Shown here: positions 1 through 64,000 of the stretch, piece by piece
Layout: each line of letters begins with the position of its first letter
How positions within the stretch are numbered: position 1 is the stretch's first letter
DNA from: an uncultured Clostridia bacterium
GTDB taxonomy: Bacteria; Bacillota; Clostridia; Oscillospirales; Acutalibacteraceae
NCBI GenBank assembly: GCA_945874765.1
Contig: CAMCHQ010000005.1
Location: forward strand, 62,001-126,000
Reading direction: 5' to 3'
DNA: 64,000 nucleotides
Made by a program: the position numbers and the translations under genes
Notes under the pieces: model-generated
Told to the model about the DNA's origin: nothing
What the model saw: only the letters and a program-made list of their open reading frames with translations
The model's database searches: none

Positions 1-2
1 AA

Positions 3-95
3 GGCGCTTTTAAAGCGACAGGTATTATTCCTAAATGTGTTGAAAAAATACGTGAAAACGGAGTGAGTGTAAATAATGACTGGTTTATCAATTAA
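3..95 (+). CDS. TadA/CpaF pilus secretion ATPase, C-terminal end only
   Basis: The window opens inside a gene whose last 30 residues read GAFKATGIIPKCVEKIRENG and then VSVNNDWFIN before a TAA at 93-95. A GxFxATGxxPKCxEKxRxxG tail is typical of CpaF/TadA, the hexameric ATPase that powers Tad/Flp pilus assembly at the cytoplasmic face of the membrane. It overlaps the tadB start by 20 bases, as expected for translationally coupled tad genes. The identity rests on this short tail and on the two following tad genes; the catalytic domains lie upstream of the window. Confidence 0.75.
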   Translation, partial: GAFKATGIIPKCVEKIRENGVSVNNDWFIN

Positions 96-1062
96 TGTAA
101 CAACAATCGTTTTAACAATTGCGTTTGCTCTGTTTGCATTTGTTATCGCTTTTCTTATTTCTTCGCTTGTTTCTAAAGACAAAATCGCTTCTGATAAGCG
201 ACTTGAGGAGCTTAAGAAAAATGAGGGCGACAGCGAAAATTACTCTCTTGCAAAGCACGAAAGCAGAGCACAGAAAAGAAAAAAAGAAAAGAAAAAGCAG
301 GGTGGATTTTTTGAAAAATTCGGCAGTGCGCTTTATGTTGAGCTTCAAAGAGCCGATATCAAAATGCGACCTGAGGAATTTTTAACTATTTGGCTTTTGG
401 TAACGGTTGTTCCGGCTTCGCTTATCGTGTTGTTTTTGCAAAACTCGGTTGTTGCGCTTGCGGTTCTCCTCATTTGCCTTTTTGTTCCGTTTATTTTAAT
501 CAAAATGCAACAAAAGAAAAGGGTCAAAAAGTTTGAATCCCAGCTTAGTGATGCGCTTATTATTGCTTGTTCTTGCTTAAAATCAGGTCTTAGTTTTACT
601 CAGGCAATGGAAACTATCGCAAAAGATATGGATGACCCTATCAGCGGTGAATTTGCTTTGGTAATTAAGGAAATGAGTATGGGTGCTTCAATGGAAGAGG
701 CACTTGATAAGCTTAATACAAGAATTAAAAGTAAGCATTTATCACTTATGGTATCCGCTGTTTTGGTTCAAAGGCAGACAGGCGGTAACCTTTCTCAAAT
801 TCTTGAAAATATTTCAAATACAATTAAGGAACGTATGAAGCTTCAGCAGGAACTTAAATCGGCTACGGCTTCCGGTAAAATGTCAGGTACGGTTGTAGGT
901 CTTATGCCTGTTGCTATTTTGCTTATGTTCTTTGTTGTAAACAGAGATTTTGTAATGCCTCTTTTCACGGAAAATATCGGACGAATTTTCTTAGGCGTTG
1001 CAGCAGGACTTGAAGTTACCTGTTTCTTGATTATTAAAAAAATTACTACCATCAAAATGTAA
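76..1062 (+). CDS. tadB: TadB-like pilus inner-membrane platform protein (T2SS F family)
   Basis: A 328-residue membrane protein with an N-terminal hydrophobic segment (about 7-28), a charged Lys/Glu-rich stretch (45-75), two hydrophobic segments near 103-145, a GspF/T2SSF domain (about 155-275, with FESQLSDALIIACSCLKSGL) and two C-terminal membrane segments (about 272-320). TadB and TadC form the membrane platform on which the ATPase acts to assemble or secrete Flp-type pilins. The ATG at 76 overlaps the ATPase gene, and tadC follows 12 bases after the stop. The length is normal for TadB. The gene order ATPase-TadB-TadC makes the call firm. Confidence 0.88.
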   Translation: MTGLSINVTTIVLTIAFALFAFVIAFLISSLVSKDKIASDKRLEELKKNEGDSENYSLAKHESRAQKRKKEKKKQGGFFEKFGSALYVELQRADIKMRPEEFLTIWLLVTVVPASLIVLFLQNSVVALAVLLICLFVPFILIKMQQKKRVKKFESQLSDALIIACSCLKSGLSFTQAMETIAKDMDDPISGEFALVIKEMSMGASMEEALDKLNTRIKSKHLSLMVSAVLVQRQTGGNLSQILENISNTIKERMKLQQELKSATASGKMSGTVVGLMPVAILLMFFVVNRDFVMPLFTENIGRIFLGVAAGLEVTCFLIIKKITTIKM

Positions 1063-1074
1063 GGAAGTGTCAGT

Positions 1075-2010
1075 ATGGTACCGTTTATAGTTATTTCCTA
1101 TGCTTGCTTTGCTCTTGTTATCGTTGTATTGATTTTGGGCAAAAAGGGCAGTGAGGAAGATAAAAATCTTCGCCGAATGAAAACAATCGGTAAAGATGTT
1201 GTCAAGGCTGATTATAAAAATGTAGATACCTCGTTTTATGAGAGAAACATTAAACCGCTTCTTGACAAAATGAATAAAAAAGGCGACGAAAATCAAAGCA
1301 AGAGTGCAAGGGCAAAGGCTCAAAATGAATTGATTGCCAAAAAGCTTCGTCAGGCAGGCTTGCATATTTCCGTCTCAAACTATAAATTCTTTAAAATGGC
1401 ATTTATGATATTGACAATAATTATATTTATAGGCATTTCTCTTTTGCTTATCAATGTTACTCATTTTTTCTACTTGCCTATGCTCTTAGGTTTTGTTATC
1501 GCACTTCTCGGTCCTAACCTCTTCCTTAACAGTAAGGTTAAATCGCATCAAGGTGCAATTAAGGCACAGCTTGCCGATACGCTTGACTTGATGAGCGTTT
1601 GTATGGAAGCAGGTCTTAGCTTTGACGCTTCACTTGTAAAGATAAGCGAACGTATGGAAGGTCCGCTTATTGATGAACTTGTAACTGTATTTAAGCAAAT
1701 TCAACTCGGACGTAACAGAAATGAAGCACTTAAAAGCCTTGCCGATTCTTGTGAGGTTGAGGAATTAAAAACATTCATTTCTGCAGTTATTCAGGCAAAT
1801 CAGCTCGGTATTCCTATTACTAATGTACTTCAGGCTCAGTCAGAACAGCTTAGAGTTAATAAACGTGAGGAAATCAAAACTGTTGCCGCAAAAGTACCTA
1901 CTAAAATGACTATCCCTACAGTTCTTCTTATTCTTCCGGCTATCATTTGCATAGTTATGGGTCCTGTTATTATTCAGGTTAAAGATTCTATGGGAGGAAT
2001 TTCACTTTAA
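1075..2010 (+). CDS. tadC: TadC-like pilus inner-membrane platform protein (T2SS F family)
   Basis: A 311-residue protein with the same plan as the preceding gene: an N-terminal membrane segment (3-21), a charged linker, paired membrane segments (about 105-145), a T2SSF domain containing AQLADTLDLMSVCMEAGLSF (about 163-183), and a C-terminal membrane segment (about 280-303). It is the likely heterologous partner of TadB in the Tad platform. The ribosome binding site AAGGAAG lies just upstream of the ATG. It is followed two bases later by a DUF192 gene, so the locus continues as one transcription unit. Confidence 0.88.
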   Translation: MVPFIVISYACFALVIVVLILGKKGSEEDKNLRRMKTIGKDVVKADYKNVDTSFYERNIKPLLDKMNKKGDENQSKSARAKAQNELIAKKLRQAGLHISVSNYKFFKMAFMILTIIIFIGISLLLINVTHFFYLPMLLGFVIALLGPNLFLNSKVKSHQGAIKAQLADTLDLMSVCMEAGLSFDASLVKISERMEGPLIDELVTVFKQIQLGRNRNEALKSLADSCEVEELKTFISAVIQANQLGIPITNVLQAQSEQLRVNKREEIKTVAAKVPTKMTIPTVLLILPAIICIVMGPVIIQVKDSMGGISL

Positions 2011-2012
2011 TA

Positions 2013-2357
2013 ATGGCACTTTTAAAGGTATATAAAAACGGTCAGCTTCTGCTTGACGAGTGTGAAAACGCTAATCATTTTTTCACTCGTTTTATGGGGC
2101 TGATGTATAGAAGGAGTATGGCGGAAAATCATTGCCTTTTACTTACTCCTTGTAATGAAATTCATACTTTCGGTATGAAATTTGATATTGACACAATTGC
2201 TCTTTCAAAGGATAATAAGATATTGTTTATTGACAGAGCAGTACCACCTAAAAAGGTACGCAAAAAGGTTAAAGACGCTTATAAAGTTTTAGAATTATGC
2301 TCAGGCACGGCTGATAAATTAGGTCTTAATACGGGCGATGTTCTTGACTTTAAATAA
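2013..2357 (+). CDS. DUF192 family small protein
   Basis: A 114-residue protein with the DUF192 signature: FFTRFMGLMYR near the N-terminus, the central EIHTFGMKFDIDTIAL strand pair, and the closing VLELCSGTADKLGLNTGDVL. DUF192 proteins are small beta-barrel-like proteins of unknown biochemical role; they are often exported in proteobacteria, but this copy has no signal peptide. It starts two bases after tadC, so it is co-transcribed with the pilus genes. Its role there is not known. Confidence 0.85.
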   Translation: MALLKVYKNGQLLLDECENANHFFTRFMGLMYRRSMAENHCLLLTPCNEIHTFGMKFDIDTIALSKDNKILFIDRAVPPKKVRKKVKDAYKVLELCSGTADKLGLNTGDVLDFK

Positions 2358-2365
2358 TGAATATA

Positions 2366-2406
2366 ATTCCAATGTACTTGCAAAAAAAGCAATTGTGCAT
2401 TGGAAT
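2366..2406 (+). other. Hairpin between the DUF192 gene and the DivIVA-like gene
   Basis: Arms ATTCCAATG (2366-2374) and CATTGGAAT (2398-2406) are perfect reverse complements. Inside them TTGC and GCAA flank an A7 loop, so an extended hairpin is possible. There is no U-tract after the 3' arm, so it is not a typical intrinsic terminator. It could be an mRNA processing or stability element inside the tad operon. Confidence 0.5.
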
Positions 2407-2450
2407 ATAGTTCGTTAAATATATATTTTTGGCAAATGGAGAATCAATTT

Positions 2451-3107
2451 ATGGCTAACAATGATGTAGTAGACAGAAACAAAATACTCGGCTCGGCAAC
2501 TCAGGATTACGGTTTTGATAAGGTGCTTCGTGGCTATGATATCAAGCAGGTTAATGAATATATTTCAAATTTACTTGCAACAAATAAAAACGCAGGCGAG
2601 CTTTTTGACCAGCGTTATGAAGAATTGAAAAATGCAAAGCAAATGCTTGAATATGAACTTTCGCAATCTAAAGGTCAGGTAGAAAAACTTACCAAACTTC
2701 TTGAGGATATACGTGCACAGCGAGATACTTTACAGGCACAGGAAGGCAGTAAAGGTCAAAACCTTGACACCGCTCTCGTTGAGGAATATCAGTCGAAAAT
2801 CGATTCTCTTATCTCGAAAAACCGTCTTTTAGGCGAGGAAAACAAAAAACTTGAGGATAAAAACAGAGATTTACAGCGTGATGTTGCTCATCTTACAAAA
2901 AAGGTTGACAAAAACAGAACGGAAATTAAGTCTCTCAGGGAAGAAGTTGAGTCGGGAATAACTAATGAAGCCGACAAAAAATATACTGAAATCGCACGAA
3001 TTTATGAAAGTGCCATTGATAAGGCAGAGGATTTAATCTATCGTTTGCAGACAGAGCTTTCACTTGCACATTCTAAAGTTGAGGATGTCGGTGAGGCTGA
3101 CGAATAG
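2451..3107 (+). CDS. DivIVA-like coiled-coil protein in the Tad locus
   Basis: About 218 residues. After a short N-terminal tail the sequence FDKVLRGYDIKQVNEYISNL matches the DivIVA N-terminal (membrane-targeting) domain pattern, followed by long heptad-rich coiled coil (about 55-215) rich in Glu, Lys and Leu. DivIVA/GpsB-type proteins sit at curved membrane such as poles and septa and recruit partners. I chose the ATG at 2451 because GGAG at 2438-2441 lies nine bases upstream; in-frame upstream starts at 2400 and 2436 lack such a site. Its position between pilus platform genes and a giant Tad-anchored protein suggests a role in positioning that machinery, which is inference. The stop codon is TAG. 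Confidence 0.7.
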   Translation: MANNDVVDRNKILGSATQDYGFDKVLRGYDIKQVNEYISNLLATNKNAGELFDQRYEELKNAKQMLEYELSQSKGQVEKLTKLLEDIRAQRDTLQAQEGSKGQNLDTALVEEYQSKIDSLISKNRLLGEENKKLEDKNRDLQRDVAHLTKKVDKNRTEIKSLREEVESGITNEADKKYTEIARIYESAIDKAEDLIYRLQTELSLAHSKVEDVGEADE

Positions 3108-3150
3108 TATTTAGTTTATTCAATTATTTTGCAGAAAGGGTGTGAGTAAC

Positions 3151-6100
3151 TTGAAACCTAATAATCAAAAGCCTAAGCGCAATAACGAGCAGGGTGCGGT
3201 TATGTTTATTTCCGTATTTGCGGTTACCGTATTTATTTTGCTTGCCGCAATGATTATGGATTTCGGATTATTCTATTATAAGCAGGCACGTTTGCAAAAT
3301 GCAGGCGATGCTGCCGCTACTGCTGTTGCGTCTTCTATCGATGCTACCGATAAAGATATGTATGCAATCGCAAAGCAATACCTTAAGAAAAACGGCGTTG
3401 ATTACAGCGACGAAGATATGAAAATCAAAATTGAAAAGAAAGGTATGCTCGACGAAGCAACGGCAAACGATGACGACTATATTACTACGGGCTATATCAA
3501 AATGACCGTAAAAATTAAAACAGGAACACTTTTCGGCCCGATTTTAAATATAGATTCGTTAATGCTTCATTCTACCTCTTTCGTTAAAGTAAGCGCTAAT
3601 TATGCCGAAGGTATGCCGAGAGCGTTAAACTATACCCTTTTTGCAGGCTCTTCTAACGGCACAAACGCAAATCCGGCTATTAAAATTAACGGCAGAACAG
3701 GTACGGTTACAAATATTGTATCAAGCGGATTTGAAACTGTAATTAACGGAATTAACGAAAAACTCGTTCAGCCGATTAAAGGCTTTTTCGGCGGAACACC
3801 TAACTATACTGACCTTGTTCATATCAACCTTTCAGAGGCAATCACTAACGGCGATATCCATTCAAATTCAAATATGAATATCGGCGTTCAGGTTGTAAAT
3901 GCGTCACGTGTCAAGGACGGTAATTTGCAGGATGTTAAAACCGACAGCGACGGTAATCCTGTTGCCGCAAGAGATGATGACGGTAATATCATTTATCAAA
4001 AAGACAGCGACGGCAATTTTATTTACAGAAATAAAACCGATTCAAGCGGCAACCCTATAACTAAAAAGGACAGTAACGGAAATATTATTTATTCCTCTAC
4101 TCCTAAAACTGATGATAACGGCAACCCGGTATATAAGGTTGACGAAAACGGTAACTATATTCCGAAAAAGGATTCAAACGGCAATCCTTTGAGAGATGAA
4201 AACGGAAATGTTATTTTTGAGCAGGAATATGAGCCGGAATACGAAACCGAAAAAGTTCCCGTATATGTTTATGAAAACTATACTCAAAGTACAAGCGATG
4301 AAAATTCGGCTAACGATTACGGTCAGGTTACATATACTGCTGTAAAGGATATTAACTTTACAAACACAAGCTGGAATCCGAACAGCGTTCATCTTTATGT
4401 TCAAAACCAGCAGAAGATTGAAACTACCCAAACTGCTCTTGCAATTTTAAATATGATTGATTACAGCAAGGTTAGCAGTCTTGCATCTCTTCAAAGAGAA
4501 TACGAAACCACCGCAAATGATTTCTTTGAAGCAAAGGGCAGTGTTATTACAGACGCACAAAAGACAAAAATTTTAGCTCAAAAGAACAATCTTGTATTAA
4601 ACGGTAATACAATTACTTTGGCTAATCAGGAATCCATTGTTTACGATATAAACAGGAACGATTCACGTGCAATGCTTGAAAAAGCATATGAGGACAGTCA
4701 CACCTCGTCAAGCTCAACCGAAGTAAACGGTATTACGATTGAAAAGAGTAAACTTTTCGACCAAATTTCAAACGGCGAGGATAAGCTTTATTCTAACGAA
4801 ACAACGAAAACGCTTCTCTTCCAAAATATTGCCGATACACTTGACCGTGGCGACGCCGGCTACCAAATCGAAGTCGGCAAGGGAAATAATAAATATACGG
4901 TTGTTGTTACAGGCGATAAGGTAAACCGTGACTACGCAAAAACGGGAAGCGATACTGTAGGCTCCGACTATAACGGAAGTGTTACCGCTGTCGGCGCTAA
5001 ATATGCAATGTATAAGACGTTCCAGCAGCGTCTCGGCGATAACGGATTTATTACAACTCCTAACTTTAAGCCTTACTTTATTCGTATGACTAATAAGTCT
5101 GTTGCAAATTCGGTTAAGAAGAGGGGAGATTACACTTCTGCCGAGGCTAAGGTGACGGTTAGAAAAGCTGTAGCAGACCTCGGAACTCAACTTCAGGATA
5201 TCCTTGATGATACATCATATGAGGATAAGACTTATTCCGATTTTAATAATGTAATTAAAAAGGACACTTCTCCTTTCTTTACTCAAAATATGGCGTCTAA
5301 GAGCAGCGGACTTACCAAACTCGAGGGTGATGACCATACCAAGTTTAACGGCTATTCTCTTTATAATTCAAAAGACGTTCTTAAAACACCGAGTGAATTT
5401 GTAAACGAATATAAAAAGTCTTATAAGTTTGCCGATGTAGCTAACAAGAATTATTATGATAAAGAGATAAGCGGTAAATATGCCGATGACGGTGTTCAGG
5501 CTAAGAAAAAGACAATTAAGGCAGAAAATGTTTCCGTATCCGAGAAATATAACAGCGTTAAGGACGACGCAACTTATAAACGTCTTTCTTCACAGGCACT
5601 TCCTAATAAAAAGGACGTATTCCTCGGTGACAGTTCTTCTTATACAAAGCGTACGGAATTTGAGGAATATGTAAATTCCGCTTACAGCGTAAAGCCTGAT
5701 TTGGAAACGGCGACAAGCCTTACTAAGCCGGATTCATTTAATATCAATGACTATATGCCGACTTTTGATTATAATAATCATACCGTTACCGCTAACGGCG
5801 GAATTACTTTCGGTAACGGCTCTGCAAGACTTGAAGATTTTCAGGTTACAGGCAGCAGGAACGAGCAATATTTAGTAGCCAAAGGCAAAAATAAATGGCT
5901 TACAAACGGATTTGAAAGAGGCGACTGGACTCGTATCGCTGAACGTAACGGCAGTTTTGCTGTTATTATAGGTGATGCAAATCAAAAAAGGGGTAATATG
6001 GACGTCGGCTATAACTACACCGGCTGTACTCTTGTTGTTGACGGTAATCTTAACGTTAATGACAAACTTCAAATTCGTAAGAACTGCGTAGTAATAGTTA

Positions 6101-9100
6101 CCGGAAGTCTTACTTGCGGCTCACTTTATATGGAAAACGGTGCACGTCTTTATGTTAAGGGTAATATCACCGCTAACAATATGAGTTATAACGGCGACTC
6201 TAACCAAAAGATTTACTGCGGCGGTAACGCTACACTTCCTAATAATCTTGACTCAACAAGAGAGTATAAAATCGGCGGTAATCTTGATTCGCACGATTTG
6301 TCGCTTACATATTCCAACTACTACTTCGGCGGCGCTGTTAAATGTACTAAGTTTAATGCCGAATATAATGATATGAATCTTGTTCTTGAGTCATTTGAAT
6401 GTTCAGGCACAACTACACTTAATAACAGAACGGCACTTAATGTAAACGGCAGTGTTAAAACAGACGCTGTTAATATGTATAACGGCAGTGTTATTTCGGT
6501 TTGTGGAAGTATGAGCTCTACGGGTGAGCAAAATCTTTTCCAAAACTCTAAAATCATTGTAAACGGTGTTGCTTCACTCGGCACGCTTAAACTTCACGAC
6601 GAATCAAGATTTTATGCTTTGGGCGGCGCACAGTTTGCCGGCGATATCAGTGCGGATAACAATTCACTTGTTAATGTAAATAACGCTATTATATGTAATA
6701 ATGCTTTATGGCTCGGCGGTACTGCTAAGATTTATGCCAATTCTTCATTCACCGCTCAAAGACTTACAGGTTCAACTGCCAATAATATTATTCAGGCAAA
6801 CGGTATTAAATTCACCCAAACGAGCAATAAGGATAGGCAGTTCAGTGTTCATTGCCGCCTTGAAAGTTGGGGCGATATCGAATTTAACTGTTATGTTTGC
6901 ATAGAAAACGACTGTGTTGCAGTTGCTAAGGGTAAGGTTATTGCAAACGGTATTTATAAGGATAACGGCGAAACAGGTCTTGATATCGAAGGCGTTGTTT
7001 ACAGCGTTGAAGATGTTATAACCGCATATCCTTTGAAACTTAACTCGGGTAAACTTTACTGCACAGGTGATGTTAAAGCCGCAACAACAAATTCAGGCGG
7101 ATATTATGAAGCTTTGCAGATTAAAGGCACAAGTGAGTTGTATGTAACAGGTGTTGTTACAAGCGGTGCAGGCAGAAGATTTAAACTTTATTCCGATAAC
7201 GGCGGTCAAGGTTCGACTGTCAGCATCTTTGGCTTGTACGGCACAAATGAAAGCGGTTACATTAATGCTCTTTCATCTAATATTAATGAATTTACAAATG
7301 AACAGCCGAATTCACGTATTTATTTAGGTGACGGAACACTTGAACAAACCGCTACAAATTCATATTTGAGCTTTTCAAAGCAGTTTGTTAATGCCGGTTC
7401 GCTTTATCTCTACGGCTCACTTAGCATCAGCAATAATAATTTCGTCGGCAATAACGGCGGCTCTACAATTATAGGCGGCAACTTGGTTATGTCATCTGGT
7501 GCAATCAGCCTTTCAAATTCCCATACTTTGATTGTTTTTGGATATCTTGCATCAAACGGCGCAATTAATGTTAATTCTTCAAGAATTTATGTAGGTAAAT
7601 ATCTAAGCATTAATGCAACAGGTGCTTCTGTTACGTTGAATGATAATTCCTATATGATAATTGATGAAGGAAAGATTGAAAATGCGTGCAACAGCATAAG
7701 TATAAACAACGGTTCAAAATTCTGGTCACTTGCTACAATAAGAACTACTAATGTTGTTATTATTGAAAGTTCAAGCGCTGATAATTTGAGTGAGTTTTTC
7801 GCAAACGGCAGGCATAAAATCAGCCAAACTGATACAAGTACAACTGCAAGTATGAGAATGGATGTTGTAATTAACGGCTTATATATTGCAGAAAATTCAG
7901 ATGATAAAATTTTGAATTCGCTTTATATTAAACAATACGGCAAAATTACTCATAACGGTTCGTTGACTGTTTTGTCATCACTTAAAGTTGACGATGGCGG
8001 ATATCTTTATGTCAAAGAAAGTGTTTCGCTTGGTTATACTACTTTTCTTGGAACCAGATATTCTGCTAAACTTTCAAACGGCGGTAAAATGTATCTTATG
8101 GGCGGTCTTGATATCGTCAACAGCGCAGGCTCTGAAAATGACCCTGAAATTGCTTTCACAAGCGATAAGGCGGATACGTTTATTGCAGCCAATTCTTCAA
8201 AGTCACTCACGTTAAAAGGATATCTTTTTACAAGAGGTATCGTTAATATCGAAAACAGCGTTACTGTAAACGGTAATGAAAGAGTTGACGGTATGCCTAA
8301 CAGAGGCGTATCACTTGCGGTTCTTTCAGGCTCGGCTAATATCAGCGGAAATGTTTCATTGTCTGACGGAAATGCTTTGTTCGTTAAGTCAGGCTCTCTC
8401 GGTATCGGCGGAGATGTAAATATGGCTTGCGTTGTTTATAACTACGGTAAGCTCTATATTCTCGGCAACCTTAATGTTAATTGGAATAAAACCAAATATA
8501 TTTCAGACCGTGGCGGCGACGGCAATGATATGAGAACAGGTTATTCGCTTAAAAACGGTCAGACTATCGGTACTGTTGACGCTTATCTTTATATTGGCGG
8601 AACAAATGATTTGAAGTTCTACGGCTATGTTCAAAACTTCGGTGAAATTTATTCCAATGCCGGTATGAGAGTAAGAGGTTGGTGCAATATGCCAAGCAAT
8701 GCCATTATGTGCGATACGGCATTCATCAACTTTAAAAATGCAAAGGCTCACTTCGGCGGTTCGGTTGACCTTAATTCAAACGCTTTCTATAACGGCGAAA
8801 ATTCAGTCTTTGATTGCGGCGGCGATTATACATACGGTATCGTTACAATCAACCTCGGCTCGTTTGCAGCTTCGGGCAATGTTGAGATGAATAAGATTAA
8901 TGTTGACCAAAGTTCACATAATAACGCAAGCTGGAGAAACAGTAAGTCATTCTCGTTTATGAACGGTATTGAAAAGGTTGACGGCGTTGAGTTTAAGAAC
9001 GCAACCGTTTATGTAGGCGGCAATTTGAAACTCGGCTCTAATCAGACGGCGGGTGTTGCAGGCTCATATATTACTATGGGTAAGACTTATATCGGCGGCG

Positions 9101-11550
9101 ACTTGCTCGATTACTGTAACCGTGCAAATGCTTATTATGCTACGGCTATTTGGGCATTTAACTTCTCAAATACCTTTATCGGCGGCGACTGCTTCGGCGG
9201 TGCCGGTATTGCTACGGGTAATAACAGTATCTTTATGGTCGGCGGCGATTATCAATCAAGGCGAAGCACAAAGATTAATATTGAAATGTTCTCTTATTCG
9301 GCAATTGATGCAACATTCTATTCTTTCTGCGACGATAACCGTTCATACAGAAATGAATTTAATAAAGACCCTAATAAGTACAGAAGCGCTTACTTCTATG
9401 TCGGCGGCAATATGCTTTGCAATACCGTCGGTGCTTCTCTTTGGACTTCATCTGCATCAAAAGTACCTGAAAACAATTCACGTGATACGGATATTTATTC
9501 CAATTCAAATGTCTATGTCGGCGGTTCAATGTATGTCAACTCTAAGCTTTATATGAAGCAAAATGTTACTCTTGCGGTAGCAGGCAAAAAGAAGCTTAAT
9601 GACACAAGTACTTTGAGAGGTATTTTGGACGCAATAGAGGACGGAACAATTAAGGCTAATATTCAAAATCTTTTGAATAACGATGACTACAAGCTCTTTG
9701 TATTCCAATGCCTTGATGAAAATATCTGCTCTAAGATTATCACAAACGGCAGTATGTTTGTTCGTGATACGGCTAAGATGCGTGATATGACTAAAAACTA
9801 TATCGCAGGCAATTTCAAGGGTAACGATTATGTTGAAATAGGTAAATCACTTCTTGATGATGACGAGGACAGAAGTCAGGCGGCAGTTGCCGACGGCAAT
9901 TTCTGGACTAAGGGCGACAGCCTTAAAACATATACCTTTAAGAATGCCGGATATACATATGTCGGCGGTAATTTTGAAAGCGGAAAGTATACAAAACTTT
10001 ATGCTTCCACAACTCTTAGGGTTAAAGACGATTATGTCAGCAATAAGTATTTGACTCTTCGCCACGACGCTAAAATTTATGTCGGCAAAAAACTTAAAGC
10101 GCTTACCTCAATCGAGGGCGGTTCGTACAGCGAGTTCCACGTTGGCGGCAGCTTGCAGGCTTCAACTTCTTGGATTAAACTTCGTGACTGCACAACTGTT
10201 GCGGTCGGCGGTAACTTTACCGCTCTTTCATATATCGAACTCGGTAAATACGGCGATTATGTAAGAACAATAAACGGTAATAAGGTTACGGAGCAAACGG
10301 CTCACGGCGTAACTGAAGGTGAAGAAGCTAAGTATGATACCGGCACGGACAGCGGTGACGGTTCTTCAAGTGAGGGCGATAAGACAGGCGGCAGTAAAGA
10401 CGCAGGTCAGGACGGCAATATCGGTAACAGTGAAACAAATGTTACAAATGACAGCCTCAATGCTCAAAAGGAACTTGAAGAGGATAAGTCGGACCTTGCA
10501 AAAGGCGGTAACTTCTTTATCGGTCAGTCACTTGTATCATACACCGGTCAAATCTTTGAATATGCTTATTCACAGGTTGCCGTAGGTAATTTTGTTTTCA
10601 CTCCTAAATATCTTACATTAAGGCATAATGCCGATATGTGGGTAATGCCGGAAACATTTAAGAATGCGACCTATATGCATAAGCCTTATGTCAGCGGTTC
10701 GGACGGCTCTCTTTGGGGCAATATCGTTGATGCACTGAAGAAGTTTAATTATATAATTAAGGATACATTCTCTGCTAAACAGGGCAGTATCTATACTCTC
10801 GGTTCATTAACTCTTAATAAGAATGCATCTCTTATGGGTACGTATGATTGCCTTGTTCAAGGTCAGTGTGTATTCAGGCAAGACGCACTTGTTTATCTCG
10901 GCCACGATTTCACCTGTACGGCAAACAGCTTTAATTTGAATATTTCTTCAATTAAGGGCGATACAAGCTATGCGGGATTTGACAGCCGTGGTACTTCATC
11001 TCAGGACGGTCAAACTTCATTCCCTGTTCTTCTTTATGCCGATAACAATATCAATATTTTCACAACTATTGATATCCGTTTGACGTATCTTATTGCAAAC
11101 AAGGGTGACGTTAATCTCTTCAATGTATATTCAAATACAGAAAATGCGGCATATAATGCAAAACAGCTTCCTAATGCAATTTGCTCATATCAGGGCGATA
11201 TAAATTACTTCGCAGGCTACGGTAAGCTCGGCGCATTGTTCTATGCTCCAAACGGCAATCTCGATTTCGACGGTTGGTATCAGGAAATTTGGGGCTGCGG
11301 CATTGCAAATACTATTGAGGATAATGCATATTATTTCAATTTGCACAGATTTGAAAATTGGAGAACTATGGACCTCCACCTTGCCGAAAGCGGAAGCATA
11401 TTCCTTGTATCCGAGGACGAGTATAACAGAGCAAGCGACGACGTATTTAATTACGACCTCGATGACTCAAATACGGATATGGCTTCAGGCGGTTCAAGCG
11501 TATTTTTCCCACGTGATGTTCTTGATAATATTCCGGGTGAAAATTACTAA
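3151..11550 (+). CDS. Giant TadE/G-anchored surface protein with beta-solenoid-like repeats
   Basis: About 2,800 residues. The N-terminus NEQGAVMFISVFAVTVFILL followed by a membrane helix, then a short helix with QARLQNAGDAAATAVA, is the TadE/TadG-like (Tad) pilin-type anchor. Residues about 270-360 form short D-x-D/N-G-N tandem repeats. From about residue 870 to 2,640 the protein is a long run of short beta-strand repeats rich in Gly/Asn (recurring Y-V-G-G-N/D/S and NG-S/G motifs), resembling bactofilin-like or right-handed beta-helix proteins. A Gly/Ser/Asp linker lies near 2,390-2,450. No LPxTG sorting signal is seen at the C-terminus. I prefer the TTG at 3151 over the GTG at 3142, because the AAAGGGTG ribosome site is almost on top of the GTG. 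A large extracellular adhesin or matrix protein handled by the adjacent Tad machinery is inference. Confidence 0.72.
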   Translation: MKPNNQKPKRNNEQGAVMFISVFAVTVFILLAAMIMDFGLFYYKQARLQNAGDAAATAVASSIDATDKDMYAIAKQYLKKNGVDYSDEDMKIKIEKKGMLDEATANDDDYITTGYIKMTVKIKTGTLFGPILNIDSLMLHSTSFVKVSANYAEGMPRALNYTLFAGSSNGTNANPAIKINGRTGTVTNIVSSGFETVINGINEKLVQPIKGFFGGTPNYTDLVHINLSEAITNGDIHSNSNMNIGVQVVNASRVKDGNLQDVKTDSDGNPVAARDDDGNIIYQKDSDGNFIYRNKTDSSGNPITKKDSNGNIIYSSTPKTDDNGNPVYKVDENGNYIPKKDSNGNPLRDENGNVIFEQEYEPEYETEKVPVYVYENYTQSTSDENSANDYGQVTYTAVKDINFTNTSWNPNSVHLYVQNQQKIETTQTALAILNMIDYSKVSSLASLQREYETTANDFFEAKGSVITDAQKTKILAQKNNLVLNGNTITLANQESIVYDINRNDSRAMLEKAYEDSHTSSSSTEVNGITIEKSKLFDQISNGEDKLYSNETTKTLLFQNIADTLDRGDAGYQIEVGKGNNKYTVVVTGDKVNRDYAKTGSDTVGSDYNGSVTAVGAKYAMYKTFQQRLGDNGFITTPNFKPYFIRMTNKSVANSVKKRGDYTSAEAKVTVRKAVADLGTQLQDILDDTSYEDKTYSDFNNVIKKDTSPFFTQNMASKSSGLTKLEGDDHTKFNGYSLYNSKDVLKTPSEFVNEYKKSYKFADVANKNYYDKEISGKYADDGVQAKKKTIKAENVSVSEKYNSVKDDATYKRLSSQALPNKKDVFLGDSSSYTKRTEFEEYVNSAYSVKPDLETATSLTKPDSFNINDYMPTFDYNNHTVTANGGITFGNGSARLEDFQVTGSRNEQYLVAKGKNKWLTNGFERGDWTRIAERNGSFAVIIGDANQKRGNMDVGYNYTGCTLVVDGNLNVNDKLQIRKNCVVIVTGSLTCGSLYMENGARLYVKGNITANNMSYNGDSNQKIYCGGNATLPNNLDSTREYKIGGNLDSHDLSLTYSNYYFGGAVKCTKFNAEYNDMNLVLESFECSGTTTLNNRTALNVNGSVKTDAVNMYNGSVISVCGSMSSTGEQNLFQNSKIIVNGVASLGTLKLHDESRFYALGGAQFAGDISADNNSLVNVNNAIICNNALWLGGTAKIYANSSFTAQRLTGSTANNIIQANGIKFTQTSNKDRQFSVHCRLESWGDIEFNCYVCIENDCVAVAKGKVIANGIYKDNGETGLDIEGVVYSVEDVITAYPLKLNSGKLYCTGDVKAATTNSGGYYEALQIKGTSELYVTGVVTSGAGRRFKLYSDNGGQGSTVSIFGLYGTNESGYINALSSNINEFTNEQPNSRIYLGDGTLEQTATNSYLSFSKQFVNAGSLYLYGSLSISNNNFVGNNGGSTIIGGNLVMSSGAISLSNSHTLIVFGYLASNGAINVNSSRIYVGKYLSINATGASVTLNDNSYMIIDEGKIENACNSISINNGSKFWSLATIRTTNVVIIESSSADNLSEFFANGRHKISQTDTSTTASMRMDVVINGLYIAENSDDKILNSLYIKQYGKITHNGSLTVLSSLKVDDGGYLYVKESVSLGYTTFLGTRYSAKLSNGGKMYLMGGLDIVNSAGSENDPEIAFTSDKADTFIAANSSKSLTLKGYLFTRGIVNIENSVTVNGNERVDGMPNRGVSLAVLSGSANISGNVSLSDGNALFVKSGSLGIGGDVNMACVVYNYGKLYILGNLNVNWNKTKYISDRGGDGNDMRTGYSLKNGQTIGTVDAYLYIGGTNDLKFYGYVQNFGEIYSNAGMRVRGWCNMPSNAIMCDTAFINFKNAKAHFGGSVDLNSNAFYNGENSVFDCGGDYTYGIVTINLGSFAASGNVEMNKINVDQSSHNNASWRNSKSFSFMNGIEKVDGVEFKNATVYVGGNLKLGSNQTAGVAGSYITMGKTYIGGDLLDYCNRANAYYATAIWAFNFSNTFIGGDCFGGAGIATGNNSIFMVGGDYQSRRSTKINIEMFSYSAIDATFYSFCDDNRSYRNEFNKDPNKYRSAYFYVGGNMLCNTVGASLWTSSASKVPENNSRDTDIYSNSNVYVGGSMYVNSKLYMKQNVTLAVAGKKKLNDTSTLRGILDAIEDGTIKANIQNLLNNDDYKLFVFQCLDENICSKIITNGSMFVRDTAKMRDMTKNYIAGNFKGNDYVEIGKSLLDDDEDRSQAAVADGNFWTKGDSLKTYTFKNAGYTYVGGNFESGKYTKLYASTTLRVKDDYVSNKYLTLRHDAKIYVGKKLKALTSIEGGSYSEFHVGGSLQASTSWIKLRDCTTVAVGGNFTALSYIELGKYGDYVRTINGNKVTEQTAHGVTEGEEAKYDTGTDSGDGSSSEGDKTGGSKDAGQDGNIGNSETNVTNDSLNAQKELEEDKSDLAKGGNFFIGQSLVSYTGQIFEYAYSQVAVGNFVFTPKYLTLRHNADMWVMPETFKNATYMHKPYVSGSDGSLWGNIVDALKKFNYIIKDTFSAKQGSIYTLGSLTLNKNASLMGTYDCLVQGQCVFRQDALVYLGHDFTCTANSFNLNISSIKGDTSYAGFDSRGTSSQDGQTSFPVLLYADNNINIFTTIDIRLTYLIANKGDVNLFNVYSNTENAAYNAKQLPNAICSYQGDINYFAGYGKLGALFYAPNGNLDFDGWYQEIWGCGIANTIEDNAYYFNLHRFENWRTMDLHLAESGSIFLVSEDEYNRASDDVFNYDLDDSNTDMASGGSSVFFPRDVLDNIPGENY
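3951..4212 (+). repeat. In-frame tandem D-G-N repeats within the giant protein gene
   Basis: About nine degenerate units of 8-14 residues, each built around D-[S/D/E]-[D/N/S]-G-N-[P/I/F/Y], for example DSDGNPVAA, DSNGNIIY, DDNGNPVYKV, DENGNYIPKK and DSNGNPLR. The DNA shows matching gacagcgacggtaat-like blocks. Such Asp/Asn/Gly clusters resemble calcium-binding loops, but I cannot show metal binding. Confidence 0.75.
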
Positions 11551-11565
11551 AATTTAATATTCTTT

Positions 11566-11604
11566 CAGAGCAATCATTCGTTTTGGGTGGTTGCTCTGTT
11601 TTTT
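11566..11604 (+). terminator. Intrinsic terminator after the giant protein gene
   Basis: Stem arms CAGAGCAA (11566-11573) and TTGCTCTG (11591-11598), followed by TTTTTT. It closes the Tad-locus transcript. Confidence 0.85.
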
Positions 11605-11639
11605 ATTTGTATAATAATGTCTATTAGTTAAAAATAATA

Positions 11640-11670
11640 TTGCATTTTTATATTTTTGTGTTATTATACT
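11640..11670 (+). promoter_or_regulatory. Possible promoter for pyk
   Basis: TTGCAT (11640-11645) and TATACT (11665-11670) are separated by 19 bases, longer than optimal. The -10 element is good and the -35 is fair. Confidence 0.45.
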
Positions 11671-11758
11671 ATCGAGAAAGGTTTTGCCTTTATATTGCGG
11701 ATTGTTTTAGACACCTTTTTCAAAATTTTTATTTTTTAACTATGGAGATAATAAAGCA

Positions 11759-13186
11759 ATGAAAAAAACTAAGATTATTTGTACGTTAGGTCCTGCTACC
11801 GATAATCCCCAAACACTCGAAAAAATGATTTTGGCAGGTATGGACGTTGCAAGATTTAACTTCAGTCACAGTAATTATGACGAACACGAAAAAAGACTTA
11901 AAGAAGTTATTGCCGTAAGGGAAAAGCTTAATGCTCCAGTTGCCACTTTGCTTGATACCAAAGGACCTGAAATCCGTCTCGGTGATTTTGAAAATCCCGA
12001 CGGTGTAACTATTAACGAAGGCGACAAGTTCGTTTTGACAACTAAGGAATGTCTCGGTAACGAAAAAAAGAGTTTTGTCAATTACGAGGGACTTCCACGT
12101 GATGTTAAAAAGGGTACGGTTATCCTTATTAATGACGGTCTTATTTCAATGAAAGTTGACTCCGTTAAGGGCAGTGATATTCATTGTACCGTTGTTGACG
12201 GCGGACTTTTAACTAACCATAAGGGCGTAAACGTTCCGGGTGTCGAGCTTAATATGCCGTATCTTTCCGAAAGGGATATGAATGACCTTAAATTCGGCGC
12301 CGCTCACGATTTTGATTTTATCGCCGCCTCCTTTGTCCGCAGTGCAACAGACGTTACAATTCTTCGTAACTTTGTTGAGGCTATCGGCTGGAAAAACGTA
12401 AAGATTATTTCTAAAATCGAAAATGCACAGGGTGTAAATAATATCGACACTATTATTGCCGCTTCCGACGGAATTATGGTTGCAAGAGGCGATATGGGTG
12501 TTGAAATTGATTTTCAGCGTATCCCCGCTATTCAAAAAATGATTATCAGAAAGGTCTATGACGCAGGTAAAATCGTTGTTACTGCTACTCAAATGCTTGA
12601 ATCAATGATTAATAACCCTCGTCCTACAAGGGCTGAAATTACCGACGTTGCAAATGCTATTTATGACGGCACAAGTGCAATTATGCTTTCAGGCGAAAGT
12701 GCAGTCGGCAAGCATCCGGTTGAGGCTGTTCAAACTATGACCTCAATTGCGCTTACTACCGAGGGCGATATTGATTATAAAAGAGAATTTGACAGTATTT
12801 ATCCCGAAAGCGGCGGCAAGGATATCACTTCCGCTATAAGCCACGCTACGGTTACTACTGCTCACGACCTTAACGCTTCGGCAATTATTACGGTTACAAA
12901 GAGCGGCACAACCGCACGAATGATTTCAAAATTCAGACCGCAGACCGATATTGTCGGCGCAACAATTAATCAAAAAGTATGGCGTCAGCTTTCACTTAGC
13001 TGGGGTATTAAGCCTGTTTTATGTCAGCTTAAAAATAACACCGATGAACTTTTTGACCACGCTGTCGAGGTGACCGTTAAGGCAGGCGTTGCAAAAAAAG
13101 GCGACACCGTAGTAATTACCGCAGGTATTCCGCTTGGTATGTCGGGCACAACAAATATGCTTAAGGTGCAGGAAATTAATGGCTGA
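11759..13186 (+). CDS. pyk: Pyruvate kinase
   Basis: Pyruvate kinase converts phosphoenolpyruvate and ADP to pyruvate and ATP in glycolysis. The 475-residue protein shows KIICTLGPAT at the N-terminus, DTKGPEIR, the metal/substrate segment SKIENAQGV...GIMVARGDMGVEI, and TATQMLESMINNPRPTRAEI. The length corresponds to the core enzyme (barrel, B domain, C-terminal allosteric domain) and lacks the extra PEP-utiliser-like tail of some Firmicutes enzymes. The ATG at 11759 follows GGAG at 11744-11747. The next gene overlaps its stop, giving a pyk-GNAT-mltG transcript. Confidence 0.97.
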   Translation: MKKTKIICTLGPATDNPQTLEKMILAGMDVARFNFSHSNYDEHEKRLKEVIAVREKLNAPVATLLDTKGPEIRLGDFENPDGVTINEGDKFVLTTKECLGNEKKSFVNYEGLPRDVKKGTVILINDGLISMKVDSVKGSDIHCTVVDGGLLTNHKGVNVPGVELNMPYLSERDMNDLKFGAAHDFDFIAASFVRSATDVTILRNFVEAIGWKNVKIISKIENAQGVNNIDTIIAASDGIMVARGDMGVEIDFQRIPAIQKMIIRKVYDAGKIVVTATQMLESMINNPRPTRAEITDVANAIYDGTSAIMLSGESAVGKHPVEAVQTMTSIALTTEGDIDYKREFDSIYPESGGKDITSAISHATVTTAHDLNASAIITVTKSGTTARMISKFRPQTDIVGATINQKVWRQLSLSWGIKPVLCQLKNNTDELFDHAVEVTVKAGVAKKGDTVVITAGIPLGMSGTTNMLKVQEING

Positions 13187-13628
13187 GGTTAAATTTGTAT
13201 TGTATAACGAGCCTGATTTTATGCTTGTGAAAAGTATAAGAATGCAGGTTTTTATGAATGAACAGAATATAAAAGGGGAAGAGGAGTTTGACGAGCTTGA
13301 CAAAAGGTCGCTTTTTGCTCTTCTTTTCGACGGCGACAGCGCTGTTGCAACCGCAAGGATAAGTGAGATACCCAAAGGACTTAAAATCGGCAGAATTGCT
13401 GTTCTTAAGGACTATAGGGGCAGGCATTACGGTGCTCAAATTGTTAATGCCGTTGTTGCCAAATCCATTGAGGCAGGTGCCGACAGGGTATATGTTGACG
13501 CACAAAACCACGCTGTCAACTTTTATGAAAAACTCGGCTTTCGTATTTGCGGAACAGAACTTATTGACAGGGGAATAGCGCATACGCCTATGTGTATTGA
13601 TAAAGGAGATTTTAATGTCGAAGAGTAA
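13179..13628 (+). CDS. GNAT family acetyltransferase (ElaA/YjcF-like)
   Basis: A 149-residue GNAT protein that would transfer an acetyl group from acetyl-CoA to an unidentified amine. The segment RMQVFMNEQNIKGEEEFDELD resembles the ElaA/YjcF subgroup, and IGRIAVLKDYRGRHYGAQIV carries the acetyl-CoA pyrophosphate loop (RGRHYG). The C-terminal NHAVNFYEKLGF is the usual closing GNAT motif. I place the start at the ATG at 13179, overlapping the pyk stop by eight bases; a longer reading from 13134 lies wholly inside pyk. The substrate is unknown. Confidence 0.85.
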   Translation: MAEVKFVLYNEPDFMLVKSIRMQVFMNEQNIKGEEEFDELDKRSLFALLFDGDSAVATARISEIPKGLKIGRIAVLKDYRGRHYGAQIVNAVVAKSIEAGADRVYVDAQNHAVNFYEKLGFRICGTELIDRGIAHTPMCIDKGDFNVEE

Positions 13629-14652
13629 AAGCAGGGCAGGGGTAGCCTTAATAATTGTTCTTGTACTTGTGCTTTTGGGTATCGGTGCTTATGTAGGCTA
13701 CACCTATGTTCAAAGCGATGTAAACGGCAACAGAAATAATAAATCCGAATATAATCTTGTTATTGAAAAAGACGATTTTGCTTACCAAATAGGTGAAAAA
13801 CTTAAATCAAACGGAATTATTAAAAATGATACCGTGTGGAATTGGTGGATGGATAAGCATTATCCTAAATTCAGCTATATCAACGGCGAATATAAAATGA
13901 ACTCATCTATGAGCTATGAGGAAATTGCAAAGAAACTTCAAAATCCCGATATATCCCATAAAAGCGTGTCCGTTTGTATTCCCGAGGGCTATACCGTTTT
14001 TGATATTGCCGATACTATGGAGAAAAACAATATCTGCAAAAAGTCTGATTTTCTTGACGCTTGCAAAAATAAGAATGACTACGATTACGATTTTTTAAAG
14101 GACGCATATATGGGCGAAAACGTTGCTTATCAGCTCGAGGGCTTCTTGTTCCCGGCAACATATGATTTGGCTGAAAACAGCAAGGCAAGCGACGTTGTGG
14201 CAACAATGCTTGAAACGTTTGACGGCAAAATCACCGATGAATGGAAAAACTATTGTGATAAAAACGATATGTCACTTTATGAACTCGTAACCCTTGCTTC
14301 TGTTGTTGAAAAAGAAACTCTCGGCGACGGTGTAGCGGAAAATATTGCGTCCGTTTTTATTAACAGACTGAATATCGGTCAGCAGCTTCAAAGTGACGTT
14401 ACGATTTTCTACGGCAATAAGCTTAGGGAAAACGGCTTTAGCGATAAGGTTGTCGAATCGTATAATACTTATAAATGTAAGGCGCTTCCGAGCGGTCCTA
14501 TATGCAATCCCGGTGTTGATAATATCAATGCCGTTGTTGAACATAACGATACGCAGTATTATTACTTCTTCTCGGACCTTAAAAATAAGTTCCATTTTGC
14601 CAAAACTTATTCGGAATTTGAGAGTTTAAAACAGAAATATCCGTGGAAATAA
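13615..14652 (+). CDS. mltG: Endolytic murein transglycosylase MltG
   Basis: A 345-residue membrane-anchored lytic transglycosylase that cuts nascent peptidoglycan glycan strands. One N-terminal membrane helix (about 8-30) is followed by a LysM-like segment (LVIEKDDFAYQIGEKLKSNGI) and the YceG/MltG catalytic domain with LEGFLFPATYD, TLASVVEKETL (carrying the catalytic Glu), the SDVT substrate motif and the C-terminal PGVDNINAVVEHNDTQYYYF...HFAKTYSEF. The start at 13615 has AAAGGAG six bases upstream and overlaps the acetyltransferase gene by 14 bases. Confidence 0.93.
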   Translation: MSKSKSRAGVALIIVLVLVLLGIGAYVGYTYVQSDVNGNRNNKSEYNLVIEKDDFAYQIGEKLKSNGIIKNDTVWNWWMDKHYPKFSYINGEYKMNSSMSYEEIAKKLQNPDISHKSVSVCIPEGYTVFDIADTMEKNNICKKSDFLDACKNKNDYDYDFLKDAYMGENVAYQLEGFLFPATYDLAENSKASDVVATMLETFDGKITDEWKNYCDKNDMSLYELVTLASVVEKETLGDGVAENIASVFINRLNIGQQLQSDVTIFYGNKLRENGFSDKVVESYNTYKCKALPSGPICNPGVDNINAVVEHNDTQYYYFFSDLKNKFHFAKTYSEFESLKQKYPWK

Positions 14653-14680
14653 AATTAATAAATTAAATCAAAAAATTGTA

Positions 14681-14709
14681 TTGACAAATAGGCAGGGGTA
14701 TGTTAATAT
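14681..14709 (+). promoter_or_regulatory. Promoter of infC-rpmI-rplT
   Basis: TTGACA (14681-14686), a 17-base spacer and TAATAT (14704-14709): a strong vegetative promoter directly upstream of the leader. Confidence 0.88.
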
Positions 14710-14715
14710 ATATCC

Positions 14716-14835
14716 GCAATAAAGAAGAACGCAACGTTCTCCCCTTCAGCTTGGCGAAAAGGGCAATAATTTATTTGTTAATTAATTATTGAAGTGTGAG
14801 CGTGTTCTGCGTTCACACTTTAATTTTTTTAAGAG
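14716..14835 (+). ncRNA. L20-type ribosomal protein leader of the infC operon
   Basis: The untranslated leader between the promoter and infC contains GAACGCAACGTTC, then CTTCAGCTTGGCGAAAAGGG (about 14746-14765), and ends in an intrinsic terminator placed just before the infC ribosome binding site. This layout matches the Firmicutes L20 leader, in which ribosomal protein L20 binds the leader and promotes premature termination (known in Bacillus). The covariance match was not computed; an infC-rpmI-rplT operon downstream supports the call. Confidence 0.7.
14792..14830 (+). terminator. Attenuator hairpin in the infC leader
   Basis: Arms AAGTGTGA (14792-14799) and TCACACTT (14813-14820), extended by GCG/CGT pairing, are followed by TAATTTTTTT. 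It lies two bases before the infC ribosome binding site, so termination here would silence the operon. Confidence 0.85.
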
Positions 14836-14844
14836 GTGTTTTTT

Positions 14845-15363
14845 ATCAGCAAGGAAACTCAACAGATTAATAATGAAATCAAAGACAAGGAATTACGTGT
14901 TATTTCAGCCGACGGTGAACAGCTCGGTATTATGAGTGCAAGTGATGCGCTTCATATCGCTGAAACCAAAGGGCTTGATTTAGTTAAGATTGCTCCTCAG
15001 GCTAAGCCTCCCGTATGCAAGATTATGGACTATTCTAAGTTCCGTTATGAGCAGGCTAAGCGTGAAAAGGAAAATCGTAAGAATCAAAAGCAGGTTGAAA
15101 CTAAGGAAATTCGTCTTTCCGTTACTATTGACGTCGGCGACTTCAACACTAAAGTTAATCAGGCTAAAAAGTTTCTCGCATCAGGCCATAAGGTAAAGGT
15201 TTCTATCCGTCTTAAAGGCAGAATGATGACTCATTCGGACCTTGGTATTGAAAATATGAAGCGCTTTGCCGCATCGCTTGAAGAAGAAGCAAATGTTGAT
15301 AAGGCTCCTAAACTCGACGGCAGACAGATTCTTATGTTTTTGTCGCCTAAGGCAAGTAAATAA
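14845..15363 (+). CDS. infC: Translation initiation factor IF-3, probable AUC start
   Basis: IF-3 binds the 30S subunit and checks initiator tRNA and start-codon choice. The 172-residue protein has the N-terminal domain with SKETQQINNEIKDKELRVIS, the linker PPVCKIMDYSKFRYEQAKRE, and the C-terminal domain ending in RQILMFLSPK. No ATG is available at the expected place. AGAGGTG at 14832-14838 is six bases upstream of an ATC at 14845, which would start MSKETQQINNEI. The in-frame GTG at 14836 lies inside the ribosome binding site. Rare AUU/AUC/AUA starts are the known basis of IF-3 self-regulation in other bacteria. Confidence 0.93.
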   Translation: MSKETQQINNEIKDKELRVISADGEQLGIMSASDALHIAETKGLDLVKIAPQAKPPVCKIMDYSKFRYEQAKREKENRKNQKQVETKEIRLSVTIDVGDFNTKVNQAKKFLASGHKVKVSIRLKGRMMTHSDLGIENMKRFAASLEEEANVDKAPKLDGRQILMFLSPKASK

Positions 15364-15382
15364 TCACACGGAGGAATAAATT

Positions 15383-15580
15383 ATGCCAAAAATTAAAACT
15401 CACAGCGGCGCAAAGAAGCGTTTTAAGACAACAAAGAGCGGCAAGGTAAAGCGTGCACATGCTTATACCTCACACATTCTTACTAAGAAGTCAACAAAGC
15501 GTAAGAGAAATCTTCGCAAGACTGCAGTTGCCGATGTTACAAACCAGAAGCAGTGCAAGAGACTTGTTCCTTACAAATAA
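15383..15580 (+). CDS. rpmI: 50S ribosomal protein L35
   Basis: A 65-residue, very basic protein starting [20 protein letters not shown] with the [20 protein letters not shown] core of L35. It follows infC by 19 bases with a GGAGG ribosome site, in the conserved order infC-rpmI-rplT. A normal-length, intact component of the large ribosomal subunit. Confidence 0.97.
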
Positions 15581-15634
15581 GAAGAACTTTGCTTAAATAT
15601 TTAGGCATTAACATTAACTCGGAGGTATATAGAT

Positions 15635-15988
15635 ATGGCAAGAATTAAGGGTGCTATGGCAACTCGTAAAAGAAGAAAAAAAGTATTAAAGGCAGCTAAG
15701 GGCTACTACGGCGGAAAGCACAGACTTTTCAAGACAGCTAAGCAGGCTGTTATGAAGAGCGGACAGTATGCATATATCGGCAGAAAGCAGAAGAAGAGAG
15801 ATTTCAGAAGAATTTGGATTACTCGTATCTCTGCTGCTTGCAAGGCAAACGGTACTAACTATTCAACATTTATGAACGGTCTTAAGAAGGCAGGTATCGA
15901 CCTTAACAGAAAGATGCTTTCGGAAATTGCTATTTCAGACCCAACTGCTTTCACAGCACTTGTTGAGTCAGCAAAGGCTGCTCTCTAA
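15635..15988 (+). CDS. rplT: 50S ribosomal protein L20
   Basis: A 117-residue basic protein with [20 protein letters not shown] at the N-terminus and [14 protein letters not shown] near the C-terminus, as in L20. It binds 23S rRNA early in assembly, and is the likely feedback repressor acting on the leader upstream of infC. An intrinsic terminator follows. Confidence 0.97.
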
Positions 15989-16020
15989 TAAGAAATTTTT
16001 AAAAATTTCAAAAAACTTCA

Positions 16021-16047
16021 AAACCACTCATTTTTGGGTGGTTTTTT
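16021..16047 (+). terminator. Intrinsic terminator after rplT
   Basis: AAACCACTC (16021-16029) pairs with GGGTGGTTT (16036-16044), with one G-U pair, around an ATTTTT loop; T residues follow to 16047. Confidence 0.88.
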
Positions 16048-16100
16048 GTTTTATTTTGAAAAGATTGTTAAAAAAATATCATTGATTTACAAACAGTTTA

Positions 16101-16129
16101 TTGAATTAGTTGATTAAATCATATACAAT
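16101..16129 (+). promoter_or_regulatory. Promoter for the GGDEF gene
   Basis: TTGAAT (16101-16106), a 17-base spacer and TACAAT (16124-16129), 31 bases before the start codon at 16161. Confidence 0.65.
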
Positions 16130-16160
16130 ATAAGTTAGTATATTGAATAGAGATGATTGA

Positions 16161-17768
16161 ATGAAAAAGAAAACATTTAATTCCCTTATTATTATTGTTT
16201 CTATTTTGAGTATGCTTTTTATGACAGCAGTATTTTTTACAGACAAAAGTGACGTTTCTATTTTTCAGGAAAGAAATACGACAGGTGAGTCGCAGGAACT
16301 TGATTTAAAAGAAACGGTTGTTAAGGATTCTTCCGCTAAGCAGGGCGTTATCAGGAATTTCAGCTTCACTGTCAAAGACGCCGAAAAAGAAGAAAACTTA
16401 ATGTTTTATGTGGTTCACAGTAATGTAAGGGTTTATATTGATAAAAAACTTGTGTATTCCAACGAGGCTAAAAGCAATGCAAAGCTTTCTTCATCGCCCG
16501 GTTGCTTTTGGACAAAAATTGCTTTCGAGCCTGATGATACGGGTAAAACTGTTTTAATTCAGATTGAACCCGTTTATAAAAATATGATTCATAGAGTTAT
16601 AAATTTCTATGAGGGCAAGCAGTACAGTGTATTTCTTCTTACTCTTCAAAGAGAATTATTGCCTATGGTTTTGGGCTTTACTTTGATGATTCTCGGTATT
16701 ATATATTTCGTTGTATCTGTTTACTATAAGGCTGAAAACAGAAATGCCACTAATTTTGTTTACCTCGGCTTGCTGGCGCTTTTGGTCGGCATTTGGAAGG
16801 TATTTGATACTCGGTTTATGGCGTGGTTTATTGAGGGAAACGAACGGTATATAGCGATTTTAAGTAATATATCCGTTATCCTCATTCCTATTGCTTTTCA
16901 GCTTCATATTATTTCAAATTACGAAAAGGACGATAAATTTAAGCGCTTTATGATAGGCTCTGCAACGGCGGATATGATTATCGCTTTGTGTGCTTATGCG
17001 CTTGATATTTTAAAGATATTCGATATAAGGCAGTTTACGGATTATTATTTGTACTATATGGCTGTTCTTATCTTTATTCTTTTGGTATTTCAAATTTTCA
17101 GGCTCAGCAGGGAAAAGAAGAATTTTGATAATGTGTTTATCGTAGCTTCCGTTATTATTTTGCTCATTTGCTCGCTTGTTGATATTGTATTTTTCTTTAA
17201 TAAAAACAGAGTATCAAGTCCTAATTCCATTATGATAGGCACGCTCATTTACGTTTCCGTTTATGCGCTTATCACTTTGAAAGATATGCACGATACTTAC
17301 AGCAGGGACAGGGCAACGGGACTTTATAACAGGAACAAATGTAACGAAATAATAAGATATGCAAACGATATTAAGTCAACCGTAATAATGTTTGACGTTA
17401 ATAATCTTAAATATATAAACGATACGTTCGGTCACGAAGCCGGCGACACTGTTTTGAAAGCTTTTGCCGATGTTATGAGAAGTTGTATTCCGGCAGGTAA
17501 TTTCCTTGGCAGAAGCGGCGGTGATGAGTTTTTGGCTATTATTCATAATAATGACGAAAACCGAATTAAAGCGATAATTGACGATATTAATTATCAAATT
17601 AATGAGTATAACAAGCATAGCGGCAATGAATATAAATTAAGCGTTGCAAGCGGATATGCTCTTTCCGATGAAACAGACAGTAAGACTTACCGTGAAATGA
17701 ACAGGCTTGCAGATAAGAGAATGTACGAAAATAAACGTAATATGAAAGAACGTATAAATTACAGGTAA
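16161..17768 (+). CDS. Membrane diguanylate cyclase (7TM sensor plus GGDEF)
   Basis: A 535-residue protein. An N-terminal helix (about 7-27) is followed by an extracytoplasmic beta-rich domain (about 30-160), seven or so membrane helices (about 165-370) in the 7TMR-DISM arrangement, and a C-terminal GGDEF domain (about 380-530). The active-site loop reads GRSGGDEF (GGDEF from residue 453) and the domain starts with RDRATGLYNR, so synthesis of c-di-GMP from two GTP is expected. The product-inhibition I-site (RxxD five residues before GGDEF) is not conserved; PAGN stands there. The ligand sensed is unknown. It lies 15 bases upstream of a broken YdcF-like gene. Confidence 0.9.
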   Translation: MKKKTFNSLIIIVSILSMLFMTAVFFTDKSDVSIFQERNTTGESQELDLKETVVKDSSAKQGVIRNFSFTVKDAEKEENLMFYVVHSNVRVYIDKKLVYSNEAKSNAKLSSSPGCFWTKIAFEPDDTGKTVLIQIEPVYKNMIHRVINFYEGKQYSVFLLTLQRELLPMVLGFTLMILGIIYFVVSVYYKAENRNATNFVYLGLLALLVGIWKVFDTRFMAWFIEGNERYIAILSNISVILIPIAFQLHIISNYEKDDKFKRFMIGSATADMIIALCAYALDILKIFDIRQFTDYYLYYMAVLIFILLVFQIFRLSREKKNFDNVFIVASVIILLICSLVDIVFFFNKNRVSSPNSIMIGTLIYVSVYALITLKDMHDTYSRDRATGLYNRNKCNEIIRYANDIKSTVIMFDVNNLKYINDTFGHEAGDTVLKAFADVMRSCIPAGNFLGRSGGDEFLAIIHNNDENRIKAIIDDINYQINEYNKHSGNEYKLSVASGYALSDETDSKTYREMNRLADKRMYENKRNMKERINYR

Positions 17769-17783
17769 TAAAATTAAACAGTA

Positions 17784-18935
17784 ATGAGTTTTACAGATAA
17801 ATATCCTTATCCCATAATAATAGCGATACTTTTGGTTGAAGCTGTTTTCTTTGCATTAACAATAAAATATTATCTCGGCATAAAGAAGAAAACTTTATAT
17901 TCATACAAAAATGCAAGTTTTCTCGGCGGAATCATTTTTATGGCAATATTATTTGTTTTTTCAATATTGTCAACGTTTTCAAAAGCGGTAAATATGAATC
18001 CTTTGCAAGTATTTTTTAATAATATTTCGCAAATATCAAGCCTCTTTCCGATTTTGGTGCTTCCGTTTATGATTATATTTTTCCTTTTTATGAGTGTGAG
18101 CAATATTTCGCTTATCCGCCACGAGGGAAAATCGGTGAAAAATATTGTCGGCTCTGTTTTGGGATTTGTTTTAATCATTGCAACTGTTGCGGGTGCTTTC
18201 GGCTGGGATGTTATTTACAGGAAAGTGATTTTTGACATTTATGCAAAGGGATATAAATGGATAACAATATTCGACATCGCAATTCCTCAGTTTTTGACAA
18301 GTTTGATTTGTTATATCGAGTGCCTGCTTTTGGGAACGATTATTTCAAGTGTTAAAGCTGCGAGATTTCAGCCTGACTATGATAAGGATTATATAATAAT
18401 TCTCGGCTGTGCGATTTCCAAAGACGGTACCCCTCTTCCTCTTCTTCGTGGCAGAATTGACAGGGCTTTGCAATTTGCAAGAGAACAGTTCGAAAAAACA
18501 GGGAAAATGCCTAAATTTGTCACTTCCGGCGGCAAGGGCGATGACGAATGTATCTCCTAGGGCGAATCAATGAAAAATTATTTGCTTACTCAGGGGATAA
18601 ATGAAGATAATATAATAGTTGAAAACAAGAGTGTTAATACGCTTGAAAATATGAAATTTTCGAAAAAATTGATTGAAAATGATAAAGGCGGTAAAAACAT
18701 AATCTTTTCAACTACCAATTACCACGTTTTTCGTTCAGGTATTTATGCAAGGCAGGCTGGTATTGACGCTTACGGCATAGGCAGTAAAACCAAATGGTAT
18801 TTTTGGCCTAATGCTTTTGTAAGGGAATTTGCGGCACTGCTTGTCAGCCGTAAAAAAGGGCATATTGTAAACACCGTTTTCTTACTTGTAATAAGTATTG
18901 TTTGCGGTCTTATCAATTATGGATTTGTTAAATAA
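17784..18935 (+). pseudogene. YdcF/SanA-like (DUF218) membrane protein, interrupted by an in-frame TAG
   Basis: One continuous frame of 383 codons is cut by TAG at 18558-18560. The first part has four or five membrane helices and the start of a DUF218 domain (IILGCAISKDGTPLPLLRGR, then VTSGGKGDDECIS). The second resumes in the same frame with GESMKNYLLTQGINEDNIIVE and STTNYHVFRSGIYARQAG, the conserved rest of the domain. In this family the residue after Ile-Ser is usually Glu (ISExExM), so a GAG to TAG change is the simplest cause. The second part has its own ATG at 18570 but no clear ribosome binding site. DUF218 proteins act in cell-envelope metabolism. The loss of function is inferred. Confidence 0.8.
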
Positions 18936-18942
18936 AACGATA

Positions 18943-18977
18943 AAAAAGGTTTGAGAAATTTTTTCTCAAACCTTTTT
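18943..18977. terminator. Bidirectional intrinsic terminator
   Basis: AAAAAGGTTTGAGAAA (18943-18958) and its reverse complement TTTCTCAAACCTTTTT (18962-18977) form a 16-bp stem with a three-base loop, between convergent genes; A- and T-tracts serve both strands. Confidence 0.9.
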
Positions 18978-18991
18978 CTTTGCCATTTTCG

Positions 18992-20663
18992 TTATTTTCT
19001 TCTTATTCTAAACGGATTGATTTTTCTTACTCTTGAATATTTTTCGATAAACGCAATGAGCGTTCTTTCTTCAAATTCTTCAAGCTTCATTTCGCCGAAT
19101 ACAAGCTTTTCCAAAATATTATTTACTCTTAAAAATTCGTCTGCTTCAAATTCAGGGTGAAGAGCACAAATTTTCTTTGCCGCCGTTTCTGCGTCTTTTC
19201 CGAGTGTAAAGTCAATCTTGTCAGCTTGTAAAAGCATCATAACTACGGCGTAAAGCTGCTTTTGCCTTTTTTCGCTGTCGGGATTTTCTATCGCTTTTTT
19301 AACCTTAATTACTTTATTTATTTTCAATAAATATGATATTGCAATTGCCCAAATTGCACAAATTAAAATAAGCGTGATAATTCCTATTATTGTCAGCTTG
19401 ATATTTTGTTCCTTTTTTGTTTTGCTGCCTGCACCGCTTCCCGAATCCTCGTTAAGCTTTAACTTGTCGGGTGAGTTTTTCTTGTCTTTATCCGTCTTGT
19501 CAATTTGTTTAGGCTTTAAGACAAGCTCGATTAATGAATAGGTGTCGTAATAAAATCCCGGCGTTACGTCAATAGGAAGCCAGCCGATACCGTCCATATA
19601 AACGTCTACCCAAGCGTGCGCATTTTGCGAGGTGAGAGTGACGGTTTCGTTTTTGCCGTCGGCATTAAATGAATAATACCCTTCAACGTATCTTGCAGGG
19701 AAGCCTGCCGCTCTGTATGCCTCAACCGCCGCCGTAGCTTGAATTTGCTAGCGGTGTCCACTTTCCGTTTTCGTATTTTGCACCCACAAAGCCTTTAAAA
19801 TATGTATCTTTTGCCAAGGTGCTTTTTATTTCAAGCCTCTCTTTATCGTCACTCAAAAGCTTGTCCGCCTTTGATAAATCACCTTGCGGAAGCGTATCCT
19901 TGCCGAATCTTATATCGCTTAATATTTGCTTTTGCTCTTCTCTCAGCTTTGTAATATATTGCGATTGAGAGTTGCCGATTGAAAGCGCAATAGCCAAAAG
20001 AATTATCGCCGTTACAACTGACCATATAATTCTTCTTCTCAAATCGGCGGTCTTGCTTTTTGCCATAACCGAAGCGGCATATCCTATAATTGCAAGTGAA
20101 AACGCAACGCCGTCAAATTCACCTACTATAAGGCTTGGTACAAAAAAGAGCGTTATCATTAATATAATGGGAATACCTTTTTTGTTTTTAACAAGTATAA
20201 ATACGAAATACGCAATTACAAACGCTACCAATACGGCAAAGTGAGAAATGCTGTTTTCGGTAATCAAATTTGACTGAAAAAGTGCACGTCCGTCATCGTA
20301 TTCCAAGTTCCAACGTGATATTTCATAATTTATCGTGCCTAAAAATCCGCCGTACAGATTTTTGGGATTAAATATAATCAGGCAAATAACTATACCGATA
20401 AGCGGAAATTGATTTGAATATTTTTTTAGCTTTTCGCTGTTCGTTGTAAGCGCCGATAAAAGTATGCATATAAAACCTATTAAAATAATTATCATTTCAT
20501 AGGTCTTGCTCAGAGGAACGAATTTTATATATTCAATACCGAAAGAAAGATAAAGAAATGCATATACAATCATATTCCAAATTGTATATACAGTCTTATT
20601 TTCATTTTCGTTTGAAATATAGCTGTATTTCAGCTTTTCCTTTTTTCTTTTTCTTAATTTCAT
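18992..20663 (-). pseudogene. Transglutaminase-like membrane protein with the catalytic-Cys segment deleted
   Basis: The N-terminal part (20663 down to 19722) has about eight membrane helices and an extracytoplasmic segment ending VGAKYENGKWTPLANSS, after which the frame runs into TGA. A different frame then reads ATAAVEAYRAAGFPARYVEG and NAHAWVDVYMDGIGWLPIDVTPG (downstream to about 19560), the second half of a transglutaminase core with its His and Asp, followed by a membrane helix and a C-terminal tail ending at 18992. The segment that should carry the catalytic Cys is absent at the join near 19740. This architecture is normally the third gene of MoxR-DUF58-transglutaminase operons, as it is here. 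Most likely an inactivating internal deletion with a frameshift. Confidence 0.8.
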
Positions 20664-20674
20664 TCTATTCTCCG

Positions 20675-21847
20675 TTATAGATTGATATTAAATGTTTCTT
20701 TTTCAAGCTTGCTTTGCGGCAGGCTGTAAAATCTGCATTTGTTATCCATACTAACCTCAATTTCGTCTGATTCGTCACTGATGTTCAGCGCAACAACGTC
20801 AGTCAAAAGACTTAATCTTAAAAGGTTTTGAGTATAGTTTTGTGAATACACATAAATTATCTTTGAAAAGTCTGTGTATTTATAGCTTGAAAGCAAATGG
20901 GAAATACCAATTCCGTTTTCTTTCGGAAGCGGGGAAGAGAGTATATGCTTTTGAGCATATATTATATCGTGTAAATCGTTAATTTCATAATATGAAATGC
21001 TGTGTGCGTCAGTCGAACATATCTTGTGACCTATGCCCATATCAAGAAGCCTGTGGCTGATTGCAAATGCAAGGCTTACGGCATTGCTCAGCTTTACACC
21101 TTCAATTGCATTGCTGCCGCTTTCACGGCCTATGTCAAGGAATATGAGCGTTTTGGTGTTTGTACTGCTGTGACCTACACGAACAATCGGCTTGTCGATT
21201 TTGTTTGAAAGTTTCCAATGTATCGCTTTAATGTTGTCACCCGGTACGTATTCTCTCAGCTCAAATATCTCACTCATATCCGTTCCTTTTTTATCCTGCA
21301 TAATCTGGTCGCTTTCGGCTGTGAAAAATAAATGCTCATTTGACGTTATGCTTATCGGAAGTTCTTTTGGAAATACAGTGAATATTATAGGCTTCGGCGC
21401 TTTTAACTTAACCTTTGTAATGCCTAAAATATCATTAAGCTCAACACTTTGGCATTTGATTGTAACCGAACTGCAATTGTCGGATACGAACGGAATTTTT
21501 ATGCTTCCTTGCTTTTTTGACGCCGGAATTTTAAGCGAACGTATGCGCTTTTCACCGTATTTGTCAAACGTGATTTCAAATGTGAAATATATAAGACCTG
21601 CGGCGGTAAGCTCTTTCGGGGAAGTGAGCGATATCTCAAAATAAGATTCTTCGTATTGAACGCAGTTGTGGTCTATTCGAAGATTTAATTTTATGTTTTT
21701 TGAGTCTATGTTAATAAGAAGTCTTAATACTATTGCGGCAAAAACCAAAAAAGTGAATAAGACTATTAAAAAAGTATTTGAAAATTGAAAGCCGAAGAAT
21801 AATACAATAAGGCAAAGAAGCGAATATATAGCAAAATCCTTTCCCAT
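20675..21847 (-). CDS. DUF58 (von Willebrand A-like) membrane protein
   Basis: A 390-residue protein: two N-terminal membrane helices (about 5-48), a beta-rich middle part, and the DUF58 signature FELREYVPGDNIKAIHWKLS (about residues 192-211), followed by a vWA-like fold with LIFLDIGRESGS (DxGxxS type). DUF58 proteins occur almost always with MoxR ATPases; they probably act as partners or targets of the ATPase in envelope processes. It ends 11 bases before the transglutaminase gene and starts five bases after moxR. It appears intact although both outer neighbours in the operon are damaged. Confidence 0.88.
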   Translation of the reverse strand: MGKDFAIYSLLCLIVLFFGFQFSNTFLIVLFTFLVFAAIVLRLLINIDSKNIKLNLRIDHNCVQYEESYFEISLTSPKELTAAGLIYFTFEITFDKYGEKRIRSLKIPASKKQGSIKIPFVSDNCSSVTIKCQSVELNDILGITKVKLKAPKPIIFTVFPKELPISITSNEHLFFTAESDQIMQDKKGTDMSEIFELREYVPGDNIKAIHWKLSNKIDKPIVRVGHSSTNTKTLIFLDIGRESGSNAIEGVKLSNAVSLAFAISHRLLDMGIGHKICSTDAHSISYYEINDLHDIIYAQKHILSSPLPKENGIGISHLLSSYKYTDFSKIIYVYSQNYTQNLLRLSLLTDVVALNISDESDEIEVSMDNKCRFYSLPQSKLEKETFNINL

Positions 21848-21852
21848 TGCGA

Positions 21853-22794
21853 TTACCTCACATTAGGCTTAGGCGGCTGAACCTGTTCAAGCGCACTTTC
21901 AAGCACGTTTCTTGCAGTAACACTTGTGATTTTTGCCTGCGGTTTAAGTTCGATTCTGTGCTCGCATACGTCGAAGAAAACGTATTGAATATCCTCGGGG
22001 ATAACGTATGTTCTTTCATTGAAGATTGCGTTTACCTTAGCCATACGTGTCAGCGCCATAATACCACGTGGGCTGATACCGAGGTCGACATATTCGTTAT
22101 TTCTTGTAGCTTCGCAAAGTTTGATTAAATAAAGCAAAACCTCATCGCTGATTTTTATTGATGAAATGTAGTTTTGCGTTTCAATAACGTTTGTTGCATT
22201 AACAACAGGTGTGATTTTTTCAATAGGGTTCGAGAATTTTCTTGCACGTATAATCTCAAATTGGTCCTCGGTTGACGGATAGCCGATGGAAAGCCTAATC
22301 ATAAATCTGTCAAGCTGTGACTCGGGAAGTGCCTGCGTACCGATTGTGCCGAGTGGGTTTTCGGTCGCAATACAAATAAACGGTTTAGGCAAATCGTGCG
22401 TCTTGCCGTCAACGGTAATGCTGTACTCCGCCATAGCCTGCAAAAGAGCCGACTGCGTTTTAGGCGAAGTTCTGTTGATTTCGTCGGCTAAAAGAAGATT
22501 ACAGTTTACTGCGCCGTCAACATATTCGAACTGGTCTGTTCTCTTGTTGTAAACGGTGTAGCCGGTAATGTCCGACGGAAGCGTATCCGACGTAAACTGG
22601 ATTCTGTTATATCCGAGACCCAATGCACGTGAAAATGCAATCGCAAGCGTCGTTTTACCCATACCGGGGTGGTCCTCAAGCAAAATGTGACCGCCTGCAT
22701 AAATTGCCATAAGCACTTTTTTGATTATTTCGTCTTTACCCGTGAATGCTTTTTTTACTTCGTTAATAATGTTTTCTGATTGTTCAATAACCAT
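21853..22794 (-). CDS. MoxR-type AAA+ ATPase
   Basis: A 313-residue MoxR family ATPase with Walker A in LLEDHPGMGKTTLAIAFSRA (about 34-53), Walker B LLLADEINRTSPKTQSALLQ, sensor 1 in ATENPLGTIGTQALPESQLDRF and a C-terminal lid domain. MoxR proteins are chaperone-like ATPases acting with vWA/DUF58 proteins. It is intact and sits in a minus-strand cluster: hybrid kinase, surface protein, moxR, DUF58, transglutaminase. GAGG lies nine bases before the ATG. Confidence 0.93.
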   Translation of the reverse strand: MVIEQSENIINEVKKAFTGKDEIIKKVLMAIYAGGHILLEDHPGMGKTTLAIAFSRALGLGYNRIQFTSDTLPSDITGYTVYNKRTDQFEYVDGAVNCNLLLADEINRTSPKTQSALLQAMAEYSITVDGKTHDLPKPFICIATENPLGTIGTQALPESQLDRFMIRLSIGYPSTEDQFEIIRARKFSNPIEKITPVVNATNVIETQNYISSIKISDEVLLYLIKLCEATRNNEYVDLGISPRGIMALTRMAKVNAIFNERTYVIPEDIQYVFFDVCEHRIELKPQAKITSVTARNVLESALEQVQPPKPNVR

Positions 22795-22824
22795 TGCGTT
22801 AATTCCTCTCTGTTTCTTAGGATT

Positions 22825-25269
22825 TTAAGCATTGTCAGAAGTCTCGGCGACAACCGAACTTTGATTGCCGTCTTGACTTTGAACTGCCGTATCGTTTGTT
22901 TCGTTTTGATTATTAAGCGCAATGTTTTCGGCATTTTCTTCATTTGCCGATGAATTTGAATTGTTTTGAGCTTCGTTTTCGCTTGGCGACTGGGGAGTTT
23001 CGCTTTCGCTCGGAGCTTTGTATTCAAGAAGAGACATACCGAATAATGCTCTTACTTTGTTTTGAGCCGCAATGTCCTCTTCGTCTGTTAATGTGCCATA
23101 GTCATAGAATGGGTCTTTGCCTACAAATGAATATTTCCACTTGTCAATATATTCGTCTGCGTTTGCCGCACCTGTAAGTTCAATATTGAATCCGCCGCAG
23201 TTTGTTCCCGCATTGTCACCGAATGAATACGGTTTTCCGGCGTCGATATTTGAGAGGGAAGGAACCATAGGCGATTTGATTATAAGCTTTTTGAGGTTAG
23301 GGCAGTCGCTGACAATATTGGCATAGCACATATAAAAACTTTGACCGAATTCAAGTTGTGTTAAATTATTACATCCTGAAAATGCGTTTGTTCTGATATA
23401 AGTGAGATTTTCAAAATCGTATTTACCGCTGATACCCGAAGCGTCGCTTGTGATTGAGTAAAGTGTTTTCATATCTTGCGAATAAACAGCGCCGTTTGAA
23501 TAAACATAAGGGGATTTTGACTCGTCCTCGTTTAATAATTCGTTGTTGCCAAGCCTGCCGCCCCAAGCGTTAAGATAATCAAAATATGCGTTTGCCGGAA
23601 CGTAAATCTTAGCACCGTTCAAGTTTTCAATATCCATTTCCGGAATTGAAGAAGAAAGGCGAATTTCCTTGATATGAGAGTTTTGAGAAATTGTGATTGA
23701 TTTAATGCTCTCATCAAATGTAAGCTTTGTCATATTTGACGGAATTGCATAAATCTTGTCCTGCTCTTTGGATGTGAGCATACCGTTTAAGGTTGAATAA
23801 TAAGGATTGTTCTTATTTACAATGTATTCGTTTTTAACGTCGAGAGTTTTCTTGCCGTCGGCATTTACAAGTGAAAATACCTTTAATGTGTCAGGAATAA
23901 CAACTCTGTCAAATGAACGTAAATTATCAAATTTTAACTGATAAATATATTGCGGAACTTTAAGCGTTGAAGATGTGCCCGTGTAGTCATAAAGCGTTTG
24001 CAAATATTCAATGCCCGACATTATGCTGTCAATACGTGTTTCCATTCTTGCTTTTATTTTGAAGTGTCAAGCTCAACATATCCGGCAGGGTAGAGGAATG
24101 TAATTCCTTCCTTTTCGCATACAAATATGTTGCTTAGCGGTTCTCCGTCAAGTGTGTCCGAGAAGCCACGGAAAAGCATTGAAAGTTCTTCGCCTTCTTT
24201 AAAGAATGAACCGTAATAATTAAGTAAATCAATCTTTTCGTTTTCCTCGGGGAAAAGCTTTTTAACGGTATCGTTAAAGTTTGCAAAAACTCCGTCCTGA
24301 TATGTAAGTACTACAAGTTTTCTGTCAACAACAGGGAATTAAACCGTTTCCTCCTGCCAAGGCGAAATACTTGTTGCCCTAAAACAAAATGTAGCGGTGA
24401 AGTTGTTGTATGCCTTTTCGGGATAATCTTTAACGTAGAAATTGTCGTTAAATTCTCTGAGCTTGTAGCCTGACCAATAGTTGTAAGAACCGTCATCGTC
24501 AATAGGGAGGGCATAAGCGTTGACTTGCTTTAAAATGTTCTCTTTCGTGAGCACTTCGCCCTTGTAAAATCTGACTTGCGCATTCATAATATCGTCTGTT
24601 GCAACCTCAATGTGAAGATTTAATGTCTTGGTTGCATTGTCCGCATTGTCTTTGTCATAGCTTGGAAGTGACCAGCCCATATCGTCCCATGCGTCTTTTG
24701 CTGTATCTTTTGTAGGCTCTTTTACGTGATCGATTGTGGGCTTGATTACGGTTGCCGGTGCATCGTCATCTTCATTGCCGTTGTTGCCGCTGTTGCCGCC
24801 GTTTCCTTTGTTTCCCGAGCCTGACGAATTTCCGCTTGTGCCGTCTGTCAAACGGTTTGAATTTGTATCAGTGCCGATAACGTTCGTGTTGCCGCCTTTT
24901 CCGGTTGTGCCGTTTGAAACGTTAGACGGAATATTGTTATAAACAACATTGTTTGATTTTACGGGAGTTGTAACGTAAATGTTGCCCCTGCTTTTAACGC
25001 TGTTTTTCGGGGAAGCGTTCTTGTCCTTGTTCTTTTGACTGTTTTCGGTCTTGTTTTCCTCGGGCTTTTTCTCTTCTCGTTTTTCTCGTCAACCTTGTCT
25101 ACCTTATCGTCAAAGTCGACTTTGTTTTTCTTTGTGTCGTTACTGTCGCTTACACTGTCGGGATTAAAGAGATTACCGTGCAATAGCTGTAAATCAAATA
25201 TCCCGAACCCGAGCCTGCCAAAATAACGGCAAGTATGATTGCTATAATTTTTTTGTTGATTTTCTTCAT
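22825..25269 (-). pseudogene. Secreted BspA-like leucine-rich protein gene with three frameshifts and a stop
   Basis: Reading down from the ATG at 25269 (overlapping the kinase TGA), frame one gives MKKINKKIIAIILAVILAG, a signal peptide or anchor. The sense then moves to HGNLFNPDSVSDSNDTKKNK near 25183, to EENKTENSQKNKDKN near 25074, is stopped by TAA at 24339-24341 between QEETV and FPVVDRKLVVLTYQDGVF, and shifts again at an A4 run near 24057-24060 into METRIDSIMSGIEYLQ and a BspA-like leucine-rich region (TYIRTNAFSGCNNLTQLEF). Each shift is repaired by adding one base in a short homopolymer. Joined up it would be about 814 residues: signal, Asn/Gly/Ser-rich linker, a Gly-rich stretch, an unknown domain, LRRs and an acidic Asn/Glu/Ser tail. 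Confidence 0.75.
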
Positions 25270-26708
25270 ACCCGTTTTCCTTTCTTCTTCTCTAACGTTC
25301 TGCCGATTGTTTTACACATTTTATCAAAATCAACAGGCTTTAGGAAGTAGCCGTCAATTTGTTCGCCTATCATTTCATCGTCGCTTTCAATATATGCGTC
25401 TGCGGTAAGCGCAAATATCGCAACCGACTGTGCGTCTGATGAATTTGAATTTCTGATTTTGTCAATAGCCTGCCAGCTGTTCATAACAGGCATTTGAATA
25501 TCCATAAGTATCACGTCGTATTTACCCGACGGACTGTTTACAAATTTCTCTACCGCTTCCTTACCGTTTACCGCAAGGTCAACCGTTGCATTGTTCATTT
25601 CAAAAATGCTCTTTGCAATTTCTGCGTTAATCTCGTTATCCTCGGCAAGAAGAATACGAAGTCCCGAATATGAATATTCCTTTGTATCGTCCTCTTCGAC
25701 TTCCTTCGATTTAGCCTCAACCTCACCGCTTGCCTTTTTAAGAGTAATGTAAACGCTGAAGTCCGTTCCTATATCGATTTTGGAATCAACAAAAATTTCA
25801 CCGCCCATAAGCCTTGTGAATTGGTCCGCAATTGCCATACCGAGACCCGAACCGGTAATTTTGCTGTTCTCGTTTCTGCCTTCCTGCTAAAACGGACGAA
25901 ATACCTTGTCAAGAAAGTCTTGGCTCATACCCGAACCTGTATCGTGAACTCGCATCATAAGCTGAACATCATCTTTTGTGTCCATCATTTCCTGAATGGT
26001 AACTCTTATTTCACCCTTTTCGGTAAATTTGTAAGAGTTTGAAAGAAAGTTTGCCATAATCTGCGTAAGCTTTAACTCGTCGCCGACTAAGTATCTGTGC
26101 TTGCAGTCGATAACGTCAACCGAATATTTAAGACCTTTTGCCTCAATATTCTTTTGAAACATATTTCTTAAATTATCAGCAAATTCCAATAAGTCAAATT
26201 CGTTTTCCTTTTCAACATATTTTGTAACGTTTCTGAATGCCAAGTAGTCAAATTTTCCGTCTTTCGTGGCAGTCAGGGTAAATCTGAACCATTTGTTGTT
26301 TTTTATGTTGAAAAAGTCATATTCAATCGGAGTGACACCGTCCCAATTTTTAAGAACGTTTGCAAATTCACGGTATTTGCTGTCCTCCATAATATTTTTT
26401 ATGTATGTCGGGTCGTTTAAAAAACGCTCTTTACTCATACATAAAATTTCTTCAACATTGTTTGTGCAGAAAACGGGGATATAAAGCTTGTGCTTCATAA
26501 GTATTTGCACCTGCAATCCGCCTTGTGCCAATACGTCGTTATACCCGTCTTTTCTTTCACTGTTTTTTTTAATTCTTGCTCCCTGTTGCTTCAGCCAAAC
26601 GGCAACTGCAATAAGTATTACCGCCGCAAGCACTTCGACGGCAAAAAATATTGCCGGCACACTGTACTTGCCCAGCCATAGGAAAAACTTAACTGCTAAT
26701 TCGTTCAA
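25266..26708 (-). pseudogene. Hybrid histidine kinase, interrupted by TAG and lacking the H-box region
   Basis: A TTG start at 26708 follows AGGAGG by five bases. One membrane helix (about 17-39) is followed by a PAS-like domain (about 60-165), then LLEFADNLRNMFQKNIEAKG, the N-box GDELKLTQIMANFLSNSYKF, and DTGSGMSQDFLDKVFRPF before TAG at 25887-25889. In the same frame QEGRNENSKITGSGLGMAIA completes the ATPase domain, and a REC domain follows with VILMDIQMP (phospho-Asp). The dimerisation/H-box helix pair (normally SHEIRTPMN-like, about 80 residues before the FDLLEF segment) is missing. FEPFEQ is the usual text at the stop, so GAG to TAG is likely. Two independent lesions suggest a dead kinase. 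Confidence 0.78.
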
Positions 26709-26885
26709 AATTTCCTCCTCATATAATATAAAAAATATTTATAAACTTTATACTAAATAAAACTTGATAATTATAACATTGTATTGTCTGTTTGTCGGAT
26801 TATACAAAAAATGCCAATTGTATGACGGTTTTATAAATTAAATTGTCGAAATTTAATAGACATTTTCACTAAATTATTATTTTAA

Positions 26886-26914
26886 TTGATTATTTTCTAA
26901 GTTTATGGTATAGT
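26886..26914 (+). promoter_or_regulatory. Promoter for the REC/HD-GYP/GGDEF gene
   Basis: TTGATT (26886-26891), 17 bases, TATAGT (26909-26914). Transcription would begin near 26921. Confidence 0.6.
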
Positions 26915-26934
26915 ATTTGGGTAAATTTTAATGG

Positions 26935-29403
26935 ATGATTGTACGGAGGCAGTCAAACGCTTGGCTGAATGAAAAAATGACTTTTGATAAAAATTTCCAA
27001 AAGGCAAAAATTCTTATAGTTGACGATTCGTCTATTAATAGAATGATACTTAAAGATATTTTGGGCGACAAGTATGATTTTGTTGAAGCGGCAAACGGAC
27101 GTGAAGCGATTGCAACTATAAAAAACAGCAACAATTCAATAGACCTTGTTTTGCTTGATTTGATTATGCCTGTTATGGACGGCTTTGAAACGCTTGAAAT
27201 TATGAAAGAAAACGGCTGGCTTGAATTTTTGCCGGTTATCGTTGTTTCTGCCGAGGGCGACAGCAAATATATGGAAATGGCTTATGAACTCGGTGCTGTC
27301 GAGTTTATTAAGCGACCTTATGACGCAAGCATTATCCACAGACGTATTCAAAACATCTTAACCCTTTATCAAAAGCAAAAACGCCTTGTAAATATCGTTG
27401 AACAGCAGATATATGAAAACGAAAGCTACAGCCGTCAGATGATTGATATTCTCGGTCACATAGTTGAGTTCAGAAACGGCGAAAGTAATTTGCACGTTCA
27501 TCACGTTCAGCTTTTGACGAGAATTTTGCTTACTCATTTGACCGAAATTACAGATGAATACGATATAAGCGAAAAAGATATAATGCTTATTTCAAATGCG
27601 TCGGCTCTTCACGATATAGGCAAAATTTCAATTGATGAAAAAATACTTAATAAGCCGGGAAAACTCACAAATGAGGAATTTGACCTTGTTAAAACTCACA
27701 GCGCAATCGGCGCTCAAATGATTGAAAAACTTCCTGCTTACGATAAAAATAACAGAGATAATATTTTATATTACTGCTACCAAATTTGCCGCTGGCACCA
27801 CGAAAGATGGGACGGCAGGGGATATCCCGACGGTTTAAAGGGTAACGATATTCCTATTTCTGCCCAAATTGTTGCACTTGCCGATGTTTATGACGCACTT
27901 ACAAGTGAACGTTGCTATAAAAAAGCTTTTACTCACGATAAGGCGATAGAGATGATTTGCGGCGGCGAATGCGGTGATTTTAACCCGCTTCTTATTCGCT
28001 GTCTGACCGAATGTGCCAAGTATATCAAAACCGCTATCCACGGCAAGGCAAACAAAATCGGCGAAAAAAATATGATAATTAAAATCACCCGTGAAACTTT
28101 GAGCGATAAGCTTAACAATCTTTCCGATAAGGAGATTTTTCTTGCCGAGCAGGAGGAGAAAAAACGTCGTTTCTTTGTTGAAGACGTCAAGGAACTTCAA
28201 ATGGAGTATGACAATGGGCAAAAGACTTTGTCGCTTTCAAACTACACGGCGGAATTTTTAGGCTCCGACAGTCTTGTTATTGATATTGATAACACCGAGC
28301 ATTTACTCGGTAAGGAAAATATAGAAAAATTAACCGATTTATCATCTCAAACCACACCTCAAAATGTGCTTGCAAATACAACTCTTCATTTGACAAAGGG
28401 CGATACACGTTATATCTGCGATGTTAAAATGATGAGCCTTTGGAGTGATAACGTGAATCCCGAGTATTTGGGTTCGGCAATAAGAATTATTCCTTATAAT
28501 GAATTTGACCCGATTAACAGCGTGTATTGTTTAAACGATACCGAAAGCGCAGACTTTATGGCTTTTGCAACGCAGGCAAAAAAGGTGTTCGACGTTGTAA
28601 GAATTGTTGACCCGGTTAAAACACGTGTTGTTTCTCCCGATGAGTATGACAATGCGATTGAAAAATCGGAAAAAAGCGAAAATCTCAAATGTTTTGAATT
28701 TTGGGGCAAAAACAAAAGGTGCCAAAATTGTACGTCGTATAAGGCGTATGAAACAAAGCAGATTCAGACAAAGCTTGAATTTGTCGGCGATAACGTTTAT
28801 CAAATTTTTTCAAAATATATCAATTTGGGCGGTAAGGATTACGTTGTCGAAATGGTATATAAGAATAAAGAGGATATGCTTCTTGACGCTTACGGCAAAA
28901 ACGATTTGATTGAATATGTAAAAAGTTATAACAGGCGCTTGTACCGTGATTCGTTAACGGGTGCATATAACCGTCGCTATTATGACGAAGTCGCTAAAAA
29001 TATGGGAGATATAGGCGGCGTTGTTATGATGGATATTGACCGCTTTAAGTTTATCAACGATAAATACGGCCATATTGCAGGCGATATAGCAATCAAAAGC
29101 GTTGTGGATGCCATAAACGGAGTTATACGAAAAGGCGACAGGCTTATTCGTTACGGCGGCGATGAACTTGTTTTGGTTGTCGGCAAAATTTCCTGCGGCG
29201 AGTTTGAAAAAACGCTGAAAAATATAGTTGATGTTGTAAAAAATACCAAAATCGAAAATGAACCGAATTTAAAGCTTTCTGTAACTGTCGGCGGCGTTTA
29301 CGGAATTAAGAACGTTGAACAGGCTGTTGCAGAGGCAGATAAATTAATGTACCAAGGCAAAAATAAAGAAACACATATTGTTTCCGAGCAAACGGAGGAG
29401 TAG
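26935..29403 (+). CDS. Response regulator with REC, HD-GYP and GGDEF domains
   Basis: An 822-residue cytoplasmic protein that could both degrade and make c-di-GMP under control of a phosphorelay. The REC domain (about 24-145) has DLVLLDLIMPVMDG with the phospho-acceptor Asp at residue 75 (counted from 26935). The HD-GYP phosphodiesterase domain (about 170-380) has LHDIGK (His226-Asp227) and GRGYP (296-298). A PAS-like segment with CxxC (RCQNC) follows, then a GGDEF domain with LTGAYNRRYY and the loop RYGGDEL (from 741). GGDEL departs from GGDEF at the last residue but is often active. The start is uncertain: the ATG at 26935 lacks a ribosome site, and an internal ATG at 26977 is the alternative. 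It ends in TAG, four bases before the Hpt gene. Confidence 0.9.
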   Translation: MIVRRQSNAWLNEKMTFDKNFQKAKILIVDDSSINRMILKDILGDKYDFVEAANGREAIATIKNSNNSIDLVLLDLIMPVMDGFETLEIMKENGWLEFLPVIVVSAEGDSKYMEMAYELGAVEFIKRPYDASIIHRRIQNILTLYQKQKRLVNIVEQQIYENESYSRQMIDILGHIVEFRNGESNLHVHHVQLLTRILLTHLTEITDEYDISEKDIMLISNASALHDIGKISIDEKILNKPGKLTNEEFDLVKTHSAIGAQMIEKLPAYDKNNRDNILYYCYQICRWHHERWDGRGYPDGLKGNDIPISAQIVALADVYDALTSERCYKKAFTHDKAIEMICGGECGDFNPLLIRCLTECAKYIKTAIHGKANKIGEKNMIIKITRETLSDKLNNLSDKEIFLAEQEEKKRRFFVEDVKELQMEYDNGQKTLSLSNYTAEFLGSDSLVIDIDNTEHLLGKENIEKLTDLSSQTTPQNVLANTTLHLTKGDTRYICDVKMMSLWSDNVNPEYLGSAIRIIPYNEFDPINSVYCLNDTESADFMAFATQAKKVFDVVRIVDPVKTRVVSPDEYDNAIEKSEKSENLKCFEFWGKNKRCQNCTSYKAYETKQIQTKLEFVGDNVYQIFSKYINLGGKDYVVEMVYKNKEDMLLDAYGKNDLIEYVKSYNRRLYRDSLTGAYNRRYYDEVAKNMGDIGGVVMMDIDRFKFINDKYGHIAGDIAIKSVVDAINGVIRKGDRLIRYGGDELVLVVGKISCGEFEKTLKNIVDVVKNTKIENEPNLKLSVTVGGVYGIKNVEQAVAEADKLMYQGKNKETHIVSEQTEE

Positions 29404-29406
29404 AAA

Positions 29407-29754
29407 ATGAAATTAGAGGAATTTTATGCCGTGGTCGGCGGTGACTATGAGGATACGGTTTCGAGGCTTATGCATTAACAAATTGTCAGAAAATTTGTTA
29501 ATGCATTTTTAAAAGACAAAAGCTATAATGAATTTTTTGAAAATTATGATGCTCACAATAATGAAGCGGCATTTCGTGCAATTCATACCCTCAAAGGTTT
29601 AAGTCTTAATCTCGGCTTCAGCGTTCTTTCAGATGCAAGCGTTGCTGTAACCGAGGCGCTTCGTGACGGCAAAAACGACGTTACAAACGAAATGCTTGAA
29701 GAGCTTAAATCGGCATATAAATTGACTTGCGACGCTATTAATCAACTCGATTAA
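29407..29754 (+). pseudogene. Hpt phosphotransfer protein, interrupted by an in-frame TAA
   Basis: From the ATG at 29407, MKLEEFYAVVGGDYEDTVSR leads to LMH and TAA at 29476-29478; the same frame continues QIVRKFVNAFLKDKSYNEFF and the Hpt signature FRAIHTLKGLSLNLGF (phospho-His in HTLKG), ending with TAA at 29752. Related Hpt proteins read SRLxxExIVxKFVxKFL, so the stop replaces a Glu (GAA to TAA). The stop lies in a perfect inverted repeat. An Hpt protein would carry phosphate between the neighbouring hybrid kinase and the response regulator directly upstream; all are probably one signalling set. Confidence 0.82.
29470..29506. repeat. Perfect 15-bp inverted repeat across the Hpt stop codon
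   Basis: ATGCATTAACAAATT (29470-29484) is the exact reverse complement of AATTTGTTAATGCAT (29492-29506), with a seven-base loop GTCAGAA. The premature TAA lies in the left arm. Changing that TAA back to GAA would create exactly one mismatch in the stem. Confidence 0.9.
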
Positions 29755-29837
29755 AATTTAAAAATATACATAAAATCCATTGCTTGCTAAGATAATTTGT
29801 AAACAATTCACAACATTTAAAATTTGTCAGGAAAATG

Positions 29838-29866
29838 TTGACAAATCGCACTTATGTTGATATAAT
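29838..29866 (+). promoter_or_regulatory. Consensus promoter for the first c-di-GMP riboswitch
   Basis: TTGACA (29838-29843), 17 bases, TATAAT (29861-29866): a perfect vegetative promoter. The gene-free stretch 29755-30057 holds this promoter, the riboswitch and its terminator; nothing else was seen there. Confidence 0.92.
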
Positions 29867-29895
29867 TAAGGAGCAATGAGGAGTTGCGAAGTTAA

Positions 29896-29973
29896 TATTT
29901 GGCAAATCGTCGGAAACGGCGGGACGCAAAGTTATGAGCCTAAGGTTTTTTACTATGGTTGTCAAACCGCAGA
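29896..29973 (+). ncRNA. c-di-GMP-I (GEMM) riboswitch
   Basis: The conserved core is present: GGCAAA, then CGTCGGAAACGGCG (a stem capped by a GAAA tetraloop), GGGACGCAAAG, GAGCCTA, and CTATGGTTGTC (the tetraloop-receptor strand). This is the GEMM-I layout that binds c-di-GMP. The 3' end runs into a terminator hairpin whose 5' arm (AAACCGCA) would be competed for by aptamer closing pairs such as TTGCG (29884-29888), suggesting control of termination. The direction of switching is not certain. Confidence 0.92.
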
Positions 29974-30005
29974 TTGTAAAGTCTTTTTCAATTTGCGGTT
30001 TTTTT
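29964..30005 (+). terminator. Terminator of the first c-di-GMP riboswitch
   Basis: AAACCGCAGATTG (29964-29976) pairs with CAATTTGCGGTTT (29989-30001), with one G-U pair, followed by T residues: the expression platform of the riboswitch. Confidence 0.88.
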
Positions 30006-30057
30006 ATTTGTTTAATATTTTTGATAATAAATAATGAATGTGAAGGAGAGATTATTT

Positions 30058-31206
30058 ATGAAAAAGATTAAAGCTATTTCACTTGCACTTGCAGTAATGA
30101 TGCTTATGACTTGTTTCCCATTCAGCGCTTTTGCTGCTGAGGAAAAGCAAACTGTTGAAGCTGTTTACTACATTTTGAAGGAAGGCTTACCTGTTCCTGC
30201 AGGCATCGCAAGCCAGCCTACTGCAAACTATTCAAAGGCAGGCACCGGCAAAATCACAATAACAAAAGGTTACAAGGGCGAATACAATGAAGACGGTGTA
30301 ACCAACATTGTTGAAGCTCCTGAGGTTAAGCTTGATAAAGGTCAGTCAATCGTTTGGTATGTAACTAAGGTTGAGGGCGACGGCTGGCACGTTGACGGCG
30401 TTGTTACTCCGTTTTACAGCTTCCTTTATGACGGCAACGGCGCAAGCGGTTCAACAACAGACCCTACTCATTATTTTGAAAAGGATACCGCTAAGGTTGC
30501 TGAAAACAAGTTTACCAAGGAAGGCTACACTTTCAAGTCATGGAACACTAAGGCAGACGGCACAGGCACAACATATATGCCCGGTGACAAGATTAAGGTT
30601 AAAGACCTTGGCTTCCCTAAGGGTATCAATACTTTAACTCTTTATGCTATTTTTAAGAAGAATGCAGCTACAGATTATCAGTATAAGACTCTTAAGATTG
30701 TAACTCCTAAGAAAATGTCTGTTCGTTTTGAGGACGGCAAGATTTATAAAAACGGCGATTCACTCACAATTGCAATCGGCAAGGAATATAAATTCCAGAT
30801 GTGCTCAAACGATTGGGATACAGATACTTACACCGATGACGGTCACGGTATCGCAGGTACAGTTGTTTATACTGTAATGGTTTCTAAGAGCAATACTGAG
30901 AGAAGCTACAGCGCTTCATCACACAAGTTCATTCTTCCTAAGAGTGACCCGGTTCTCAGAACCGACGTAAACAATTGCTTTATGGCTTACAAATTCCACT
31001 TCAAGACAGATTACAACAAGCAAACAGGTATTGCTCAGGTTGTAAATACTCCGCTTGAAAGCCTTTCTGTAAACCTTCCTCTCGGCTCAACAATCGCAGC
31101 AGACGCTTACATTGCAAAGAAGTTTAAGAAGACAGACTTCGTATTTGTTGAGAAAGATGAAAACCATCCTAAGGAATCTTACAAAACATACAACTGGGGC
31201 TTCTAA
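30058..31206 (+). CDS. Secreted protein with an InlB/Listeria-Bacteroides repeat, under c-di-GMP riboswitch control
   Basis: About 382 residues. MKKIKAISLALAVMMLMTCF followed by FSAFAAEE is a classic signal peptide with Ala-X-Ala cleavage. Residues about 130-210 form an InlB B-repeat (Flg_new) with SFLYDGNGASGST, FTKEGYTFKSWNTKADGTG and LTLYAIF. The rest is beta-rich with no recognised enzyme motif or cell-wall sorting signal. AAGGAGAG stands upstream of the ATG at 30058; an in-frame start at 30034 would put extra charged residues before the signal peptide. Codon use (many AAG, GCT, AAC) looks more biased than in neighbours, hinting at high expression. A c-di-GMP-controlled surface or matrix protein is likely; the ligand is unknown. 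Confidence 0.82.
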   Translation: MKKIKAISLALAVMMLMTCFPFSAFAAEEKQTVEAVYYILKEGLPVPAGIASQPTANYSKAGTGKITITKGYKGEYNEDGVTNIVEAPEVKLDKGQSIVWYVTKVEGDGWHVDGVVTPFYSFLYDGNGASGSTTDPTHYFEKDTAKVAENKFTKEGYTFKSWNTKADGTGTTYMPGDKIKVKDLGFPKGINTLTLYAIFKKNAATDYQYKTLKIVTPKKMSVRFEDGKIYKNGDSLTIAIGKEYKFQMCSNDWDTDTYTDDGHGIAGTVVYTVMVSKSNTERSYSASSHKFILPKSDPVLRTDVNNCFMAYKFHFKTDYNKQTGIAQVVNTPLESLSVNLPLGSTIAADAYIAKKFKKTDFVFVEKDENHPKESYKTYNWGF

Positions 31207-31210
31207 TTGA

Positions 31211-31288
31211 ATAGGCAAATTGTCGGAAACGGCAAGACGCAAAGTTATGAGCCTACGGCAAATTAAGCTATGGCAGTCAGACCGCAAG
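31211..31288 (+). ncRNA. Second c-di-GMP-I (GEMM) riboswitch
   Basis: It starts about five bases after the stop of the InlB-repeat protein gene: AGGCAAA, TTGTCGGAAACGGCAA (stem with GAAA tetraloop), GACGCAAAG, GAGCCTACGG, GCTATGGCAGTC, leading into a strong terminator. Sequence and layout closely match the first copy 1.3 kb upstream. With no promoter directly in front, it probably acts on transcripts reading through from the upstream gene. Confidence 0.9.
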
Positions 31289-31310
31289 ATTATTTCTTGC
31301 GGTCTTTTTC
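31279..31310 (+). terminator. Terminator of the second c-di-GMP riboswitch
   Basis: AGACCGCAAGA (31279-31289) and TCTTGCGGTCT (31295-31305) form a perfect 11-bp stem followed by TTTTC. Confidence 0.92.
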
Positions 31311-31312
31311 TA

Positions 31313-31341
31313 TTGTAATTTATAATTAAATATATTATAAT
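31313..31341 (+). promoter_or_regulatory. Possible promoter for the polysaccharide operon
   Basis: TTGTAA (31313-31318), 17 bases, TATAAT (31336-31341), located after the second riboswitch terminator. If real, the downstream operon has an entry point that escapes the riboswitch. The region is very AT-rich, so chance matches are likely. Confidence 0.5.
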
Positions 31342-31392
31342 ATTATAAATATAAATAATTATTTATTATGATGAATTTAAGGAGAGTTTGTT

Positions 31393-32034
31393 ATGAAAAA
31401 AATTTTGTCTTTAGCCTTAGTGCTTGTTCTTTCTTTAACAGTGTTTACGGCTTGCTCGAATACCGACCCGAATGTAAAACAAACTACCTCTTCTCAGTCT
31501 GACGGATATGAGGTTAATACAGATGAGGATACTTCGGAAAGTACAACCAAAGATGACGGCGTGGTTAATGCCGATTATTATGCTAACAGAAGTTATGAAC
31601 TTCGCTTCCTTTTTGCGGTTGATTCGTTTGATAAACCGTCGGATATTTCAACAAGCGTTCTTGTTCAGTATGCTTTTTGTCGCCTTTATTATGATAATCT
31701 TACCGATATGCCACGTAAGGGCGTTAAAATGCGTGAGGCAACTCAAAAGCAAATCACTGACCAAATTCAAAAGGAGTTCGGCAAAGTGAACGTTGATGTT
31801 ACAAAGTCGGATTTATATAATCATGATAAGAAAAAGTTTGAAATGTGGGAGCCTCTTTACGGCAGTGACATTTATTTCAACGCTAAAAGCGAAAAAGTCA
31901 GCGACAGCGAATATAAAGTAACCTCAACTTTTTATAACGATGAGGCTAAAACGGAAGTTAAAGGTACAACTGTTATGACCGTCAGCGTTTCAAAAGACGG
32001 CAAACAGTATATTAAAAAGCTTTCTTCAAAATAA
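31393..32034 (+). CDS. Lipoprotein, first gene of the polysaccharide operon
   Basis: A 213-residue lipoprotein: MKKILSLALVLVLSLTVFTA ends in a lipobox with Cys at about residue 21, followed by a Ser/Thr/Asp-rich linker (22-55). The remaining mixed alpha/beta part (about 58-213; NRSYELRFLFAVDSFD, SDSEYKVTSTFYNDEAK) has no family I recognise; it resembles NTF2/SnoaL-like lipoproteins in size only. AAGGAGAG precedes the ATG. It is followed two bases later by a small gene, so it belongs to the operon with the glycosyltransferase. The function is unknown. Confidence 0.75.
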   Translation: MKKILSLALVLVLSLTVFTACSNTDPNVKQTTSSQSDGYEVNTDEDTSESTTKDDGVVNADYYANRSYELRFLFAVDSFDKPSDISTSVLVQYAFCRLYYDNLTDMPRKGVKMREATQKQITDQIQKEFGKVNVDVTKSDLYNHDKKKFEMWEPLYGSDIYFNAKSEKVSDSEYKVTSTFYNDEAKTEVKGTTVMTVSVSKDGKQYIKKLSSK

Positions 32035-32050
32035 GGTGAACGGTGATTTT

Positions 32051-32266
32051 ATGAACGAAAATGATTTGCTCAATGAACTTAACAACGAAAAATATATCAA
32101 TTCTCAGCTTATTTCGATTATAAACGATATTGAAACCAAATATAACGAAATCGGCAGCTTGATTGATGAATTTCATTTACTGCTCGGCGATGATGCAGAC
32201 GCTACTGTTGATAACGGCGAACAGGTTAAAAATTTGCTCAACAAATATTCTCAACTCAAAAAATGA
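32051..32266 (+). CDS. Small coiled-coil protein, unknown function
   Basis: About 71 residues, all helical and acidic (NENDLLNELNNEKYINSQLI, then a short loop and EQVKNLLNKYSQLKK). No membrane segment and no family recognised. Starts considered: ATG at 32051 behind GGTGA, or an in-frame GTG at 32036 just after the lipoprotein stop. It lies between the lipoprotein and the HD-GYP gene with an eight-base gap to the latter, so it is probably translated as part of the operon. It may be an adaptor; that is a guess. Confidence 0.6.
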   Translation: MNENDLLNELNNEKYINSQLISIINDIETKYNEIGSLIDEFHLLLGDDADATVDNGEQVKNLLNKYSQLKK

Positions 32267-32274
32267 GGTAAAAT

Positions 32275-34512
32275 ATGAAATCGACTTTTCAAAAAATCAA
32301 AGGTAAATTAAAAAAATATTTTTCAGGCGTACGTTTGAATTTAACTATTTTCACTGCGCTTGCCGTTGCTATGATTTTGCTTTCTTTTGCAATTCAGTAT
32401 GCCGGAAATTATGTTTTGAGCCTTAAAGAAGAGGTTAGAAACGTTCAGTCTTGGGATTATACGTATATTTCATCTCCTGACGCTTCGGTTGACGGCACTA
32501 AACTTACCCCGTCTAACTACGTTGTACCTATTTCAAGTAAGGGTAATACCGGCTACTGCTACCTTACCCATACCTTTGATAAGATTAACGAAAAAACATA
32601 TTTGAAGATTATTACAGACCATTCACCCGTTAAAATTATAGTTAACGGTCAGGAGGTTTATAATAATCACTACGGCAGTGAGCAGTATGTTGCAAACAGC
32701 TACAACCTTGTAACGCTTAATAAAACCACCCGTTCTCAAAAGGTTGAAGTTTATATGGCTGTGCCTTTCTCCGTTACATTTAATGTTCAAATGTCAAACA
32801 CACAGCCGTCTGACTTCACGTTTACTCCGGCATTTTTTGCAGGCGTTGGAGTTGCTGCTGTCGGCATTATTATGTTCTTGATATCTCTTGTTTTTTCAAT
32901 TAAAAATAAGCATTTGTCAAAACTTGTGTTTGTAGCGTTTTTTGATGTATTCAGCGGCGCTGATATTGTCCTTTGGCAGTTCTTGCAAAATTCATATAAA
33001 TTGAATGCACCGATTTATTATAATATTTCCCTTGCCGTATCGCTTCTCGTAATGCTTTGGGCAAGCGTGAGCGCTATGTCAAATTTCGGTATGCTCTCAA
33101 AATCCTGCAAGTTTACCCTTGCTTTGAGCGTTATATTCCTTGCGTGCTCGGCAATACCTAATATTCCGGCTGTACTTCGTATAGTCCCCGTTGCCGTATC
33201 GGCAATGCTCTTTATCTCTCTTATTTTGTCGCAGTCATCATTTATTAAGGCGATAGGCAGGAGACTTAAAGGTGCAAGCTCGGTTTGGTTTTTGGGCTGC
33301 TACGTTGTCTTGACCGATTTTATTCTCGTGCTTCAGCTTTTCCTCGGCAAAACAAAATACTATGTTGTTTTCAGCGTGCTTACCTCAATTGTTTACACTA
33401 TCGTTATGACGATTGTTAAGTATGACGAATCTTCTAAGAAATTCACGGAGAATAAAAAGCAAAAGGAACAGTTTATTGATTCTCTTGCGTGGGTTGATTC
33501 GCTTGATTCAATGATGAAAAAGGTGAACGCCGCTTTTGACGATGAGGAAAAACTCATAACTGCCGCACAGGAATTTAAAAAGATTATTAATGAGCGTATC
33601 CCGAGTGAAAACGGTCTGACAATCGGCGTCTGTCAGCTCGGCGACGACGGTAATTTTTATGAGATATATAACGACAATCTTGATGAGCCTTGCAATTACA
33701 ATATGATTGACGAGAGATTTTTGAACAGTTCTCAAACTCACCACGTTTTGTGGGGAAATACATATTTTGACGTAATTATCGATAAAAACGCTAAACCGTA
33801 TGCAATTCTTCATTTCGAGGGTGCGGATAATTTGCTTTCGCTTAATATTAATAATATTGTTGAAACTATCAGCGCCGATTTGGACGTTTCGCTTAATATA
33901 ACAGATGATGAAATTGCCAACGAGGAATTTGAGGCAGGTATTTTTGCTCAGCTTTCTCAAACCGTTGAAATTAAAAACGGCGTCGGCAAAAATCATCTTG
34001 AAAATGTTTCAAATATCACTTTCTGCCTTTGTGCTCAGCTTGGGCTGAGTGAGGACGAAATAAGGCAAATCGGATATGCTTCAATGCTTCACGATATCGG
34101 TAAAATTGTTATCCCTGAAGAAATTATTAAAAAGCAGGGATATCTTACCGAGGATGAAAAAAATCTTATGCGTTTTCACGCTGAGGCGGGATATAAACTT
34201 CTTTCCTGTATTCCGGGTGAATTTATGTCACTTGCGGCTGAAATCGCATATTATCACCACGAAAAATATGACGGCACCGGCTACTACGGCAAAAAGGGTG
34301 AGGATATTCCTCTTAGTGCAAGAATTGTATCTGTTGCCGACGTGTTTGACGCTCTTACTTCTTCCCGTTCATATAAAACGGCGTGGACTGACGAGCGTGC
34401 AATAGAATATCTTAAAGAAAACAGCGGCACTTCGTTTGACGAAAATGTTGTAAATGCTTTTCTCGATTGCTACCAAACTATTTGTGAATTCAGAAAAGGC
34501 GGTGATTATTAA
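32275..34512 (+). CDS. Membrane HD-GYP protein (c-di-GMP phosphodiesterase-like)
   Basis: A 745-residue protein with an N-terminal helix (about 21-41), an extracytoplasmic domain (about 45-180), a set of about seven membrane helices (185-380) and a C-terminal HD-GYP domain (about 560-740). The metal motif ASMLHDIGK (His606-Asp607) and HHEKYDGTGY are kept, with DVFDAL downstream. The eponymous GYP is GYY (669-671), so catalysis or partner binding may differ from standard HD-GYP enzymes. Being inside the glycosyltransferase operon, it may tune local c-di-GMP or act as a c-di-GMP-dependent switch. Its stop overlaps the next ATG by one base. Confidence 0.87.
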   Translation: MKSTFQKIKGKLKKYFSGVRLNLTIFTALAVAMILLSFAIQYAGNYVLSLKEEVRNVQSWDYTYISSPDASVDGTKLTPSNYVVPISSKGNTGYCYLTHTFDKINEKTYLKIITDHSPVKIIVNGQEVYNNHYGSEQYVANSYNLVTLNKTTRSQKVEVYMAVPFSVTFNVQMSNTQPSDFTFTPAFFAGVGVAAVGIIMFLISLVFSIKNKHLSKLVFVAFFDVFSGADIVLWQFLQNSYKLNAPIYYNISLAVSLLVMLWASVSAMSNFGMLSKSCKFTLALSVIFLACSAIPNIPAVLRIVPVAVSAMLFISLILSQSSFIKAIGRRLKGASSVWFLGCYVVLTDFILVLQLFLGKTKYYVVFSVLTSIVYTIVMTIVKYDESSKKFTENKKQKEQFIDSLAWVDSLDSMMKKVNAAFDDEEKLITAAQEFKKIINERIPSENGLTIGVCQLGDDGNFYEIYNDNLDEPCNYNMIDERFLNSSQTHHVLWGNTYFDVIIDKNAKPYAILHFEGADNLLSLNINNIVETISADLDVSLNITDDEIANEEFEAGIFAQLSQTVEIKNGVGKNHLENVSNITFCLCAQLGLSEDEIRQIGYASMLHDIGKIVIPEEIIKKQGYLTEDEKNLMRFHAEAGYKLLSCIPGEFMSLAAEIAYYHHEKYDGTGYYGKKGEDIPLSARIVSVADVFDALTSSRSYKTAWTDERAIEYLKENSGTSFDENVVNAFLDCYQTICEFRKGGDY

Positions 34513-37500
34513 TGGCAGACGATAATTTTGACGAATTTGATTTTGACGATTTAGACGGCGTTGATAATCTTGATGATGTTTCATTAGACGATACCTTTGA
34601 TAATACCGATTTGGGCAATAATGCCGATGCTCAAAGCGAGCAGGAGAGCGCCGACAGTTCTTCAAAAACTTCAGATGAAAACAGCGACGGCAACTCCACA
34701 GCCTTTGACGATTTAAAAAACGATAATACATATGTTGCCCCGAAAGATGAGAACACTTTTGACGCAGATACTCTTGACGAGGTAACCGATGAAAAACTCA
34801 AGAAGCAAAAAAAGCATAAAAAGGCAAAATGGTGGTGGATTATTCCGCTTGTCCTTTTGGTAATTGTTGCCGTTGCTTTTGTCGGCTGGCAGATTAAACC
34901 AAAGACTAAGCTTAACGTTTGTGTTCTTGATAAAACCGTTCTTGTCGCAAGCGATGATAATGATGTTGATAAAAATTTGGCATACAGAAAGCACCAAGGT
35001 CTTTTTTGGCTTTTGGAGCAAAAGAAAATCGTTTTCCAAAACGGCAAGTATTACGATTATAAAAAAGATTATTTCGGTCAGCAGCTTAAAGATGACGGTA
35101 CCGTTGATAAGGAAAAATCGCTTACTACTCTTGATTACGTACCCGATTTAATGTATATTTCCGACGTCTACGGCGCAACTAACGATACTTACGGCTATTT
35201 TAATAAAAACGAGGCTTCGGGTAACGGCTTTAACAGTGACGATATGTCCGTTGTGTCCTATGCTTATGAAAACAACGCTACGGTTGTCGGCGAAATGGAA
35301 CTTTTTAATTCTAATATGAGCGCCTCCGTTAAATCTCAGCTTGAATCTCTTTTCGGTATGAGTGAAAGCGGCTGGGTAGGCAGATATATTTATGAGCTTC
35401 AGGATTTTACCGACGTTCCCGATTGGGCGCCTCCTCTTTATGAACAGCAAGAGGGTGTTGAGTGGCAGTTCTCGGGTCCCGGCATACTCCTTGTTTCTAA
35501 CGAGGGCAAAATAATCGTTTTGGAGCAAAAGACGGATTTCAATTCAAAAAATCTTCTTCAAATTTCAATTAACGATAAATATAAAAAAGAATTTAAGGGC
35601 GCTAAAAAGTGCAATTTCTATAATTGGTTCGAACTTATCGACGCCAACAGCTCAACCGAGGCGATTGCCACCTTTGAATTTGACGTAAATGCAACGGGTA
35701 TGGAAAAAATCAAGGATATTTCAAGTCAGCCACGCTTTGTTGCGATTACACGTAAAAAGCAGGAAAATAAACCGTACGCTTACTATTTTGCAGGCGATTT
35801 TAACGATTATGTCAGCAAGAGGAATTTTAACAGATTTCTCGGTGCGGATAAGGTTTATAAAATGCTTTCATACGATAATCAGGGTGATATAAGCTATTTT
35901 TATTGGAATTTCTATAATCCTTTTATGTCTAAGATTTTAAAGGACGTTGAAAAGGAAAACGGCGCACGTCATAAGGGTAAAAATGAGGACAGCAAAAGCA
36001 CAACCGCCTCATCCCGTATCAATAATGACAAAATAGAAGTTCAAATTGACGGCAAATGGCAGGAAATTTATCTTAAAGCGCTTAGCCTTAATGCGTATAA
36101 ACCGGGTGAGAAAAAATATACGAGAGATTATACCTATTATGAATCGCTTGTAAGTGAACTTGTTTCTCTCGGCGCTAACTGCATAAGGGCAAAGGACGTT
36201 ATGCCGGCAGAATTTTACCGTGCAATTTATCAAAATAATAAAAATAAGGACAGTTCGACTGTTTATCTTATCCAAAGCATTACCGCACCCGATGATTTGT
36301 CGGCAAGCGATTATTTGAGCAATGACGGTCTTGTAAAATGGAAAGAAAAACTTGAGGCTGCCGTTTGTGCCGTTCACGGTGACGGAAGCTTAAAATCAAG
36401 CAATAATCTTGACGCAACGTCATATTTCAACGATGTATCGCCTTATCTTATTGCTTATGTTATTGAGCCGGATATCAATGAAAAAAATGCCGAGCTTATT
36501 TTAAATTCCAACCCGACATTTACCTACAGCGGCAAATACTTTGCATCAAGTGATACCGTTTCGTCGCTTTGTGCCGAGCTTGCGGATATCGTTCAAACTA
36601 AAAACAACGATACATACGGCTATAAAGTGCCGGTGGGTATTAACGTTGACGCAAATACTCTTTCTTCTTTCAAATATTCAAAAGGCAAGGTTAAATATGA
36701 TTTGTCAAATATCGTTTTAAACGGTGATGATAAGCAGTATTTCTTTGTAAGCGTTGACGGTGCTCTTTCAAGTTCTGCATTCAAGTCAAACAGTAAGCAT
36801 TACGGCGGTAACGATTACGGCACTTCTTTTGAAAAGTATTTAAAGGATGTTAAAGCGTCTGTTAATTTACCGCTTCTTGTAAACGGAATCTGCGTGCCAA
36901 CCAATACCGGCTCTTCAACTAAAGAGGCGCAGCAGGCTGAAAAACTTATTTCGGCTCTTAATTCAATTGATGCGTCGGGTGCAATGGGCGGTGTAATCAA
37001 TGACCTTAACGATAACTGGTCGGCGGTTTCAAGCAAGATGTATCCGTTTACCGTTCCTCTTTCAAATAACTATTTGTGGCACGATGTAGCCGATTCTGCG
37101 CAAACGACGGGTGTTGTGGCTGTTGAATCTCCTACTCCTACAGTGTCAAATATGGAATATTTTGATGATGACAGAATGCAGGGTATGTCCGTATCCGCTA
37201 ACGAAAGCTACCTTTATATCAATCTTCGTCTTTTAGAGGATATTGATTATTCCAAGGAAGAATTTTTCGTCGGAATTGATACATATCAGCGAAACGACGG
37301 CGATTACTATTATTCAAAAGATTATACTCCTACTTCTCTTTCGGGTATGGAATTTGTAATCAGGTTTAAGGGTAAGCAAAACGCAGGTCTTTATGTAATC
37401 AATTCATATGATAAAAACAAGGGACACTACGCTTCAAAGGAAAGCTATTCGGGTAAATATAATCTTGTGTCAAAGCTTAATTACGGCGGTTTCAGAAGCG

Positions 37501-37826
37501 GTGACAATCAGTTCTACACCACGGGTACAACTACTTATATTCGTATTCCTTGGGCTATGCTCAACATTACCGACCCGTCGCAAAAGGTTGTTATCAATAA
37601 CGACGGTAAGCTTAAAAATCAGGTTAAAACCACTCAAACAAACGGCTTCTTAATTTCACTTATCATTGCCGATAAATCAACTAAGGACCTTCTTTATATG
37701 TTCCCTGAATCGAAGAAGGACCCGGGATACAAAACGTTCAAATGGTCAACTTGGGAAGAAGTTACGTTTGAATACAGAGAGAAGGACGGCTTCTCAACAC
37801 TTAAAAAATATTATTCTACTAAATGA
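34512..37826 (+). CDS. Large membrane-anchored protein with a degenerate glycoside-hydrolase-like and a CBM9-like domain
   Basis: A 1,104-residue protein. An Asp/Glu-rich cytoplasmic tail (1-95) and a basic patch precede one membrane helix (about 106-127). An unrecognised extracellular domain (about 130-480) follows. Residues about 500-800 align with the two later GH-like proteins of the operon (IDGKWQEIYLKALSLNAYKP; AEFYRAIYQ; YVIEPD; LLVNGICVPTNTG). A C-terminal CBM9-like beta-sandwich (about 880-1,100) carries SYLYINLRLL and TYIRIPWAMLNITDP. Where the relatives have LVAEFG or LIAEYG with the presumed nucleophile Glu, this protein has LVNGIC, so it is probably a non-catalytic binding or scaffold version. 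It overlaps the next gene by four bases. Confidence 0.72.
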   Translation: MADDNFDEFDFDDLDGVDNLDDVSLDDTFDNTDLGNNADAQSEQESADSSSKTSDENSDGNSTAFDDLKNDNTYVAPKDENTFDADTLDEVTDEKLKKQKKHKKAKWWWIIPLVLLVIVAVAFVGWQIKPKTKLNVCVLDKTVLVASDDNDVDKNLAYRKHQGLFWLLEQKKIVFQNGKYYDYKKDYFGQQLKDDGTVDKEKSLTTLDYVPDLMYISDVYGATNDTYGYFNKNEASGNGFNSDDMSVVSYAYENNATVVGEMELFNSNMSASVKSQLESLFGMSESGWVGRYIYELQDFTDVPDWAPPLYEQQEGVEWQFSGPGILLVSNEGKIIVLEQKTDFNSKNLLQISINDKYKKEFKGAKKCNFYNWFELIDANSSTEAIATFEFDVNATGMEKIKDISSQPRFVAITRKKQENKPYAYYFAGDFNDYVSKRNFNRFLGADKVYKMLSYDNQGDISYFYWNFYNPFMSKILKDVEKENGARHKGKNEDSKSTTASSRINNDKIEVQIDGKWQEIYLKALSLNAYKPGEKKYTRDYTYYESLVSELVSLGANCIRAKDVMPAEFYRAIYQNNKNKDSSTVYLIQSITAPDDLSASDYLSNDGLVKWKEKLEAAVCAVHGDGSLKSSNNLDATSYFNDVSPYLIAYVIEPDINEKNAELILNSNPTFTYSGKYFASSDTVSSLCAELADIVQTKNNDTYGYKVPVGINVDANTLSSFKYSKGKVKYDLSNIVLNGDDKQYFFVSVDGALSSSAFKSNSKHYGGNDYGTSFEKYLKDVKASVNLPLLVNGICVPTNTGSSTKEAQQAEKLISALNSIDASGAMGGVINDLNDNWSAVSSKMYPFTVPLSNNYLWHDVADSAQTTGVVAVESPTPTVSNMEYFDDDRMQGMSVSANESYLYINLRLLEDIDYSKEEFFVGIDTYQRNDGDYYYSKDYTPTSLSGMEFVIRFKGKQNAGLYVINSYDKNKGHYASKESYSGKYNLVSKLNYGGFRSGDNQFYTTGTTTYIRIPWAMLNITDPSQKVVINNDGKLKNQVKTTQTNGFLISLIIADKSTKDLLYMFPESKKDPGYKTFKWSTWEEVTFEYREKDGFSTLKKYYSTK

Positions 37827-38923
37827 CAGGCGGTGAGGTTTTGACATATGAACTTTTTGCCATAATAGGCATAATAGTTTGCGTATTTATACTCGCACTT
37901 GAATATCTTTGGCTTTATGTTCTTGCGGTTAGGCAGGAAAACAGTACAAAAAAATATACTTCAGCCGAGAAAAAGAGCAAGCAAATAGTTGACGCTATTA
38001 TGTATAGCCCCACCACTCGTGCAAGAAAAAACGAAATCGACTCTCTGCAAAAGCTTGCAAAAGACGATTGCAAAATTCTTGATATGATTTATGACTTTGT
38101 AAATGAGTGGAAGTCTAAAAACGACGGCGAATTTTACAAAGAGCACAGCGATGTATTTCAGGAAATCGACGAAGCGCTGAAGCCGATACAGGTTTATGCC
38201 GAAATTCTTAAATCGGGCAAAATTCACGATAAGTGCTACGCTTGCAGACGTCTTGCCGATTTTAACGCAGTTGATTATATCAACGATATAGGCAAACTTT
38301 GTGAGGATAAAAACCGTGCGCTTGCATATAATGCGGCAATGGCTCTCTCCGCTTTCGGCGATACTCAAAGGCTTGCAAAATATATTGTCAGCATTGAAAA
38401 CGATAAAAAGTATTCGACGAGAGTTGTGTTTGAGCTTGTATCTTCTTTTACCGGGGATTTGACAGACCTTGTTTTGTTGATACTTAAAAATTGCAACGAG
38501 GAAATGAAAGCTACTATCATTACCGCCGTTACACCTTACGGTTTGAGCGATTTTGCAGATATTTATATTGCAGGCACTAAGAGTACAAACGATAATATGA
38601 AAATTGCCTGCGTCAAAGCGCTCGGCGGTCTTAAAAATCTTGAATATGAGCACGATTTGATTGTCGCTTCTAAGGATAAAAACTGGGTTGTTCGTATTTC
38701 CGCAATCAAAGGTCTTTCGTATTTTCAAACCAATGAGGCTATTGAGGTTGTTAAGACTGCTACAAAAGATAAAGAATGGTGGGTCAGACAGGTTGCCGCC
38801 TCCGCACTTATCAATATGTCGGTTAAGATTAAAGATATTGATGAGATTATGAAAGGCTATGACAGGTACGCAGCCGACGCCGTTAAAAATTCACTTTACA
38901 GAGAAATTGATATAAGGGAGTAA
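37823..38923 (+). CDS. Membrane-anchored HEAT-repeat protein
   Basis: A 366-residue protein with one N-terminal membrane helix (about 11-35) and a long alpha-helical cytoplasmic part. Its second half contains HEAT/PBS-lyase-like repeats, such as CKILDMIYDFVNEWKS, VRISAIKGLSYFQTNEAIEV and VRQVAASALINMS. Such repeats bind proteins; the likely partner is the glycosyltransferase encoded seven bases downstream. The ATG at 37823 overlaps the previous stop (ATGA). A TTG at 37841, behind AGGCGGTGAGG, is a possible alternative start. Confidence 0.75.
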   Translation: MTGGEVLTYELFAIIGIIVCVFILALEYLWLYVLAVRQENSTKKYTSAEKKSKQIVDAIMYSPTTRARKNEIDSLQKLAKDDCKILDMIYDFVNEWKSKNDGEFYKEHSDVFQEIDEALKPIQVYAEILKSGKIHDKCYACRRLADFNAVDYINDIGKLCEDKNRALAYNAAMALSAFGDTQRLAKYIVSIENDKKYSTRVVFELVSSFTGDLTDLVLLILKNCNEEMKATIITAVTPYGLSDFADIYIAGTKSTNDNMKIACVKALGGLKNLEYEHDLIVASKDKNWVVRISAIKGLSYFQTNEAIEVVKTATKDKEWWVRQVAASALINMSVKIKDIDEIMKGYDRYAADAVKNSLYREIDIRE

Positions 38924-38929
38924 ACGTCA

Positions 38930-40342
38930 ATGGATATAATGGGTTATATAAGAACATTCATATCGTTTTTTAACTATTTCTGTATGGCTTTTACTGTTCT
39001 TTTGAGTGTTATTTACATAGTTCAAATGATTATGTCCTTTGTCAAGGTTCGTAAGGACTCCAAAGCACTTATGTCAAATGACTATGAAAGATATATGTAT
39101 AGTGACAATCTCCTGCCGATTTCTCTTCTCATTCCTGCCTATAATGAGGAGGAAAACGTAGTTCAAAACATTAAATCTCTTATGAAAATGGATTATCCCA
39201 ATTTTGAGATTATTGTTGTAAACGACGGCTCAACGGATAAAACTCACGAAAAAATTGTTGAGGCTTTCGGCCTTTATCAAATCGAAAGTTCTCAAAAGGT
39301 TTCTATCCCGACAAAAGAGGTTAGGGGAGTTTACTATAACGTTGATTATCCCAATTTGCTTTATATCGATAAGGAAAACGGCGGTAAATCCGACGCTTTA
39401 AATGCAGGTATCAACGCTTCCTCTTATCCGCTTTTTGCCTGCCTTGACGCCGATTCACGTCTTGAAAAAGACGCTTTATTGAAACTTTCAATCGAATTTA
39501 ATAAAGATAAAAATACTATCGTTGCCGGCGGTATCGTTCGTATTGCCAACGGCTCCGTTATTCGTGACGGCGAATTTAAGGGCTTTTCAATGCCTAAAAA
39601 AATTATTGAGCGTTTCCAAATAGTTGAATATTACCGTTCTTTCCTCTCGGGAAGAGTAAGCTGGGGTCTTTCTAACTCAATGCTTATCGTGTCCGGTGCG
39701 TTCGGCGTCTTTCAAAAGCAGGCTGTTATCGAGGTCGGCGGATATAAGACAAACACTATCGGTGAAGATATGGAAATTGTTGTAAGGCTTCACAGTTATA
39801 TGAGGAAAAACAAACGTAAATATAAGATTATTTTTTGCGAGGACGCTGTTTGCTGGACGCAGGGACCTATGTCGCTTAAAGATATAAGAGGTCAGCGCAG
39901 AAGATGGCAAATCGGTCTTTTGGATACGCTTATTTCTCATAAAAATTTGCTTTTTAATCCTCGTTACGGTATGGTCGGTATGGTCGCCGTTCCGTATAAC
40001 TGGATGTTTGAACTTTTGGGCGCTGTAATTGAGGTGCTTGGATATTTCATCATTCCGTTTTCTCTTATAATGGGGGAACTGAATGTGTTCTTCTTTGTAA
40101 TATATTTCCTGCTCGCCACACTTTTGGGTATTATGCTTTCAATCGGCAGCCTTATTCTTGAACAATATACTAAAAAGTCGGCTATGACCGCAAAGCAGTA
40201 TATCCTTATTTCTGTTTATGCCATTCTTGAAAACTTTGGCTATAGGCAGCTCATAACCCTGTTTCGTGTCGAGGGTATTTTTAAATACAGAAAACTTCGT
40301 CAAACTTGGGGTAAGATTGAGAGAAAGGAGTTTGATCAGTAA
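38930..40342 (+). CDS. Processive family 2 glycosyltransferase (polysaccharide synthase)
   Basis: A 470-residue membrane GT2 enzyme. An N-terminal helix (about 14-36) leads to the catalytic domain with SLLIPAYNEEENV, VVNDGSTDKT (Asp99), CLDADSR (Asp173 and Asp175), IGEDME (Glu279-Asp280, the base) and GQRRRWQIG (Gln322-Trp326). C-terminal membrane helices (about 355-440) follow. D, DxD, ED and QxxRW together mark processive beta-glycan synthases such as cellulose, hyaluronan or poly-GlcNAc synthases. No PilZ domain is present, unlike BcsA. The polymer made is unknown. AGGGAG precedes the ATG; its stop overlaps the next ATG by one base. Confidence 0.9.
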   Translation: MDIMGYIRTFISFFNYFCMAFTVLLSVIYIVQMIMSFVKVRKDSKALMSNDYERYMYSDNLLPISLLIPAYNEEENVVQNIKSLMKMDYPNFEIIVVNDGSTDKTHEKIVEAFGLYQIESSQKVSIPTKEVRGVYYNVDYPNLLYIDKENGGKSDALNAGINASSYPLFACLDADSRLEKDALLKLSIEFNKDKNTIVAGGIVRIANGSVIRDGEFKGFSMPKKIIERFQIVEYYRSFLSGRVSWGLSNSMLIVSGAFGVFQKQAVIEVGGYKTNTIGEDMEIVVRLHSYMRKNKRKYKIIFCEDAVCWTQGPMSLKDIRGQRRRWQIGLLDTLISHKNLLFNPRYGMVGMVAVPYNWMFELLGAVIEVLGYFIIPFSLIMGELNVFFFVIYFLLATLLGIMLSIGSLILEQYTKKSAMTAKQYILISVYAILENFGYRQLITLFRVEGIFKYRKLRQTWGKIERKEFDQ

Positions 40343-42573
40343 TGAAAAAATACGTAATTCCTGTTATCGCAACTTTTTTGGTTTTCGTTATTCTTGCACA
40401 AACGGGGCTTCTTCAGCCTTTCGGTATTCACGGAATAACAAATCTTTTTAATAAAGATTCAAAGCAAAGCGAAAGCTCAAATTCACAGGAAGTATCTACT
40501 GACGACGCCGGTATTTCCTCTCGTTTTAAAACCTCGGGTGATTATTTTGAAGTGTATAAAAACGGCGATTGGCATAAAGTTTTTTGGACAGGCGTTAATA
40601 TTGGCGCAGGTGAGCCGGGCATTTTCCCGGGTGAACTTACAATCAGCTATGATACCTATTACCGTTGGTTTAAATATATAAGCGAGATGAATTGTAATTC
40701 AATTCGTGTCTATACAACAATGCGCCCGCAGTTTTATAATGCTTTGGCAGATTTTAATAAGCAGGCTGATAATCCTCTTTATCTTTTCCAAGGCGTTTGG
40801 GTTAATGAGGAAGATATTGAACGTCTTTCCGACGTTTATGCCGAAAACGGTAAAATCTTAGAAGGCTTTATTGATGACGCAACCACACTTGTTGATGTTA
40901 TTCACGGCAATGCCACAATTGAGGAAAAAGCAGGTAAAGCGTCGGGTACATATACAGCCGATGTTTCGCATTGGTTTGCAGGTTGGATTTTGGGTATTGA
41001 GTGGGACCCGAACCTTGTTGTAAACACCAATACCCAGCACCCCGATAAAGCATCTTATGACGGAACTTATCTTTACACTCAGGCGGCAACTCCGTTTGAA
41101 GCGTTTTTGTGTCAGGTCGGCGACGAGGTTATTAAGCACGAAACAGAGAAATATAAATTCCAAACTACCGTTGCTTTTTCAAACTGGATAACTACCGACC
41201 CGCTTACTCACCCTAACGAACCGCACGAGGATGAGGATAAAACAAGCGTTAATGTTGAAAATATAAAATCACGTGACACATATAAACCGGGTATGTTTGC
41301 TTCTTACCATATTTATCCTTATTATCCCGACAGTCTTAATTATCAGGAAGATTATCTTAAAAATTATGACGAAAACGGTAATGTCGATACATATGACGCT
41401 TATCTTAAAGATTTAAAACTTGCACATACTATGCCTATTTTGGTTGCCGAATTCGGTGTGCCTACTTCCCGTGGATTGGGGCATAAAAGCGTAATGAATT
41501 ACGACCAGGGCAGAATAGACGAAACAAAGCAGGGCGAAATACTGTCAAAACTGTTTGACGATATTTATAAAGAAAAATATGCAGGCGGTATCGTCTTTAC
41601 CTGGCAGGACGAATGGTTTAAGCGAACGTGGAATAATGTTATGTTTGATATTGCCGACAGACGTCCGTTTTGGTCGAATATTCAAACTACTGAGCAGTGT
41701 TTCGGTCTTTTGGCGTTTGACCCGGGTGAAAGTGAAAGCGTTTGCTATGTTGACGGCGATGTGTCGGAATGGGCAGGGGAAAAACCTGTCGTGACAAATG
41801 ATTACGGTAAAGTTTACGTTAAAAGTGATGAGCGATACCTTTATTTAATGATTGACACGGATACGAAAAAGTACGATTTTAATACAGATACCATTTATAT
41901 CCCTATCGACACAATTGCAAAGCAGGGCAACACCTCGGCGTCAGCGTATAATTTGACGTTTAATAAGGGTGCGGATTTTCTTATTATGATTAACGGCGCT
42001 AAAAATTCGCATATTTATGTTGACAGATATTATGACGCTTTCTATTATTACTTCATTAAATCACGTATGCTTTCCGATATCCCTGTTGATAAGGATTCGG
42101 ATAAGAAAAACAGCGGTGTGTTTAATCAAATGAGAATGTGCTACGGTTATCATCTTACCGTTCCGGGCACTAATGAAGAGGTAAGCGATAAAGTTTATGA
42201 AACAGGCAAGCTTCAATACGGCAACGGCAATCCCGATTCCAAGGATTATACTTCGCTTACTGACTTTAGCTATAAAAACGGCAAGGTTGAGATTAGAATT
42301 CCTTGGCAGCTTTTGAACGTTATGGACCCGTCATCTAAAAAACAAATGGATAACTTCTATGAAACCCAGACAATCACACCTAAGGATTTCGAAAGTTTCT
42401 CGTTTGGTATGGGTATTCAAAAAAGTGACGATACTTCTAAAATGAATATCGATATTGACGGCGAATACGATTATGACGGCTGGAACACTCCTACCTATCA
42501 CGAAAGATTAAAACCGGGATATTACACTCTTCAAAAGTATCTTAAAAAATATAAGAAAATCAATAATAAATAA
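40342..42573 (+). CDS. Extracellular glycoside-hydrolase-like protein with a CBM9-like domain
   Basis: A 743-residue protein with an N-terminal membrane helix or signal (about 4-22), a Ser-rich linker, and a TIM-barrel-like domain (about 55-440). Motifs: VFWTGVNIGAGEPG, NSIRVYTTMRPQFYNAL, WILGIEWDPN (Glu220, candidate acid/base), YHIYPYYPD, and ILVAEFGVPTSRG (Glu370, candidate nucleophile), GIVFTWQDEWFKRTWN. These resemble clan A hydrolases (GH5/GH2-like). A C-terminal CBM9-like domain (about 475-735) begins YVDGDVSEW. It probably trims, releases or binds the polymer made by the adjacent synthase. The exact GH family is not assigned. Confidence 0.8.
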   Translation: MKKYVIPVIATFLVFVILAQTGLLQPFGIHGITNLFNKDSKQSESSNSQEVSTDDAGISSRFKTSGDYFEVYKNGDWHKVFWTGVNIGAGEPGIFPGELTISYDTYYRWFKYISEMNCNSIRVYTTMRPQFYNALADFNKQADNPLYLFQGVWVNEEDIERLSDVYAENGKILEGFIDDATTLVDVIHGNATIEEKAGKASGTYTADVSHWFAGWILGIEWDPNLVVNTNTQHPDKASYDGTYLYTQAATPFEAFLCQVGDEVIKHETEKYKFQTTVAFSNWITTDPLTHPNEPHEDEDKTSVNVENIKSRDTYKPGMFASYHIYPYYPDSLNYQEDYLKNYDENGNVDTYDAYLKDLKLAHTMPILVAEFGVPTSRGLGHKSVMNYDQGRIDETKQGEILSKLFDDIYKEKYAGGIVFTWQDEWFKRTWNNVMFDIADRRPFWSNIQTTEQCFGLLAFDPGESESVCYVDGDVSEWAGEKPVVTNDYGKVYVKSDERYLYLMIDTDTKKYDFNTDTIYIPIDTIAKQGNTSASAYNLTFNKGADFLIMINGAKNSHIYVDRYYDAFYYYFIKSRMLSDIPVDKDSDKKNSGVFNQMRMCYGYHLTVPGTNEEVSDKVYETGKLQYGNGNPDSKDYTSLTDFSYKNGKVEIRIPWQLLNVMDPSSKKQMDNFYETQTITPKDFESFSFGMGIQKSDDTSKMNIDIDGEYDYDGWNTPTYHERLKPGYYTLQKYLKKYKKINNK

Positions 42574-42582
42574 GGAAAATTT

Positions 42583-44751
42583 ATGAAAAAACTACTATGT
42601 GTTCTATTTTCTCTTCTTATGGCTTTGTCATTTGTGTCTTGCTCAAACGGAGATAATATTGACCCCAATAAGCACCAAATTGATTTGAGCGCATATAAAT
42701 ATCCTACTCCCCAAAAAAGCGTTGATATGATTGATACAAAAAAAGTAAACGTTTCATATATTGCTTCGTCTAACGGCTATTTCTATCAAAATAAAAACGG
42801 TAAAAGTGCCGATTTGCTTTATATCAAGGGCGTAAATATGGGCCTTACCGAGGCGCAGACTTCGCTTGATAACAGTAATATTTCATATGACACCTTTATG
42901 AATTGGTTTGAAGAAATTAAGGATATGAACGCCAATACCGTTCGTGTATTTTCAATAATGAATCCTAATTTCTATAAGGCGCTTTATGATTTTAATAAGA
43001 AAAATTCATCCTCTCCGCTTTATTTGATTCAGGGCATTTGGTTTAGTGAGGACTTGATGTATCAACTTACCGACGCACTTGAAAGCGACGAAATTATTAT
43101 ATCGGCATTTAAAAAAGCGTGTAAGGAAACGGTAGATATCATTCACGGCAACAGCAGTGATACCGTTTACGGTGAGTTTTCTCCGGCAATATATGATAAA
43201 GACGTTTCAAAATATACCGTCGGATATATTTTAGGTCTTGAATATCCTGCCGACTTTGTTATTGAAACTAACGCTTCTCACCCCGATAAGGCAAATTATA
43301 AGGGTAAGTATCTTGAAACAAAAAGCGGTTCGACTCCTTTTGAGGCTTTTCTTGCAAATGTCGGCGATTATCTTGTTGATTGTGAAACAAGCGCTTATAA
43401 CAGCCAAACTCCTGTCGCTTTTCTCAATTGGCAGGTGCTTGATACTATTACTCATACCAATGAGCCGTATAAAGAGGAAAATGACGCAGTAAGCGTTAAT
43501 ACCGAAAACATAACGGCTAAGTCAAATTATTATCCGGGGCTTTTTGCCGCAGTCGATGTTTATCCTTATTATCCCGAATTTATGAATTATGAGGAAAAAT
43601 ATACTTCATATACAGATGAAAAAGGGGAAAAGGATAATTACCGTGCGTATCTCAATGATTTGAAAACGCAATATTCAGTTCCGCTTTTGATTGCCGAATA
43701 CGGTCTTTCCACCTCTCGTGGCAAGGCTCATTTAGGCTTAAACGGCTATGACCAAGGCGGTCTTAATGAAGATGAACAGGCAAAACTCGTTTCTAAAATG
43801 ACTAACGATATTGCACTTGAGGGCTGTGCGGGCGGTCTTGTTTTTGAATGGGCTGACGAATGGTTTAAAAGCACGTGGAATATTAATATGTATTACCCCG
43901 ACGACCCGACTAAGCGCACGCAAAATCTTTCCTCTGCAGAGCAGAGCTACGGCATTTTGTGGTATGATACTTCCACCTCTTACCCCGATGGCGATTTGAG
44001 TGAGTGGAAAAATGCTTATAAGGTAAACGATAACCTTAAAGTTATGTATGACGCAAATTATATGCATCTTCTTCTAACTCTTCCCGACGGCTTTGATACA
44101 TCAAAGGATACGTTCTTCGTTCCTATATCGACAAACGGCACGGGCAGTAAGTTTTCTAAGAAATATAACCTTAAATTCAGCGATAATACAGACTTTTTGC
44201 TTGTCTTTAACGGAAAGGACAATACACGTATTCTTTGCGATAAAGCGCAGGACGTATTTCATTATAAGTTCGGTGTTATTCGTAAGGTTTTCGGTACTTC
44301 TCAGTCAAAGGCTTATAAGCAAAATACAGGTGAGTATGACAAGATTAATACCTTTGTGTCAAATGAGATAATAGTTCCGTCAACCAATGAGAGAATTGAG
44401 CCAAGATATTATGAGGGTGGTCTTTTGAAATTCGGCAATGCCAACCCCGATAGCTCGGACTATGACAGTAGTGCGGATTTTTATTATAACGGCAATACTG
44501 TTGAAATTCGCATTGCTTGGTATCTTCTCAATGTTATGAACCCTACAACTAAGGCTTGTATCAATACACCGTTTAAGGGCGACGAAATTACATATTCAAA
44601 TTTTGGCGCTATCAAAATAGGTTCAGGTACAGAGGGTAAAATCAAACTCAATGACGCAAAGTTTACCGGAGTGAAAAACGTCAAACTTACTCAAAGGCTT
44701 AAAAAAGTTTACTATTCGCTTCAGGATTTGTATCCGCAAATTAATTTGTAA
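42583..44751 (+). CDS. Lipoprotein glycoside-hydrolase-like paralogue with a CBM9-like domain
   Basis: A 722-residue lipoprotein (MKKLLCVLFSLLMALSFVSC, lipidated Cys at about residue 20) that is clearly paralogous to the preceding protein. It has YIKGVNMGLTEAQ, NTVRVFSIMNPNFYKALYDF, YILGLEYPADFV (Glu220), VDVYPYYPEFMNYE, LLIAEYGLSTSRGKAH (Glu372) and GLVFEWADEWFKSTWN, followed by a CBM9-like domain starting YPDGDLSEW. Both presumed catalytic Glu residues are kept. It is the last gene of the operon and is followed by a strong terminator. Attachment to the outer face of the membrane places it where the polymer emerges; this role is inferred. Confidence 0.8.
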   Translation: MKKLLCVLFSLLMALSFVSCSNGDNIDPNKHQIDLSAYKYPTPQKSVDMIDTKKVNVSYIASSNGYFYQNKNGKSADLLYIKGVNMGLTEAQTSLDNSNISYDTFMNWFEEIKDMNANTVRVFSIMNPNFYKALYDFNKKNSSSPLYLIQGIWFSEDLMYQLTDALESDEIIISAFKKACKETVDIIHGNSSDTVYGEFSPAIYDKDVSKYTVGYILGLEYPADFVIETNASHPDKANYKGKYLETKSGSTPFEAFLANVGDYLVDCETSAYNSQTPVAFLNWQVLDTITHTNEPYKEENDAVSVNTENITAKSNYYPGLFAAVDVYPYYPEFMNYEEKYTSYTDEKGEKDNYRAYLNDLKTQYSVPLLIAEYGLSTSRGKAHLGLNGYDQGGLNEDEQAKLVSKMTNDIALEGCAGGLVFEWADEWFKSTWNINMYYPDDPTKRTQNLSSAEQSYGILWYDTSTSYPDGDLSEWKNAYKVNDNLKVMYDANYMHLLLTLPDGFDTSKDTFFVPISTNGTGSKFSKKYNLKFSDNTDFLLVFNGKDNTRILCDKAQDVFHYKFGVIRKVFGTSQSKAYKQNTGEYDKINTFVSNEIIVPSTNERIEPRYYEGGLLKFGNANPDSSDYDSSADFYYNGNTVEIRIAWYLLNVMNPTTKACINTPFKGDEITYSNFGAIKIGSGTEGKIKLNDAKFTGVKNVKLTQRLKKVYYSLQDLYPQINL

Positions 44752-44764
44752 TTGAATATATGAA

Positions 44765-44802
44765 AAAAGGACAACGGATTTTATTTTTCCGTTGTCCTTT
44801 TT
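44765..44802. terminator. Bidirectional terminator at the end of the polysaccharide operon
   Basis: AAAAGGACAACGGA (44765-44778) and TCCGTTGTCCTTTT (44788-44801) form a perfect 14-bp stem with flanking A and T runs, between convergent genes. Confidence 0.93.
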
Positions 44803-44813
44803 GTTATTTGTAC

Positions 44814-45914
44814 TTATTCTTCGTTTTCGCTGTTTTGGAATTTTTTGAGAACCTCTTTGAGCATAACGGCTCTGTTTTGGCTCATAGGAGTGTTTTCCTC
44901 TGCCTTTTTAGGCTGTGGGTTTTCCTTCGGTGTTACAGGTTTTTGAGCGTTCATTTGTTGCCTGATTACATCAACCGCACGTCTTTGCTCGGGCTGTACC
45001 TGTCTTTGAGGGGCAGGTTGCCTTTGTGAAACGAATTGCCTTTGCGGCTGCTCGGTCGGGGTCGGTTCAACCGGTTTTTCTTCCTCAACTGCAACAACAG
45101 GTGCGCTTTCGACTATTTCCGGCTCGTTTGCCTTTTGAAAAATGATTTTTTCAACCGTAATCGGCTCGCTTTCAAACGATTCACTTTCGCTGACCGCTTT
45201 TGTTACAGTCGGTTCAAAATGCGGCTCATATGTAGGCTCACTTTTAGCCTCGCTTGTTTTTTCGCTTTCATACTCCTTGAAAAATTCGTCATATTTTTTA
45301 AAAACGTTCTCGGCATTTTTCTCGTTTTCCGATTTAAGAGTGTCGATTTTTTTCATTGAGTTTGCAACGCCGTTTGCTTTTTCGATAAGCTTGTCGGTAT
45401 TTTGACTTACCGCCGTAATGTTCTTCGTAATGCTTTCAAGAAGCGCCTTGATGTCGGTGTTTATAAGGGAATAAGCGTTGATTGCTTTTTCGATTTCAGC
45501 TTTTGCGCTGTCGCTTGATGCCGCTATTTCGTTTAAAAATTCGTCAGTTCCGTCTTTTGCTTTTTGAGCAATCTCACTTCCGCTTTCATATGCAGAATAG
45601 AAAATTTTGCCTATATTTGCAATGTGGTCATTGTTTTGCTGAGTGCTCTTGTCAAGCCTTGCTTCAAGATTTGCAACTATATTTGTAAGCTTTTCAGCCT
45701 CATTTTCCAATGTGGCATTTTCGCTTTGGAGTTTTTCGTATTCGTCTTTAAGGCTTTTGTACTCTTTTAAAATTTTGTTTGCCTTTGCAAGTCTTTGGTT
45801 GTTTAATTTTGCATTGTTTTCAAGTTCTTTATTTTTATTTTCAAGCTCTTCAATATAAGCGTCAACAGCTTTTTTCTTGTATCCGCCCATAAAACTTGAC
45901 TTAAATTCAGCCAT
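44814..45914 (-). CDS. DivIVA-like coiled-coil protein with a Pro/Gln-rich C-terminus
   Basis: A 366-residue protein. The N-terminus EFKSSFMGGYKKKAVDAYIE fits a DivIVA-type N-terminal domain (compare the FDKVLRGYDIKQVNEYI text in the Tad locus); a long coiled coil follows (about 20-230), then a Pro/Glu/Gln-rich low-complexity stretch (about 235-330) and a conserved-looking end, MLKEVLKKFQNSENEE. Probably a cytoplasmic, polar or septal organising protein. AAGGAGAAG precedes the ATG. It stands alone on the minus strand, convergent with the polysaccharide operon and upstream-adjacent to uxaA; no functional tie to uxaA is obvious. Confidence 0.7.
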   Translation of the reverse strand: MAEFKSSFMGGYKKKAVDAYIEELENKNKELENNAKLNNQRLAKANKILKEYKSLKDEYEKLQSENATLENEAEKLTNIVANLEARLDKSTQQNNDHIANIGKIFYSAYESGSEIAQKAKDGTDEFLNEIAASSDSAKAEIEKAINAYSLINTDIKALLESITKNITAVSQNTDKLIEKANGVANSMKKIDTLKSENEKNAENVFKKYDEFFKEYESEKTSEAKSEPTYEPHFEPTVTKAVSESESFESEPITVEKIIFQKANEPEIVESAPVVAVEEEKPVEPTPTEQPQRQFVSQRQPAPQRQVQPEQRRAVDVIRQQMNAQKPVTPKENPQPKKAEENTPMSQNRAVMLKEVLKKFQNSENEE

Positions 45915-45995
45915 ATTTCTTCTCCTTCATCATTATTTCGATAGTATATTAACACAAAATTGTTAATAATTCAAATATATTAATATTTTATTTTA

Positions 45996-47465
45996 TTACA
46001 TTATAACTCCGTCTTTGAAAATAGATATGTCCCTGTATCCGTTTTCCTCATTTCTTGTTTGCCTGCCCGATGCAACATCAATCATTAATTTGAATATTTC
46101 CTCGGTCATATTTTCAAAGTCTCCTGTTTCAATCAATTCTCCGGCGTTAAAATCAATCCATTTTGCTTTCTTTTTCGCAAGACGTGAGTTTGACGATATT
46201 TTAATTGTGGGAACAGGTGCGCCGAGCGGAGTGCCTCTGCCCGTTGTAAAGAAAATTATATTTGCCCCTGCGCACGTTAAATTAGTTGTCGATACAATAT
46301 CGTTTCCCGGACCGGTCAAGAGATTTAGCCCTTGCTTTTTGCAGTGTTCGCCGTATTCGAGTACGTCTGTTATTACCGCATTTCCGCCTTTTTGAATACA
46401 ACCGAGCGATTTTTCCTCAAGCGTTGTTATTCCGCCGTCGTGATTTCCCGGTGACGGATTTTCATAACATTCCTGATTGTGAGAAAAGAAATATTGCTTA
46501 AAGGAGTTAATCATATTTACACATTTGTTAAATGCTTTTTCGTTTTCGCACCTTTTCATCAAAAGCTGTTCCGCACCGAACATTTCCGGTACTTCCGTTA
46601 AAATTGCCGATGTTCCGAGAGAGGTGAGTTTATCCGTAAGCCTGCCGCAAAGCGCATTTGCCGTTATTCCGCTGAAAGCGTCGGAACCGCCGCACTTGTA
46701 ACCTACCGCAAGTTTATTTATAGGTATCGGTTCACGCTTGAAAGTCTTAACAAATGTGTAAAGTTCCTTTAATAATTTTTCGCCCTCTTCAAGCTCGTCT
46801 TCGCAGTCTTGAGTTACAAGAAATTTAATCCTGTTTTTATCATACTTTCCGAGATACTTTTTAAGTACCTTGACATTTGTGTTTTCGCACCCGAGCGATA
46901 CAATAAGCACACCGCCTGCATTTGGATGATTTGCAAGGGAAGAGAGTATTTTTCTCGTGTTCTCCTGGTCATCGCCAATCTGACTGCAACCGAATGGGTG
47001 AGTATATGCAAACACACCGTCACAGCCGTCGCCTATAATATTTTGACCGATTTTTTCAAGTTTTTTTGCAGTGCTGTTTACACAGCCGACAGTCGGAATT
47101 ATCCAAATTTCATTTCTTGTCGCCGCTCTGCCGTCCTGCCTTAAATATCCGTCAAATGTAACGTCACATTCCTTTGGCTGATATTCGTTTTCGCCTAAAT
47201 ATTTATAGTCGATTATGTCGCTTAAATTCGTTTTTAAATTGTGCTCGTGAACGTGCTCTCCCGTTTTACAATCACGTGTTAAATGACCTATGGGATTGCC
47301 GTATTTTATAATGTTTTCGCCTGCTTTTAAGTCTTTTAATAAAACCTTGTGCCCAAAAGGAATATCGTTTAAAATTTTGATATTGTCAATAATTTCACCG
47401 CTTTTAAGCTCTTCAAGCGCTATAGCAACATTGTCATTTTCGTTGATTTTAAATAACTTACTCAT
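45996..47465 (-). CDS. uxaA: Altronate dehydratase
   Basis: UxaA dehydrates D-altronate to 2-keto-3-deoxygluconate in galacturonate breakdown. The 489-residue protein has an N-terminal SAF domain (about 1-90, with GHKVLLKDLKAGENIIKYG and HVHEHNLKTN) and the catalytic part with GYLRQDGRAATRNEIWIIPT, THPFGCSQIGDD, GCENTNVKVLKKYL, YKCGGSDAFSGITANALCGR and TEVPEMFGAEQLL. Cys residues in GCSQ, CGGSD and LTCAG suit its iron-dependent mechanism. It overlaps the uxaB gene by eight bases. The length is normal. Confidence 0.95.
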   Translation of the reverse strand: MSKLFKINENDNVAIALEELKSGEIIDNIKILNDIPFGHKVLLKDLKAGENIIKYGNPIGHLTRDCKTGEHVHEHNLKTNLSDIIDYKYLGENEYQPKECDVTFDGYLRQDGRAATRNEIWIIPTVGCVNSTAKKLEKIGQNIIGDGCDGVFAYTHPFGCSQIGDDQENTRKILSSLANHPNAGGVLIVSLGCENTNVKVLKKYLGKYDKNRIKFLVTQDCEDELEEGEKLLKELYTFVKTFKREPIPINKLAVGYKCGGSDAFSGITANALCGRLTDKLTSLGTSAILTEVPEMFGAEQLLMKRCENEKAFNKCVNMINSFKQYFFSHNQECYENPSPGNHDGGITTLEEKSLGCIQKGGNAVITDVLEYGEHCKKQGLNLLTGPGNDIVSTTNLTCAGANIIFFTTGRGTPLGAPVPTIKISSNSRLAKKKAKWIDFNAGELIETGDFENMTEEIFKLMIDVASGRQTRNEENGYRDISIFKDGVIM

Positions 47466-48798
47466 TTAAAAGTTTCTCCATAGCCTTGTTAATTCCAAGC
47501 GCCTTTATACTGTCAAAATATCCCTTAACTTTTTCGTAAAGACCGTCGATTTTTGTCAAATCCTCACCCCAAAAGTCAACATTTGCCAAAACGTCAAAAA
47601 CCAAGTCGCCGTGCTTATTTCTAAAGAAATCGAGTACACTTTCAACGTCGTTTACAGGGTAATCTTTATTTTCAAAATTCTCATAAAAGTTGATTAGCGC
47701 CGCAAAAGCAAATGATAAAACACTCGGCACTTTTTCAAATTTATTATAATAATCAAGCAGTGAACAAAGGCAGCGTGCCTTGAATTTTGCCACCGAATTT
47801 AAACTTATGTCGAGAAGTTTGTGGTCGATAAAAGGGTTGTTAAATCTTTCAAGTACGCTGTTTGCAAATGTCTTTAATTCGTTTTCGTCAAGGTCAATTG
47901 TTTTTAAAATTTCCTCGTTTAATCCTCTGTCAATATACGCTTTAAACGTTTCGTCATTAACCATATCACGAACAATTTTAAACCCTGCGTTGTATCCTGC
48001 AAGAACGCTCATTGTGTGAACGCCGTTTAATATTTTTACTTTTCTTTCACGGTAGGGGAGAACGCTTTTTACAAAATTTGCACCCATATCAAGACTGCAA
48101 AACGGTATATCTTTTTGTGCTTTTTCATCCGCTTCGATTATCCAGCTTGAATAAGGCTCGCACGCTACGGCACATTCGTCATTTTTATATTCCGCCTTGC
48201 CGGTAACAATTCTGTCAACAAGCGTGTTGCAAAAACTGCATTCGTTTTCGATATAATCAATAAAGCCGTTTTCCAAATTCCAAAGTTTTGCATATTTTAT
48301 AATGCATTTTTTGAGTTCATCACCGTTGTTTTCAATTAACTCAACAGGCAAAAATACAAGACCGCCTTTGCCTTTTTTGAAACGTTCATAAAGCAAAGCA
48401 GTCACCTTAGCCGGAAACGATACGTCGGGACTTTCACTCATTTTATCGCTGTCAACAAAAGAAATTCCCGCTTCCGTTGTGTTTGAAATTACGATTTCAA
48501 GGCTGTCAAGGCAAAAGATACGTTTAAGTTCATCATATTCGCCGACTGTATCAATACATTTTTCTACGCAGGATATCGGCTTAACCTCATTTATAACCTC
48601 ACCGTTTAGCCTGCCTTTTAAAAGAATATTGTATTTGCACTCTTGATTTTTAAGCGCATTTATTACTTTGGTGTTTTTTCTCGGCTGGCATACTGCAACT
48701 TTGCCGTCATAAATACCTTTTTCATTTGCCTCTTGAATAAAATGTTCTGCAAAAGCACGCAAAAAGTTGCCCTCGCCGATTTGCAAAATTTTAATCAT
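47458..48798 (-). CDS. uxaB: Tagaturonate reductase
   Basis: UxaB reduces D-tagaturonate to D-altronate with NADH, one step before UxaA. About 446 residues of the mannitol dehydrogenase family: N-terminal NAD-binding segment KILQIGEGNFLRAFAEHFIQ, ISNTTEAGISF, and the C-terminal domain with PYRERKVKILNGVHTMSVLA, where the Lys-X-X-X-Asn-(X)-X-His catalytic pattern is visible. I use the ATG whose first base is 48798; an in-frame TTG nine bases upstream also exists. It forms an operon with uxaA. Transporter, isomerase and kinase genes for hexuronates are not in the window. Confidence 0.9.
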   Translation of the reverse strand: MIKILQIGEGNFLRAFAEHFIQEANEKGIYDGKVAVCQPRKNTKVINALKNQECKYNILLKGRLNGEVINEVKPISCVEKCIDTVGEYDELKRIFCLDSLEIVISNTTEAGISFVDSDKMSESPDVSFPAKVTALLYERFKKGKGGLVFLPVELIENNGDELKKCIIKYAKLWNLENGFIDYIENECSFCNTLVDRIVTGKAEYKNDECAVACEPYSSWIIEADEKAQKDIPFCSLDMGANFVKSVLPYRERKVKILNGVHTMSVLAGYNAGFKIVRDMVNDETFKAYIDRGLNEEILKTIDLDENELKTFANSVLERFNNPFIDHKLLDISLNSVAKFKARCLCSLLDYYNKFEKVPSVLSFAFAALINFYENFENKDYPVNDVESVLDFFRNKHGDLVFDVLANVDFWGEDLTKIDGLYEKVKGYFDSIKALGINKAMEKLLNE

Positions 48799-48846
48799 AA
48801 TCCTCAATCCCGCTTTTTTACATAATATTTAGAAAAAATCTCTCTA

Positions 48847-48875
48847 ATTATATAACATAAAAATTTTAAAGTAAA
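48847..48875 (-). promoter_or_regulatory. Possible promoter for uxaB-uxaA
   Basis: On the minus strand TTTACT (48875-48870), 17 bases, TATAAT (48852-48847). It is divergent from the pyr promoter, with about 23 bases between the two -35 boxes. Confidence 0.5.
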
Positions 48876-48898
48876 TAGATATATTAAATATTTTTATG

Positions 48899-48927
48899 TT
48901 GACTAAAAGGGATAAATATATTATAAT
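48899..48927 (+). promoter_or_regulatory. Promoter of the pyrimidine operon
   Basis: TTGACT (48899-48904), 17 bases, TATAAT (48922-48927). Transcription would start near 48934, leaving an untranslated leader of only about 22 bases before pyrC. There is no room for a PyrR-type attenuator. Confidence 0.85.
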
Positions 48928-48955
48928 TACAAGGATAAAGAAAGGACTGTGGTTT

Positions 48956-50230
48956 ATGACATTGCTGATTAAAAATGCACTGTGTTTTATTGCTGATGAA
49001 TTTAAAAAGTCAGATGTTTTCATAACCGACGGGATTATTACCGATATTTCCAGCACTATTTCTTCAAATGGTGCCGATAGAGTAATTGACGCAAGGGATA
49101 AATATTTTTTGATACCGGGCTTTGTAGATGTTCATACACATTTACGTCAGCCCGGTTTTTCTTATAAAGAAACGATTAAGTCAGGCTCTATGGCAGGCGC
49201 AAGGGCAGGTTATACGGCTATTTGCACTATGCCTAATCTTAATCCGGCACCCGATTGCCTTGAAAATCTTAAAGTTCAAACAGATATCATCAAACGTGAC
49301 GCAGTTATTGACGTTCTTCCTTTTGGCACAATTACAAAAGGAAGAAAAGGCGTGGGTGAGGTTGTTGATTTTAAATCAATGGCAGATAAGGTTGTAGGTT
49401 TTTCCGATGACGGCACGGGTGTTCAAACGGCTGAACTTATGGAAGAGGCTATGATTCAATGCGCCAAACTCAATAAGGTCATTTCGGCTCACTGTGAGGT
49501 CAACGATTTGCTTTTAGGCGGATATATCCACGACGGCGTTTACTGTAAGGAACACGGTCATAAGGGTATTTGCTCCGAGAGTGAATGGGCGCAGATTGAA
49601 CGTGACTGCAAACTTGCCGAGAAAACCGGGTGCAGATATCACGTGTGCCATATCTCGACTAAGGAAAGCGTTGATATTATCCGTAAGGCTAAAGCCCGTG
49701 GGGTTAAGGTTACGTGCGAAACAGGTCCGCATTATTTGACTATGTGCGATGAAGATTTGCAAGAGGACGGCAGGTTTAAAATGAATCCGCCGCTTAGAAG
49801 CCGTGAGGATATGAACGCTCTTATCGAGGGTGTTAAAGACGGCACAATCGATGTTATCGCAACCGACCACGCACCTCATTCAAAAGAGGAAAAGTCAAAG
49901 GGACTTAAAGGCTCGGCTATGGGTGTTGTCGGTTTGGAAACGGCATTCGGTGTACTTAATACAAAGCTTGTCAAAACGGGTGTTATTTCTCTTGAAAAAC
50001 TGATTGATATGATGTCGATAAGACCGAGAGAAATTTTTGATATTCCGGGCGGTAAAATCGAAGTAGGTGCTCCTGCCGATTTGGCACTGCTTGATATAGA
50101 TAAAAAATGGTGCGTTGACCCTGAAAAATTTGTAACTATGGGTCGTGCAACACCGTTTCAAAATTGGAAACTGCAGGGTGAAAACCTTTTAACAATATAT
50201 AAAGGAGAGATTGTTTATGAAGCCATATAA
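48956..50230 (+). CDS. pyrC: Dihydroorotase
   Basis: Closes carbamoyl-aspartate to dihydroorotate in de novo pyrimidine synthesis. About 424 residues with the metal motif VDVHTHLRQPGFSYKET, HCEVNDL, CHISTKESVDII and ATDHAPHSKEEK, as in class I (zinc) dihydroorotases. The start at 48956 follows AAAGGA; the in-frame ATG at 48896 lies upstream of the promoter and cannot be used. The carA start overlaps its end by 14 bases, so translation is coupled. First gene of a nine-gene pyr operon. Confidence 0.96.
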   Translation: MTLLIKNALCFIADEFKKSDVFITDGIITDISSTISSNGADRVIDARDKYFLIPGFVDVHTHLRQPGFSYKETIKSGSMAGARAGYTAICTMPNLNPAPDCLENLKVQTDIIKRDAVIDVLPFGTITKGRKGVGEVVDFKSMADKVVGFSDDGTGVQTAELMEEAMIQCAKLNKVISAHCEVNDLLLGGYIHDGVYCKEHGHKGICSESEWAQIERDCKLAEKTGCRYHVCHISTKESVDIIRKAKARGVKVTCETGPHYLTMCDEDLQEDGRFKMNPPLRSREDMNALIEGVKDGTIDVIATDHAPHSKEEKSKGLKGSAMGVVGLETAFGVLNTKLVKTGVISLEKLIDMMSIRPREIFDIPGGKIEVGAPADLALLDIDKKWCVDPEKFVTMGRATPFQNWKLQGENLLTIYKGEIVYEAI

Positions 50231-51305
50231 CAAAAAAATTGTGCTTGAAAACGGTAAAGAGTTTTACGGCTACGGTTTCGGCGCAGACAAAGAAGCAATT
50301 AACGAAATTGTTTTCAATACTTCAATGGTGGGATATCAGGAAATTGTGTCCGACCCGAGTTATACCGACCAAATGGTATGTATGACTTATCCTCTTATCG
50401 GCAACTACGGTATGACTGACGAGGACTACGAAACAAAAGTGCCTACTATGGGCGGTCTTATTGTAAGAGAATATAACGATTTGCCGTCAAACTTCCGTTA
50501 CACAAAGACGCTTGACGAGGTCCTCGTTGAATATGATATCCCTGCAATCAGCGGTGTCGATACAAGAATGATTACAAGAATTATCCGTGACGAAGGCTCT
50601 CAAAAGGTTATTATCTGTGACGCAGACGTGCCTTATGAAGAGGCTTTAAAGAAAGTTAGGGAATATGTAATTCCTACAGATATGGTTTCACGTGTAAGCT
50701 GTAAAAAGCGTTGGTATTCAAGAACTCCGAATCATAAATACGACGTTGTAGCTATCGATTGCGGTATTAAGCATAATATCATTCGCAAGCTTAACGAAAA
50801 GGGCTGTAACGTAACTGTTGTTCCTTATAATATTACAAGTGAGGAAATCCTTAAAATGCGTCCCGACGGCTTGTTCCTTTCTAACGGACCGGGTAACCCT
50901 GAGGACGTTCAGACTGTAATCAATGTTGTTAAAGAACTTAGAGGCAAGCTTCCCATTTTCGGTATCTGCCTCGGTCATCAGATGATTTCTCTTGCTCTCG
51001 GCGCTAAAACGTTTAAAATGAAATTCGGTCACAGAGGCGGTAACCACCCTGTTAAAAATCTTGAAACGGGCAAACTTGAAATCACCTCTCAAAACCATTC
51101 ATACGCTGTTGACGTTAAATCTCTTGACGGCACCGACCTTGAACTTACCCACGTAAATCTTCTTGATGATACGGCGGAGGGTGTTAAGTGTGAAAAGGAC
51201 AAGCTTTTCTCTGTTCAATATCACCCTGAAAGCGCACCGGGTCCGCAGGACAGCGCATACTTATTTGACGAATTTATTGCATTAATGAAAAAGGAGGAAG
51301 ACTGA
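50217..51305 (+). CDS. carA: Carbamoyl-phosphate synthase small (glutaminase) subunit
   Basis: Hydrolyses glutamine and passes ammonia to CarB. A 362-residue protein: N-terminal CarA domain ([34 protein letters not shown]) and a C-terminal class I amidotransferase with [25 protein letters not shown] (nucleophile Cys251) and [21 protein letters not shown] precedes the ATG at 50217. carB follows after one base. Confidence 0.97.
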
Positions 51306-51306
51306 T

Positions 51307-54300
51307 ATGCCAAAAAGAACAGATATACATAAAATACTCGTAATCGGCTCGGGTCCTATCGTTATAGGTCAGGCTGCCGAATTTGACTACTCGGGTACAC
51401 AGGCTTGTCTTGCTCTTAGAGAAGAGGGCTACGAGGTTGTGCTTATCAACTCTAACCCCGCAACTATTATGACCGATACAGATATTGCCGATAAGGTATA
51501 TATGGAACCGCTCAATCTTGAATATGTTGCAAGAATTATCCGTCACGAAAGACCTGACGCTATTTTGCCGTCACTCGGCGGTCAAACCGGTCTTAACCTT
51601 GCGGTTCAGCTTGCTAAAAAAGGTGTACTTAAAGAATGTGACGTTGAAATACTCGGCACTAATTTTGAAGCAATTGAAAGAGCAGAGGACAGAGAGCTTT
51701 TCAAGGAACTTTGCGAAAGCCTCGGCGAGCCTGTTCTTCCAAGTGAAATTGCCGAAAATCTTGAGGACGGTCTTAAGGCTGCAAGAGATATCGGATTTCC
51801 TGTTGTTCTTCGTCCTGCTTTTACCCTCGGCGGTACGGGCGGCGGCTTTGCCGATGATGAAGAAGAATTTATGGTAATGATGAAAAATGCGCTTGCTCTT
51901 TCTCCGGTTCATCAGGTTCTTGTCGAAAAGAGTATTAAGGGCTATAAGGAAATCGAATACGAGGTAATGCGTGACGCTAACGATACGGCTATCACTATTT
52001 GTAATATGGAAAATATCGACCCGGTCGGCGTCCATACAGGTGACTCCGTAGTTGTTGCTCCGTCACAAACACTTACAAATAAGGAATATCAAATGCTTCG
52101 TGATTCTGCTCTTCGCATTATCCGTGAGCTTAAAATCGAGGGTGGTTGTAATGTTCAGTTTGCACTTGACCCTCATTCATTCCAATATTATCTTATCGAG
52201 GTAAACCCGAGAGTATCACGTTCATCTGCACTTGCTTCTAAAGCTTCGGGTTATCCTATCGCAAGAGTTTCGGCTAAAATCAGCGTAGGTATGCACCTTG
52301 ATGAAATTCCTATTGCAAATACTCCTGCATCATTTGAGCCTACTCTTGACTATGTTGTTACTAAAATCGCACGTTTCCCGTTTGATAAATTTGCAGACGC
52401 CAATAACACACTTAACACTCAGATGAAAGCAACCGGTGAGGTTATGGCAATCGGCAGAACAATGGAGGAAAGCTTGCTTAAAGCCGTTCGTTCACTTGAA
52501 ATCGGTGTTTGCCATCTCTACAGTAAGAAATTTGATACCTACACTGAGGACGAACTTCTTAACTATATCAAAAACGGTACAGACGACAGACTTTTCGCAA
52601 TCGCTCAGCTTATCAGACTTCATACTGATTTAATCAGAATTTATAACGCTACCAAAATCGATATGTTCTTCCTTGAAAAGTTTAAGAATATTGTTGATTT
52701 TGAAAATGTTATTAAGGAAAATGTTAAGGATATCGAAACTCTTAAAGACGCTAAGAAAATGGGCGTTTCCGATAAATATATCGGTATGCTTTGGGGTATG
52801 AGTGAGTCGGATGTATTTAAACTCAGAAAAGAAAATAATATTTTCCCTGTTTATAAGATGATTGATACCTGCGCTTCCGAGTTTGATTCATATGTTCCTT
52901 ATTTCTATTCAACTTATGAAGAAGAAAACGAATCTGTAGTATCGGATAAAAAGAAAATCGTTGTTTTGGGTTCAGGTCCTATCCGTATCGGTCAGGGTGT
53001 TGAATTTGACTATTCAACAGTTCACGCTATCTGGTCAATCCGTGAGGCAGGATATGAGGCAATTATTATCAATAATAACCCTGAAACCGTATCGACCGAC
53101 TATACTACTTCGGATAAACTTTATTTTGAACCGCTTACAGTTGAGGATGTAATGAATGTTATTACTCTTGAAAATCCTCTCGGCATTGTCGTATCTCTCG
53201 GCGGTCAGACTGCCATTAACCTTGCGCCTCCTCTTGACGCACTCGGCGTTCATATTATCGGAACGGATGTTGAAGCTATTGACAGAGCGGAAAACCGTGA
53301 CAGCTTTGAAAAGGTTATGGAATCTCTCGGTATCCCTCAGCCAAAGGGACTTGCCGTTACAAATATTGAAGAGGGCGTAAAGGTCGCTGCCGAAATAGGA
53401 TATCCTGTCCTTGTCAGACCTTCGTTTGTTCTCGGCGGCCGTGCAATGCAGATTGTTGCCAATGAGGAGTCACTTCGTCATTATCTTCAAACTGCCGTTG
53501 AAATCAATACAGACCAGCCTGTTTTGGTTGATAAATATATTATGGGTCGTGAACTTGAAGTCGACGCTATTTGCGACGGAAAAGACGTATTTATTCCTGG
53601 TATTATGGAACACGTTGAAAGAACAGGCGTTCACTCGGGTGACTCTATCTCGATTTATCCTACCTTTACAGCTTCTCAAAATGTTAAGGATAAGATTATC
53701 GATTATACAGTAAGGCTCGGCAAGGCAATCGGTATTGTCGGTCTTTATAACATTCAGTTTATCGCCGATAATAATGACGATGTTTATGTAATCGAGGTTA
53801 ATCCACGTTCCTCAAGAACCGTTCCTTTCCTTTCAAAGGCAACAAGCGTACCTATGGCTCATATCGCTACACAGGTTATCTTGGGTCATTCGCTTAAAGA
53901 ACAGGGAATTGATAAGGTTTATCCTGAGGAGAAAAAGCGTTGGTATGTTAAAGCTCCTGCTTTCTCATTCTCTAAACTTAAAGGAATGGATACATACCTC
54001 TCTCCTGAAATGAAGTCGACAGGTGAGGCAATCGGCTATGATAAGTCGCTTACACGTGCACTTTATAAGGCTATTCAGGCTTCGGGTATGAACGTTGCAA
54101 ACTACGGCACTGTATTTGTAACAATTGCCGACCAGGACAAGCCTGCGGCACTTCCTCTTATTAAGAGATTTTATGACCTCGGCTTTAATATCGAAGCAAC
54201 AGAGGGTACTGCCAAATATCTCAAGAGCCACGGTATTCGTACTAAGGTTCGTGCAAAACTTACTCTTGATGACAGTGATGAAATTCTTAAAGCACTTCGT

Positions 54301-54492
54301 CAGGGACATATCGCTTACGTTATCAACACTATTGATATCAACGCAGGCGACTCTCATTCCGACGGCTCGGAAATCAGACGTGCGGCAGTAGAAAATAATG
54401 TTACTATGTTCACTTCACTTGATACCGTCAAAGTGCTTCTTGATGTTCTTGAAGAAATTACACTCGGCGTATCAACAATTGACGAGGAATAA
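51307..54492 (+). CDS. carB: Carbamoyl-phosphate synthase large subunit
   Basis: Makes carbamoyl phosphate from bicarbonate, ammonia and two ATP for the pyrimidine (and arginine) pathways. A full-length 1,061-residue protein with two homologous ATP-grasp halves: the first starts [20 protein letters not shown], with [13 protein letters not shown] and [16 protein letters not shown]; the second starts [20 protein letters not shown], with [15 protein letters not shown] and [16 protein letters not shown]. The C-terminal MGS-like allosteric domain (about 935-1,061) contains [18 protein letters not shown]. No truncation is seen. Confidence 0.98.
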
Positions 54493-54498
54493 TTATAT

Positions 54499-55227
54499 AT
54501 GTTTTTTGAAAGCGATTATAAAATTTTATCTAATGAAAAAATAGCCAAAGATGTTTACAAAATGCGACTTGAGGGCGATACATCTCATATCACCGCTCCC
54601 GGCCAGTTTGTAAATATCAAGCTTGAGGGTAAATTTCTCCGCCGTCCTATCTCTGTTTGCGACTGCGAGGGGAATGTTATCACAATTATTTATAAAGTAG
54701 TCGGCGAGGGTACCGAGCAAATGAGCAGTCTTGAAATCGGAGAAATGCTTAATGTGCTTACGGGGCTTGGCAACGGCTACGATATTTCAAAATCGACTAA
54801 GCCGCTTCTTATCGGCGGCGGCGTCGGTGTTCCGCCTATGTATCTTCTTGCAAAGAAACTTATTGAGGCAGGGCAGAAACCTACAGTGGTTCTCGGTTTT
54901 AATACTAAGGACGAGGTTTTTTATGAGGATGAATTTAAGGCACTTAAAATTGACGTTTATGTCACAACAGTTGACGGCTCATACGGTGTTAAAGGTTTTG
55001 TAACAGACGCTTTTCCCGATGATTACGATTATTTTTATACCTGCGGTCCTCTCCCTATGTTCAAGGCGGTTTATGATAAAACCGAGTGCTCAGGTCAGTT
55101 CTCGTTTGAGGAAAGAATGGGCTGCGGCTTCGGCGCTTGTATGGGTTGCTCCTGCAAAACAAAATACGGCAATAAGCGTATTTGTAAGGACGGTCCCGTT
55201 CTTGTTAAGGAGGAGATTATATGGTAG
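54499..55227 (+). CDS. pyrK: Dihydroorotate dehydrogenase electron-transfer subunit
   Basis: PyrK carries FAD and a [2Fe-2S] cluster and links PyrD(1B) to NAD+. The 242-residue protein has the FAD motif FLRRPISVCDCEGN, the NAD-binding GGGVGVPPMYLLAKKL, TCGPLPMFKAV, and the C-terminal cluster ERMGCGFGACMGCSCKTKYG...RICKDGPV, providing four Cys ligands. It overlaps pyrD by seven bases, fitting formation of a PyrDK heterotetramer. Confidence 0.96.
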   Translation: MFFESDYKILSNEKIAKDVYKMRLEGDTSHITAPGQFVNIKLEGKFLRRPISVCDCEGNVITIIYKVVGEGTEQMSSLEIGEMLNVLTGLGNGYDISKSTKPLLIGGGVGVPPMYLLAKKLIEAGQKPTVVLGFNTKDEVFYEDEFKALKIDVYVTTVDGSYGVKGFVTDAFPDDYDYFYTCGPLPMFKAVYDKTECSGQFSFEERMGCGFGACMGCSCKTKYGNKRICKDGPVLVKEEIIW

Positions 55228-56132
55228 ATTTATCGGTAAACCTTGCAGGTCTTGAAATGGATAACCCTGTTGTTCCGGCTTCGGGCACATTCGGCTTCGG
55301 CAAGGAATTTAAGGATATTTACGATATCAACATTTTAGGCTCGTTTTCATTTAAGGGCACTACAAAGGATGCACGTTTCGGCAATCCCACTCCGAGAATT
55401 GCGGAATGTACTTCGGGTATGATTAATGCCGTAGGACTTCAAAATCCTGGTGTTCACCACGTTATTGAGCACGAACTTCCTGAAATGAAGGAATATTTCC
55501 ATAAACCTGTTATCGCAAATGTATCGGGCTTTTCGGTTGACGATTATGCTTATACATGTTCTCTCCTTGATAAAGAGGAGCAAGTCGGTATATTGGAGGT
55601 CAATGTTTCCTGCCCTAATGTTCACGGCGGCGGAATGAGCTTCGGCACTTCACCCGAGTGTGCGGCTCAGGTTACTAAAGCTGTCAAAGAGGTAACAACA
55701 AAGCCTGTGTTTATAAAACTTTCACCTAATGTTACCGATATTGTTTCTATCGCAAAGGCTTGTGAAGAAGCAGGGGCAGACGGTATTTGCCTTATAAATA
55801 CTATGCTCGGTATGCGTATTGACCTTAAAAGACGTAAGCCTGTTATTGCTAACAAAATGGGCGGCTTCAGCGGCGACGCTATTTTCCCGGTAGCAGTCAG
55901 AATGGTTTATCAGGTTGCAAAAGCCTGTGAAATTCCCATTATTGGCTGCGGCGGTGTGTCGAGTGCAAAAAATGTAATTGAAATGATGATGGCAGGCGCA
56001 ACTGCCGTTGAGGTAGGGGCTGCAAATCTTGTAAATCCCTGCGCTTGTAAAGATATTATCGAGGCTCTTCCGATTGAATGTGAAAAGCTCGGTATTAATA
56101 AATTAAGTGATATTATAGGAGTGATTGATTAA
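55221..56132 (+). CDS. pyrD: Dihydroorotate dehydrogenase, class 1B catalytic subunit
   Basis: Oxidises dihydroorotate to orotate using FMN. The 303-residue protein has [25 protein letters not shown], the catalytic-loop [15 protein letters not shown] (Cys base of class 1 enzymes), KLSPNVTDI and [29 protein letters not shown] (FMN phosphate). Pairing with pyrK confirms class 1B. Its last base is the first base of the pyrF ATG. Confidence 0.97.
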
Positions 56133-56830
56133 TGGGTAAGGACGTTATTGTAGCTTGCGACTTTTCAAGCGCACAGCAAACCTTTGATTTTCTCGATAAG
56201 TTTACCGAGGAAAAGCCTTTTGTTAAAATCGGTATGGAACTTTATTATGCAGAAGGTCCGTCAATAGTTAAGGAGATTAAGAAGAGGGGTCATAAGATTT
56301 TCCTTGACCTTAAACTTCACGATATTCCGAATACCGTTAAAAAATCTATGGCTGTTCTTTCTAAGCTTGATGTTGATATGACTAACGTTCATGCAGCAGG
56401 CACAATCGATATGATGAAAGCGGCTGTTGAGGGACTTACGAGAGAGGACGGTACAAGACCTCTTCTTATTGCGGTAACTCAACTCACCTCAACAAGCGAA
56501 GAACGTATGCAAAACGAACTTCTCATCAATGCTTCTATTAACGATACTATTGTAAAATATGCTCAAAATGCAAAGGCTGCAGGGCTTGACGGTGTTGTTT
56601 GCTCTCCTCTTGAGGCAGGTATGGTTAAGGAAAGCTGCGGCAAGGAGTTTATGACTGTTACACCGGGCGTTCGCTTTGCAGACGGTGACGTCGGTGACCA
56701 GGTTCGTGTTACTACACCGGAAAAGGCTAAGGAAATCGGCTCCGATTATATCGTAGTCGGCAGACCTATTACCGCAGCGGCTGACCCTGTTGCGGCTTAT
56801 AGAAGATGCGTTAAAGAATTTGTAGGATAA
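56132..56830 (+). CDS. pyrF: Orotidine 5'-phosphate decarboxylase
   Basis: Converts OMP to UMP, the last de novo step. 232 residues with the catalytic [13 protein letters not shown] (Asp-Lys-x-x-Asp), [10 protein letters not shown]-like [38 protein letters not shown] and [12 protein letters not shown] phosphate loop. The class fits PyrF group I, with a normal length. It starts on the last base of pyrD and leads to pyrE after a ten-base gap with AAGGAG. Confidence 0.97.
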
Positions 56831-56840
56831 GGAGATAACT

Positions 56841-57497
56841 ATGGAAGGCTACAAAAGAGAATTTATAAAGTTTTTAGAGGATGCGGGCGTATTGAAGTTC
56901 GGCGATTTTACTGCTAAAAGCGGCAGAAAAATTCCTTATTTCATCAATGCGGGCGATATCAAAACAGGCGAGCAAATCCAAAAACTCGGCGAATTTTACG
57001 CAAAGGCTTATTTTGAAAAAGTAGGAAATAAAAAGTCGGTTCTTTACGGCCCTGCTTATAAAGGTATTCCTATCGCTGTTTCGGTTGCCGTTGCACTTGC
57101 AAAAGACGGTCTTGATGTTCCTTTCTTCTTCAACCGTAAAGAGGAAAAGGACCACGGCGAAGGCGGTGTGTTTGTAGGTTATAAGCCTCAGGCAGGCGAG
57201 GACGTTGTTATTGTTGAGGACGTTATCACCGCAGGCACCGCTATCAGAGAAAGTATGGCTATTCTTTCAAAACTTGAGGGCGTAAACGTTAAGGCAACAT
57301 TTGTTATGGTCGACCGTAAGGAAAAAGGTCAGGGCGAAAAGAGCGCTATGGCTGAGGTAACAGATGAATTCGGCTTCCCTGTATATTCGGTTGTTGATGT
57401 TTATGACATTATCGAGTATCTTGAAGAAGACGAAAAAAATAAAGAAAACATAGACAGAATTAAAGCATATCTTGCTGTAAACGGCGCAAAGGAATAA
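56841..57497 (+). CDS. pyrE: Orotate phosphoribosyltransferase
   Basis: Joins orotate and PRPP to give OMP. 218 residues with the orotate-side KFGDFTAKSGRKIPYFINAG, LYGPAYKGIPIAV, the RKEEKDHGEGG flexible loop and the PRPP motif VVIVEDVITAGTAIRES. Its length and Lys-rich loop are typical. It is followed by pyrB; between the two, AAAGGAAGTG serves the pyrB start at 57516. Confidence 0.97.
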   Translation: MEGYKREFIKFLEDAGVLKFGDFTAKSGRKIPYFINAGDIKTGEQIQKLGEFYAKAYFEKVGNKKSVLYGPAYKGIPIAVSVAVALAKDGLDVPFFFNRKEEKDHGEGGVFVGYKPQAGEDVVIVEDVITAGTAIRESMAILSKLEGVNVKATFVMVDRKEKGQGEKSAMAEVTDEFGFPVYSVVDVYDIIEYLEEDEKNKENIDRIKAYLAVNGAKE

Positions 57498-57515
57498 TTG
57501 AAAGGAAGTGCTCAA

Positions 57516-58442
57516 ATGAGACATTTGCTTGATACAACAGATTTATCACTTGAAGAGGTTGACCATATTATCTCTACTGCGATTGACATTATCAATAATA
57601 AAGAAAAATATGCTCACGTGTGCGACGGTAAAAAACTTGCGACACTCTTTTTTGAACCGTCAACAAGAACACGTCTTTCGTTTGAGGCGGCTATGATGGA
57701 ACTCGGCGGTAACGTTTTGGGCTTCAGCGAGGCGGCTTCATCATCTGCATCTAAGGGCGAAACGGTTGAGGATACTGTAAGAATGGTATCTTGCTATGCT
57801 GATATTATCGCAATGCGTCATCCTCTTGAGGGTGCACCGAGAGTTGCAAGCTTTAAAAGCGGCGTGCCTATTATCAATGCAGGCGACGGCGGTCATTCCC
57901 ACCCGACGCAGACACTTACAGACCTTTTAACTATTTTCAGGGAAAAGGGCAGGCTTGATAATATGACTATAGGTCTTTGCGGTGACCTTAAATTCGGCAG
58001 AACCGTTCATTCTCTTATCAAGGCGATGACAAGATATAAGAATGTTAAATTTGTTCTTATCGCTCCTAAGGAACTTGCACTTCCAGATTATATTAAGACC
58101 GATATTCTCGATAAATCGGGCAGTGAATATAAAGAGGTTGAAACTATGGAGGAGGCTATGCCTGAGCTTGACGTGCTTTATATGACACGTGTTCAGCGTG
58201 AACGCTTCTTCTCGGAGGACGAATATCTTAAAGTTAAAGACGCATTTATTCTTGACCTTGATAAACTTAAAACGGCTAAAGAGGATTTGACTATTATGCA
58301 CCCTCTTCCGAGAGTTAATGAAATTGCTACAGAGGTTGACGATGACCCGAGGGCTAAATATTTTGTTCAGGCGCTCAACGGCAAGTATGTAAGAATGGCG
58401 CTTATTAAAACTCTTCTTGAATGGGCAGGTACAATCAAATGA
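57516..58442 (+). CDS. pyrB: Aspartate carbamoyltransferase catalytic subunit
   Basis: Transfers the carbamoyl group to aspartate. 308 residues with the carbamoyl-phosphate loop [20 protein letters not shown], the 80s-loop [47 protein letters not shown] and [18 protein letters not shown] use the ATG at 57516 rather than the in-frame TTG at 57498 because AAAGGAAGTG lies between them. The stop overlaps the pyrI ATG (ATGA), consistent with a PyrB-PyrI complex. Confidence 0.97.
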
Positions 58443-58849
58443 AAATTGATGAAATAGAAAACGGTATTGTTTTTGACCATATTACGGCAGGCAAGGGTAT
58501 GGAGGTTTATAATACGCTTCACCTTGATAAACTTAAATGTCAGGTCGCTATTATTCAAAATGCCAAAAGCGAAAAAATGGGCGCAAAGGATATAATCAAG
58601 ATTAATGAACTTATTGATATCAATCTTGACGTGCTTTGCTATATCGATAAAAATATTACCGTTAATGTAATCAAAAACGGCAAGAGCGTTGAAAAGAAAA
58701 CCCTTTCTCTTCCGAAAACTCTTACCAATGTTATCAAATGTTCAAACCCTCGCTGTATTTGTAATAATGAGGATATTGACCATATCTTTACTCTTACCGA
58801 CGATAACGGAACATATCGTTGCCTTTACTGCGAAACTAAAGCAAATTAA
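58439..58849 (+). CDS. pyrI: Aspartate carbamoyltransferase regulatory subunit
   Basis: PyrI binds nucleotide effectors and a structural zinc, giving PyrB feedback control by CTP/ATP. The 136-residue protein has the allosteric domain [20 protein letters not shown] and a zinc domain with [14 protein letters not shown] and YRCLYC (four Cys at the expected spacing). This allosteric subunit may be the main control point, since no transcriptional attenuator precedes the operon. Last gene of the operon; no terminator is seen before the next promoter eight bases on. Confidence 0.95.
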
Positions 58850-58856
58850 TATTTGA

Positions 58857-58885
58857 TTGACATTTGCGCTTTTTTATATTATAAT
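58857..58885 (+). promoter_or_regulatory. Consensus promoter for the riboswitch-oadB transcript
   Basis: TTGACA (58857-58862), 17 bases, TATAAT (58880-58885), a perfect vegetative promoter ending just before the structured leader. Confidence 0.92.
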
Positions 58886-58887
58886 GT

Positions 58888-59030
58888 TTTCGAAAAAAGG
58901 GAGTAGTTAGCATTTGCTTTTTGCAAATGTTGCATAGGTCGTCATGACGGGAAACCCGGTCTGTGCATTGCTGAACATTTTTCAGTTATAACGAGACTTT
59001 TATCGATTACGATAAAGGTGTCGTTATTTT
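58888..59030 (+). ncRNA. Riboswitch-like leader (yybP-ykoY-type) before the Na+-decarboxylase genes
   Basis: The leader has AAAGGGAGTAG, a GCATTTGC/GCAAATGT hairpin, GGTCGTCATGACGGGAAACC next to CCGGTCT, and AACGAGACTTTTATC. The elements GGGAGTAG, GTCGTCA and GAGACTTT in this order recall the yybP-ykoY (Mn2+) family. The closing stem CGAAAAAAG with CTTTTATCG shares its 3' strand with the 5' arm of the following terminator, so a ligand-stabilised closing stem would allow read-through. The ligand is uncertain: the downstream gene is a Na+ pump subunit, so a Na+-sensing or other class must be considered. Confidence 0.65.
58990..59030 (+). terminator. Terminator of the riboswitch-like leader
   Basis: AACGAGACTTTTATCG (58990-59005) pairs with CGATAAAGGTGTCGTT (59010-59025), with small mismatches, around ATTA; a T-rich tail follows. 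It overlaps the presumed aptamer closing stem. Confidence 0.85.
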
Positions 59031-59054
59031 TATTTTTAATTTAAGGAGAAAAAT

Positions 59055-60209
59055 ATGGAAACACTACTTTTAAAAGTATCTGTTTTGCAGGAATTTGCCA
59101 ACTTGTTTTCAAATATAGGCGAAACTAAATGGCAAATGGTTCTTATGTGGGCAGTCGGCGGACTTCTCATTTATCTTGCAATCGGAAAACAGATGGAACC
59201 TACACTTCTTTTACCGATGGGCTTCGGTACTATTTTGGTAAACCTTCCCTGGTCAGGCGCTATTACTCAGCCCGGCTCCGAGGCAGGACCTATCAGTGTG
59301 CTTTATGATGCAGGTATAGCAAACGAGCTTTTCCCACTTTTGCTGTTTATCGGTATCGGCGCTATGATTGATTTTGGCCCGCTTCTTAAAAATCCGTGGC
59401 TTATGCTCTTCGGCGCAGCTGCTCAGTTCGGTATTTTCTTTACCTTCTTTGTAGCGAGCTTCTTCTTTGATGTAAATGACGCAGCTTCTATCGCTATTAT
59501 CGGTGCTGCCGACGGCCCTACATCAATCTTCGTTGCAAACGAACTCGGTTCTAAGTATATCGGCGCAATTATGGTTGCCGCATATTCGTATATGGCGCTT
59601 GTTCCTATAGTTCAGCCGCCTGTTATTAAGGCTGTTACAACTAAGAAAGAACGTTTAATCAGAATGAAATATCACCCGGGTGACGTTTCTAAGACTACAA
59701 AAATTCTCTTCCCAATCGTTGTTACCGTTATCGCAGGTCTTGTAGCTCCTAAGTCTGTAGCTCTTGTAGGCTTCCTTATGTTCGGTAACCTTATCAGAGA
59801 ATGCGGCGTTCTTAATAACCTTTCCGAAACCGCACAAAACTCATTTGCAAATATTCTTACCATTCTTCTCGGTATCACTGTTGCAGGTCAAATGCACTAT
59901 GCAGAGTTCGTTCAGCCGGCTACACTTCTTATCCTCGGCCTCGGTCTTGTTGCATTCGTATTTGATACAGTCGGCGGTGTTGTGTTTGCTAAATTCCTTA
60001 ACCTCTTCTTACCTAAGGATAAGAAGATTAACCCAATGATAGGTGCGGCAGGTATTTCGGCATTCCCGATGAGCGGACGTGTTGTAAACCAAATGGGACT
60101 TAAAGAGGATAACCAAAACTTCCTTCTTATGCAGTCAATTTCAGTAAACGTTTCAGGTCAGATTGCTTCCGTTATCGCAGGCGGTCTTATCTTGACACTC
60201 GTATCTTGA
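59055..60209 (+). CDS. Na+-translocating decarboxylase beta subunit (OadB/GcdB/MmdB family)
   Basis: A 384-residue, multi-spanning membrane protein that couples decarboxylation of a carboxybiotin to Na+ export. Hallmarks: MGFGTILVNLPWSG, IGIGAMIDFGPLL, IIGAADGPTSIFVANELGSKYIGAI (the conserved Asp region in OadB), MFGNLIRECGV and AAGISAFPMSGRVVNQMG with its conserved Ser and Asn. The substrate (oxaloacetate, glutaconyl-CoA or methylmalonyl-CoA) cannot be told from the beta subunit. The alpha (carboxyltransferase) and biotin carrier genes are not nearby. A ribosome site AAGGAG precedes the ATG. It is controlled by the riboswitch-like leader upstream. Confidence 0.92.
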   Translation: METLLLKVSVLQEFANLFSNIGETKWQMVLMWAVGGLLIYLAIGKQMEPTLLLPMGFGTILVNLPWSGAITQPGSEAGPISVLYDAGIANELFPLLLFIGIGAMIDFGPLLKNPWLMLFGAAAQFGIFFTFFVASFFFDVNDAASIAIIGAADGPTSIFVANELGSKYIGAIMVAAYSYMALVPIVQPPVIKAVTTKKERLIRMKYHPGDVSKTTKILFPIVVTVIAGLVAPKSVALVGFLMFGNLIRECGVLNNLSETAQNSFANILTILLGITVAGQMHYAEFVQPATLLILGLGLVAFVFDTVGGVVFAKFLNLFLPKDKKINPMIGAAGISAFPMSGRVVNQMGLKEDNQNFLLMQSISVNVSGQIASVIAGGLILTLVS

Positions 60210-60227
60210 TAAGGAGGCTTGAATATT

Positions 60228-60425
60228 ATGTATAATTTATATGTAACTGTTATGGCATTTTTAATGAAGATTTCTATTTACGCAGATAGCTGGAAATCAT
60301 CACTTCCCGTCGTTCTTTTCGGTATGCTCGGTATCTTCATTGTAATCGGTGTTGTTGTCCTTTTAACATATCTTCTCAATAAGCTCACAAGCGGCAAGAA
60401 GAAAAACGATAAGGACGAAAAATAA
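60228..60425 (+). CDS. Small one-helix protein, OadG-like
   Basis: 65 residues: a short amphipathic start, one membrane helix (about 28-50, VVLFGMLGIFIVIGVVVLLT) and a Lys/Asp-rich cytoplasmic tail. Size, topology and position after the beta subunit fit the gamma/small subunit (OadG/MmdD type) that stabilises Na+-pumping decarboxylases; sequence similarity alone is too weak to be sure. AAGGAGG lies ten bases before the ATG at 60228, while the in-frame TTG at 60219 would sit on the ribosome site. Confidence 0.68.
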   Translation: MYNLYVTVMAFLMKISIYADSWKSSLPVVLFGMLGIFIVIGVVVLLTYLLNKLTSGKKKNDKDEK

Positions 60426-60432
60426 ATAATTC

Positions 60433-60466
60433 AGGCTGTTGGTTTTAAAAATCAACAGCCTTTTTT
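60433..60466 (+). terminator. Intrinsic terminator after the decarboxylase genes
   Basis: AGGCTGTTG (60433-60441) and CAACAGCCT (60453-60461) with a T6 tract. Confidence 0.88.
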
Positions 60467-60498
60467 ATTGTAATTAACTTTACAAATGTAATTACAAT
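60467..60498. promoter_or_regulatory. Inverted repeat, candidate operator of the toxin-antitoxin genes
   Basis: ATTGTAATTA (60467-60476) and TAATTACAAT (60489-60498) are perfect reverse complements separated by 12 bases, ending three bases before the -35 box. A nested palindrome TGTAATTACA (60487-60496) is also present. RHH antitoxins such as RelB/DinJ commonly bind such sites; binding here is inferred. Confidence 0.6.
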
Positions 60499-60501
60499 GT
60501 A

Positions 60502-60529
60502 TTGACAATTTTGAACTTTAGGGTATACT
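60502..60529 (+). promoter_or_regulatory. Promoter of the toxin-antitoxin operon
   Basis: TTGACA (60502-60507), 16 bases, TATACT (60524-60529), 20 bases before the antitoxin start. Confidence 0.8.
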
Positions 60530-60549
60530 ATTAATTAGGAGATGATATT

Positions 60550-60864
60550 ATGCTTAATGTTACAAATTCACCTAAAACAGCAACATTTCAAATGAGAATT
60601 AATCCTGAAATAAAAAAAGAAGTTGAAAGTATTTATGCGAATTGCGGTATGACGCTTACAGATGCAATTAATGCATTTTTACAACAAACAATTAATGTCG
60701 GCGGTATGCCTTTTATTTTAAATCAAAATTCCGAGAAAGTGTTAAAAAAACAGGCACTTGAACTATTGATGGCAGAACTTAACAACGGAGAAAATTCAGC
60801 TAAGTTCGATTCAGACTGGATTTCTGAAAAAGAAATGCTTGAAGAGTTCGGTACTGAGTTATGA
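60550..60864 (+). CDS. RelB/DinJ family antitoxin
   Basis: A 104-residue antitoxin. The N-terminal ribbon-helix-helix region TATFQMRINPEIKKEVESIY and TLTDAINAFLQQTINVGGMPF follow the RelB/DinJ pattern (DNA binding and dimerisation); the charged C-terminus (SDWISEKEMLEEFGTEL) should wrap the toxin. AGGAGATG precedes the ATG. Its stop overlaps the toxin start by four bases, the usual arrangement ensuring more antitoxin than toxin. Confidence 0.9.
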   Translation: MLNVTNSPKTATFQMRINPEIKKEVESIYANCGMTLTDAINAFLQQTINVGGMPFILNQNSEKVLKKQALELLMAELNNGENSAKFDSDWISEKEMLEEFGTEL

Positions 60865-61178
60865 AACTTGTTTTTTCACCGCAGTCAAGAAAAGATTTGA
60901 CGCAAATCAAAAACTATATTTCAACAAGTTTATCAAGTCCGCATGCAGCAGAAAATATTACTTCGAAAATTCTGAAAAGCTGCCTAAATTTAAAAACTTT
61001 TCCGAATCTCGGAGCGGAAATGAAAAATAAATTTGATGTCGACACCGATATGAGATATTTGATTTCGTCAAATTATATTGTGTTTTACAAAAATGATAAT
61101 GACACGATTAAAATAATTCGTATTCTTGACGCAAGAATTAATTATATAAAATATCTTTTTGATGATAACGAGGTTTGA
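60861..61178 (+). CDS. RelE/ParE family toxin
   Basis: A 105-residue protein with the ParE/RelE fold signature: KLVFSPQSRKDLTQIKNYI at the N-terminus, ITSKILKSCLNLKTFPNLGAEM in the middle and MRYLISSNYIVFYKNDNDTIKIIRILDARINYIKYL at the C-terminus. The text YLISSNYIVFYK...IIRILDARI is nearer ParE/RelE of the RelB-paired type; whether it cuts mRNA or blocks gyrase is not clear. Co-operonic with the antitoxin upstream. Confidence 0.88.
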   Translation: MKLVFSPQSRKDLTQIKNYISTSLSSPHAAENITSKILKSCLNLKTFPNLGAEMKNKFDVDTDMRYLISSNYIVFYKNDNDTIKIIRILDARINYIKYLFDDNEV

Positions 61179-61181
61179 TAA

Positions 61182-61301
61182 ATGAAAATTACTTGCATAG
61201 TGGGCAGTGCAAGAACGAGCGGAAGCTGTGCGTATATTGTTGATACTTTTATTAAAGGCGTTAAAGAAAATAACAATGATATTGAAATAAAAAACTTATG
61301 A
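61182..61301 (+). pseudogene. N-terminal stump of an NADPH-dependent FMN reductase/flavodoxin-like gene
   Basis: ATG at 61182 begins MKITCIVGSARTSGSCAYIV, which is the first beta strand and FMN-phosphate loop (GSARxxGS) of an NADPH-dependent FMN reductase, but the frame ends after 39 residues at TGA and no continuation is seen in any frame before the terminator. Full members have about 180 residues. It starts three bases after the toxin stop. A truncated remnant, possibly cut when the toxin-antitoxin genes or the downstream block were joined here. Confidence 0.65.
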
Positions 61302-61308
61302 TATATAT

Positions 61309-61347
61309 AACAGCCGAGGCTTGTAATAATGTGAGCCTCGGCTGTTT
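61309..61347. terminator. Hairpin terminator between convergent genes
   Basis: AACAGCCGAGGC (61309-61320) and GCCTCGGCTGTT (61335-61346) are a perfect 12-bp stem with a 14-base loop; the tract after the 3' arm is T-rich only in part. Confidence 0.75.
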
Positions 61348-62610
61348 CTATTTCTTTAATCTATCGGTTACTTCTTGAGCGTTATAATATATTTCTTCCT
61401 TATCAATATTCACAAATTCGCCGTTTTCATAAAGAATTTTGCCGTTTATCATAGTCATTTTAACGTCGTCCTTTGAGCCGGAATAAACAAGATTTTTAGT
61501 GATATTGTTAATCGGTTGCATATTCGGTCTGTTGAGGTCGATAACCGCTAAATCGGCAAGTTTTCCCTGTGCAATGCAATCGCAATTATCAAGCCCCATA
61601 CATCTTGCAGAGCCGACTGTTGCCGCTTTGAGTATCTCGTTTGCGTCCATAGCCGCCGCATCATTGTGCTTTAGCTTTTGCAAAACGCTGATAAGATACA
61701 TTTCCCTAAACATATCAAGCGCATTGTTTGAACTTGGTCCGTCGGTGCCTACTGCGAGATTAAGCCCTAAATCACTCATCTTTTGAACGTCGGCAATACC
61801 CGAAGCAAGTTTTGCATTTGAACCTGCGTTGATTACTGCCCAAAGCCCACGCTTTTTGTAAATTTGCATATCGTTGTCAGTGAGCCATACGCTGTGGTAG
61901 CCGCCACCGCCGTAGTTCCATAAGCCCAATTCCTCAAAAAGCTCTGTCGGTGTTTTGCCGTATCTTTCAATGCAGCCGTCAACTTCGCTTTTCGTTTCGC
62001 TTGAATGGGTGAATACAGGCGCTTTGTACTTTTGTGCAAGTTCGCTTATGCCCTCAAGAATTTCTTTTTTTGTGGTATATTCTGCGTGAAAACCCAATTT
62101 ATAACTTATAAGGTCATTATAATTATTATAAGTGTTGTAGTATTTTTCAAGCTTTTCGACAGACTCTTTAAAATTATTTACAGCGCCGCACATAACTGTC
62201 CTAAAGCCGAAATCAACGCTTGCCTTTGCCATACTTTCGGGAAAATAGTACATATCAAAGCAGGCACTCGTCGCACTTGTTAGATATTCGAGAAATGAAA
62301 GTTTGGAAAGTTTACAGATATCCTCACTTTCAAGTTTTGCCTCAATAGGAAATATCTTGTCATTAAGCCATTTGTCAAGCGGTAAATCGTCGCTGAAACT
62401 TCTGCCGAATGTCATTGCACTGTGGGTGTGCGCATTCTTAAATGTCGGCATTAAAAGATTACCGTTTAAATTGATTTCTCTTTCAAATTTTTCTCCGCTT
62501 TTTTGTTTACCGACATAAACAATTTTATTTCCCTCAACCCAAACTTCATCATTTGTTATGTCAAAATTGCCGTTTAATGCCAATACTTTTCCGCCGAAAA
62601 ATCTAATCAT
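61348..62610 (-). CDS. mtaD: 5-methylthioadenosine/S-adenosylhomocysteine deaminase
   Basis: An amidohydrolase of 420 residues in the MtaD/TrzA group: metal motif [42 protein letters not shown] and [18 protein letters not shown]. Such enzymes deaminate methylthioadenosine and/or S-adenosylhomocysteine to the inosine forms. It overlaps mtnA by four bases, so a shared role in methylthioadenosine salvage is likely. Its stop is TAG, showing TAG is a normal terminator in this genome. Distinguishing MTA from SAH or guanine-type substrates would need biochemistry. Confidence 0.88.
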
Positions 62611-63584
62611 TTGAGTAACTCCTTTAAGCTTTTTTCATATGGCGCTCTTGCAATTCCTTTGTCCGTAATTATTGCCGTGATAAGTGAATTGTCCGTTACG
62701 TCGAATGCGGGATTTAAACATTTTGTCTCTTCAAGCGCAGTCGGTTTTTCAAAATATTTTTTCTTAATCTCGTCACCGTCACGCATTTCAATTTTTATGT
62801 CGTCACCTGTTTTGCAGTTGAAATCAACAGTTGAATAAGGTCCCAATACATAAAAAGGAACACCGTAGTATTTTGCAAGCACGGCAACCGAACTTGTACC
62901 TATTTTGTTTGCAACGTCACCGTTAGCCGCAACCCTGTCGCAACCGACAAGTACAGCGTTTATAAGTCCTTTCTTCATTACAAATCCTGCCATATTGTCA
63001 CATATAACCGTTACGTCAATTCCTGCTTTTTCAAGCTCGTATGACGTCAGCCTTGCACCTTGCAAAAGCGGTCTTGTCTCGTCTGAATAAACTTTGAAAT
63101 TATATCCTTTTTCCTTGCCTAAAATCAGCGGACCTAAGCCCGTTCCGTATTTGCTTGTAGCAAGTTCACCGGCATTGCAGTGCGTGAGTATTCCGTCACC
63201 GTCTTTTAAAAGCGATAAACCGTATTCACTTATCTTTTTGCACATTTCAATGTCCTCTTTGTGAATGGCAACGGCTTCGTCTAAAAGATTTTTGCCGCTT
63301 TCGTAAGCCCTCAAAATTCTTGCCGTCGCCCAGCTTAAATTAACAGCGGTAGGACGTGACGAGTCAAGATATTCTTTTAACTTATATATGTCGTTGTCTT
63401 TTGAAAAAAGTGCCATGGAATATCCCGCGAAAATCCCGATTGCAGGCGCACCTCTTACAGCTAAGTCTTTAATTGCGTCAAAGACTTGTTCTTTGTTTTT
63501 TATCTCTATCCATTTTTCTTCGTTAGGTAAAAGCCTTTGGTCAAGTATCAAAAGCTTTCCGTCTTTATATTGCAAATTTTCCAT
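62607..63584 (-). CDS. mtnA: S-methyl-5-thioribose-1-phosphate isomerase
   Basis: MtnA isomerises methylthioribose-1-phosphate to the ribulose form in methionine salvage. The 325-residue protein has [50 protein letters not shown] (catalytic Cys), [39 protein letters not shown] (catalytic Asp) and [13 protein letters not shown]. Together with mtaD it points to a salvage route running through deaminated MTA. Later steps of the pathway are not in the window. Confidence 0.95.
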
Positions 63585-63615
63585 ATCAAAATCCCTTTGC
63601 TTTATTATATTAATT

Positions 63616-63644
63616 ATTATAATGTTTTTTATTCTTTAAATCAA
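63616..63644 (-). promoter_or_regulatory. Promoter of mtnA-mtaD
   Basis: On the minus strand TTGATT (63644-63639), 17 bases, TATAAT (63621-63616). Confidence 0.75.
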
Positions 63645-63652
63645 TATTGCTA

Positions 63653-63681
63653 TTGCATTATTTATTTATATTTGTTATTAT
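63653..63681 (+). promoter_or_regulatory. Promoter of the BMP-family lipoprotein gene
   Basis: TTGCAT (63653-63658), 17 bases, TATTAT (63676-63681). Eight bases separate its -35 box from that of the divergent mtnA promoter, so the two may compete or be co-regulated. Confidence 0.6.
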
Positions 63682-63715
63682 ATTTAGGAACATTTTTTCT
63701 TTTTGGAGGAAAGCT

Positions 63716-64000
63716 ATGAAAAAGGCAATTTCAGTGCTTCTTTGCATTGTGCTTGTTATAAGCGGCGTTTTCGCTATGGCAGGTTGTACTAAGCAAAAGC
63801 AAATTAATAATGATATTGTTCTTATTACCGACGGCGGTACTGTCAATGATAAGGGCTATAATCAAAGTGCGTGGGACGGTATTAATTCCTATGCGAACGA
63901 TAATAAAATGAGTGCTCGCTACTATCAGCCTGTTCTTGACGAAAAGGGTGAACTTACAAGCGATAATGTTGAAAAATATGTTAAACTTGCTCAGGATAAC
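63716..64000 (+). CDS. BMP family (PnrA/Med-like) substrate-binding lipoprotein, truncated by the window end
   Basis: The first 95 residues are visible: a lipoprotein signal (SVLLCIVLVISGVFAMAGC, lipidated Cys at about 23) and the start of a BMP/PnrA domain, DIVLITDGGTVNDKGYNQSAWDGI, typical of the nucleoside-binding proteins of ABC uptake systems. GGAGGAAAG precedes the ATG. Divergent placement from methylthioadenosine salvage genes suggests, but does not show, uptake of purine nucleosides. The permease and ATPase genes would be expected just beyond the window. Confidence 0.85.
   Translation, partial: MKKAISVLLCIVLVISGVFAMAGCTKQKQINNDIVLITDGGTVNDKGYNQSAWDGINSYANDNKMSARYYQPVLDEKGELTSDNVEKYVKLAQDN

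Follow-up and report, generated by a model that had tools for sequence, protein, structure and literature searches.

The operon at 31393-44751 of the window (the whole 64,000-nt stretch of contig CAMCHQ010000005.1 analysed here), from an uncultured Clostridia bacterium, probably encodes a c-di-GMP-activated, synthase-dependent exopolysaccharide machine unlike the cellulose, PNAG and Pel types with which it was compared, a reading to which we assign a probability of about 0.75. Its basis comprises two riboswitches, the overlap of their terminators with the aptamers, the conservation of a gene core, natural gene fusions and the distribution of catalytic residues.

Eight genes, all on the forward strand and closely packed in the ORF calls, make up the operon (Table 1). 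The intergenic gaps are, in order, 1, 8, -1, -4, 6, -1 and 9 bases, a count that uses a GTG start for the small coiled-coil gene; taking the first ATG instead would widen the first gap to about 16. A preliminary description of this DNA had given eight same-strand genes with gaps of at most about 16 bases or short overlaps, which holds with gaps of no more than 9 bases as called, and a Pfam scan of the seven operon proteins other than the 76-aa one confirmed its HD-GYP, HEAT and GT2 identities (PF13487, PF13646 and PF00535). The unit is better drawn with an upstream limit near position 29838, so as to take in a promoter, two riboswitches and the gene of a secreted protein.

Table 1. Positions of the operon genes, their upstream regulatory elements and nearby c-di-GMP genes in the window
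Feature	Position	Strand	Basis or remark
GGDEF protein	16161..17768	+	motif GGDEF; second of 3 GGDEF proteins in genome
Response regulator-HD-GYP-GGDEF protein	26935..29403	+	one of 3 GGDEF and 2 HD-GYP proteins in genome
Sigma-A-type promoter	29838..29866	+	TTGACA-17-TATAAT, TG before -10; consensus match only
c-di-GMP-I riboswitch 1	29891..29974	+	RF01051, 61.8 bits, E 1.2e-9; seen again in genome-wide search
Terminator 1	29966..29999	+	5' arm shares 3 nt with 3' strand of aptamer P3; predicted ON switch
Secreted protein with Listeria-Bacteroides (Flg_new) repeat	30034..31206	+	PF09479, 28.1 bits, cut-off 27
c-di-GMP-I riboswitch 2	31204..31289	+	RF01051, 65.4 bits, E 1.5e-10
Terminator 2	31279..31305	+	5' arm shares 5 nt with 3' strand of aptamer P3; predicted ON switch
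Lipoprotein	31393..32034	+	lipobox by inspection; single N-terminal hydrophobic stretch
Small coiled-coil-like protein, 76 aa	32036..32266	+	ORF list
HD-GYP protein, multi-TM; predicted to be a c-di-GMP phosphodiesterase or sensor	32275..34512	+	PF13487, E 2.2e-36
Membrane-anchored protein, N-domain and GH domain without both catalytic glutamates (very likely pseudoenzyme)	34512..37826	+	
HEAT-repeat protein, one N-terminal TM stretch	37823..38923	+	PF13646, E 2.6e-18
GT2 polysaccharide synthase without PilZ	38930..40342	+	PF00535, E 3.4e-25
gh1, TM-anchored GH-A-type glycosidase	40342..42573	+	predicted catalytic E220 and E370
gh2, lipoprotein paralogue of gh1	42583..44751	+	both catalytic glutamates kept

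The synthase had been described as a GT2 enzyme with D, DxD, ED and QRRRW motifs and no PilZ domain, and both inspection and Pfam agree. The motifs read DADS, GEDME and QRRRW, the D, ED and QxRW columns are invariant in the GT2 alignment (A5), and the D, DxD, ED and QxxRW set that characterises the processive membrane GT2 of synthase-dependent exopolysaccharide systems is complete. PilZ was matched neither in this protein nor in the whole draft genome, in a search whose controls matched in 5 of 14 genomes. The best fold matches to the model of a natural HEAT-GT2 fusion are hyaluronan and cellulose synthases, which supports the earlier view of a processive, membrane-embedded enzyme. The most serious alternative is that the polymer is already known (a PNAG-like GlcNAc polymer, a hyaluronan-like heteropolymer or cellulose) and is made by a known system whose accessory genes have been swapped. 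We regard this as possible, with the odds clearly on the other side, as the GT2 falls far below every equivalog cut-off of the named synthases it matched: it scores 136.1 bits as PgaC_IcaA (PNAG; NCBIfam equivalog cut-off 422.3), 125 as TIGR03111 (cut-off 364), 49 as CelA (cellulose; cut-off 699.1), for which the PilZ domain is absent as well, and 30 as NodC (cut-off 550), so that assignments to PNAG, cellulose/Ccs, NodC and XrtG-associated GT2 were all rejected. In addition, Pfam matched no polysaccharide deacetylase (PgaB/IcaB) and no GH8, GH5 or PilZ domain among the seven operon proteins scanned, gh1, gh2 and the anchored copy giving no match to GH5 (CcsZ) or GH8 (BcsZ). The missing deacetylase and the lack of fit to PNAG or cellulose systems, both noted previously, are thus borne out.

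The three GH-like proteins had been taken for paralogues, a relationship upheld by searches and a tree. When the organism's own genome was searched with gh1, gh2 was found at 41% identity and the anchored protein at 23%. In the tree, which uses 34 of the 35 rows prepared (L135 left out) and includes three rows of deviant composition, the gh2 copies and the anchored copies each form one group with full support, and gh2 emerges among the gh1 copies of Ruminococcaceae-type loci. Searches against Pfam, NCBIfam and PDB sequences gave no confident match for gh1, gh2 or the anchored protein's GH domain, the sole Pfam/NCBIfam match of gh2 being a weak lipoprotein signal. The label 'CBM9-like' was not borne out: no Pfam CBM was found in gh1, gh2 or the anchored copy (E 0.05), or in two family alignments (E 0.1). 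Profiles of the GH alignments A1 and A2 gave chance matches only against PDB sequences (best E 0.23 and 0.25), and a Pfam scan of their members returned weak GH113 matches in 4 of 30 (best E 0.0019) and single weak GH2_C, GH72 and lectin matches, none of which was used.

In fold, the GH domain is closest to the GH157 endo-beta-1,3-glucanase LaGH157 (PDB 9g4n, 9fz9 and 9g5g), with GH2 enzymes matching too; the identity to LaGH157 in this fold comparison is 15-16%, and no GH157 sequence match was found. The nearness to GH157 favours a second alternative, in which a beta-1,3-linked glucan, or something like it, is the product, and which we consider unlikely. The model of a related protein (L088) has a TIM barrel with E560 after strand 552-557 and E710 in strand 706-711, counted as strands 4 and 7, the positions after which the catalytic glutamates of clan GH-A lie; its N-domain spans about residues 50-390. 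Both glutamates (E220 and E370 in gh1) occur in every one of the 30 gh1/gh2-type rows and in all 15 N-domain-GH fusions. Both are absent from all 10 Ruminococcaceae-type anchored copies, and the Paenibacillus anchored copy L051 keeps the second alone. Because its catalytic pair is gone, the anchored protein, described earlier as degenerate, is very likely a pseudoenzyme.

Many Gram-positive bacteria share the core of GT2, HEAT-repeat protein and unclassified glycosidase. Among 80 related loci, which are the best of 503 by similarity and so lean towards close relatives, a GT2 match of 200 bits or more was obtained in 75, and 73 combine it with HEAT, either in the locus or as a fusion of HEAT-GT2 size; the five loci without GT2 are L049, L060, L069, L078 and L085, some of them on short contigs. 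Of the 398 genomes in a wider Bacillota sample, 23 carry the GH family, the organism's own among them. Twenty of the other 22 were fetched with flanks (G381 and G430, with partial matches, were left out): the GT2 and HEAT genes stand beside the GH gene in 12, three of which (G214, G206 and G414) repeat contigs of the first 80, and neither lies within about 8.5 kb in the remaining 8, which indicates that the GH family also works elsewhere. On these counts the possibility, raised in the preliminary description, that the genes are not conserved together can be set aside. L141, L153, L154, L155 and L158 are lone N-domain-GH genes whose fetched flanks contain neither GT2 nor HEAT, which points to another role for the family.

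HEAT and GT2 are fused in L040, L042, L048 and L070. In the last three the HEAT part has no HMM match and is assigned from ORF length, from alignment to L040 (30 bits only) and from the L040 model. Further fusions are GH-HEAT in L142, HEAT-GT2-N-domain in L139 and N-domain-GH in Bacilli, and together these natural fusions tie four domain types into one apparatus, in which the HEAT protein may be a partner or regulator of the GT2. Bacillar loci carry response-regulator/GGDEF genes in addition. Within the genus, a search with gh1 across 40 relatives gave matches in 2, namely its own genome and G010, which holds a diverged GH-HEAT-GT2 copy whose GT2 is 34% identical; horizontal transfer of the operon within the genus is suggested at most.

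It is also conceivable, if decidedly improbable, that no exopolysaccharide is made and that the GT2 adds sugars to a cell-wall polymer or a surface protein, the GH proteins remodelling the product. Such a role is widespread among GT2 enzymes, and a riboswitch is also predicted to control the secreted repeat protein, a possible acceptor. However, QxxRW and the modelled C-terminal membrane helices, as in hyaluronan and cellulose synthases, are processive features, and Pfam found neither a flippase nor a lipid-carrier transferase in the operon.

Control by c-di-GMP, which had previously been deduced from the HD-GYP gene alone, is directly supported by riboswitches before the operon, here and in relatives; absent from the preliminary description, they are the strongest evidence for such control. 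Both aptamers exceed the RF01051 gathering cut-off of 35 bits (Rfam covariance model) and are the only c-di-GMP-I riboswitches detected in a search of the whole draft genome, which is 99% complete (150 out of 294 first-look candidates were scored), whilst c-di-GMP-II riboswitches gave no match in a search in which no control matched either. The first precedes the gene of the secreted repeat protein, and the second, which starts within the last codons of that gene, precedes the operon; downstream of each come a hairpin and a T-run. As the 5' arm of each terminator reuses the 3' strand of aptamer P3, the bound aptamer and the terminator are mutually exclusive and ON switching is predicted. Of 22 operon-side sites (a single one of the two at L124 being used), 21 show this layout, compared with a mean of 3.4 and a maximum of 7 when the downstream part is shuffled, as do 27 of all 34 sites examined, the exceptions being the Paenibacillus riboswitch L051 and six others. 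OFF-type c-di-GMP-I switches are common, but the shared P3 strand at both window sites and at those 21 makes repression of the operon by c-di-GMP very improbable. One relative's aptamer (L044:15725-15811) has an A in place of the first G of the GGCAAA found in the others; a change near that position marks c-AMP-GMP-type variants.

The promoter lies 25 bases before aptamer 1 and agrees with 12 of 12 consensus positions, a score that was never reached when the 78 nt upstream were shuffled 200 times. No good promoter was found for aptamer 2, for which the best site in the 78 nt upstream reaches 7 of 12 and 149 of 200 shuffles do as well; in relatives, 13 of 22 riboswitch sites have a promoter-like site of at least 10/12. 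From this we infer the order promoter, first gate, repeat protein, second gate, operon. A promoter-like site of 10/12 at 31313-31341, downstream of terminator 2, could drive riboswitch-independent expression and counts against a two-gate order; sites of this type occur near the frequency expected by chance (55 found, 44 expected).

The arrangement of repeat protein and riboswitch can be followed in the relatives. The secreted repeat protein is likely to be a surface adhesin. In the 29 of the 80 loci in which BLAST detected the lipoprotein, 23 have a repeat-protein gene upstream of the operon and 6 have a riboswitch at most 700 nt before the lipoprotein gene, the first of the operon; L032 has both. 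Whole genomes were then searched for 20 of 23 + 6 Ruminococcaceae-type loci, picked for remaining upstream contig. Of these 20 genomes, with the repeat protein upstream of the operon, 19 contain a c-di-GMP-I riboswitch and one contains none; in 15 the riboswitch precedes the repeat-protein gene on the operon contig, and in 4 it lies elsewhere, so that 5 have none on the operon contig. In one of those four (G453) the riboswitch directly precedes another GH gene, 37.9% identical to gh1, and switch and GH are thereby linked once more; that site (L135, G453:C2:51000-53500), away from the operon contig, has an ON-type terminator. Three genomes of the same genus (G006, G460 and G466; L160, L161 and L162) show, without the GH operon, two switches separated by a gene, in the order riboswitch, GGDEF gene, riboswitch, surface-protein gene, a layout through which c-di-GMP would control its own cyclase and surface proteins. 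Elsewhere in the window, at 3142-11550, a 2802-aa ORF has a TadE/G-like N-terminus (Pfam Tad, 24.4 bits) and is perhaps part of a pilus cluster.

The c-di-GMP network of the genome is small. Two of the three GGDEF proteins found and both of the HD-GYP proteins found are encoded in the window, and no EAL or PilZ protein was matched in the draft genome, controls matching in each of these searches. Across 41 genomes of the genus, 7 have a riboswitch and 14 a GGDEF protein, all 7 being among the 14; one of the genus (G455; L164-L166) has nine c-di-GMP-I riboswitches and one GGDEF protein found. The motif of the operon HD-GYP protein is HHEKYDGTGYY, in which GYP reads GYY, and HHExxDGxGY is absent from the HD-GYP proteins of 3 of 6 relatives, which leaves c-di-GMP feedback uncertain.

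The exopolysaccharide machine favoured here would operate as follows. Rising c-di-GMP is predicted to fold both aptamers and so withhold the P3 strand from the terminators, whereupon transcription would enter the repeat-protein gene and then pass the second gate into the operon. The GT2 would polymerise a nucleotide sugar and extrude the chain through its own membrane channel, with the HEAT protein, as the fusions suggest, as cytoplasmic partner or regulator in place of the PilZ domain of other systems. Outside the cell, the anchored N-domain/pseudo-GH protein may receive the chain, which gh1 and gh2, given their intact catalytic pairs, would cut, trim or transfer. The HD-GYP protein, if active, would lower c-di-GMP again, closing a negative feedback loop.

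Searches of open-access papers yielded no description of this gene set, and the operon does not figure in the portions considered of an Anoxybacillus genome paper (PMC2614493) and a Geobacillus EPS paper (PMC6367360). The C. difficile ccsZABHI operon, in the relevant part of PMC7710045, is likewise a Gram-positive GT2 operon that includes an accessory membrane protein and a glycosidase of GH-A fold, and both lack BcsB and BcsC. However, CcsA has a PilZ domain, CcsZ belongs to GH5, and MBOAT and DHHW acetylation genes are present, whereas the operon here has no PilZ, GH5 or acetylation genes and instead has HEAT, N-domain proteins and riboswitches. Listeria pssA-E, as outlined in excerpts of PMC4125290, is also a c-di-GMP-dependent GT2 exopolysaccharide operon of a Gram-positive bacterium, but there the degenerate GGDEF protein PssE serves as the c-di-GMP receptor and c-di-GMP riboswitches are lacking; here control would be by riboswitch, with no GGDEF gene within the operon. 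Gram-positive Pel (pelDEADAFG) similarly yields a c-di-GMP-regulated, synthase-dependent polymer, but from another gene set and with PelD as receptor (PMC7112168, in part). Tandem arrangements of c-di-GMP-I switches are well documented (PMC9481103, in part). In the pertinent section of PMC4759541, the tandem riboswitch Bc3-5 of Bacillus thuringiensis has the same ON layout, part of P3 being kept from the terminator; its switches adjoin one another within a single 5'-UTR, whereas here a gene lies between the two.

Five synthase-dependent polymers were counted in 2020 (cellulose, acetylated cellulose, PNAG, alginate and Pel) in the section of PMC7112194 concerned. Tentatively, and at somewhat less than even odds, GT2, HEAT, N-domain and orphan GH may form a further secretion class beyond these five, in which HEAT replaces PilZ/BcsB as synthase partner and regulator, with a GH pseudoenzyme as external guide for the chain, and nearly the whole c-di-GMP circuit of the genome may serve this locus through two serial ON riboswitches split by a gene, with the adhesin past one gate and the polymer operon past two. 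A core conserved across Clostridia and Bacilli would lengthen the short list of synthase-dependent matrix polymers and would name a glycosidase family without a Pfam model, of which gh1 is a candidate enzyme against the matrix. With few c-di-GMP parts in the genome and both detected c-di-GMP-I riboswitches at this locus, the organism offers a compact, natural, single-purpose c-di-GMP circuit, and such a circuit makes the role of c-di-GMP in gut Clostridia directly testable.
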